From positions 1 through 37,543 of IMG/VR virus record IMGVR_UViG_3300033182_000144: a stretch of 37,543 bases of DNA; one strand, 5' to 3'. Origin of the DNA: a virus. Every line of letters begins with the position of its first letter. Positions within the stretch are counted from its first letter, which is position 1. The notes beneath the pieces are model-generated. The model was not told the DNA's origin, searched no databases, and saw only the letters and a list, made by a program, of their open reading frames with translations. Both the position numbers and the translations under genes were made by a program. Below, piece by piece: positions 1 through 37,543 of this stretch.

Positions 1-3000
1 GTAGACAATGGTGGTTGGTTAAGAACCTTTGGTAATTATGAATTGAGATGGACTGTGAACGGATCAACACTGTTTAGTTTTACATCTTTGAACGGTGCAC
101 CTTACAATTATTCAACCAACACGTGGCATCATATTGCTGTTAGCAGAGAAGCCGGCAGAACAAGATTTTTCTTTGACGGAACACAGATAGGCGACATAAT
201 CGATTCTACCAATTATGGTACACAAAAACCATTAGTGATTGGTGCCGACTATACAGGCACAACTGCTGTTGACGGTAATATAGATGATGTTAGGGTTATA
301 AAAGGCACAGCAGTCTATACAGCAGGATTTACTCCTACTAATTTACCTTTACCCGTGACTAGCGAAACTGTGCTAATGGCCCGATTTGACGGCACAGACG
401 GAGCAACTGAATTTACAGACGATGTTGTCTTAGCACAAGATATTAGATTTAGCGGCGGAGAAACTGCTACTAGTATTACACTAGCAGATTATACAGACTT
501 TGGTGCAGAAGTGCGTAGTATTGCATCAGCATCAGTTTACGGTGAGTACGGTTTATACGGTACCGGCCCAGGCGTATTGATGTATGCCATTGGTCATAAC
601 ATGGCATACATTGGTACAGGTAAAGAATTCACTAATGATGCAGAAGCAGTAATACAAGACAACGAAGTAGTCGAACTTAATGATGCTAAGATAAGATATA
701 ACACGGTTGACCAAGCAGGTGACTTCCGTGTAGGCGACTTATTCCACATTGATCAAGAAACAGGTAACGTAGACTTTAACGCTGCTAACTTTACTATTAA
801 CACTACAGGTGGTTTGACTATTACAGATGGTGCAGACACTACATATATTAGTGCTACAACTATCGATACTGGTAATTTAAGTATTCACAATAACACCATT
901 GAAAGTACTGCCGGCGATGTTATTATAGAAGCAGATTCAAACCAAGTAAATGTAAACTCAAATGTAAACATTGACGGTAACTTAGATGTAACTGGTAACG
1001 TTACAATTGGTGGCGACATTACTATTGGTGACGAAGCAAGCGACACTATTCAAATTGTTGCTGGCATTGATTCAGATCTTATTCCTTCTAAAGACAGCAC
1101 TTACAGTTTAGGTAAAACTAATTTACGTTGGAGTAACATATATGTTAATCAAGTAAATATTGATGACATAGAAATTCGCGACAACTATATAAGAACAACT
1201 GCGTCAAACGCAGATTTAGAATTACGTGCTAATGGAACTGGTGAAGTTTTAGTTCCATCAAATGATGTACAAATAGACAACAACTTAACTGTAAGTGGCA
1301 CTACAGATTTACAAGATACTGAAGTAACTGGAACTATTACACATACTGGTAACACTGTACAGACTGGAAATTACACTATTGCTGGTTTGTTTACTAACGG
1401 CGATATTGAAATAAATGGAAATGTTGTAACTACTACAACATCTAATTCAGATTTAGAACTACGTGCTAATGGAAGCGGCACTATTAATGTTCCAACTAAT
1501 AATGTACAAATAGATAACAATTTAACAGTTAGCGGAGATACTGACTTACAAGATACAACTGTAACAGGATCAGTAACACATACTGGTAATGTTGTACAAA
1601 CAGGTAATATTAACTTAACTGGAAATTACGACATTGACGGCCTTGTAACTATTTCAAGCACTACACAATTTGAAGATGTACAAGTTAGTGGTAATGTTGT
1701 AACTACTACTCTTTCTAACTCAGATTTAGATTTACAGGCTAGTGGAACTGGTGAAGTTTTAATACCAACAAATGACGTAGTCATAACAAACGATTTAACA
1801 GTTGAAGGAACCATTAGCGCAAACGAGGTTACATCAACAGGAACTATTACTGCTAACAGATTTAGCACAGGTAATATTTTAATAGATGATAATTTTATTA
1901 CTACAACAATATCTAACTCAGACTTAGAACTACGTGCTAATGGCGCTGGCGAAGTTATTGTACCTAGTAATGATGTTATCTTAGAACAAGATTTAACAGT
2001 TAACGGCACAACAAATTTAAAAGATACTAACATAATAGGAAGTGTAACCCATACTGGAGATACAACACAAACCGGAAACATATCACTAGCAGGTAATTTA
2101 TCTGTTACAGGAGAAATTACAGTTAACAGTGCTATGCAGTTTGAAGATATTCAGATTATTGGCAACGTTGTAACTACTACACTTTCTAATTCGGACTTAG
2201 AATTACGAGCAAATGGCACTGGAGAAATAGTTGTTCCATACAACGACGTAGTTATTAACAATAATCTAACTATTGACGGAACATTAACTGTAGGCGATGT
2301 TATTAGTACTGGAACTATACAGGCTAACAACTTTACTACAGGTGATATTTTAATTGATGATAACTTTATTACAACTACTATTTCTAATTCAGATTTAGAG
2401 TTACGTGCCGCAGGTACTGGTAGCATTGTTATTGATACATTTAGCATTAATACTGCTACAATCAGTTCAACTGGTGACTTTGTTATAGATCCGGGTAGTG
2501 AAATATTAGACATTAATAGCACAAGTGCTGTTAACTTACCTGTTGGCACAACATTAGAACGCCCTGGTACTAGCGAAGCAGGTCAAATTAGATTTAACTC
2601 TACATTAAGTAGATTTGAAGGTTACAATGGAACTAATTGGATTCGTTTAGATGGCCTTGAAGACGTTGACGGGAATACACGAGTTACTGCTGAACTAACA
2701 GAAGGTGCTAATGATAATGTTATTAGATTTTATTCAGACGGTAATTTAATTGTAGACATTGACAATACTGCTTTATCAGCACCAAAAGTATTCATTGATG
2801 ACATCACTATTGACGGAAATGTGATAAGTACAGTAACATCAAATACAGATATTGAATTAACTGCTAACGGTACAGGTTCTGTTAAGTTTGATAACTTTGC
2901 GTTTAGAGATAACACAATTACTAATACTGTTAATAATAGTGTTACAAAGTTTGAAAATACAGGAACTGGATATGTCAAGTTTACAGGTACAGGCGGCGTA

Positions 3001-3198
3001 GTAATACCTATTGGTACTGACGCACAAAGAATACCAATTGCTTACACAGAAACAGGTCTAACAAGATTTAATACTGAAGATAAACGTATTGAAATTTTTG
3101 ACGGAGTTAACTGGGTATCAGCAGCAGGTTCTGAATCAGGTATTAGTAGACAAGAAGCAGAAGATCTAGCATTAGAGATCGTGTTAAGTTTAGGATAA
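1..3198 (+). CDS. Tail fibre-like protein, 5'-truncated, LamG domain plus fibre repeats
   Basis: The reading frame is open from base 1, so the N-terminus lies outside the window; an in-frame TTG at 43 is an arbitrary start. The first ~100 visible residues look like the C-terminal half of a LamG/concanavalin A-like domain (WHHIAVSREAG, FFFDGTQIG, GNIDDVRVIKGTAVYT), a fold that often binds carbohydrate. A DQAGDFRVGDLF module shared with both giant proteins downstream follows. The central part is a tandem array of a ~90-100 aa unit with the core SNSDLELRANGTG and a following LTVSGTTDLQDT-type strand, typical of extended trimeric fibre shafts. Near the C-terminus there are two PVGT...RFN...W modules, also present in the fibres at 21911-25344. 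It is most likely a long tail-fibre or adhesin subunit. The family is clear; its exact place in the virion is inferred. Confidence 0.8.
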   Translation, partial: VDNGGWLRTFGNYELRWTVNGSTLFSFTSLNGAPYNYSTNTWHHIAVSREAGRTRFFFDGTQIGDIIDSTNYGTQKPLVIGADYTGTTAVDGNIDDVRVIKGTAVYTAGFTPTNLPLPVTSETVLMARFDGTDGATEFTDDVVLAQDIRFSGGETATSITLADYTDFGAEVRSIASASVYGEYGLYGTGPGVLMYAIGHNMAYIGTGKEFTNDAEAVIQDNEVVELNDAKIRYNTVDQAGDFRVGDLFHIDQETGNVDFNAANFTINTTGGLTITDGADTTYISATTIDTGNLSIHNNTIESTAGDVIIEADSNQVNVNSNVNIDGNLDVTGNVTIGGDITIGDEASDTIQIVAGIDSDLIPSKDSTYSLGKTNLRWSNIYVNQVNIDDIEIRDNYIRTTASNADLELRANGTGEVLVPSNDVQIDNNLTVSGTTDLQDTEVTGTITHTGNTVQTGNYTIAGLFTNGDIEINGNVVTTTTSNSDLELRANGSGTINVPTNNVQIDNNLTVSGDTDLQDTTVTGSVTHTGNVVQTGNINLTGNYDIDGLVTISSTTQFEDVQVSGNVVTTTLSNSDLDLQASGTGEVLIPTNDVVITNDLTVEGTISANEVTSTGTITANRFSTGNILIDDNFITTTISNSDLELRANGAGEVIVPSNDVILEQDLTVNGTTNLKDTNIIGSVTHTGDTTQTGNISLAGNLSVTGEITVNSAMQFEDIQIIGNVVTTTLSNSDLELRANGTGEIVVPYNDVVINNNLTIDGTLTVGDVISTGTIQANNFTTGDILIDDNFITTTISNSDLELRAAGTGSIVIDTFSINTATISSTGDFVIDPGSEILDINSTSAVNLPVGTTLERPGTSEAGQIRFNSTLSRFEGYNGTNWIRLDGLEDVDGNTRVTAELTEGANDNVIRFYSDGNLIVDIDNTALSAPKVFIDDITIDGNVISTVTSNTDIELTANGTGSVKFDNFAFRDNTITNTVNNSVTKFENTGTGYVKFTGTGGVVIPIGTDAQRIPIAYTETGLTRFNTEDKRIEIFDGVNWVSAAGSESGISRQEAEDLALEIVLSLG
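1195..2900 (+). repeat. In-gene fibre repeats (SNSDLELRANG units)
   Basis: There are five well-conserved and two decayed copies of a unit with the core TTxSNSDLELRANGxGxxxVP followed by NDVxIxNxLTVxG. They lie within the coding frame of the truncated fibre gene. The nucleotide copies have diverged while the protein pattern is kept, as expected for fibre-shaft repeats rather than a recent expansion. A related single unit (DADLVVAPNGAGEMVIKSDL) occurs at the N-terminus of the S74 fibre at 21021. Confidence 0.75.
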
Positions 3199-3202
3199 AG
3201 AT

Positions 3203-3532
3203 ATGGCAACATTTTTTAGAAACAAAGTTGTAAAACAAGTTGGTACAAAGCCTGTAGAAATTACAGCAATGGACGCAACCCAACGTTCTACTGTAATTGG
3301 TATGAGTTTAACTAACTTAACAGATGGCTTTGTTTACGCAAGTGTATTAGTAAAAGACGATACTAGTGTCGAAGGTTATTACGCAAAGGATGTACCTATT
3401 GCGCAAGGAACTAGTTTACGCATTGTTAACCAAGGTGAGAAACTTATTTTAGCACCTAACAATAGTCTTTCAGTTGTTGCTAATGTTGATGATAGTATAG
3501 ATGTAATACTAAGTTACGTGGAGGTCGTGTAA
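3203..3532 (+). CDS. Small virion structural protein (hypothetical)
   Basis: A 109-aa protein beginning 4 nt after the preceding fibre stop. It is predicted all-beta, with alternating hydrophobic strands (VIGMSLTNLTDGFVYASVLV) and no signal peptide or membrane segment. It resembles in size and pattern the 106-aa protein at 20688: both have a short MAT-type N-terminus, an early strand about cross-subunit chemistry (TKPVEITAMDATQRS here), a middle extended region and a terminal VDVxxxY-like strand. Each sits next to a very large structural gene. That suggests a small capping, connector or fibre-associated virion protein, but I recognise no named family. The function is inferred from context only. 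Confidence 0.6.
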   Translation: MATFFRNKVVKQVGTKPVEITAMDATQRSTVIGMSLTNLTDGFVYASVLVKDDTSVEGYYAKDVPIAQGTSLRIVNQGEKLILAPNNSLSVVANVDDSIDVILSYVEVV

Positions 3533-3533
3533 A

Positions 3534-3911
3534 ATGACATATTATGTAGGTAATGATCCAAAAACAATTAACGACAGTTTTGTCAAACGTTATTTTTATG
3601 GTTTACGTAGAAACGACGATGGCGAATTATTTTTAGTAAGACTAGATCAACTTTCAAGTGGCGACGAAAATGTTGTTATCATTAACAATGAAGCATCATC
3701 AGAAGAAAACTTTCCAGACTTTGAAGAAGGTATTGATTTCTTAGATGGAGTTGATGTAGATCATAATGTTGTTTATGATAATTTAAAATATCCTCAACTA
3801 CGTTGGGATGGTAGATTTTTATTATATTATATTGAACCTGAAACAGGTCAATTTGTACAAGTAATTAATGGTAGTTACGAGTTTGAAGATGGCATATCTT
3901 CAGACGGGTAA
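3534..3911 (+). CDS. Hypothetical virion-associated protein
   Basis: A 125-aa acidic protein starting 1 nt after the previous stop, so probably translationally coupled to it; GGAGG lies about 10 nt upstream of the ATG, inside the previous gene. It contains the stretches FYGLRRNDDGELFLVRLDQL and LRWDGRFLLYYIEPETGQFV, which look like short beta hairpins with Tyr/Trp-rich turns. There is no transmembrane segment, signal peptide or catalytic motif. Its place between a small structural protein and the first giant gene suggests a virion or assembly role. I do not recognise the family. Confidence 0.55.
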   Translation: MTYYVGNDPKTINDSFVKRYFYGLRRNDDGELFLVRLDQLSSGDENVVIINNEASSEENFPDFEEGIDFLDGVDVDHNVVYDNLKYPQLRWDGRFLLYYIEPETGQFVQVINGSYEFEDGISSDG

Positions 3912-3927
3912 TAGGAGCAAAAGGTAA

Positions 3928-6900
3928 ATGGCTGAATTTAAACTAGAACGATTTAAATATTCCTGGAAAGGCGATTGGGCAGGCGGCACAGATTATCGCC
4001 GAGACGACATTGTTAAAGTAGGTGGTAAATCATATGTGTGTTTAGAAACGCATACAGCTGACTCAGACTTTAACGTTGACTTAAATGCTATAATTCCAGG
4101 GTCTAATCCTCCACAACCAGCTCCGAGATGGAAGGTAATGACAGACAGTCGTGCGTTTGCTGGCACTTGGCAAACAGGAACTGCTTATCAATTAGGCGAC
4201 ATTGTAGCATACGATGGAAGTTTATGGATTTGTTCTACTGGTCATACATCAACAGCGTTTGAAAATGAAGCAGATAATTGGACTATCTTTGTTGACGGTA
4301 TTAAGTATAAAGTAGATTGGCAGACTGGAGAAAGTTATGGTCGTGGTGCTATTGTAAAATATAACGGTATTGTATATCGTTGTGTTACTCCGCACTTTTC
4401 AGGCGCTACACTAGAAGCCAATATTAATGATTGGGAAGAATTCCATAATGGTATTGAATTTGCCGGTAACTGGACTGACGGAGTTACTTATAGAAAGAAT
4501 GATCTAGTAAAGTATGGTGGTTCTATATGGATGTGTATTACTACACATACAGCAGCAGGTATATTTGAAGAAGCATTCTTCGTAATGGAATATCCAGGCT
4601 TCCAATACGACGGAGATTGGGAACCTGATACATATTATCAAATTGGTGACGTAGTAAGATACGGTGGTTATTTGTACTATGCTACTAATAATAGTTATAA
4701 CCTAGACCCATTTGTTCCAGCAAGCGACAGCTCAAACTATTGGACACCGTTAGCACTGACATATAATTTTAGAGGAACTTGGAGTGCTAACTCTAATTAT
4801 AAACCGGGCGACATAATAGAAAGAGGCGGCGAATTATATCTTGCTAAAGAAGAAATCGGCGGCTTTGAATCTGATGGTTCTTCTTTAGACTACGAAGATA
4901 ACAAACTATGGGAATTACTAACTGTAGGTCAACACTGGTCTAAAGAAAAAACAGACGTATTACTTGGTGTAACATCTGGAACAGAAATAACATATACAGT
5001 AACAGTTGATAATCCTCAAGCAGGAGACCTTGGAAATAAGTATATCATTGACGGCGCTTACAAGCCAACATTAAATATGATTGAAGGTTATACATATATC
5101 TTTAACCAAGATCATTGGACAAACGTATATTGGCCAAATCAAATTGGTGCTGGCGAGAATCCTCATCCTTTAAACTTTAGTGCTGATAGTCTTAACGGTG
5201 AATTAGATGGCGGAACAGCCTATATCAACGACGTTACATATTTCTTAGATGATGTAATAGTTACAAAAGATGCGTATAATACTGTAGATTCGTTTATTAC
5301 AGCAACTACTAGACGAGTTGAAATAAAAGTAACATCGGCAACGCCTGATTTATGGTACTGGTGTTCAAGACATACTGAAATGGGTAGCGACATTAAAACA
5401 GTACCACCTACTGAAGAAACAGGTACCTGGCAAGCAAATAGAGAATATAAGCGTGGCGATATTGTTTATTACTTTGGTACTGCTTATAAATGTAACTATC
5501 AACACGATTCAACGTTAGAAAACTTCCCAGGTGACAATGGTAATGTATACAAGTACTGGGACGTATTAATTGAATCTGCTTCTGAAGCAGGTCTTTCTGT
5601 TAAAGGCGATTTGTTAACATTTAACTTAAATAGAACCTTACAAGGCGACGGAAGTTCATATGGTCCAACAAGCGTTCCAATTGGAGAACATGAGCAACTT
5701 TTATCTGTTACGCAAGAACAAGATGTATTTTGGAGAAACTATTTAGATAGTGCTAATGTAATTTATGTTAGTCAAAATGGTCAAGACGAAGTTGGTTATG
5801 GTACTAGCCATAATAAGCCTTTTAAAACAGTAAAACACGCTTGCGAATATGTTTTAGATAATTTTAATCCTATGGACCCAGTAAAAGTTGCTGTGGCAAC
5901 AGGACGCTATGTTGAAGCGGGCCCTATTACTGTACCAGCTGGAACAGTAGTTATGGGTGACGAATTACGTTCAACAGTAGTACAAGCAAACACAGAAGGA
6001 TTACCTGCTTATACAGGAGATGACTACTTGTATAAGAAAATATGTATAGATCACATACTAAGTTTTATAGATGACTTACTTAATAATAGAGAAGTTATAA
6101 AAACAATAGGAAATAATATTGTACAAGACAAATCTGTAACAGAAGCAGGTGTTAATCCAACGCAAACATTTGCTGAACTTGTAGTAGATCATCACGAGTA
6201 CATAGAATACTACATTGGAAGTGGAACTAGTCAACCTACAGTAATTTCTACTAGTACAGAAACAGTAGATACAGATTATATAAATGCTGTTGCTATTATA
6301 GAAAACAATAAAGAATTTATATCAGAAGAAGTAATTGCTCATTTACGAGATGTGTATGAAGAATTTAGTTTTGAAGACGCAAGAATACGTAGAGATGTAT
6401 ATCACTTTTTAAGAGGCATACAAAAAGACCTAACATTACCAGGTAACTTCTACACAATTTTACACGCTAGAGATTATAAGAATAGAGTATTAGGGTCACG
6501 TTTTGACGATTTATTTTATATGAGAGACACTACTGGCTTACGTAACATGACACTTGAAGGTTTAGATGGTACACTTAACCCTCCAGGTGTATTTGACTTG
6601 TATCAAAGACCTACAGGTGGTTCGTTTGTATCACTTGACCCGGGTTATGGTCCTGACGACGACAGTTGTTGGATTAATAATAGATCACCTTACATACAAG
6701 GTGTAACAAATATTGGATCAAACTGCGTAGGACAAAAAGTAGACGGAAGTGTACATAACGGCGGCCTAAAGTCAATGACTTCAAATGACTTTACACAGGT
6801 ATTAAGTGACGGTATTGGAGCATGGATTTTAAACAACGCAAGAGCAGAACTTGTATCAGTGTTTACGTATTATTGTGCTATTGGTTACTTAGCAGACGCC

Positions 6901-9873
6901 GGTGGCGTAATACGTGCTGCTAACGGCAACAATTCTTACGGTACATACGGGGCAATTGCTGACGGCTTAGACGAGACTGAAACTCCACAAGATGTTAAAG
7001 TGTTTAACAGAAATCAAGACGCAAGCGTAAAGGCAGTATTTGCTGGCGAGTTTACAGACCAAATATTTGCCTTTGAATTTGATCATTGCGGTGAAGAATA
7101 TACCTCAGCGTCAGCAACAGTACAAGGTGCTGGTATTAACGCTGATGTTGAATTTGACGACTTTAGAGACGGAGCAGTTACTGAAGTAAGACTGTTAAAT
7201 TCAAATGGTAGCGGATCAGCAGGCGGTGTTGGTTACTCTAATATTATAGGTAATGCCCAATCAGGAAACACAACACAAATTCAACTTGAATCAGATTCAG
7301 GATTTGAAGAAGCAGACGTACAAGGAAAACGCTTAATAATTGTGTCTGGTGACGGAACTGGTCAATATGGAATAATTAACACTTATTCTAATGTAACAAA
7401 AATATGTACAGTTCTTAAAGAAGATGGTACAGCAGGATGGGATCATATTGTTCCGGGAACTCCATTGTCAGCATCTTTAACAACTAATACGCAATATAGA
7501 ATTGAGCCTTTAGTTGAATTTTCTGCTCCAGGGTATAGTTCAACATCAGCTAACTTACCACAACAAAGAACCTACATTGATGTAGCGTACAGTGATACAA
7601 CTTCAGAATTTACAGGTTTAGAGATGGACTTTGGTAGCGGAGATACTGTTGGTGTTGTATCAGCAAAGGCAGTATTTAACGTATTGCGTGAAGGACAAAC
7701 TTATACAGTAACATTTACAGATACTGGTAACGGATATGCTATTGGCGATAGTAAAACTATAGCAGGTACACTATTAGGCGGTTCAAGCCCAGACAACGAT
7801 TTAACTATTACAGTTACATCTGTTACAGATGACAGTATATCTGCTATCCAAACATATACAGTTGAAGGTACTGGTATCGCAGGCAAGTTTGTTGCTATTG
7901 CTGATCCAAACTATGTGTCTTATAGTGAAGATGGAGAAAACTGGACTGAAGGTACATTGCCGTTTGTAGGCGAATGGAAGCGAGTAATTGCTGGAAACAA
8001 TCGTTTTGTAGCAGTATCATCAAATATTGATAGGGCAGCAGTTTCATTAGACGGAATAACTTGGACATTAACTACACTACCTTCTTCAGCATTATGGAAT
8101 GACGTTGCGTATGGTAATGGTAGATTTGTAATTATAGGTGAAGATACTAACTCTGTTCTTTACAGCACAGATGGAATAACTTGGAATACTACGTCAATAC
8201 CAGACGATTTAATTGGCGATTCAACAGCAAGCCAGTGGGTTAAAATTACCTATGGTAAAGGAAGATTTGTTGCTATTGCTGGCAACGATACAGCATCCGC
8301 AGTAAGTACTGATAACGGGTTAACTTGGACTAGATATTATAATATGCCTGCGTTAGACAATGTTCAGTATGTAGGTTTAGAATACGGCATGAATGTTTTC
8401 CTTGCTGTTAGCGAAGCAGGTGATACAGTATACAGTTTTGACGGTGAAGATTGGACAGAAGGCAATGGCATGCCATCGCAAGACGGTTCAACTGTGATGA
8501 ATTGGAATTCATTAAAATATGCTAACGGTTTATTTACAGCAACCTGTAATACTACAGGACTAGTAGTTGGAGCTGATGTTCAAGATGGTACTAGTGACTT
8601 TTGGGCAGTGTCAGAAGATGGTATTTCGTGGGAAGGCAAGACACTACCGTCATCGCAATATTGGAAGAACACAACTTATGCTGTTTTAAATGATCAAGGT
8701 TACTACTTACTGATTGCTGAAAACGCAACAATAAATGCTGTAGCAAAAGTTCAAACAGGTAAACGAGCTAGAGGAAGAATATCTTTACAAAGTTCTACAA
8801 TAGATGCTATTAAGATTTGGGATCCAGGTAGTGGATACCTTACTCCGCCAACTGTTACAGTTACAGATACTTCGCAAACAGTAGAAGTTGCGTTACAAGA
8901 AAGAATAGGAAACGGAGTACTAAGTCAACCTAGTTGGATTAATAGAGGTACAGGTTATAGATCATCAAGTACAACAGTATCTATTACAGGTAACGGTTAC
9001 GCCGATATATTCCCAATCAATAACATTGTTACATTGTCAGGCGTACAAGTAATACCAGGACCTGGAGCACAGATAAGATTCTCTACAATATTAAATGATT
9101 TAGGTACTGAAGAAAAATTATTTACTGCGGTAAAAATTACAGATCAAGGCGATGATGGTACTGGTAATAATACTAGATTAGTAGAATTCCAAATATCACC
9201 TTACATAGAAATTTCTGATAATCTGGCGCATGATACAGACGCAACAATACGTGAACGTTATTCACAGTGTCGTATTTCGGGCCACGACTTCTTAGATATT
9301 GGTACTGGTAACTTTGAAGAAACAAACTATCCAGAGGTATATGCTGAAGGAAGATACTTTACAGCAGCACCAGAAAATGAAGTATACGAAGAAAATGGTG
9401 GTCGTGTATTCTATGTAAGTACTGACCAAGATGGTAACTTTAGAGCAGGTGAACTGTTCAGTGTACAACAGGCAACTGGTATTGTAACTATTAGTGCTGA
9501 CTTTTTTGACTTAGACGGTCTTAGCGAATTAGCACTAGGTGGCGTAACACTAGGTGGTTCGGGTGCGATTGTTAGAGAATTCTCAAAAGACCCAACCTTT
9601 GCCGAAGATTCAAACAACGTAGTTCCAACGCAACGTGCTATAACAACGTTCCTTGCTAATAGACTAAGTGTTGGTGGTTCGGATCTTGAAGCGAACGAAA
9701 TTATAGCAGGTCGTGTACGTTTTGGTGGATCTAATAATGAAATAGATTCAACAATTGGCGGCGATGTTAAGATACCGGTTAAAGCAATATTTGAAGGGCC
9801 GGATGTTGGTATAGATGGATTGATGATTATGTATCCTCAGTTCCTAAGAAACTATCCAGAATCCATGCAATAA
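3928..9873 (+). CDS. Giant virion protein with CBM-like repeats, cupredoxin-like domain, beta-helix and BNR-like repeats
   Basis: A 1981-aa structural protein. The order of modules is: six W...Y..GD.V.Y.G..Y.C...H repeats (residues ~8-311) resembling chitin-binding CBM5/12 units; a cupredoxin-like domain (~350-490) with H413, C479, H482 and M485; a seventh CBM-like repeat (~496-528); a pectate-lyase-like beta-helix starting at IYVSQNGQ (~612) with VMGDELRS near 675; a degenerate copy (~793-836) of the Cys repeat expanded in the next gene; a conserved core (TGLRNMTLEG, SFVSLDPGYGPDD, SNDFTQVLSDGIGAW); Asp-box/BNR-like repeats such as YSTDGITW (~1320-1605); and a C-terminal GHDFLDIGTG plus TDQDGNFRAG module. 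It is paralogous to the 3579-aa product that follows, and the two genes share their first 19 nt. It is probably a large baseplate- or fibre-associated adhesin. A GGAG ribosome site precedes the start. Confidence 0.82.
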   Translation: MAEFKLERFKYSWKGDWAGGTDYRRDDIVKVGGKSYVCLETHTADSDFNVDLNAIIPGSNPPQPAPRWKVMTDSRAFAGTWQTGTAYQLGDIVAYDGSLWICSTGHTSTAFENEADNWTIFVDGIKYKVDWQTGESYGRGAIVKYNGIVYRCVTPHFSGATLEANINDWEEFHNGIEFAGNWTDGVTYRKNDLVKYGGSIWMCITTHTAAGIFEEAFFVMEYPGFQYDGDWEPDTYYQIGDVVRYGGYLYYATNNSYNLDPFVPASDSSNYWTPLALTYNFRGTWSANSNYKPGDIIERGGELYLAKEEIGGFESDGSSLDYEDNKLWELLTVGQHWSKEKTDVLLGVTSGTEITYTVTVDNPQAGDLGNKYIIDGAYKPTLNMIEGYTYIFNQDHWTNVYWPNQIGAGENPHPLNFSADSLNGELDGGTAYINDVTYFLDDVIVTKDAYNTVDSFITATTRRVEIKVTSATPDLWYWCSRHTEMGSDIKTVPPTEETGTWQANREYKRGDIVYYFGTAYKCNYQHDSTLENFPGDNGNVYKYWDVLIESASEAGLSVKGDLLTFNLNRTLQGDGSSYGPTSVPIGEHEQLLSVTQEQDVFWRNYLDSANVIYVSQNGQDEVGYGTSHNKPFKTVKHACEYVLDNFNPMDPVKVAVATGRYVEAGPITVPAGTVVMGDELRSTVVQANTEGLPAYTGDDYLYKKICIDHILSFIDDLLNNREVIKTIGNNIVQDKSVTEAGVNPTQTFAELVVDHHEYIEYYIGSGTSQPTVISTSTETVDTDYINAVAIIENNKEFISEEVIAHLRDVYEEFSFEDARIRRDVYHFLRGIQKDLTLPGNFYTILHARDYKNRVLGSRFDDLFYMRDTTGLRNMTLEGLDGTLNPPGVFDLYQRPTGGSFVSLDPGYGPDDDSCWINNRSPYIQGVTNIGSNCVGQKVDGSVHNGGLKSMTSNDFTQVLSDGIGAWILNNARAELVSVFTYYCAIGYLADAGGVIRAANGNNSYGTYGAIADGLDETETPQDVKVFNRNQDASVKAVFAGEFTDQIFAFEFDHCGEEYTSASATVQGAGINADVEFDDFRDGAVTEVRLLNSNGSGSAGGVGYSNIIGNAQSGNTTQIQLESDSGFEEADVQGKRLIIVSGDGTGQYGIINTYSNVTKICTVLKEDGTAGWDHIVPGTPLSASLTTNTQYRIEPLVEFSAPGYSSTSANLPQQRTYIDVAYSDTTSEFTGLEMDFGSGDTVGVVSAKAVFNVLREGQTYTVTFTDTGNGYAIGDSKTIAGTLLGGSSPDNDLTITVTSVTDDSISAIQTYTVEGTGIAGKFVAIADPNYVSYSEDGENWTEGTLPFVGEWKRVIAGNNRFVAVSSNIDRAAVSLDGITWTLTTLPSSALWNDVAYGNGRFVIIGEDTNSVLYSTDGITWNTTSIPDDLIGDSTASQWVKITYGKGRFVAIAGNDTASAVSTDNGLTWTRYYNMPALDNVQYVGLEYGMNVFLAVSEAGDTVYSFDGEDWTEGNGMPSQDGSTVMNWNSLKYANGLFTATCNTTGLVVGADVQDGTSDFWAVSEDGISWEGKTLPSSQYWKNTTYAVLNDQGYYLLIAENATINAVAKVQTGKRARGRISLQSSTIDAIKIWDPGSGYLTPPTVTVTDTSQTVEVALQERIGNGVLSQPSWINRGTGYRSSSTTVSITGNGYADIFPINNIVTLSGVQVIPGPGAQIRFSTILNDLGTEEKLFTAVKITDQGDDGTGNNTRLVEFQISPYIEISDNLAHDTDATIRERYSQCRISGHDFLDIGTGNFEETNYPEVYAEGRYFTAAPENEVYEENGGRVFYVSTDQDGNFRAGELFSVQQATGIVTISADFFDLDGLSELALGGVTLGGSGAIVREFSKDPTFAEDSNNVVPTQRAITTFLANRLSVGGSDLEANEIIAGRVRFGGSNNEIDSTIGGDVKIPVKAIFEGPDVGIDGLMIMYPQFLRNYPESMQ
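4975..5397 (+). other. Cupredoxin-like domain inside the 1981-aa virion protein
   Basis: Residues ~350-490. The segment YTYIFNQDHWTN is followed by HPLNFS (H413), later by a VTYFLDD-type strand, and ends in LWYWCSRHTEMG (C479, H482, M485). The C-x2-H-x2-M spacing and the upstream His-containing strand match the type 1 copper ligands of amicyanin-like cupredoxins. The domain is inserted between CBM-like repeats 6 and 7 and is absent from the larger paralogue at 9926. Copper binding is inferred from ligand spacing, not shown. Confidence 0.6.
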
Positions 9874-9891
9874 TGCTAAAACCAAAAATTT

Positions 9892-9899
9892 AATAAATA
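9892..9899 (+). promoter_or_regulatory. Putative late promoter (AATAAATA)
   Basis: AATAAATA differs by one base from the T4 late box TATAAATA. It lies in the 52-bp gap between the two giant genes, 26 bp before the 9926 ATG. GGAGCGGAG at about 9909-9917 could serve as the ribosome site. This gap is one of the few places in the block with room for a promoter. Confidence 0.4.
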
Positions 9900-9925
9900 C
9901 AGTAATGCGGAGCGGAGTTAATTAA

Positions 9926-12900
9926 ATGGCTGAATTTAAACTAGGTAGAATTAGATTTGTTTGGAAAAACGATTGGGCTTCCACAACAACTTATTACAAA
10001 GATGACGTAGTACGCTATGGCGGAAAAGTTTACATTTGTGTTATAGGACACGAAGCGTCGGCAGACTTCTTCAGTGACTTTACTATTACACCACCTAAGT
10101 GGAACTTAGTGTCAGATGGACAATCATGGAAAGGTACTTGGGCAACAAGTACAAGTTATATTGTAGATGACATTGTTTCATATGGAGCAAGACTTTATAT
10201 TTGTAATACTAATCATACTAGTGCTGCTGACTCCGCTGATGGCCTAGAACTTGATTTAGCCAAATGGGATGTCTTTGCTGATGGCCTTGACTGGAAAGGT
10301 AACTGGGCTGTTGATACACGATACAAAGTTAATGACGTAGTTAAATATGGCGCAGGTAGCTACGTTTGTAATACTGCTCACACATCAACTTCTGTACTAG
10401 CAGATGGCTTAGAAAATGATATTGCTAACTGGGATGTCTTTAATCAAGGTATTGAATATAAGTCAGAATGGCAAAGTTCATTTAGATATAAAGTAAGTGA
10501 TGTTGTACGTTATGGTTCAGGTTTATGGATTTGTACTACAGCGCATACAAGTGCTTTAGAATTTGGCTCTACCAGCGCCAATTGGGAATTCTTTGTACAA
10601 GGCTTCCAGTATGAAGACGAATGGAATGCGTATAAGACATATCAACAAGGTGACATTGTAAGATACGGTGGTAATACCTATGTTGCGTTAACACCGAATA
10701 CAGAAAAAAATCCTTATAACGATGTTAACGATTGGAAGTTATTCTCAGAAGGATTAAAGTTCTTAGGAGATTGGGGCGAAGACAGTTCTAGTTATGAATA
10801 CAGAGTCGGCGAAGTTGTTCGTCAAGGCGGATATACTTACATCTGTGTTGCTGACCACCAAGATCAACAACCACCTAATTCAGAATACTGGCAGCGTTTA
10901 ACAAGCGGCTTAGACTGGAGAGGTGAGTGGAGAGACGATGCTGAATATTTCTTAGGTGATGTTATTCGCTATGGGTCTAACACTTATATCTGTGTTGCTG
11001 GCCATATATCAGAAGGCGACGATTATTCATCATTAAGTAGTGGTGAAGAAAATTCTCGTCCAGACCAAGATTTAACAGGTACTTATTGGAACATTCTAGC
11101 AATTGGTCGCGAAGAAGACGTAATGACAACTAAAGGTGATTTAGTTTATTACGCATCAAATGGTCCTTCAAGATTGCCAATTGGAGAAAATGGACAAGTA
11201 CTTCAAGTTAACGCAAGTGGTGTTCCAGAATGGGCATACATGGGTGCTGCTGATGACGTTTACTATGTAGCAGAACATGGTGTAAACAGTCCTGCTCCAG
11301 ATTACGGCCGCACAATTGATAGACCTTGGGCTAACATTCGTTATGCTACACAACAAATTGAACACGGTACTAAGAATCCTAATGCTCGCAGATTACTAGA
11401 ACTTAACAGAAGATTTATTCAACGTGAAATCGTTGAATGGACTGACAGACAAATTGCGTTAGGGACTAGTCCTTTCTCTTCAGGTATGGATTATAACTCT
11501 GCTTACTGTGAAAGAGACATGGGCTTTATTATTGACGCTCTTATTTGGGATATCACACACGGTGGTAATGTTCGTTCAAGAGAAGCAGCATTAAGTTACG
11601 TTAATGATGCTGGAAAAGTTTATACTAAAGATCAAGACGAAGAAACAGTAGCGTCAATTAATTACGGTTTGACTGTTATTGAAGCAGTATTAAATCAAGA
11701 AGCACCAGCATCAAACTATCAGGAAATTAACGGCGACAATTCTACAGCAATAGTTGAACAATGGTTTGACAGCAACATTGCTTCAGAGAATGTGCTAAGT
11801 GAAATTACTGGACTTGTAGGCATTATTACAGATGCTATTACAGCAGGTGTTGCTACTAATATTCCTGAAAGATTAATTAGAAATACACTTATTAAAGTTT
11901 CAACTGGTAAGTACTATGAAGTACTACCAATCATTGTTCCAGCAGAATGTTGTGTAATGGGCGACGAATTACGTTCTGTACAAGTATTTGCTAGAAAAGA
12001 ATCTAACAGTGCATTAACACCACGTAAAGACGTACCATTAAGTTTTGAAGCATTCAAACGTTTAGAGCCTGTATTAGGTGATATTGTTCGAGGTTATGAC
12101 GTAGATAAAACCGACGGCAATATTCAAGTTCAAAGTGCGGAGTTCCCATACGGTGAAGCACGTCAACAAACTGCTATTACTAAATTAGCAAGATCTTTAC
12201 GCAGAACTATTGATTCTAGTTTAGGTGATAAGTTAGAAATTGAATGGCCAGGTATAGACTCGTTTGCTGATGATAACTATGGTTATGCTCGTAATTTGCT
12301 TGACACTAACAGAGATTTTGTTAAAGCAGAATTAGTAGCATTCTTAACTAATTATGATGCTGACTTAAAATATAGTAGAACTAAGTGTAAAGAAGATGTT
12401 GGCTTTATTATTGACGGCATCATGTATGATTTGACATACGGCGGTAACTGGCAAAGTATTAATACCGGACTTGCTTATTATTCGGGAACCAACGGTGTAC
12501 TTCAAATTGCTGACAGCGAAAAAACAGCAACTCTTGCTGCGTATGCTTACTTAAAATCTATACTACAAACTATTAGTAGAAACATTACTGTTAGTCCTAC
12601 ATACCAAAGCGAAGTAACACAAGTTACAGGCACAAGTGGTAGTTTAGCGGCAGCAAACACTATTAGAGATTTAGTAGACGATATTATTACTGTTGTAAAT
12701 AGTGGACCAGGTAATGCTCCAGCAACAGTATACCCAACTGTTTCAAGTGTTGAATCAAACTTGTCAGACGCTTCAACGGCACTGTCTAACGCAAGCAATG
12801 ACATTCAATTAGCTACTATTGATTTTATTAGTAAAAACTTTGGTAGTTTTACATACAACAGCGCAGCATGTCGCAGAGACCTAGACTATATCTTAACTGA

Positions 12901-15900
12901 CGTTTCATATGATGTTGCTTTAGGAACAAACTACGGTGCTGTTAATAGCGGTATTGCTTATCTAAGACCTAACAACGCTTACAACTATGCTAATGAAAGA
13001 GTTGAAACTATTGGTGCTATTAACTTTGCAAAAGCAGAAGTAGCAGATGAGCTAACTGATGCTACAGCAATTTCAAGAAGCAATGCTGCTTTTGTTGAAA
13101 TATCGGATATTATTGAAAATGGATCAGGAAATATTGATACTATTACCTATCCTGCTCCGAGTACGTTACCAAGTACTAACGCTGAAGATGCCAAAGACCA
13201 ACTTCAAGCAAACAAGACATTTATTCAAACTGAAATTACAGCATGGATCGATGACCAAATAACATATTATAACGTTACAGTTCCAACTCCAGCAAGTGTT
13301 TGGTATGGATTTAGTTATGATTCAACTAAGTGTTCAAGAGATGTTGGCTACATTGTTGATGCGTTAAGTTTTGATATCTTATACGGTGGCACACTTGCTA
13401 CAACACGTATGGCTCAGTCTTATGTTGGTATTAGCGGAACAGCATACCCTGCTGGACAATCAGCACAAACTGCTCTAGCATATGATAGGTTAGCAACTGT
13501 TGTAGATCAAATTGTTAGAGAAGTAGCAGTATCTAAAAGTTCAGGAAATGCCCTAACACAAGATACAACCGGTACAGCAGCAACTTCAACTGAAGGTAAT
13601 GCTCTTATTGCTAAAATGCAAATTATTGAAGATGTAGTTACAGCAGGAACATTAGATAATCTTCCAGCAATTACATATCCTGATCTAGCAGCTCTAAATG
13701 TAAGTGCTACACTACAATCTGAGCAAGCAGCAATTAGTAGTGCTGAAGCACAAATTATATTAGATACCATACAATATATCAATACTACATTTAATGACTT
13801 TAACTATGATCAAGCAAAGTGTATGCGCGATGTAGGATTAATTATTGATGCTTGTAGATATGACTTTATGTTAGGAAGCACATTTGCTTCAACAGTAGCA
13901 GCATTGTCTTATTTAAGATTGCCTAGTGCTGAAGTTGTTGGAGACCAAAAAGATGCTACAATAGCAGCATTAGAATTTGCTAAGACTCAAGCATTAGGAA
14001 TAGTAACACATCCAGAAGCAGTTGCTGGCATTGAAACATCATGGGAAATTGTAACTGACGTTATGTTTAGTGGCTCTTCAGAAGGCGGAACTAAACAAGT
14101 TAACGATGAAAATAGTTATAACGCTATACGACAACTAGAACTTAATAAAGACTTTATTGTAGACGAAGTTCAAAATTATGTAGACTACTGGTTCTCAAAT
14201 AGTGTTAGTAGTACAGAACAAACAACTAATATTATTACTGTAAGTGATACTAGTTGGATGAAGACTAATATGGCTATTAAGTTTACTAACTTAGATGACT
14301 CTACAGACTCTGTAAGCGAATCAGGCTTAACAGCAGACGTAACATATTACGTTAAAGATATTCTAAGTAACACTACATTTACAGTAAGTGAATTACCTGG
14401 CGGAACTGTAGCAGTTACTTTAAATTCATCTGCTACTCCATTTAACTATGATAGAACTAAGTGTAGCAGAGATACAGGATTTATTGTTGACGCAGTAGGT
14501 TATGATACTGTATTAGGTACAAACTATAATGCTGTAACAACAGGCTTATCATATGCTAGAGGTAATGCTAGTGAAGTTACTAATAATCAATTAACAGAAA
14601 CAGTGTCAGGTATTAGAAGAGCTAAAACTATAGCAACATCATTACTAAGTGTTAAGAACGATACAACAGCACTAACAAGAGCAGGTAATGCTTTTGATGA
14701 AATTATTGATATACTTTCTGGCTCTGGATTTGACAGAACTATCTGTGAGAGAGACTTAGGTTTGATTTATGATGGTACTGAATATGATATCTTATTTGGT
14801 ACAAACTACAATGCTGTAAATATTGGCTTATCGTATCAACGTGCACCAAGTAGTTACACATTAAGTTCTGAGTTCCAACAAACTATTAGAGCAATTGAGT
14901 ACTTAAAAGGCCTTGCTAATAGCGATCTTTCAGGTGATGCTACAGCACAATCACGTAGTGACGCAGCGTTTGACGAAATTATTGATATCATTTCAAACGG
15001 TATTGGTAACGCTGACGCATTAGTGTTTACTGATCCCGGAGTTGACAATAATAAACTATATGCTCGCCAACAATTAGTAGCAAACAGAAGTTTTATTGCT
15101 ACTGAATTAACTAACTGGATTAGTACTAAACAAGGTTTATGGAAAGGATTTAGCTATGACGCAGCATCTTGTAGAAGAGACACAGAATATCTAGTTGATT
15201 CTATTCGTCATGATGCTATCTTTAATAGTAACTACAGAACTGTTAGTTCTGCGTTACGTTACTTGAGCGCATCAAATAGCCAAAATTATACTAATGAAAA
15301 GTCCCAAACGCTTGAAGCATTTGCTCAAGCAAAAGCATTAACTACTGCTGAACTTAGTGACAGTACTATTATTAGTCGCTCTGAAGCATTATGGGATGAA
15401 GTAATTGATATTATTACAAATGGTGCTGGATCAGCAGATGCGTATAGTTATCCTACACCATCAGGTGGTACTAACAACGCAAGTGATGCTAACTATCTAA
15501 ATGCTCGCAATCAACTAGTTGCTAACAAAGCATTTATTCAAGATGAAATTATTGAATGGATTGCCGATCAGGTAGCAAGTTCAACTGCTCCATTTAAACC
15601 TGACTTTACATATGACAGTGCTGCTTGTAGTCGCGATGTTGGATTAATTGTAGATGCTCTTATCTACGACGAAACATACGGTGGTAACTTACAAACTTAC
15701 GACGCAGCAAAAGCATATTATGATAACGCTGTAGCGCAATATGGCACAGGCGAAAAGTCTGAAATATTAGCAGCATTAGCACACTTAAAGGCTGTTGTAG
15801 GACACGTAGTAACTGAAAATACAAGTTGGTCTAAAGCAACAGCATTAACTCAAGATACTAGTGGTACTGCTACTTCTACTTCGCATAGAGATAACGTTAC

Positions 15901-18900
15901 AAAAGCGTTAGTGCAGCAAATTTACGATACTATCGATACCGACGGTACTTTACCAACTAGAACTGCTCCAGATGTTACATGGACAAGTGCTACATTCCAA
16001 AGTGAATACGCAGCATTAGGTACAGTAGCACAAGCAAGTATTGCTACAGGAACTACTACTTGGATTAACAATAACGTTAATACTTGGTCTTACACATACG
16101 ACTCGGATGTATGCGAACGTGACACAGGTTACATTGTTGATGCTTTATGTTTTGACGTACAGTATGGCGGTAACTTTGCTACTCGTAAAGCAGCACAAGC
16201 ATACTTTGATAACGCAGTACAAGTACTTCCGGCAGCACAAAGAACTGCTACAGCAGAATCTTTTGCTCAACTAGCAAGTATTGTAGGCGACATTGTACAA
16301 AATAACTACGCAGGACAAACTGACGCAGGTAACGCAGCATCTAATACAGAAACTACAGAAGTTGACGGTTTAGTACAAATTATTGAAGATGTAATTACTG
16401 CTAATAGTTTAAGTGGTTTACCATCACTAACAGCACCAAGCAGCGCATGGGTAGCAGCAGGTATTACAAGTGCTGTGAGTACATACAGTGGTAACGAAAC
16501 TACTAATATTAATGACGTACTAGAACAAATTGAAGACGATCTAATTACAAACGCAGATACTTTAAGTTTCCCTGCTCCGTCTACAGCAAGCACAAACATT
16601 CAAAATGCTGTAGCACAGTTAATTGCTAACAGGTCGTTCTTACAAGACGAAGTAACAGCATGGATTGCTACGCAAGTAGCAGGACCAATTGCTCCATTTA
16701 CAGGTGCGTTTACATATGATGTTGAAAAATGTTCAAGAGACGTTGGTTACTTAGTTGATGCGTTATGTTACGACATGATGTATGGTGGTAACAGTGCTTC
16801 TATAAAAGCAGCACAGTCTTACTTTGTTGGCGCAGTAAGTCAACTAGGCGCAGGTGAAGCAGAAGAAACTGTAGCAGCATATAACTATCTAGCAACTATT
16901 GTAGGATACATTATTACTGAGAATACTGGATGGACCCCAGAAAGCGCAGGAAGCCAAGATACTTCAGGAACAGCAGCAACAGCAACAGAAGCAACATTAG
17001 CAGCAGACTTGCTACAAATTGTTGAAGATGTAATCAATGCTGGAGACTTAACAGGTCTTCCAGATGTTGAATATCCTGATATATCATTTGCTTCTACTGG
17101 TGTTCGTAATGCTCAAATTGGTATGCTAAGAGCAAAAACTGATATCCAACGTAAAGTTCTTAGACACATTGACGACAATTACTCTAAAGCATTTACAGTT
17201 AGTGCCGACTACGACTATAATCAAGCATTATGTACACGAGATGTTATATCTTGTATAGATGCTATGAAGTGGGATATGACATGGCCTAAACAATTTGCTA
17301 GAGCGTACACAGATGATGTTACTGTAGTGCTTCCAGCATTATACGAAACAAAACTAGCAGCACGTTGGTATGTAAACGCAGTTATTGGCTCGCAAGAAGA
17401 AGATTTCTACTACTTACGTAATAACACAGGTTTACGCTTACAAACAATGAATGGCTTAGAAGGCGATGTAGGTCCTGCTAATGCGTATGGAACTAGCCGC
17501 GTTACAGCAGGTGCTTATGCGTCGCTTGATCCAGGCTGGGGTCCAGATGATGAAAGAGCCTGGATATCGGCACGTTCGCCATACGTACAAAACTGTACTA
17601 CATTTGGTTATGCTGCTACTGGTCAACGCATTGATGGTGCGTTACACAATGGCGGTAATGACTCTATGGTATCAAACGACTTTACACAGTTAATATCCGA
17701 CGGTATTGGTGCTCACATACTAAACAATGGTAGAGCAGAACTTGTATCTGTATTCACATACTACTCACACATTGGTTACTTAGCAGAAACTGGTGGACGT
17801 ATTCGTGGTACAAACGGTAACAACTCTTATGGTACATTTGGTTCTGTTGCTGAAGGCGTTGATCCAGATGAAAGTCCAATTACAGCAACAACTGACAGCC
17901 GTACACAGTATCAGGCAATTATTGCTAATGTAGAAACTAACCTAAGCAACATACTTAGAGTTGAATACAGTCACGCTGGTAACAACTACACCAAAGCAGA
18001 CATTGAATTCTTTGGCGCTGGCGTAGATGAAGTTGCTATACAGGATGAATTCCGTGATAAGGCAATCTTTGAAGCAAGATTACTTGACTTAGATGATTCA
18101 AGCGGCGAAATTGGCGGTGACGGCTTTACAGTTGTACAAAATACTGCTCAAGACGGTAGTACAACAAGTATTACACTATCAGCAACAGACGGTAACTCAT
18201 CTACAGCATATATTGGTATGAAAGTTATTGTTACTGGTGGCGCAGGCGTAGGTCAATTTGCGTTAGTTGATACGTATAACTCAGGTTCAAAGATTGCTAG
18301 TGTTGTAAGAGAAACTGACGGCGTAGCAGGTTGGAATCATTTTGTTCCAGGTACGCCAATTGTTGCTCCTAACAGTTCGTCAACTTATCAAATTGAACCG
18401 GCGATTAGTATTGACGCTCCTACTTACAGTTCAGGCGCAATTACAATGTCTTCGTCAAATACTTGGATTGATGCTAAGTATGCTAACACAGCAGCGCAAT
18501 ATACTGCTGTATCTGGTTTAACTAGCGGTAACGGTCTAAGTGGTTCGTTCGATGTAACAAGAAACGGCAGTGCTTACTATGTTGAAGTTAACAATGGCGG
18601 CACAGCATATCAAAGATTAGACACTGTTACACTTGACGGATCTGACCTAGGCGGCGCAAGTTCTACACACGATATAGTTATAACTATTACAACAGTAGAT
18701 GACACAACTGGTGAAATAATTGACTTTGACTTTATAGGACAAGGTAGAGCAGGACAGTTCTTAGCAATTCAAAATTCAGGAACTGCTGCTTCGCTAAGTA
18801 ATGACGGTGTAACATGGTCAGCAGAAACATTACCTACTCCAGGTGCTGGTAATTGGTCTAGCATTGCTAACGGATTACAGTTTGACGGTTCTACAACATA

Positions 18901-20665
18901 TATGCCAAGTGCTACTGTTATTGTTTGTGACGGTTCTAATAACGTTGCGTACTCAGCAGATAATACAACTTGGAGTACAGCTTCATTACCAGTAGGAATG
19001 AACACAGGCTCTGAAACAAGAATAGCATTTGGTTCTCCTGTTACAGGAGTTAACAGATTTGTTGTTGTTAGTTCAGCGGACACTGATGTTGCTTACTCAG
19101 ACGACGGTGGTGCTACATGGACGTTAACTTCGTCAGCACTAGCTAGTGTTGGTTTTAACTGTATTACACACGGTGCCGGACTATACGTTGCTGTTAGAGC
19201 AGGTACTACTGACGCAGCATACTCAGCAGATGGTATTACATGGACTGGTGTTACTTTACCAGGAACTGCTACTGGCGGAACAGTTAGTTGGGGTAATGGT
19301 AGATTTGTAACACTTGGTGGTACAAATGGTGCTATGTACAGCTTAGATGGTATTACTTGGTACGATAGTTTAGCATTACCATTAACTGCTACCGAACGTA
19401 AGGTAGCATACGGTCAAGGTATGTTTGTTATTACATCAGACGATACAAACGAAGTACAATATTCAGAGGACGGTGTTTACTGGCAGGCATACACATTAAC
19501 AACTACAATTACAGGTGGTTATAATGCTTGTGCGTTTGGTAACCCAGACCAAGATCCTAAGTTTGTATTACTTCCAAATGCAGCTGGCACAGGCGGCGCA
19601 TACGCTAAGATTGGTGCTACTGCTAAAGCAAGACCAAGTATTGCTTCTGAGAAGATATATGAAATTAGACTTAGTGAACCAGGTTCAGGCTATGATGAAT
19701 TGAATCCTCCAACATTAACTGTTGTTGATCCAAACAATATCTACGATATCAATACTACACAACGTATTGGCAATGGTGTATTAGCTCAACCAAGTTTTGT
19801 TAATAGAGGTACAGGATTCCAAGAAGCATCAGCAGAAATAAATGATCAGACTTCAAATGGTTACGCTGACTTTATACAAGAAGGTGCGTACATTGCTGTT
19901 AAACGATTAACTGATAGACCAGTACCGGGTGCTAACGTTGTATTTGCTAGTTTACCAGACAAGGTATTTAAACTTGTAAACGTTGTAAGTTTCCTAGGAT
20001 CAAATCCGGGTTCTTACACAGCATTCTTACAAATATCACCGGATGTTGAAGTTTCTGACACGTTAGGCGACGAAACAGGTGTCGAATCTAGAATACGTTA
20101 CTCACAAGTACGTCTAACAGGACACGACTTCCTAGACATTGGTACCGGTGGATTTACAACAACGAACTATCCAAATACTCCGTTAGTAGATCCAGACCAA
20201 ACTAAAGAAACTGTGGACGCAGGCGGCGGTCGTGTATTCTACACTGCTACTGACCAGGATGGTAACTTTAGAGTTGGTGGATTGTTTAGTGTTGAACAGG
20301 CAACTGGTGTAGCAACACTTGATGCTGAAGCGTTTAACATTGCTGGTCTACAAGAACTATCACTAGGTGAAGTAACACTAGGTGGTAACTCAGCAAGTAT
20401 TACTGAATTTAGTACTGACCCGTTCTTTACTGCTAATAGTGATACTATTGTACCAACGCAACGTGCGATTAAAGCATACATTGAATCACAAATTGGTGGC
20501 GGCGGTGCTACGCTGAACGTTAACACTGTAACAGCAGGCGATATATTCATCGGAAGTAACTTAATTACAACAGTTTCTGGACAACCGATAAATATTAAAG
20601 CAGTACTGAACTTCCAAGGCGGAATAACAGGATTACCTATAGCATATAACTATATGTTAAGATAA
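9926..20665 (+). CDS. Giant virion protein (3579 aa), paralogue of the 1981-aa protein, expanded by a 12-copy Cys repeat
   Basis: One of the largest single phage ORFs one would meet, intact over 10.7 kb. The N-terminus has seven CBM5/12-like W...Y..GD.V.YG...YIC...H repeats (residues ~8-370). A beta-helix-like start (VYYVAEHGVNSPAPDYG, ~446) follows. Then comes a long array (~520-2455) of 12 units with the core YDxxxCxRDVGYIVDALxYD and YGGN. After this the protein rejoins its paralogue: NNTGLRLQTMNGLEG (~2497), YASLDPGWGPDD, SNDFTQLISDGIGAH, Asp-box repeats such as YSADGITW (~2945-3228), then GHDFLDIGTG and TDQDGNFRVGGLF near the C-terminus. No transmembrane segment is seen. It is probably a fibre- or baseplate-associated adhesin; which of the two paralogues contacts the host is unknown. 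Confidence 0.82.
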   Translation: MAEFKLGRIRFVWKNDWASTTTYYKDDVVRYGGKVYICVIGHEASADFFSDFTITPPKWNLVSDGQSWKGTWATSTSYIVDDIVSYGARLYICNTNHTSAADSADGLELDLAKWDVFADGLDWKGNWAVDTRYKVNDVVKYGAGSYVCNTAHTSTSVLADGLENDIANWDVFNQGIEYKSEWQSSFRYKVSDVVRYGSGLWICTTAHTSALEFGSTSANWEFFVQGFQYEDEWNAYKTYQQGDIVRYGGNTYVALTPNTEKNPYNDVNDWKLFSEGLKFLGDWGEDSSSYEYRVGEVVRQGGYTYICVADHQDQQPPNSEYWQRLTSGLDWRGEWRDDAEYFLGDVIRYGSNTYICVAGHISEGDDYSSLSSGEENSRPDQDLTGTYWNILAIGREEDVMTTKGDLVYYASNGPSRLPIGENGQVLQVNASGVPEWAYMGAADDVYYVAEHGVNSPAPDYGRTIDRPWANIRYATQQIEHGTKNPNARRLLELNRRFIQREIVEWTDRQIALGTSPFSSGMDYNSAYCERDMGFIIDALIWDITHGGNVRSREAALSYVNDAGKVYTKDQDEETVASINYGLTVIEAVLNQEAPASNYQEINGDNSTAIVEQWFDSNIASENVLSEITGLVGIITDAITAGVATNIPERLIRNTLIKVSTGKYYEVLPIIVPAECCVMGDELRSVQVFARKESNSALTPRKDVPLSFEAFKRLEPVLGDIVRGYDVDKTDGNIQVQSAEFPYGEARQQTAITKLARSLRRTIDSSLGDKLEIEWPGIDSFADDNYGYARNLLDTNRDFVKAELVAFLTNYDADLKYSRTKCKEDVGFIIDGIMYDLTYGGNWQSINTGLAYYSGTNGVLQIADSEKTATLAAYAYLKSILQTISRNITVSPTYQSEVTQVTGTSGSLAAANTIRDLVDDIITVVNSGPGNAPATVYPTVSSVESNLSDASTALSNASNDIQLATIDFISKNFGSFTYNSAACRRDLDYILTDVSYDVALGTNYGAVNSGIAYLRPNNAYNYANERVETIGAINFAKAEVADELTDATAISRSNAAFVEISDIIENGSGNIDTITYPAPSTLPSTNAEDAKDQLQANKTFIQTEITAWIDDQITYYNVTVPTPASVWYGFSYDSTKCSRDVGYIVDALSFDILYGGTLATTRMAQSYVGISGTAYPAGQSAQTALAYDRLATVVDQIVREVAVSKSSGNALTQDTTGTAATSTEGNALIAKMQIIEDVVTAGTLDNLPAITYPDLAALNVSATLQSEQAAISSAEAQIILDTIQYINTTFNDFNYDQAKCMRDVGLIIDACRYDFMLGSTFASTVAALSYLRLPSAEVVGDQKDATIAALEFAKTQALGIVTHPEAVAGIETSWEIVTDVMFSGSSEGGTKQVNDENSYNAIRQLELNKDFIVDEVQNYVDYWFSNSVSSTEQTTNIITVSDTSWMKTNMAIKFTNLDDSTDSVSESGLTADVTYYVKDILSNTTFTVSELPGGTVAVTLNSSATPFNYDRTKCSRDTGFIVDAVGYDTVLGTNYNAVTTGLSYARGNASEVTNNQLTETVSGIRRAKTIATSLLSVKNDTTALTRAGNAFDEIIDILSGSGFDRTICERDLGLIYDGTEYDILFGTNYNAVNIGLSYQRAPSSYTLSSEFQQTIRAIEYLKGLANSDLSGDATAQSRSDAAFDEIIDIISNGIGNADALVFTDPGVDNNKLYARQQLVANRSFIATELTNWISTKQGLWKGFSYDAASCRRDTEYLVDSIRHDAIFNSNYRTVSSALRYLSASNSQNYTNEKSQTLEAFAQAKALTTAELSDSTIISRSEALWDEVIDIITNGAGSADAYSYPTPSGGTNNASDANYLNARNQLVANKAFIQDEIIEWIADQVASSTAPFKPDFTYDSAACSRDVGLIVDALIYDETYGGNLQTYDAAKAYYDNAVAQYGTGEKSEILAALAHLKAVVGHVVTENTSWSKATALTQDTSGTATSTSHRDNVTKALVQQIYDTIDTDGTLPTRTAPDVTWTSATFQSEYAALGTVAQASIATGTTTWINNNVNTWSYTYDSDVCERDTGYIVDALCFDVQYGGNFATRKAAQAYFDNAVQVLPAAQRTATAESFAQLASIVGDIVQNNYAGQTDAGNAASNTETTEVDGLVQIIEDVITANSLSGLPSLTAPSSAWVAAGITSAVSTYSGNETTNINDVLEQIEDDLITNADTLSFPAPSTASTNIQNAVAQLIANRSFLQDEVTAWIATQVAGPIAPFTGAFTYDVEKCSRDVGYLVDALCYDMMYGGNSASIKAAQSYFVGAVSQLGAGEAEETVAAYNYLATIVGYIITENTGWTPESAGSQDTSGTAATATEATLAADLLQIVEDVINAGDLTGLPDVEYPDISFASTGVRNAQIGMLRAKTDIQRKVLRHIDDNYSKAFTVSADYDYNQALCTRDVISCIDAMKWDMTWPKQFARAYTDDVTVVLPALYETKLAARWYVNAVIGSQEEDFYYLRNNTGLRLQTMNGLEGDVGPANAYGTSRVTAGAYASLDPGWGPDDERAWISARSPYVQNCTTFGYAATGQRIDGALHNGGNDSMVSNDFTQLISDGIGAHILNNGRAELVSVFTYYSHIGYLAETGGRIRGTNGNNSYGTFGSVAEGVDPDESPITATTDSRTQYQAIIANVETNLSNILRVEYSHAGNNYTKADIEFFGAGVDEVAIQDEFRDKAIFEARLLDLDDSSGEIGGDGFTVVQNTAQDGSTTSITLSATDGNSSTAYIGMKVIVTGGAGVGQFALVDTYNSGSKIASVVRETDGVAGWNHFVPGTPIVAPNSSSTYQIEPAISIDAPTYSSGAITMSSSNTWIDAKYANTAAQYTAVSGLTSGNGLSGSFDVTRNGSAYYVEVNNGGTAYQRLDTVTLDGSDLGGASSTHDIVITITTVDDTTGEIIDFDFIGQGRAGQFLAIQNSGTAASLSNDGVTWSAETLPTPGAGNWSSIANGLQFDGSTTYMPSATVIVCDGSNNVAYSADNTTWSTASLPVGMNTGSETRIAFGSPVTGVNRFVVVSSADTDVAYSDDGGATWTLTSSALASVGFNCITHGAGLYVAVRAGTTDAAYSADGITWTGVTLPGTATGGTVSWGNGRFVTLGGTNGAMYSLDGITWYDSLALPLTATERKVAYGQGMFVITSDDTNEVQYSEDGVYWQAYTLTTTITGGYNACAFGNPDQDPKFVLLPNAAGTGGAYAKIGATAKARPSIASEKIYEIRLSEPGSGYDELNPPTLTVVDPNNIYDINTTQRIGNGVLAQPSFVNRGTGFQEASAEINDQTSNGYADFIQEGAYIAVKRLTDRPVPGANVVFASLPDKVFKLVNVVSFLGSNPGSYTAFLQISPDVEVSDTLGDETGVESRIRYSQVRLTGHDFLDIGTGGFTTTNYPNTPLVDPDQTKETVDAGGGRVFYTATDQDGNFRVGGLFSVEQATGVATLDAEAFNIAGLQELSLGEVTLGGNSASITEFSTDPFFTANSDTIVPTQRAIKAYIESQIGGGGATLNVNTVTAGDIFIGSNLITTVSGQPINIKAVLNFQGGITGLPIAYNYMLR
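11480..17300 (+). repeat. 12-copy Cys-containing protein repeat array (CxRDVGxIxDAL units)
   Basis: Twelve units begin near nt 11488, 12366, 12850, 13308, 13797, 14439, 14727, 15147, 15600, 16090, 16710 and 17208. Each has Y(D/N)xxxCxxD, mostly with R before the D, then a hydrophobic helix (VGYIVDALCFD), a YGGN or LGTN turn and a downstream helix (TVAAYNYLATIVG). Most are preceded by a helix of the type LVANRSFIATELTNWI. Every copy keeps the Cys. Units are spaced about 290-880 bp apart because linkers vary. Copies are diverged at DNA level, so this is an old and apparently selected expansion. Confidence 0.8.
20587..20594 (+). promoter_or_regulatory. Possible late promoter (GATAAATA)
   Basis: GATAAATA has one mismatch to TATAAATA and is identical to the box before the 32721 gene. 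It lies inside the end of the 3579-aa gene, 93 bp upstream of the 20688 ATG. Its position in coding sequence makes chance occurrence quite possible. Confidence 0.22.
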
Positions 20666-20687
20666 CAAAAGATTGGAGAAATAAAAA

Positions 20688-21008
20688 ATGGCAACAGGTA
20701 GATTAGGTGCAACAGCACTAAGCGCAGGAACAAATGCTACGGTATATGAATGTCCTGCAGACACATTCGCAGTAGTAACGGTGAATATATGTAATAGAAA
20801 CGCTCAAACTAGAGATGTTCAACTTGCATTAGCAGCAGCGGATACTCCTACAACAGCAGAGTATTTAGAATATAATACTGAAATTCTTGGTAGTGGTGTT
20901 CTTGAAAGAGGCGGCATTGTAATGGATGCTGGTAAAAAGATTGTAGCACAAGCAGACAGCACGGATGTTAATGTAGTAGTATACGGAATAGAGACATCAA
21001 CACTTTAA
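20688..21008 (+). CDS. Small virion structural protein (hypothetical)
   Basis: A 106-aa protein with a clear GGAG ribosome site (ttggagaa) before the ATG. It is predicted all-beta, with strands such as NATVYECPADTFAVVTVNIC and a closing VNVVVYGIETS. Size, the MAT-type N-terminus, an initial strand followed by VNICNRNAQTRDVQLAL, and its position after a giant structural gene resemble the 109-aa protein at 3203, so the two may be distant paralogues. Small beta proteins of this kind are common beside tail-fibre genes of marine T4-like phages. The role is not known; a structural or connector function is inferred from context. Confidence 0.6.
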   Translation: MATGRLGATALSAGTNATVYECPADTFAVVTVNICNRNAQTRDVQLALAAADTPTTAEYLEYNTEILGSGVLERGGIVMDAGKKIVAQADSTDVNVVVYGIETSTL

Positions 21009-21020
21009 GGGGAAAAACTA

Positions 21021-21899
21021 ATGCGTAGAATATCAACAGGTGTAACAGGCGGTCCGTTATTAGGTGTGTTATCAGCATCTACAAATAACGTTGTAACACT
21101 AACAACAGACGCAGACTTAGTAGTTGCTCCTAATGGTGCTGGTGAAATGGTAATTAAGTCTGATTTACGTGTAGACGACGAACAAAGTCTTTTACTAACA
21201 GACTCTAATGGTTCTAACTATGTAGCACTAAAATCGCCTAGTAGTTTAGGTGCTAGTTATACATTAACTATGCCAGCAGACGACGGAAGTAGCGGCCAAT
21301 ATCTACAAACAAACGGTAGTGGTGTATTAAGTTGGGCAACTTCGGGTTTAACATTAAGTGATCAAACAGCAAGTGGTACAGTACACTATCCAGCAATTAC
21401 AACTTCTACATCAGGAACTGTAAGTTCGCTTAATACTTCTAGTTCTAAGTTGAGCTTTGTACCTTCAACTGGTACATTAAGCACATCAGCGATGTCAACT
21501 GGTAACTTAACTGCTACAGGTACTAGTACGTTATCTACAGTTGATATTAATGGCGGTAACATCGATGGCACTACTATTGGTGGAGCAAGTGCTGCTAACG
21601 GAACATTTAATACACTAAATGCTACAACATTTACAGAAACATCAAGTATAGCATACAAAGAAAATGTAACTCCAATCGAAAATGCTCTTGATAGTATCTT
21701 AAAGTTAGCAGGTAAAATTTATGATCGTAAAGACGGAAGTTCTGTTAATGAAGCAGGTTTAATTGCTGAAGAAGTAGCAGATGTAATACCAAATGTAGTA
21801 TCATACAAAGATGGTAAACCAGAAGGTATACAATATACTAAACTAACTGCTTACTTAATTGAAGCAGTAAAAGAACTAGCAAAAGAAATTAAAAAATAA
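21021..21899 (+). CDS. Tail fibre with C-terminal S74 intramolecular chaperone
   Basis: A 292-aa protein. Residues ~25-60 contain a fibre unit (DADLVVAPNGAGEMVIKSDL) like those of the first gene. Residues ~75-200 are Ser/Thr/Gly-rich fibre sequence with INGGNIDGTTIGGASAANGT, common in phage fibres. Residues ~205-292 match the Peptidase_S74 (endosialidase chaperone) family: S208 and K213 have the Ser-x4-Lys spacing of the self-cleavage dyad, followed by ENVTPIENALDSIL, GLIAEEVADVIPNVV, and IQYTKLTAYLIEAVKEL. In this family the domain promotes trimerisation of the fibre and then cuts itself off. A GGGG-containing ribosome site precedes the ATG, 12 nt after the previous stop. Confidence 0.85.
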   Translation: MRRISTGVTGGPLLGVLSASTNNVVTLTTDADLVVAPNGAGEMVIKSDLRVDDEQSLLLTDSNGSNYVALKSPSSLGASYTLTMPADDGSSGQYLQTNGSGVLSWATSGLTLSDQTASGTVHYPAITTSTSGTVSSLNTSSSKLSFVPSTGTLSTSAMSTGNLTATGTSTLSTVDINGGNIDGTTIGGASAANGTFNTLNATTFTETSSIAYKENVTPIENALDSILKLAGKIYDRKDGSSVNEAGLIAEEVADVIPNVVSYKDGKPEGIQYTKLTAYLIEAVKELAKEIKK

Positions 21900-21910
21900 G
21901 GTGCTGTTAA

Positions 21911-22864
21911 ATGGCTACATTAAAAAATACAAACATATCTCAAACTGGAAGTAGTGTAGGAAGAGGTGTTGAATTACCTGTAGGTACAACCGCTCAACAA
22001 ACAAGCGATCAAATTAGTAATAAACTTCGTTTTAATACTGATAAAAGATATGTTGAATTTTTTAACCAAGGAAGTTGGACTGATGTACGATATGGCTATG
22101 GAGGACCTGTAACAAGTGGACTAGTAGGCAATTGGGACGCTTCGGACCCAAACAGTGCTCCAACTGGTGCTAACGGAAACATTTGGAAAAACTTGTCAGA
22201 TCATCCAGACAGAATGGGTGATGTTGACATTAAAGGTATTGACTCTAGTTATTCGTATAGCACTGCTGCTGGTCCAGGTGCTGTATATAACGGAAATAGT
22301 GGTTCTAGTAGTAGTAGTGGAATGGAAATAAGTTTAACAAACTTTAATAAATTACATGGAAGTTTTGAATTTTGGATATATCCTACTAGTTGGAGTTCCA
22401 GTAATGGTTTGTTTATTAATAGAGACGATCCTACACCAAACGACAATAACTGGTTTTGGGTAGGTTGGTGGTCAAGCGGTAACCGCAACTACTTCCGTAC
22501 AGGCACAAGCAGTGGTTGTTGTAACATGGATTTAAATCCTTCAAGTTATATTCCAAGTGTTAATAGATGGGTGTATGTTTGCTATACTTGGGATTTGCGC
22601 GGTTCAAACGCAGGACAAGGAAGTGGCTATAAAGATATTTGGACAGCATACGACACTGAACCACCTCGCAGAATTGCTAATAGAACAGTAAACGAAACTG
22701 TTTCAGCAAGTAATGTAAATAGTGTAGGACGATTTGGAGTAGGTCACGATAGTGGTAACGCAAAGTTCTTAGGCTATATTGGAGCAATAAGACACTACAA
22801 TAGAAAGTTACAAGATGATGAAATCCGTCAAAACTATATGGTAGGTCAAGGGAAGTATTACTAA
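21911..22864 (+). CDS. LamG/concanavalin-like tail adhesin
   Basis: A 317-aa protein. The N-terminus MATLKNTNISQTG and the module VELPVGTTAQ...LRFNTD...FFNQGSWTDV are shared with the next two genes and serve, I infer, as a common attachment module. From about residue 70 the rest looks like a LamG_3/concanavalin A-like jelly roll: GLVGNWDASDPNSAP, WKNLSD, a GSFEFWIYPTSW strand, NRWVYVCYTWD, and a terminal FLGYIGAIRHYNRKLQDDEI, which is the characteristic last strand. Such domains bind glycans or proteins at cell surfaces. Two adjacent Cys occur in GCCNMD. The stop overlaps the next start by 1 nt (TAATG). Confidence 0.75.
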   Translation: MATLKNTNISQTGSSVGRGVELPVGTTAQQTSDQISNKLRFNTDKRYVEFFNQGSWTDVRYGYGGPVTSGLVGNWDASDPNSAPTGANGNIWKNLSDHPDRMGDVDIKGIDSSYSYSTAAGPGAVYNGNSGSSSSSGMEISLTNFNKLHGSFEFWIYPTSWSSSNGLFINRDDPTPNDNNWFWVGWWSSGNRNYFRTGTSSGCCNMDLNPSSYIPSVNRWVYVCYTWDLRGSNAGQGSGYKDIWTAYDTEPPRRIANRTVNETVSASNVNSVGRFGVGHDSGNAKFLGYIGAIRHYNRKLQDDEIRQNYMVGQGKYY

Positions 22865-23913
22865 TGGCAACGTTTAATAATAGATTAAGAATTAACGATA
22901 CTGGATTTTTGAAATTGCCTGAAGGTAATGATAGTCAACAAACAGGACCTCAACAAGGTTCTGTAAGATATAATACTGAAGATTCAGGATTAGAATTTTA
23001 TAACTCAAGAGGCGAATGGACTAAACTAACCATACCATTTGAAGCAAGAACTATTATTAACACGCACTATATGGCAGGTGGATATAAATCATCAAGTGCT
23101 TGGTCAAACGTAAACCGTTGTAATTCAGCAACAGATGCTACTGTTAATCTAGGTGACGGTCGTGTTAGAGCATTTAACTATAATCCAGGCGCTTGCTCAA
23201 AAGATATTGGATGGATATTTGGAGCAGGCGGCGGCCACGCAGTATCCTCTAACTATACGTCTGGCTTTAATATGAGATCAGAGATTAACTATACACACCT
23301 TGCTAGACATGATATGGCATATAACCGTTTTCGATACGGAAGTTTATTCCAAGAGCATTATTACGCTTGGTTAAATGGCGGCGGCTCAAGTTCTAACTGG
23401 GACGAGTTTAATATGACCAGTGAAACTAGAACTACAACATATGGTTCTTGGACTTCAAGCAATACTTGGGGAGGCTCAACTGACACGTATGGAGTTATGT
23501 GGACTGGCAATAATGGACAAAACTTTAACTTTGCTACAAGAACAAACTTTGGTTCTTCACTAAATCCATCAAACAGTCACCAACAAAAAGCAGTTAACTC
23601 AAAAATTAGATCAGGTAATGGTTTATGGGCAGGTAACGAAGGATCTTATAACGGCGGCTATAACTTACGTAGAACAAACTGGTCTACAGAGTCAACAAGT
23701 GGAACAGTAGGTAAACCAGTTGGTAATAGTGGTGAAGAAAACTTTACAATGGGACAAAATTGGCAGTATATGTTAGGTATGTATAACGGATTACAAAATA
23801 ATATCAGTTGGAGATTTAACTATGGACCAGAAAGCGGATTCCAAGGAAGTTCGACTATGGAGCCTAAGGGACACGCTGGATCAAGCTCAGGTGTAGGATT
23901 TTGGAGAGATTAA
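22864..23913 (+). CDS. Tail adhesin, paralogue A
   Basis: A 349-aa protein translationally coupled to the previous gene through TAATG. The N-terminus INDTGFLKLPEG...VRYNTED...FYNSRGEWTKL is the common module of this fibre set. The rest begins ARTIINTHYMAGGYKSSSAW and continues with glycine- and aromatic-rich repeats (FNYNPGACSKD, WIFGAGGGHAVSSNY) that resemble Kelch/beta-propeller-like blades; this fold assignment is tentative. The last ~95 residues (GNEGSYNGGYNLRRTNW, GTVGKPVGNSGEENFTMGQ, MEPKGHAG...FWRD) are close to identical to those of the next gene while the centre differs. That is the pattern of receptor-binding proteins with a constant frame and a variable face. It is likely a host-recognition protein. 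Confidence 0.7.
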   Translation: MATFNNRLRINDTGFLKLPEGNDSQQTGPQQGSVRYNTEDSGLEFYNSRGEWTKLTIPFEARTIINTHYMAGGYKSSSAWSNVNRCNSATDATVNLGDGRVRAFNYNPGACSKDIGWIFGAGGGHAVSSNYTSGFNMRSEINYTHLARHDMAYNRFRYGSLFQEHYYAWLNGGGSSSNWDEFNMTSETRTTTYGSWTSSNTWGGSTDTYGVMWTGNNGQNFNFATRTNFGSSLNPSNSHQQKAVNSKIRSGNGLWAGNEGSYNGGYNLRRTNWSTESTSGTVGKPVGNSGEENFTMGQNWQYMLGMYNGLQNNISWRFNYGPESGFQGSSTMEPKGHAGSSSGVGFWRD

Positions 23914-23916
23914 TTA

Positions 23917-25344
23917 ATGGCAACGCTTAAGAATACAAACATTAACGACACAGGATATTTACATTTGCCTGCCCTAGCAGATGGTGGAGCAAATAACATT
24001 TATCAATTAGGCGGTGTTACACTTTCTAACTCAGGCAGAGGATTAGGTGTTGCTAGAGACGGATTACAATTATATATTCCTATAAATGCTTGGGGAACAT
24101 ATCAAAATCTTCCTAGATTTTTGACAGGCTTAATTACTACACTAAGTATTAACGACTCATCAAATATTACAATGACATTTGATGACAATGCTACAGTATA
24201 CCTACTAAGACAGCCAGGATGGTCTGGTGTTAATACTAGTGGTTGGACACAAGAATGGGACAACTATCAAGTTGCTAGTTTAATTACTGGATACGATTCG
24301 GATTGGGATTTATATAAAAGAGAATTTGCCGCAGGTACATATAACTTTGATAACTCTTCTGCTATGTATTTTATTAGTTTAGGTGTTGAAGGTGAATTTA
24401 GATATAACGAAGGTGTAGACAGTTTAGAATTTTTCCATAAGCCAAACGACAGTGAATATGGTCGTTGGGAAACAATGGGTATACCATTTATGGCTAGAAC
24501 TATTATTAACACGGCATACGTAGCAGGCGGATATAAAAGTTCAAGTGCTTGGTCAAATGTTAATAGAATAGTAACTTCAACGGACGTTACTACTAATTTA
24601 GGTGACGGCCGTATTAGAGCATTTAACTATCAACCTGGTGCTTGTAATAAAGATAACTTGTTTATTTTTGGAGCAGGTGGAGGACACGGTGTTTCAACAA
24701 ACTACGTATCTAGTTTCTCAATGCGTACTGAAAGTTTAAGAACACACCAAAATGGTTGGGACTTAGCACGAAACGACCACAATAGTGGATCATTATTCCA
24801 AGAAACTCGTCGTGCGTGGTCTAACAACGCTGGAACTATGCAAAACTTTGACCTAGTAACAGAAACAGCAGGTACTGATGTGGGCGGCACTGGAGCATCA
24901 AATACTTGGGGGATGAGCCACGAAAACTACGGAATACTGTTTGGTGATACACACAGAACATTAACGTTCTCTACTACTACACTAAGTACTCGCGGCGGAA
25001 CAGCACCTAGTGCTTATCACCAACAAAAAACAGTTAATGCTAAAGTTGACTACCAGTGGGCAGGTAACGAAGGATCTTATGCCGGCGGCTATAACTTACG
25101 TAGAACTAACTTTAGAAACGATAGCACATCAGGAACAGTAGGTAAACCAGTTGGTAACTCAGGTGAAGAAAACTTTACAATGGGGCAGGACCATCAATAT
25201 ATGTTAGGTATGTTTAACGGACTACAGAACAATGTTTCATGGCGTTTTAACTATGGTACTGAAGAAGGCTTCCAAGGCGGATCTACAATGGAACCTAAAG
25301 GACACGCAGGCATGAGTTCAGCGTATTGTGGCTGGCGCGACTAA
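23917..25344 (+). CDS. Tail adhesin, paralogue B with inserted domain
   Basis: A 475-aa paralogue of the preceding gene, separated from it by 3 nt. The N-terminus MATLKNTNINDTGYLHLP matches the two upstream adhesins, but about 125 residues (~24-150) are inserted into the common module before its second half (GEFRYNEGVDSLEFF). The insert has a strand with ITMTFDDNATVYLLRQPGW and a YKREFAAGTYNF element, and may be a separate small beta domain. From FMARTIINTAYVAGGYKSSS onward it aligns with paralogue A end to end, the C-terminal ~95 residues being the most alike. No downstream hairpin terminator is obvious. Confidence 0.7.
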   Translation: MATLKNTNINDTGYLHLPALADGGANNIYQLGGVTLSNSGRGLGVARDGLQLYIPINAWGTYQNLPRFLTGLITTLSINDSSNITMTFDDNATVYLLRQPGWSGVNTSGWTQEWDNYQVASLITGYDSDWDLYKREFAAGTYNFDNSSAMYFISLGVEGEFRYNEGVDSLEFFHKPNDSEYGRWETMGIPFMARTIINTAYVAGGYKSSSAWSNVNRIVTSTDVTTNLGDGRIRAFNYQPGACNKDNLFIFGAGGGHGVSTNYVSSFSMRTESLRTHQNGWDLARNDHNSGSLFQETRRAWSNNAGTMQNFDLVTETAGTDVGGTGASNTWGMSHENYGILFGDTHRTLTFSTTTLSTRGGTAPSAYHQQKTVNAKVDYQWAGNEGSYAGGYNLRRTNFRNDSTSGTVGKPVGNSGEENFTMGQDHQYMLGMFNGLQNNVSWRFNYGTEEGFQGGSTMEPKGHAGMSSAYCGWRD

Positions 25345-25364
25345 ACCAAAAGTTTCAAGTCTAA

Positions 25365-25380
25365 TATATACCCGTATATA
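25365..25380. repeat. Perfect inverted repeat overlapping the late promoter
   Basis: TATATAC-CC-GTATATA is a 7-bp perfect inverted repeat with a 2-bp centre. Its right arm shares 4 bp with the TATAAATA box that begins at 25377. It is too short and A/T-rich for a terminator and there is no U tract. It could be an operator or simply chance in AT-rich sequence. Confidence 0.4.
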
Positions 25381-25384
25381 AATA
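25377..25384 (+). promoter_or_regulatory. T4-type late promoter (TATAAATA, perfect)
   Basis: An exact match to the T4 late promoter box, placed in the 67-bp gap after the adhesins and 27 bp before the ATG at 25412. An AGGAGG ribosome site follows at about 25402-25407. This is the clearest late promoter in the window. It should drive the 25412 and 26220 genes together with the virion genes. Confidence 0.75.
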
Positions 25385-25411
25385 CCTAGCATAGATTAAT
25401 TAGGAGGCATA

Positions 25412-26218
25412 ATGACCAATCTACCAGACAGGTTACAGCAGTATCATACAACACTATATAATCAAAAATCAATTACAAATCCTGTTCATTTAGATGAAAA
25501 GGATCGCGAATTAGTTGAATGGGCGTATAATAAAGAGTGGACAAATCCAAAATTTAAATTGCGCCATTTTGTTGGCGATCAACAGATTACTCCATTTTCA
25601 AAGTTACGTCAATGGCTTCTTGAAATTAAATCTAGAGAAGAACAGATTGAACGTATGGAATACGAAATACGTAAAACAGATCTTGATATTAAAATTGAGC
25701 AACGTAATGCTGATTCAACAGATGATCCTTTATTAAAGGAAAAATTCGAAGTTGAAATAATGCGTCTTAGCAGAGAAAAGGGTATTACTGAAAGACGTAT
25801 ACATGACTATTACTTAGAACGACAACAATTAGTAGATCTTAGCAGAGAACTACTTGACTCTGACGAAGGCAAAACTCCAGATGGCCGCAGCCTAATGGAA
25901 GTGTTTAATACTGTAGAAGAAGATGAGTACGAAGCACAATATTGGACTCAACGTTTAGCAAAACAAGCAGCAATGGACATGATATTCTATGGCAGAATAA
26001 ATTCAGGAAATATGGATGCTATTGCTATGTTACCTTCAGCTCAGCAAGGCGAAGTATTACAGTTAACATATAGCTATGCTATGCAAAATCAAGAAATTCA
26101 ACAACGTATTTCAGAAGATGTAACGTCTAAGTTACAGCTAGGTCACCAAGACGATACAAGAAATTTAACACTAGCTGAATTAGAGCAATACGTAGAAACT
26201 AATCAGGAAACAGATTAA
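25412..26218 (+). CDS. Conserved hypothetical coiled-coil protein
   Basis: A 268-aa soluble protein behind a perfect late promoter and a strong AGGAGG site. The first ~65 residues are globular (ELVEWAYNKEWTNPKFKLRH). Residues ~70-150 are highly charged and heptad-like (REEQIERMEYEIRKTDLDIK, EVEIMRLSREKGITERRI), predicting a long coiled coil. The C-terminal third is helical (AKQAAMDMIFYGRINSGNMD). No enzymatic motif, signal or membrane segment is seen. Late expression next to tail genes suggests a virion or assembly role, for example a chaperone or scaffold, but I do not recognise the family. It ends 1 nt before the next ATG. Confidence 0.6.
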   Translation: MTNLPDRLQQYHTTLYNQKSITNPVHLDEKDRELVEWAYNKEWTNPKFKLRHFVGDQQITPFSKLRQWLLEIKSREEQIERMEYEIRKTDLDIKIEQRNADSTDDPLLKEKFEVEIMRLSREKGITERRIHDYYLERQQLVDLSRELLDSDEGKTPDGRSLMEVFNTVEEDEYEAQYWTQRLAKQAAMDMIFYGRINSGNMDAIAMLPSAQQGEVLQLTYSYAMQNQEIQQRISEDVTSKLQLGHQDDTRNLTLAELEQYVETNQETD

Positions 26219-26219
26219 T

Positions 26220-26765
26220 ATGTATATTGCGTTTGGAACATTGCCAGGAAACGATCCTAGACTAGATGACCAATATAAAATTATTACACACTGGTGGCAT
26301 TACACTATTGCTGAAGTTCCAGACGGGAAATACATAGAATGGCTATCTCCTGTTAAATTAACTGAACCTGAAACAAGAGCTGACGTTATATGTGATGCTG
26401 TAGACGATGAAGTATCTGTTAGAAAAAGTGTTGCTAAAAGAGGACAACTAATAGGAATATCAGGAGATGATATCGAAGCAGATGACAAAATTGTTCATGT
26501 ATTAACGCCTCAAGAAAAGCAAACTGCTGTAAGTTTCTTAAAAAAGATCCTATCAAATTTTGTAGAAAAAGAACTAAGCAGTATCAAAGAGCAATCAAAC
26601 ATAAAAGGTTTAATTGCTGCAGCAAAAACAATAGATGAACTAAAACTAATAATGGCCCAGTACTTTGATTTTAAGTCTATTGAAAATCAAGTAATTCCTG
26701 AACCTAAATTTAAATTATCAAGTTGGAAAAATCCTGAAATCGTTTCTTTACAAAAAGAAAGTTAG
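26220..26765 (+). CDS. Hypothetical protein
   Basis: A 181-aa protein starting 1 nt after the 25412 stop (TAATATG), so probably coupled to it. The N-terminal half holds an aromatic-rich segment (THWWHYTIAEVPDGKYIEWL) and two acidic stretches. The C-terminal half is helical and Lys/Glu-rich (TPQEKQTAVSFLKKILSNFV) and ends in a short basic tail. There is no membrane segment or recognisable catalytic motif. Its 3' end contains the -35 element of the next transcription unit. The function is unknown; it is probably co-expressed late with its coiled-coil neighbour. Confidence 0.55.
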   Translation: MYIAFGTLPGNDPRLDDQYKIITHWWHYTIAEVPDGKYIEWLSPVKLTEPETRADVICDAVDDEVSVRKSVAKRGQLIGISGDDIEADDKIVHVLTPQEKQTAVSFLKKILSNFVEKELSSIKEQSNIKGLIAAAKTIDELKLIMAQYFDFKSIENQVIPEPKFKLSSWKNPEIVSLQKES

Positions 26766-26775
26766 ATGCTATAAT
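26747..26775 (+). promoter_or_regulatory. Sigma70-type promoter for the auxiliary cassette (TTTACA-17-TATAAT)
   Basis: TTTACA at 26747-26752 (one mismatch to TTGACA) is followed after exactly 17 bp by a perfect TATAAT at 26770-26775. Transcription would start near 26783. A GTAGGAT ribosome site lies about 10 nt before the 26801 ATG. The -10 box is embedded in a perfect 12-bp palindrome, CTATAATTATAG (26769-26780), which may be an operator. No T4-late box is present in this gap, unlike the other promoter-bearing gaps of the window. Confidence 0.65.
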
Positions 26776-26800
26776 TATAGTATAACAAGTAGGATTTTAG

Positions 26801-28471
26801 ATGAAAATTTTTAGTGTTCCATTAAACCCTAAACTATCTCCAGAACAGTATTACGATTTTATTAAGTTTGTAAGTATATACAAAGATTATATTTACGACA
26901 TATACTTTACAAGTAGAATACCACCTTTTAATCAAGATGCTATGGGGGATCAATTTCAAGGTGGAATTGACGACGACGAGTATATGATTAATGCTGCTTT
27001 AAATGTACAGCGAGAAACTGGCATTCCAGTTAGCGCAACATTTAATAATATTCAAGTTCGTCCTGACCAAGAAAACTTAGATACGTTTATAGAAAACTTT
27101 AAACCAATGTACGACGCAGGTATAAGGACTGCCACTATACCTCATACCCATTGGATGGCAACAGGACAGATCAAACATCATTTTCCTGAATTAAAAGTAA
27201 AAAATACTATCTTACATGATGTACATACTGCGACTGAAGTTGTAAATCTAGCAAAGGCTGGCTTTGATTATATTAACTTAGATAGAGATTTAATGAGAGA
27301 TCGTAACGCCTTGATGCGTATTAAAACTGCTAAAGAATGGATTAAAGAAAACTTAGGAAAAGAAATACACGTAAGTTTATTAGCCAATGAAGGTTGCTTA
27401 GGTCAATGTCCAATGATGGTTGAACATTTCCATTTTAATAATACTAGAACACCTACAAGCCCACAATACTTTCACGATCCTATCAGTTGTGTAAGTTGTC
27501 CTAAATGGGATATTGAAGATCCAGCAGTACAACTAAAAACAGCAGATTTGCCACCGTGGAAAGAGGATTGGGAAGAATTTATTAATGAGCTAGGTATTGA
27601 TGTATTTAAAATGCACGGACGAGAAAGTATATCTCGTCTAGCAGAAACAATTAATATTATTCAAAGATGGGTTGACAATGAAGAAATATTATTTGATAAG
27701 TTTAACGATTACATAAATGAAACTAATCTTGCTGAAAAACCTATTAATATTTGGCGAGACAAAATTAAAAACTGTAAGTTTGATTGCTGGGAATGTCAAT
27801 ACTGTGATAAAATTTACAAAGTTAAAAGTCCTATATTACACAGCGAATTAGCAAAACATGTAGTAGACGCTGTGGCTCAAAGCGGCAAGGCAAATCATAC
27901 TACAGATATTATAGGGTTAACATCAGACAGAGTTAAAACACTGTTAAACAATGTAGCCCAAGGTGTCACAAGTTATTTAGAATTAGGCAGTAGTCTTGGA
28001 GCAACAATGAGTGCTGTATTAAAAGACAATCTTATTAGTGCCTATAGTATCGATCTTTGGCAAGGAAATATACAACCTAAGAATGAATTGTTTGAACTTC
28101 CAGAAAACTCTAAAGATAACTTCGTTAGTAATATTGAACCTTATGTAGGAAACAGTAGTATTAAAATTATACAAAATGATATGTTTGCTGTAGATTTAAA
28201 CGAAATTGAAGAACCTATACAATTTTTATTTTATGACGGCGAACATGACTACGAAACTACAAAAAAAGCATTACAGTATTACTATGAAGTACTAGACAAC
28301 GAAGCAGTAGTAATTTTAGATGATGCTAATTGGGCTGGTACAGTTGATGCTGCTAATGATGCGTTTAGAGAATTAGGAGCATTACCAGTGTATACAAAAA
28401 TAATATTAAATAGCGAAGAAGATAGCAAGTCTTGGTGGAACGGATTATACATAATGGTGGTACATAAGTAA
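26801..28471 (+). CDS. U32-like Fe-S TIM-barrel protein fused to a SAM-dependent methyltransferase
   Basis: A 556-aa fusion. Residues 1-~340 resemble the peptidase U32 / UbiU-UbiV / RNA-hydroxylase superfamily: barrel strands (IPVSATFNNI, IRTATIPHTHW, FDYINLDRDLMRD), NEGCLGQCP with C199 and C203, CVSCP with C230 and C233, and an FKMHGRESISRLAETI element recalling the U32 K-x-x-G-R segment. A second cluster, C325, C329, C332 and C335, follows. The cysteines suggest one or two Fe-S clusters. Residues ~370-556 are a class I methyltransferase of the Methyltransf_24 type: YLELGSSLGAT (motif I, E394-x-G), SIDLWQ (D418), FYDGEHDYETTKKAL and VVILDDANWAG. It heads the overlapping cassette and its stop overlaps the next start (TAATG). 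The substrate is unknown; the methyltransferase call is firmer than the U32 call. Confidence 0.68.
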   Translation: MKIFSVPLNPKLSPEQYYDFIKFVSIYKDYIYDIYFTSRIPPFNQDAMGDQFQGGIDDDEYMINAALNVQRETGIPVSATFNNIQVRPDQENLDTFIENFKPMYDAGIRTATIPHTHWMATGQIKHHFPELKVKNTILHDVHTATEVVNLAKAGFDYINLDRDLMRDRNALMRIKTAKEWIKENLGKEIHVSLLANEGCLGQCPMMVEHFHFNNTRTPTSPQYFHDPISCVSCPKWDIEDPAVQLKTADLPPWKEDWEEFINELGIDVFKMHGRESISRLAETINIIQRWVDNEEILFDKFNDYINETNLAEKPINIWRDKIKNCKFDCWECQYCDKIYKVKSPILHSELAKHVVDAVAQSGKANHTTDIIGLTSDRVKTLLNNVAQGVTSYLELGSSLGATMSAVLKDNLISAYSIDLWQGNIQPKNELFELPENSKDNFVSNIEPYVGNSSIKIIQNDMFAVDLNEIEEPIQFLFYDGEHDYETTKKALQYYYEVLDNEAVVILDDANWAGTVDAANDAFRELGALPVYTKIILNSEEDSKSWWNGLYIMVVHK

Positions 28472-29109
28472 TGGATTTACATAATATCTTTGCGACACCG
28501 ATGTTTGTATCTAAAGCAAAATGCCATAACGAAGTTAACGATTATATTAAGAAATATATCTATCCCGTTTATAAAAAGAATGGTTATAATTCTTCTCAAT
28601 GCTCTGTATTCAGCGATTACTTTGAAGGTGCTCCGCAATTAGATCAAGGTGTATTTCGAGATCTTTATAGAGATAATATTGAAGAACTGCTAAACTTTAT
28701 AGGTTTTAATGCCGAACACCCTTGGACTGTTGCTTCGTATTTTTGGTACAATATAACTGGCAAGGGAGGGTGGCAAGAGCAACATGATCACATGAGTGGT
28801 CCCTTACCTTGTCAATTTTCAGCTGTTCATTATTTAAAACTTGACGATACACATATAGCAACTGAATTTGAAAATCCAGTTGCTACAGCATTAAGAAGTA
28901 TAGCGCCTACAGATAATAAAGAAATACTTCCTGATATGTTTAAAGGACTACATGCTGTGCCTAAGTTTGTTAAGGAAGGAGATATATTATTTTTTCCTGC
29001 GTACTTAAAACATGCCGTAAAGATACAAGAATCTGAAAGCGATCGTATAAGTATTGTTTTTAACGTAGGCGTTTACAACAATAGGTTTATTAGTACAAAT
29101 GTTAACTAA
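28471..29109 (+). CDS. 2-oxoglutarate/Fe(II)-dependent oxygenase (2OG-FeII_Oxy_5-like)
   Basis: A 212-aa protein. The N-terminal MDLHNIFATPMFVSK is the typical opening of the TIGR02466/2OG-FeII_Oxy_5 family. The double-stranded beta-helix ligands are visible as H105-x-H107 in WQEQHDHMSG, then CQFSAVHYLKLDD, and the distal EGDILFFPAYLKHAV (H181) with DRISIVFNVGVY (R192, predicted to hold 2-oxoglutarate). Such enzymes hydroxylate or otherwise oxidise peptides or small molecules using Fe(II), O2 and 2-oxoglutarate. It lies between the U32-methyltransferase and the halogenase, overlapping the former by 1 nt and the latter by 11 nt, so it is almost certainly in the same transcript and pathway. The substrate is unknown. 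Confidence 0.72.
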   Translation: MDLHNIFATPMFVSKAKCHNEVNDYIKKYIYPVYKKNGYNSSQCSVFSDYFEGAPQLDQGVFRDLYRDNIEELLNFIGFNAEHPWTVASYFWYNITGKGGWQEQHDHMSGPLPCQFSAVHYLKLDDTHIATEFENPVATALRSIAPTDNKEILPDMFKGLHAVPKFVKEGDILFFPAYLKHAVKIQESESDRISIVFNVGVYNNRFISTNVN

Positions 29110-30613
29110 AGTAAAAGAAATTATAATTTTTGGCGGTGGCACAAGTGGCTGGATGACTGCAGCATTTCTAGCAAGAAATTTAAGGTTTAAACCTAAAATA
29201 ACTTTAATTGAAGATGCTACTAAAGGCCCAATTGGCGTTGGTGAAGGAACTCAACCTTCAACAGCACCATTTCTCTGGGACTGCGGACTACATCCAAAAG
29301 ATTGGATGAAAGACGCTGATGCTACTTTTAAATACGGTGTAGAACTATCTGGTTGGTGCGACGAACCATACTTTGTTGATAATGATGTTCAAGAAACTAG
29401 TTTAATATCAGAAGGATTTTACACAAATCATTATTTTCAAAATAAACCGTATTCTGAATATAAAGATTTCTTGCCTGCTTATAATCTAGCCAAAGAAAAT
29501 TTAAGTCCTAAACTAGGAAACTTTGATCAAAACTTTGCTGTTTCTATTAGAGCCACCGGAGCATTTCATTTTAATGCATATAAAATAGTTGATGCTTTAA
29601 AAAGAGTTTGTTTAGATAAAATTACACACGTTGATACAACAATTGAAAAAGTCAATACAAACGAACATGGAATTACTAACTTAGTAGATAAAGACGGTAA
29701 AACATATTCCGCAGATTTATATATAGATTGTAGCGGCTTTGCTAGTATCTTACTAGACAAAACTTTAAAAGTTCCGTTTGATTCTTACACTGATCATTTA
29801 TTATGTGATAGAGCAGTAGCAATGCCTAAGCAGTACACCAATGAAACAGAAGAATGTCATCCGTACACTAAGGCAACAACAATGACTGCTGGATGGCGTT
29901 GGACTATTCCTACATTTGGACGTATTGGTAATGGATATGTTTATTCAAGCAAGTATATCAGTGAAGAAGATGCTGAAAAAGAATTAAGAGATGCTATAAA
30001 CGAGTACGAAGAACCAGCAAATCATCTTAAGATACGTTGTGGCAAGCACACAGAAGTTGCGGTAAAAAATGTAGTAGGAGTAGGTTTAAGTGCTGGATTT
30101 ATTGAACCACTAGAAGCAACAGGAATAACTTTTTCAACTAACGTAATTAAAAGTTTAGCGTATTCTTTAAATCACACAGGCAATATTTTAAACGATAACT
30201 TACGCAAGTTTATAAATGACGAATTTAATATTATAACAACTGAAATTTTAGCATTTGTGTGGGCACATTATAAATTTAGCACTAGACAAGATACAGATTT
30301 TTGGAAGGCAGTACACGATCTTAAAGTAGATGATTTACCTGAAAAGTCTAAAGAAATTTTAAACGAATTACTAAACGGACAATCGCCAAATTATAATATA
30401 TCCCCAAAAAGTATGTTTTGTATACCACAATGGTTTAGTATGTTACATGCTGGTAATGCTTATAAAGACAACGTATTAGAATTAACTAGTGATGAAGAAA
30501 CTTATGGAAAATATTTCGTATCTGTTCAAAAAGAACGTGTAAGACTCGCTAAAGAATTTTTAAAAAATCATTATGAATTTCTAAAGGAATTTTACAATGA
30601 CAACTCTATATAA
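29099..30613 (+). CDS. Flavin-dependent (tryptophan-type) halogenase
   Basis: A 504-aa FAD enzyme of the tryptophan-halogenase family (Trp_halogenase), the family that includes PrnA and the cyanophage iodinating enzyme VirX1. Visible motifs: the dinucleotide-binding FGGGTSGWMTAAFLARN (residues 11-27), GVGEGTQPS (46-54), the catalytic lysine K78 in DATFKYG (PrnA K79 equivalent), DCSGFASILLD, the halogenase signature W266-R-W-T-I-P271, and FIEPLEATG with E339 (PrnA E346 equivalent). All key residues are present and the length is normal, so it should be active. It would use FADH2, O2 and a halide to make a hypohalous intermediate; seawater bromide or iodide are plausible. The overlaps with both neighbouring oxygenases (11 and 17 nt) imply coupled expression. 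The substrate is unknown. Confidence 0.88.
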   Translation: MLTKVKEIIIFGGGTSGWMTAAFLARNLRFKPKITLIEDATKGPIGVGEGTQPSTAPFLWDCGLHPKDWMKDADATFKYGVELSGWCDEPYFVDNDVQETSLISEGFYTNHYFQNKPYSEYKDFLPAYNLAKENLSPKLGNFDQNFAVSIRATGAFHFNAYKIVDALKRVCLDKITHVDTTIEKVNTNEHGITNLVDKDGKTYSADLYIDCSGFASILLDKTLKVPFDSYTDHLLCDRAVAMPKQYTNETEECHPYTKATTMTAGWRWTIPTFGRIGNGYVYSSKYISEEDAEKELRDAINEYEEPANHLKIRCGKHTEVAVKNVVGVGLSAGFIEPLEATGITFSTNVIKSLAYSLNHTGNILNDNLRKFINDEFNIITTEILAFVWAHYKFSTRQDTDFWKAVHDLKVDDLPEKSKEILNELLNGQSPNYNISPKSMFCIPQWFSMLHAGNAYKDNVLELTSDEETYGKYFVSVQKERVRLAKEFLKNHYEFLKEFYNDNSI

Positions 30614-31187
30614 AGCAGATCTACACCATTTAAAGGATGTAGGCACAGAAGCTGAAAGAAACCAGTTAAAAGAAGATATTTTAAAATTAAAAGAGTCAAG
30701 TTCTACTAACATAAATCTTAGCAACGAAGGATGTTGGAGAGGCCCTGATTTTGTTGTTGAAAATTATCCGTGGTTAGAGTCTGCTTTAAGAGAATTAATT
30801 TATAAAGCACATACGCAATATATAACAGAAGATCCTACATATAAAGACTATGCTCAGTTAGATGGGACACAAGTTAACGGATGGATTAATGTAAATGAGC
30901 CACATAGCAGAAATGTAATGCACACACATTATGCTACTTATAGTGCGGTTTATTATGTACAATCAACTGGTACAGGGAAATTAAGATTTTGTAATCCGCA
31001 ATTAATCATGACAAACGATAGAACTGACAGTCCGTTTAGTAGAAATTTTTATGCTGATCCATCAGACGGTGATTTTTATCTATGGCCTAGTTGGGTACCC
31101 CATGAAGTTGAACCTAACTTTTCTAACAAACAACGTATAAACATAGCATTTGATGTGTATCTAAACACAGGATTATTATTAAAATGA
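30597..31187 (+). CDS. Second 2-oxoglutarate/Fe(II)-dependent oxygenase (TIGR02466-like)
   Basis: A 196-aa protein overlapping the halogenase end by 17 nt. The C-terminal half is a clear 2OG-FeII_Oxy_5 double-stranded beta helix: GWINVNEPHSRNVMHTHYAT with H109-x-H111, SAVYYVQSTGTGKLRF, then DGDFYLWPSWVPHEVEPN with H169 and KQRINIAFDV with R180. Both oxygenases in the cassette use H-x-H at the first ligand position rather than the H-x-D/E of many 2OG enzymes; I recall this as normal for this subfamily. It is not a duplicate of the 28471 enzyme, since outside the motifs the two share little. It probably oxidises the same or a related substrate. Its stop overlaps the next start (ATGA). Confidence 0.8.
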   Translation: MTTLYKADLHHLKDVGTEAERNQLKEDILKLKESSSTNINLSNEGCWRGPDFVVENYPWLESALRELIYKAHTQYITEDPTYKDYAQLDGTQVNGWINVNEPHSRNVMHTHYATYSAVYYVQSTGTGKLRFCNPQLIMTNDRTDSPFSRNFYADPSDGDFYLWPSWVPHEVEPNFSNKQRINIAFDVYLNTGLLLK

Positions 31188-31933
31188 TAAAATTCCGTAA
31201 AGAAAATAAAATTGAGTTTGTAAGTCTTGTACAAGGTGTTTCTGAAATGTTTCCTGTAACTGCCGCAAGAAGTTATAAACCTAAATGGGCAGAGTCTGCT
31301 GTAACAGAATATAAATCAATGATAAAAGATCAAGTAAACTTTAATCATATATCATTGTGTCCTGGTATTTTTGATTTGTTTAAGACTGGATATATTGTAC
31401 ATGCGTGGCACGACACTTTAATAAAAACTAACGGAGACGGCCATACATTTCAGTGGGCAGTTCCAAATTTTGACAGTTTAGAAATTACAGGTGTAACACA
31501 GCCTGTTGGATCACATACTGAAGATATTACTAAATTCTTACCTCAACGTCCACATAGTTTAAAAGGAGTTGTTAAATTTAATACTCCTTGGAGGATTATT
31601 GCTCCTAAAGGTGTTAAATTTTTAATGCTACCAATAGAGTATTCGGACGATCATTTATTTGACGCAGCAATGGGAATACTAGATCCGGAAGTTAGCAATG
31701 AAATAAACGTTCAAGTTTATTGGAATAAACTAAACGGAGAACATAAAATTAAAGCAGGTACTCCTTTATGCCAGTTAATTCCGTTATCTGAAAAACAATT
31801 TAAATTAGTAGTTCGTGATGCTACTCAACACGATTTAGACTGGGAAAAGAAGAAAGACTATATTAATGGTAGTACCTTCTTCCCGCAAAGAAAAAAATTA
31901 GCAGAAATGTGGAGAAAGCATTTTAAAATTTAA
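31184..31933 (+). CDS. Hypothetical protein, last gene of the halogenase cassette
   Basis: A 249-aa soluble protein joined to the previous gene by a 4-nt ATGA overlap. Features are ISLCPGIFDLFKTGYIVHAW, a TFQWAVPNFD strand, VKFNTPWRIIAPKGVKFLML and a QVYWNKLNGEHKIKAGTPLC segment, suggesting a mostly beta, possibly cupin-like or double-stranded beta-helix fold. The CPGIFDLFKTGY opening recalls domains of unknown function found beside oxygenases (DUF6065-like), but I cannot confirm this. There is no signal peptide or membrane segment. It converges on the minus-strand gene at 31923 with an 11-bp 3' overlap. The function is unknown; membership of the cassette pathway is inferred from overlap and orientation. 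Confidence 0.6.
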   Translation: MIKFRKENKIEFVSLVQGVSEMFPVTAARSYKPKWAESAVTEYKSMIKDQVNFNHISLCPGIFDLFKTGYIVHAWHDTLIKTNGDGHTFQWAVPNFDSLEITGVTQPVGSHTEDITKFLPQRPHSLKGVVKFNTPWRIIAPKGVKFLMLPIEYSDDHLFDAAMGILDPEVSNEINVQVYWNKLNGEHKIKAGTPLCQLIPLSEKQFKLVVRDATQHDLDWEKKKDYINGSTFFPQRKKLAEMWRKHFKI

Positions 31934-32333
31934 CTAACGGGATCTCTAATAACTCATTTACTTTATCAAAGTCTTCATTTTTTATAATTATACTTTTGAT
32001 ATCATTATAATGAATTTCATAATCAACTTGATCAATTAAGTCAAAGAATGTTAATGTCTTTAATGTTAATCTAGTCCTAGTACCTAAATGCGTAGATATT
32101 ATTTCTAAATGCGGTGTTGATCTACATTTAGAAAAGGAAGCAATACTTGTCTTATCGCTACCATTATTATTCCATATTATAATAGGATCGCATACTTTAC
32201 AGGCTGATATAAAAAGTTTTTTAATTACAACTGAATCTTTTAAAATCTTTCTTTGTATTACTGGATCGTCTGAATACTTGCGTAATTCATTTTTATAAAT
32301 GACAAAGTTGTTTCTGTGAGTTTCAAGAAGCAT
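31923..32333 (-). CDS. Hypothetical protein
   Basis: A 136-aa basic protein on the minus strand, 3' end overlapping the cassette's last gene by 11 bp and 5' end overlapping the 32323 gene by 11 nt. It has a Lys-rich helical N-terminus (KNELRKYSDDPVIQRKILKD), CKVCDPIIIWNNNG, and a beta C-terminus (RTRLTLKTLTFFDLIDQVDY). The CKVC pair is a possible metal or redox site but is isolated. No known family is recognised. It is probably expressed late with its upstream neighbour from the promoter at 32656. Confidence 0.55.
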   Translation of the reverse strand: MLLETHRNNFVIYKNELRKYSDDPVIQRKILKDSVVIKKLFISACKVCDPIIIWNNNGSDKTSIASFSKCRSTPHLEIISTHLGTRTRLTLKTLTFFDLIDQVDYEIHYNDIKSIIIKNEDFDKVNELLEIPLVKF

Positions 32334-32640
32334 TTTTATACCTGTTTAAATCTAATTCAAAGTCGTGAATACCTGACATCAAATCACCGTTAACTACTAG
32401 TGAATGAGCAAGTTTATAAAGGTACTCTTGAATAGGTATTCCGTAAAAGTTGCTCCAATACCAGTTGCTTACTATCTTTGTAACTTCAAAGTATTCTAAA
32501 CGTAGGATATAACTTTCTAAATGATTACCTGTAATTACAAACTTTTTGCCTTCATGCGGCACTTCAAAGTGATAGCTTGTAATAGGCTGTTTGTTTAAGT
32601 ACCTAACTAATTCATCTCGATCAAATCTTGGTATTGCCAT
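32323..32640 (-). CDS. Hypothetical protein
   Basis: A 105-aa protein, first of a two-gene minus-strand unit, with a strong GGGAGGA ribosome site just before its ATG. It is rich in aromatic residues (IVSNWYWSNFYGIPIQEYLY) and begins MAIPRFDRDELVRYLNKQ. There is no signal peptide or membrane helix. It is coupled to the downstream gene by an 11-nt overlap. No family is recognised; small orphan pairs of this kind often sit between structural modules in T4-like phages. Confidence 0.55.
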   Translation of the reverse strand: MAIPRFDRDELVRYLNKQPITSYHFEVPHEGKKFVITGNHLESYILRLEYFEVTKIVSNWYWSNFYGIPIQEYLYKLAHSLVVNGDLMSGIHDFELDLNRYKNAS

Positions 32641-32655
32641 ATAATCCTCCCATCG

Positions 32656-32663
32656 TATTTATT
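32656..32663 (-). promoter_or_regulatory. Putative late promoter (AATAAATA), minus strand
   Basis: Read on the minus strand the site is AATAAATA, one mismatch to TATAAATA, 15 bp before the ATG whose complement is at 32638-32640. It faces away from the plus-strand box at 32692. The implied leader is short, just enough for the GGGAGG ribosome site. Confidence 0.4.
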
Positions 32664-32691
32664 TTTTAAAAACAGGTCGCATACTAATTAC

Positions 32692-32699
32692 GATAAATA
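32692..32699 (+). promoter_or_regulatory. Putative late promoter (GATAAATA)
   Basis: GATAAATA has one mismatch to TATAAATA and lies 21 bp before the 32721 ATG, with AAAGGA as ribosome site in between. With the oppositely oriented box at 32656 it forms a divergent promoter pair in an 80-bp intergenic gap. Confidence 0.45.
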
Positions 32700-32720
32700 T
32701 ATTAAACTAAAGGAACAAGT

Positions 32721-33977
32721 ATGGCAAATCCAGCACCAGTAGTAGATAGAATACGTATTATACCAAGACCGGACGATTTTCTTGATCGTAACGTTGGATC
32801 TAGTGGCGAAGTTTTCTTCAACAAGTTAACAAACAGTTTAAGAGTTTATAGTGGGCGCGACCAAGCAGGTTTTGAAATTGCTCGCGCAGACTTTAGTAAT
32901 GTATCTAACGCTGACTTTTTATCTAAAGCAACAGCAGCAGGCGTCGGCGGAGGAGCAGGTGGCGGAGCAAGTGTTGATGTAAGCGATACGGCGCCTACTA
33001 CTCCTACAGAAGGTAATATATGGTTTAATAGTACTAATGGTAAAATTTATGTGTATGTAACAGACACTGATAGCAGTCAGTGGGTACAACCGAGCATACC
33101 ATTACCTGATGTAGTAAGTGATACCTTTAACACAATTGACGTTACAGGAAGCCAAACTTTAACTGCTAGTGGAGAAGAAACACTTACTGTTGAAGCAGGT
33201 GCTAATATTACAGTTACTTCAAATAGCACTACAAATACAATTACTATTAGTGCTGCTGGCGCATCCTTACAAGACTTAGACACAATTACTACTGCTGGCA
33301 ACACAACTACAAATGCCATTACAGTTGGTAGTTTAACATCTACAGGTAGCGTAACAGCTCAATCATTAGATATTAACGGTGTTGGTGCTGTTGAGTTTGA
33401 CAGTGCTAGTTCAATTACATTTACTGCGCCTGATGGTGTAGTTACCAGCGCAGACTTAACTGTAAGTGGAAGTTTAGATTTAAGCACTGGCGCAAGTGTT
33501 AATGAGTTTAGTACAGACGGAACATTAGCAGACGCTAGTAATACAGCAGTACCAACAGAAGCAGCAGTTAAAACTTATGTTGATACTGAAATTGCTGCCA
33601 CACAAAGCGGCCTGCTAACAATTACAAATTCTACAGATGTTACTAATGCTAAGACAGGAGCAAACGCAACAGTAGTTCACGATTACGATGAAGGTGCTGT
33701 TTGGTATCATACAAGTGTAGCAGGTAACTTTACACCTAACTTTACAAATATACCTACTACTGATGACAGAACTATTAACGTTGTCCTTGTTATTGAACAA
33801 GGAGGAACAGCATACGGACCAAGTTCTGTTTCTATCAACGGAGCAAACTATACTCCATTAGTTGCTGGAGCAGGAAGTTTATCATACAGTCCTAATCAAA
33901 CAGACATTGTTAGTTTTACTTTTATTAGAACAGGCGCTGCTTGGAAAGTACTAGCATCAGTTAACACATACGGTTAA
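32721..33977 (+). CDS. Tail fibre-like structural protein
   Basis: A 418-aa protein. The N-terminus (ANPAPVVDRIRIIPRPDDFL, then GSSGEVFFNKLTNSLRVYSG) looks like a virion-attachment module. A Gly/Ala linker (~residues 74-88) is followed by TPTEGNIWFNSTNGKIYVYV, the same type of RFN...W unit as in the other fibres. The centre is Thr/Ser-rich beta repeats (LTVEAGANITVTSNSTTNTI). ASVNEFSTDG...NTAVPTEAAVKTYVDTEI matches the VPTQRAI element at the ends of both giant proteins. The C-terminal ~120 residues form a distinct beta domain (NVVLVIEQGGTAYGPSSVSI). It is preceded by a late-type promoter and has 2 nt between its stop and the subtilase gene. It is probably a fibre subunit or adhesin. Confidence 0.7.
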   Translation: MANPAPVVDRIRIIPRPDDFLDRNVGSSGEVFFNKLTNSLRVYSGRDQAGFEIARADFSNVSNADFLSKATAAGVGGGAGGGASVDVSDTAPTTPTEGNIWFNSTNGKIYVYVTDTDSSQWVQPSIPLPDVVSDTFNTIDVTGSQTLTASGEETLTVEAGANITVTSNSTTNTITISAAGASLQDLDTITTAGNTTTNAITVGSLTSTGSVTAQSLDINGVGAVEFDSASSITFTAPDGVVTSADLTVSGSLDLSTGASVNEFSTDGTLADASNTAVPTEAAVKTYVDTEIAATQSGLLTITNSTDVTNAKTGANATVVHDYDEGAVWYHTSVAGNFTPNFTNIPTTDDRTINVVLVIEQGGTAYGPSSVSINGANYTPLVAGAGSLSYSPNQTDIVSFTFIRTGAAWKVLASVNTYG

Positions 33978-33979
33978 AC

Positions 33980-35527
33980 ATGGAAAGAGAATACGCAGTT
34001 ATAGTTAAAAGGGGTATTAATCTCAGTGAGGTTGACGCAGATCTAGCAGCATCAACTGGTAACGGTCCTATACCTAACAGAAGCGTAGATGTAGCAAACG
34101 CTCGTCCAGGCTCTAACAGAATAACACACTGGATGCTTACTGACGAAGAAGCACGTGACTTAGAAAACGATCCTCGAATACAGGCAGTAGAAATACCGCC
34201 AGATCAGCGTGATGATCTAGTAATGAAAAGACACTCTGTTCAAACAGGCGATTTTACAAAACCTGCGTCATTAAATGCTAGTTATGTAAATTGGGGATTA
34301 CGTAGAGTTATAGAAGAAACAAATGTATATGGTTCAAGCACTTCTGCTCCAGATAGTAATTATCCATATGCGCTAGACGGTGCTGGAGTTGATGTAGTAA
34401 TACAAGACAGCGGAGTACAGCCTGATCATCCTGAGTGGAATGATTACAGTGGTAGTTCAAGATATCAAACTATTGATTGGTACGCAGCAAGTGGACTAAG
34501 CGGAACACAAAACGCAAACCACGATAGAGACTATGATGGGCATGGAACACATAGCGGCGGTATTGCTGCTGGTCTAACATATGGTTGGGCAAAAGGAGCT
34601 CATATATACTCACAAAAATTAAGCGGTCTAGAAGGTTCTGGAGATAGCGGAACAGGTATTCCTATTTCAGATGCTTTTGATGCTATTAGGTTATGGCACA
34701 CGTCAAAAGTAAACGGTCGTCCTACAGTAGTTAACATGAGCTGGGGATATTACAGCCAACCATTTGGTGATCCTACAAGCGGAACGTATAGAGGCACACC
34801 GTGGACTTTTACGTCACAAACTGATACACAATTATGGACAGCATATGGCCTTGTAGGACAGTATGTTGGAGGTTATAGATTAATACCTGCTCGTAATGCG
34901 TTTGCTGACGCTGAAATTGAAGACATGATTGATTCTGGAATTGTAGTTGTAATTGCTGCTGGAAACGAGTTCTACAAACAAGATTTGTCTACAGGTTTAG
35001 ATTATGATAATACTGTAACTTTTGGAGTAACCACTTATACCTATCATAGAGGTAGTAGTCCTTATAGCGACGACGCAATTAAAGTTGGTGCTATTGATAG
35101 GTTTACTGAATTGTCAGGCGCTAGTTACCTAGATAGAATCGCACAATTTAGTAATAGAGGACCAGCAATAGATATTTTTGCTCCAGGAGTAAACATTATT
35201 AGTTGTACTAGTACAATAAATTCATATTCAACAGTAAGTTATCCATTGGACTCAAATTACAAAATTGCGATGCTACAAGGAACAAGTGAAGCAGCACCTC
35301 AAGTTGCCGGAGTAGCAGCATTAATGTTAGGAGCACGACCTACGCTAACTCCTGCTAAAATTAAACAAAAGTTAATAGACGAATCAAAAAGTGTAATATT
35401 TGATACTGCTAGTGATGTAGATTATGCGGAATATACTACATCACTTCTTGCGTCGCCTAATAGAATGTTATACAGTAAATATGGTAGGCAACCTCACAGC
35501 ATTACTGGAAGTGTTAGTATATCATAA
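33980..35527 (+). CDS. Subtilisin-family (S8) serine protease, virion-associated
   Basis: A 515-aa subtilase. The full catalytic set is visible: D143 in VVIQDSGVQPDHP, H188 in DYDGHGTHSGG, oxyanion N329 in VVVIAAGNE, and S436 in LQGTSEAAPQVAG. The canonical GTSMAAPHVAG is altered to GTSEAAPQVAG, but no catalytic residue is lost. Residues 1-~95 lack a signal peptide and may be an I9-type propeptide (YAVIVKRGINLSEVDADL, ITHWMLTDEEARDLENDP, IQAVEIPP). The absence of a secretion signal and its place between two fibre genes suggest it is built into or processes the virion: fibre maturation, or digestion of host surface protein during adsorption. It is distinct from the prohead protease of T4-like phages. 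The stop codon lies inside the late box of the next gene. Confidence 0.87.
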   Translation: MEREYAVIVKRGINLSEVDADLAASTGNGPIPNRSVDVANARPGSNRITHWMLTDEEARDLENDPRIQAVEIPPDQRDDLVMKRHSVQTGDFTKPASLNASYVNWGLRRVIEETNVYGSSTSAPDSNYPYALDGAGVDVVIQDSGVQPDHPEWNDYSGSSRYQTIDWYAASGLSGTQNANHDRDYDGHGTHSGGIAAGLTYGWAKGAHIYSQKLSGLEGSGDSGTGIPISDAFDAIRLWHTSKVNGRPTVVNMSWGYYSQPFGDPTSGTYRGTPWTFTSQTDTQLWTAYGLVGQYVGGYRLIPARNAFADAEIEDMIDSGIVVVIAAGNEFYKQDLSTGLDYDNTVTFGVTTYTYHRGSSPYSDDAIKVGAIDRFTELSGASYLDRIAQFSNRGPAIDIFAPGVNIISCTSTINSYSTVSYPLDSNYKIAMLQGTSEAAPQVAGVAALMLGARPTLTPAKIKQKLIDESKSVIFDTASDVDYAEYTTSLLASPNRMLYSKYGRQPHSITGSVSIS

Positions 35528-35530
35528 ATA
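35523..35530 (+). promoter_or_regulatory. Putative late promoter (CATAAATA)
   Basis: CATAAATA has one mismatch to TATAAATA. It overlaps the stop codon of the subtilase gene and lies 18 bp before the 35549 ATG, with AAAGGA between them. Confidence 0.38.
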
Positions 35531-35548
35531 TATAAAAGGAAAAAAATA

Positions 35549-36460
35549 ATGGCATTAAACTATCCAAGCAATCCTAATCCAGGAGATGTATTTACAGACG
35601 GTACTACTACATGGCAGTGGGACGGAACCTCGTGGAATGTAGTATCGTCAAGTGATAGCGCATTGTCTTTAAATAATTTTAAAACCATTGCCTCAGATAG
35701 CGGAGTTACACAAGCTGACGATCCTAATGATACATTAACTGTAACTGGATCTGGTGGCATAACAACTTCTATAGTAGACGATACACTAACTATCAGTTAC
35801 GCCGGCGGCGGTGGAGGCGGGTCAGATCAAAATTTATGGTTTACAATCGCAGCTGACAGCGGAAGTACCCAGGCAGATTCTACAACTGATACACTTGATA
35901 TTTTAGGCGGCACAGATATTACTACTAGTATTGTTAACGATACTTTAACAATTAATTACACAGGAGCAGGTGGTGGCGCAAGTTCACTAAATGATCTATC
36001 AGACGTCAATACACAAGGACTTGGCAGCGGCTCTGTGTTATACAATAACGATACAGCATTTGTTCCATCTAGTTGGCAAATTGGACAAATGTACATGCCT
36101 GCTATAACCATGCTATACCCAACAGAAAATCTTAATACGGCATATAGATTTGATCAATATGGTACTACTGATAATCCTACAATTTATGCTATTAGTGGTA
36201 CTACAATAGCCTTTGATTTAAATGGTATTTCAGGACACCCTTTTGAAATACAAGATCCTATAGGTGATCCGTATAACACAGGAGTAATACACGTTGCTCC
36301 TAATGGTACTGTAAGTACCGGAGCAAATGCTCAAGGACAATCAAGTGGTGTTTTATATTGGAAGATACCGTTTGGAATAAGCGGAAACTATAGGTACCAA
36401 TGCCTTGTTCACGCACCTATGGTTGGCGCAATAACAGTTAAGGCAATTAACGCTCTTTAA
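35549..36460 (+). CDS. Tail fibre-like protein with C-terminal cupredoxin-like domain
   Basis: A 303-aa protein. It starts with the short module NPGDVFTDGTTTWQWDGTSW common to marine phage fibres. Two tandem ~40-aa beta repeats follow (residues ~44-84 and ~98-137, cores IASDSGVTQADDPNDTLTV and IAADSGSTQADSTTDTLDI), then SSLNDLSDVNTQGLGSGSVL. The C-terminal ~115 residues look like a cupredoxin: IYAISGTTIAFDLNGISGH (H230), a long loop, then YRYQCLVHAPMVGAITV with C285, H288 and M291, followed by the final strand. C-x2-H-x2-M equals the spacing of amicyanin copper ligands. Copper binding is therefore plausible but inferred. Its 3' end overlaps the convergent minus-strand gene by 14 bp. Confidence 0.7.
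   Translation: MALNYPSNPNPGDVFTDGTTTWQWDGTSWNVVSSSDSALSLNNFKTIASDSGVTQADDPNDTLTVTGSGGITTSIVDDTLTISYAGGGGGGSDQNLWFTIAADSGSTQADSTTDTLDILGGTDITTSIVNDTLTINYTGAGGGASSLNDLSDVNTQGLGSGSVLYNNDTAFVPSSWQIGQMYMPAITMLYPTENLNTAYRFDQYGTTDNPTIYAISGTTIAFDLNGISGHPFEIQDPIGDPYNTGVIHVAPNGTVSTGANAQGQSSGVLYWKIPFGISGNYRYQCLVHAPMVGAITVKAINAL
36182..36448 (+). other. Cupredoxin-like domain with complete predicted type 1 copper ligands
   Basis: Residues ~212-300 of the 35549 product. The predicted ligands are H230 (codon at 36236), C285, H288 and M291, in the order and spacing His...Cys-x2-His-x2-Met. The flanking strands TIAFDL and YRYQC...GAITV match the plastocyanin-like fold ends. This is the clearer of the two such domains in the window. 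Confidence 0.62.
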
Positions 36461-36719
36461 GTTCTAAATCAAGTTTTTTATATATTTCTCTTCGTATAAG
36501 TGTAGCACTACGCCTTGCTTCTTCTAATAAACTAGGACGTATTTCACCTGGGTTATAGATAGAGTGACTAGAGTCAATTAATTGAATTTGCTTTTCAAGA
36601 TCTTTAATAAGTTTTTCAATTTTAGATTTTGCTTTTTCATTATCTATTAAATCTAACTTTAATCTAAACAATTCTTTTTCTCGTAAAAACTTAGGACTGT
36701 TTGAAAGTTTTCTAATCAT
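36447..36719 (-). CDS. Small coiled-coil protein (hypothetical)
   Basis: A 90-aa, highly charged helical protein. LREKELFRLKLDLIDNEKAK and KSKIEKLIKDLEKQIQLIDS are heptad-like, and the C-terminus (LLEEARRSATLIRREIYKKL) is again a basic amphipathic helix. It is the last gene of a minus-strand trio, 3 nt after the 36723 stop, and overlaps the 35549 gene tail to tail by 14 bp. There is no membrane segment. I do not recognise the family; a structural or regulatory adaptor role would be a guess. Confidence 0.55.
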   Translation of the reverse strand: MIRKLSNSPKFLREKELFRLKLDLIDNEKAKSKIEKLIKDLEKQIQLIDSSHSIYNPGEIRPSLLEEARRSATLIRREIYKKLDLELKER

Positions 36720-36722
36720 AAC

Positions 36723-37079
36723 TTAACCTATTAATGTTGAATCCATAAGAATTAAATTTTTATTGTCAACTGAAAGATTTTTTATTTCTGAAATAGTAGA
36801 GTTATCAACTAAAGAGCATAACTGAACTGGAGTTGTAGCAGTTACTTCAAACGTATCGCCTTCTTTAAGATCTTGCTCATAGAATTTACCTTCGTCAGTA
36901 TTGATCCAACGTAGTTTAAATTTACCAGTGTTTACAAACCAAGATTTATCAACACTAGTGTCTAAAAATACATCAGTTTTAGCACCTGTTTTTTCAAATA
37001 CTAAAAAGTTTCCTTCGTAATGATTAGTCTTAGTCCAACTAATTTCATATCCCCATTTATGTTGTTTTGGTTCGCTCAT
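36723..37079 (-). CDS. Cupin-like protein (mannose-6-phosphate isomerase C-terminal type), metal ligands lacking
   Basis: A 118-aa single-domain protein. KWGYEISWTKTNHYEG near the N-terminus matches the pWG-type opening of the type II mannose-6-phosphate isomerase cupin. It is followed by SWFVNTGKFKLRWI, LKEGDTFEVTATTPVQLCSL and ISEIKNLSVD, the usual two cupin motifs. At the place where cupins carry H-x-H it has DVFLDTSVDKSW, so the metal-binding histidines are missing. It is therefore likely a non-catalytic sugar-binding or scaffold cupin rather than an isomerase. It lies between the Nudix gene (8-nt gap) and the coiled-coil gene (3-nt gap), in one minus-strand unit. Confidence 0.6.
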   Translation of the reverse strand: MSEPKQHKWGYEISWTKTNHYEGNFLVFEKTGAKTDVFLDTSVDKSWFVNTGKFKLRWINTDEGKFYEQDLKEGDTFEVTATTPVQLCSLVDNSTISEIKNLSVDNKNLILMDSTLIG

Positions 37080-37087
37080 TGTTACCT

Positions 37088-37519
37088 TTAATTTAATAAA
37101 TCTATAAGTTGAAACACTGTCTCTAACTTGTTTAAGTTAGTTTTCTTGTTTAGTGTATTGCGTAATCCGTAGTGTAACGGTTTTGGCCAATGATTAAATG
37201 ACACCCAGGCATAACCGTCGTGTTCATCGTTTAACACTGGCATAAATTCTTCTTTAACTATACAAAGATAAGTGTGAAATAAAAACTTCGTGTCGTTGGA
37301 TACAAATGTTTCTAATGGAATAGTTTTTGTAATATTTACAGATCCAATTTCTTCAGAGATTTCACGCTTTAGACCTTCCCAAGGAGTTTCACCTTCCTCG
37401 TTGCCACCGCCAACAAGACCCCACAATTCTTTTTGCTTACTACCTGTGCGGTGTAAGAAAAGAAAACGTTTTGTGTCAAGTGCGTAGAAGAGAGCACCAC
37501 TACAGATTATCTTATCCAT
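37088..37519 (-). CDS. Nudix hydrolase
   Basis: A 143-aa protein with a complete Nudix box: G38-x5-E44-x7-R52-E53-I-x-E56-E57-x-G59, seen as GGGNEEGETPWEGLKREISE, which binds the Mg2+ that hydrolyses nucleoside-diphosphate-X substrates. The fold elements before it (CSGALFYALDTKRFLFLHRT) and after it (FHTYLCIVKEEF, DGYAWVSF) are normal for a single-domain Nudix protein. The substrate cannot be read from sequence: NDP-sugar, NADH, oxidised nucleotide or mRNA cap are all possible. The neighbouring sugar-type cupin gives slight weight to a nucleotide sugar. It is the first visible gene of the minus-strand trio. Only 24 bp precede it in the window, with no clear promoter. Confidence 0.85.
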   Translation of the reverse strand: MDKIICSGALFYALDTKRFLFLHRTGSKQKELWGLVGGGNEEGETPWEGLKREISEEIGSVNITKTIPLETFVSNDTKFLFHTYLCIVKEEFMPVLNDEHDGYAWVSFNHWPKPLHYGLRNTLNKKTNLNKLETVFQLIDLLN

Positions 37520-37543
37520 ACAAATAATTATCTTAAAGTGCTA

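Follow-up and report, generated by a model that had tools for sequence, protein, structure and literature searches.

Five consecutive genes of a marine T4-like virus, designated here g1 to g5, form a conserved, co-inherited unit, and their order is conserved more than chance would allow. The genes lie in a 37,543-base virus fragment from IMG/VR (the window, i.e., the whole stretch of DNA analyzed), which derives from the tail-fibre region of the virus. Catalytic motifs are intact, reading frames overlap, and order and co-inheritance are evident across relatives; from these features we infer the individual reactions, the sharing of an acceptor and its identity. Our preferred reading, which we hold at about even odds, is that g1-g5 make up a tailoring cassette carried by the virus and directed at a single acceptor that the infected cell already contains.

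Gene content of the cassette

The cassette consists of five plus-strand open reading frames (ORFs) at positions 26801-31933, and successive ORFs overlap by 1, 11, 17 and 4 nt. A preliminary description had reported five overlapping or abutting genes, and its coordinates and overlaps were reproduced exactly. The window contained no tRNA genes, an Rfam search gave no matches, and megablast of positions 13000-37500 against phage records found no match.

The g3 product (29099..30613; 504 aa) matches PF04820 (Trp_halogenase) with an E value of 3e-97 (326.8 bits, cut-off 21). It carries the GxGxxG motif as GGGTSG, the W-x-W-x-I-P motif as WRWTIP, and the catalytic residues Lys (K78) and Glu (E339), both of which are invariant in an alignment of phage halogenases (26/26). 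Judged by these features, g3 is an intact FAD-dependent halogenase of the tryptophan type.

The products of g2 (28471..29109; 212 aa) and g4 (30597..31187; 196 aa) match PF13759 (2OG-FeII_Oxy_5) with E values of 4e-14 and 8e-17, respectively (53.2 and 62 bits, cut-off 27). The assignment of both as 2OG oxygenases in the preliminary description thus stands at the level of the family profile, but the canonical H-x-D/E...H iron triad is absent and replaced by H-x-H...H...R, which is invariant in 61/61 cassette oxygenases. We assign g2 and g4 to the PF13759 oxygenases; given the H-x-H motif, their use of 2OG is predicted only. Whereas g4, located between the halogenase and g5, is nearly always present, g2 is an optional member found in approximately one third of lineages.

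The first gene, g1 (26801..28471; 556 aa), matches phrog_1458 over the whole protein (E value of 2e-172). Its C-terminus matches the Pfam profile Methyltransf_24 (E value of 5e-9; 37.4 bits, cut-off 26.3) and its fold matches are of the O-methyltransferase type, although the methyltransferase matches are generic. The N-terminal part is a predicted TIM barrel. It had been labeled a U32/Fe-S protein, and we probed this membership against Pfam, with E. coli proteins and with an enlarged alignment. The barrel, seven Cys residues invariant in the alignment (positions 199, 203, 233, 325, 329, 332 and 335) and a U32-like K-x-x-G-R stretch agree with the label. However, the PF01136 (Peptidase U32) profile gave no match up to an E value of 0.1, and the Cys spacing does not fit the motif published for the U32 family of TrhP-RlhA-UbiU hydroxylases, CX6CX15CX3/4C (PMC6747719). 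A single profile comparison with U32 gave a marginal match (hhalign probability 13%, E value of 0.002). A U32-like identity of the g1 N-terminus is plausible, but not proven. Across 200 genomes from a single bacterial phylum, matches to g1 were confined to its methyltransferase domain.

These features bear on a possible role in RNA modification, in which g1 would act as a fused TrhP/TrmR pair that makes a methoxylated nucleoside and the other enzymes would elaborate it further. In B. subtilis, the U32 hydroxylases TrhP1/TrhP2 and the O-methyltransferase YrrM/TrmR are encoded in one operon and yield 5-methoxyuridine (PMC6599085), and g1 may follow the same logic of pairing a hydroxylase with an O-methyltransferase. 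In addition, the g1 profile matches YrrM weakly (E value of 0.049), and a viral protein among the fold matches bears the name tRNA mo5U34 methyltransferase. Unlike the B. subtilis system, g1 is a single fused protein that fails both the U32 profile and the Cys spacing, and its RNA substrate is hypothetical. With unproven U32 membership, generic methyltransferase matches, halogenases that have no known role in tRNA, and a window devoid of tRNA genes, we consider an RNA target improbable.

The last gene, g5 (31184..31933; 249 aa), matches phrog_7084 (E value of 5e-48). Its predicted beta fold has weak similarity to dUTPase (E value of 5.6e-4, TMq 0.30), and the dUTPase and DUF6065 Pfam profiles matched below cut-off and in single members only.

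Conservation and co-inheritance

Single-sequence scans for relatives of g3 and g5 returned nothing, whereas an alignment-based scan succeeded. Among g1 lineages made non-redundant at <90% identity (n=62), a halogenase occurred just downstream of g1 in 41, and 40 of these 41 also had g5. A scan seeded with g5 recovered the halogenase, g1 and an oxygenase together in 61 of 77 loci; many contigs were common to the two scans. Thus, the ordered co-occurrence in marine viral contigs that had been proposed as a check was observed, and scattered, unordered homologues were not found. Pairwise distances of g1, g3, g4 and g5 were correlated at 0.80-0.84. Since dozens of marine virus lineages share this gene set in an unchanged order, we conclude that the unit is real; conserved order and co-inheritance likewise support the earlier view of a single unit for which oxidation, methylation and halogenation are predicted.

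Two flanking genes outside the core are also conserved: m2 (25412..26218, plus strand; phrog_1409), which precedes the cassette in most loci, and m1 (26220..26765, plus strand), which matched no known family. Neither was homologous to annotated tail-fibre-assembly genes. The correlations of m2 (0.70-0.80) nearly match those of the core genes, and part of the co-inheritance is therefore plain linkage. This observation fits the alternative that g1-g5 share no pathway and that unrelated cargo gathered at an insertion site in the late region, its order being kept by linkage alone. Such a view is also consistent with the optional nature of g2 and with the occurrence of g1, halogenases and g5 in other combinations, which counts against a single pathway. 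It is, however, difficult to reconcile with the retention of gene order and overlapping frames in approximately 40 lineages whose proteins differ by 37-56% on average, with the recovery of the gene set from g5, and with cyanophages in which g5 adjoins a halogenase although g1 is missing from the site. We consider an absence of any shared pathway unlikely.

Relation to known systems

One of the closest known systems is VirX1 of cyanophages Syn10 and syn9 (PDB 6QGM), previously taken for a single halogenase gene. This description does not hold: in Syn10, a second halogenase gene precedes VirX1, which shares 17 nt with a downstream g5 homologue and is therefore part of a related cassette. Like g3, VirX1 is a PF04820-type halogenase downstream of tail genes, and syn9 has a 2OG oxygenase further downstream. 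The locus differs from the window in having two tandem halogenases and no g1 within the stretch examined, and PrnA is a better match to the window halogenase than VirX1 is. In Syn10 and five cyanophage types, g5 is directly 3' of a halogenase; in bacterial neighborhoods of g5-like proteins, no halogenase or cassette-type oxygenase adjoined them. No natural role for VirX1 was found in the literature examined.

The tryptophan halogenases PrnA and RebH share with g3 the PF04820 fold family, the flavin motif, W-x-W-x-I-P and the catalytic Lys and Glu, but they function in secondary-metabolite pathways, whereas g3 has no recognized scaffold gene. Phage halogenases have been annotated gene by gene as 'PrnA', with antibiotic synthesis as the suggested function (PMC2984593, PMC9964418), and were unmentioned in a pelagiphage transcriptome study. 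Similarly, the TIGR02466/PF13759 oxygenase genes of T4-like marine phages, to which g2 and g4 belong by the PF13759 cut-off, have been described as widespread in cyanophages and discussed singly, in relation to 2OG signalling or DNA repair (PMC3037559, PMC9964418); here one of them is a near-constant neighbor of a halogenase and g5. The open-access literature searched contained no description of the five-gene cassette.

Genomic surroundings and the proposed acceptor

Just 5' of g1 is a sigma70-like promoter candidate (26747..26775, plus strand; TTTACA-N17-TATAAT, with TG preceding the second hexamer), a consensus match only, which was the best of 38 such matches in the region. Such candidates are enriched before g1 in halogenase lineages. 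A search for psbA in 15 large relatives found none and so gives no indication of a cyanobacterial host. No scaffold-making enzyme (NRPS/PKS) was recognized among the window genes profiled (43 to 36457; two giant ORFs at 3928-20665 were left out, and one ORF was compared with PHROGs only). Because none was recognized beside the cassette, the acceptor is probably made elsewhere.

One specific form of tailoring, which we hold as a tentative possibility, is the post-translational alteration of phage tail or adhesin proteins, which would affect adsorption or host range. The lack of a recognized scaffold enzyme, the location in the tail region, co-inheritance with m2, the position of the cyanophage versions after tail-fibre genes and the large, accessible active site described for VirX1 (PMC8407142) all favor it. 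Nevertheless, late genes are a common site for unrelated cargo, and in part of the lineages a candidate sigma70-like promoter and/or terminator separates the tail genes from g1. Collagen-like tail fibres were rejected as the oxygenase substrate, as G-x-y runs were rarer in cassette loci (3/107) than in others (23/78).

A small-molecule pathway, in which the cassette would tailor an aromatic or quinone-like host metabolite moved across the membrane, appears somewhat doubtful. Of 21 halogenase-less lineages, 15 have a DUF401 permease gene near g1, and in 10 halogenase lineages such a gene lies 3' of the cassette; tryptophan-type halogenases and VirX1 use free aromatic compounds (PMC8407142). On the other hand, no permease was recognized in the window or found in several large relatives, no scaffold-building gene was recognized, and the substrates of DUF401 are not known.

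For the tailoring cassette, we propose that the acceptor would be hydroxylated by the barrel of g1, which may hold an Fe-S cluster, by g2 and g4, or by both, and that the methyltransferase domain of g1 would cap the hydroxyl to give an O-methyl group. g3 would then halogenate an electron-rich aromatic ring with reduced flavin from the host (no flavin reductase was recognized among the profiled genes, which counts against this pathway), and g5 may bind or present the acceptor. Our first guess for the latter is an aromatic moiety carried by a phage tail protein or by the host surface, with a transported small molecule a close second. It is possible, if still speculative, that these genes represent a viral modification system of a previously undescribed class: a multi-enzyme cassette of marine T4-like viruses, inherited as a unit, by which virion proteins, the host surface or RNA acquire halogen, hydroxyl and O-methyl groups in the course of infection. 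The characterized VirX1 iodinase would then belong to its cyanophage branch.

The fixed set of partners narrows the question of function: g5 plausibly handles the g3 target, and hydroxylation and O-methylation plausibly occur on that target too. A virion protein as acceptor would mean that marine phages carry halogenated residues; with a small molecule as acceptor, viruses may contribute organohalogens to seawater.

Layout and conservation of the cassette

PHROG matches indicate that the window, a 37,543-base IMG/VR virus record, comes from a T4-like virus and lies in its baseplate/tail-fibre region; a nucleotide search of a phage collection with positions 13000-37500 found no relative. The five + strand ORFs of the cassette, g1 (26801-28471), g2 (28471-29109), g3 (29099-30613), g4 (30597-31187) and g5 (31184-31933), are present exactly as in the preliminary description, with overlaps of 1, 11, 17 and 4 nt, and their G+C content is about 33% versus mostly 34-42% upstream. 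Two opposite-strand (-) genes without a family match follow (31923-32640), and the first of them shares 11 nt with the end of g5. The window also carries a baseplate-like protein (43-3198) with Bactofilin (three stretches) and Laminin_G_3 above the Pfam cut-off, one 3579-aa ORF in the tail region (9926-20665) and, amid tail-region genes, a subtilase (33980-35527; Peptidase_S8, 7e-34); genes of similar length to the latter come after the cassette in several relatives.

The description of these genes as a unit was borne out. A scan for g1 returned 80 viral loci, and those closest to the window repeat the order m2-m1-g1-[g2]-g3-g4-g5, in which m2 (25412-26218, phrog_1409) and m1 (26220-26765) are conserved upstream neighbors and g2 is an optional member. 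Pooled loci yielded 142 full-length g1 copies forming 62 clusters below 90% identity; a halogenase was counted within five genes downstream of g1 in 41 clusters, with g5 in 40 of these. A scan seeded with a g5 alignment, which shares many contigs with the g1 scan and is not an independent sample, found halogenase, g1 and oxygenase at 61 of 77 loci, and several of the other 16 are truncated contigs. Distance correlations among g1, g3, g4 and g5 (0.80-0.84) partly reflect linkage, since flanking m2 also gives 0.70-0.80. The cassette is real and conserved; that its genes have no pathway in common is unlikely.

Predicted enzymes

The g3 product is a predicted flavin-dependent halogenase (PF04820, 3e-97). 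Its best solved relatives are PrnA and other tryptophan halogenases, with VirX1, the characterized cyanophage halogenase, lower in the list. It contains GGGTSG, WRWTIP, K78 and E339, the last two invariant among 26 aligned phage halogenases. A further halogenase lies near the cassette in loci L028, L029, L040 and L050.

Both g2 and g4 match the PF13759 oxygenase profile. All 61 aligned cassette oxygenases share an invariant H-x-H, distal H and R, in the order H-x-H...H...R. The textbook iron motif of 2OG oxygenases is H-x-D/E...H; because H-x-D/E is absent from these 61 sequences, 2OG dependence of g2 and g4 is an annotation, not a demonstration.

The g1 protein (phrog_1458) had been described as a U32-methyltransferase. 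The methyltransferase half stands: the C-terminal half has a Pfam methyltransferase match and fold matches of O-methyltransferase type. The N-terminal half does not match the Pfam U32 profile, and its cysteines do not fit the four-Cys spacing published for U32 proteins (PMC6747719). The alignment from a profile comparison with bacterial U32 domains has a plausible register; its probability, however, is 13%. Predicted strands and helices alternate, consistent with a TIM barrel, and the Cys-rich part is poorly modelled; seven cysteines (199, 203, 233, 325, 329, 332 and 335) are invariant in 36-37 relatives. A U32-like N-terminus is a candidate assignment to be taken as a lead.

The g5 product (phrog_7084) has a confidently predicted fold (pLDDT 86), weakly like the dUTPase beta fold. 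Several lineages (L021, L027, L034, L037, L046 and others) carry another g5-like gene after the cassette. A g5-like gene (4e-32) is also found among many small packed genes in contig L173, titled a Bacteroidetes MAG and possibly a viral sequence binned into it.

Isolates, variants and transcription

Homologues of g5 occur in 15 isolate records. In five inspected types (syn9, S-RIM44, P-TIM40, S-CREM1 and Sf-FP1), g5 directly follows the halogenase, with annotated 2OG oxygenases nearby and tail genes upstream. VirX1, previously cited as a single halogenase gene, does not stand alone: its PDB chain aligns over its own full length to the second syn9 halogenase with no visible difference except the first residue, and the corresponding Syn10 gene is preceded by another halogenase and overlaps a g5 homologue by 17 nt. 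Halogenases of P-SSM2, S-PM2, S-H35 and S-SSM7 have different neighbors; the cassette therefore represents one branch of how phages use halogenases. psbA was found in 0 of 15 large relatives, whose records may be fragments and whose hosts may be other than cyanobacteria.

A DUF401 membrane permease (e.g., L064:11139-12095) lies near g1 in 15 of the 21 halogenase-less lineages, often directly after it; in isolate S-H25 a 165-aa gene intervenes. Among the lineages with a halogenase, 10 also have the permease downstream of the cassette; it was not seen in the window.

The sequence [ATC]ATAAATA is the T4-type late promoter motif. Three + strand matches in the window (9892, 25377 and 35523) precede ORF starts 9926, 25412 (m2) and 35549 by 26-35 nt, the spacing expected of such promoters. 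TATAAATA occurs once in the window versus 6.2 times predicted by shuffles, i.e., more rarely. In place of a late motif, g1 has the region's best sigma70-like consensus match. Counted as consensus matches across clusters that are related and hence not independent, sigma70-like scores of at least 10 precede g1 in 12/40 lineages versus 3/160 internal starts, hairpin-plus-T terminators in 10/41 versus 0/163 internal starts and 4/205 shuffles, and the late motif in 0/41 versus 10/40 before m2. Because of this enrichment before g1, with the late motif before m2 instead, some of these viruses may transcribe the cassette separately from the tail genes, and perhaps early. Timing may differ in syn9, S-RIM44 and P-TIM40, since late-like sequences lie before the gene preceding the halogenase there.

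Proposed modification and its acceptor

Judged by the enzyme set, the cassette would carry out oxidation, O-methylation and aromatic halogenation of one acceptor, which would not be made by the cassette itself. In Bacillus subtilis, U32 hydroxylases and YrrM/TrmR, encoded in one operon, make 5-methoxyuridine (PMC6599085), a precedent for the proposed pairing of hydroxylase and O-methyltransferase. The g1 profile weakly matches YrrM. RNA as the acceptor is improbable. Siting among tail genes favors a virion protein, and a tail protein is a possible, tentatively held acceptor, whereas the promoter pattern and the DUF401 permease favor a host-side or small-molecule target. A small molecule is a doubtful but conceivable acceptor.

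The literature handles phage halogenases and 2OG oxygenases apart (PMC3037559, PMC2984593, PMC9964418, PMC10452541), and no description of the g1-g5 cassette was found in a search of open-access literature. Phage-borne tailoring enzymes are of a kind already known; there is a fair chance that the cassette is a type of viral modification system not described before, and it is interesting as well as conserved.
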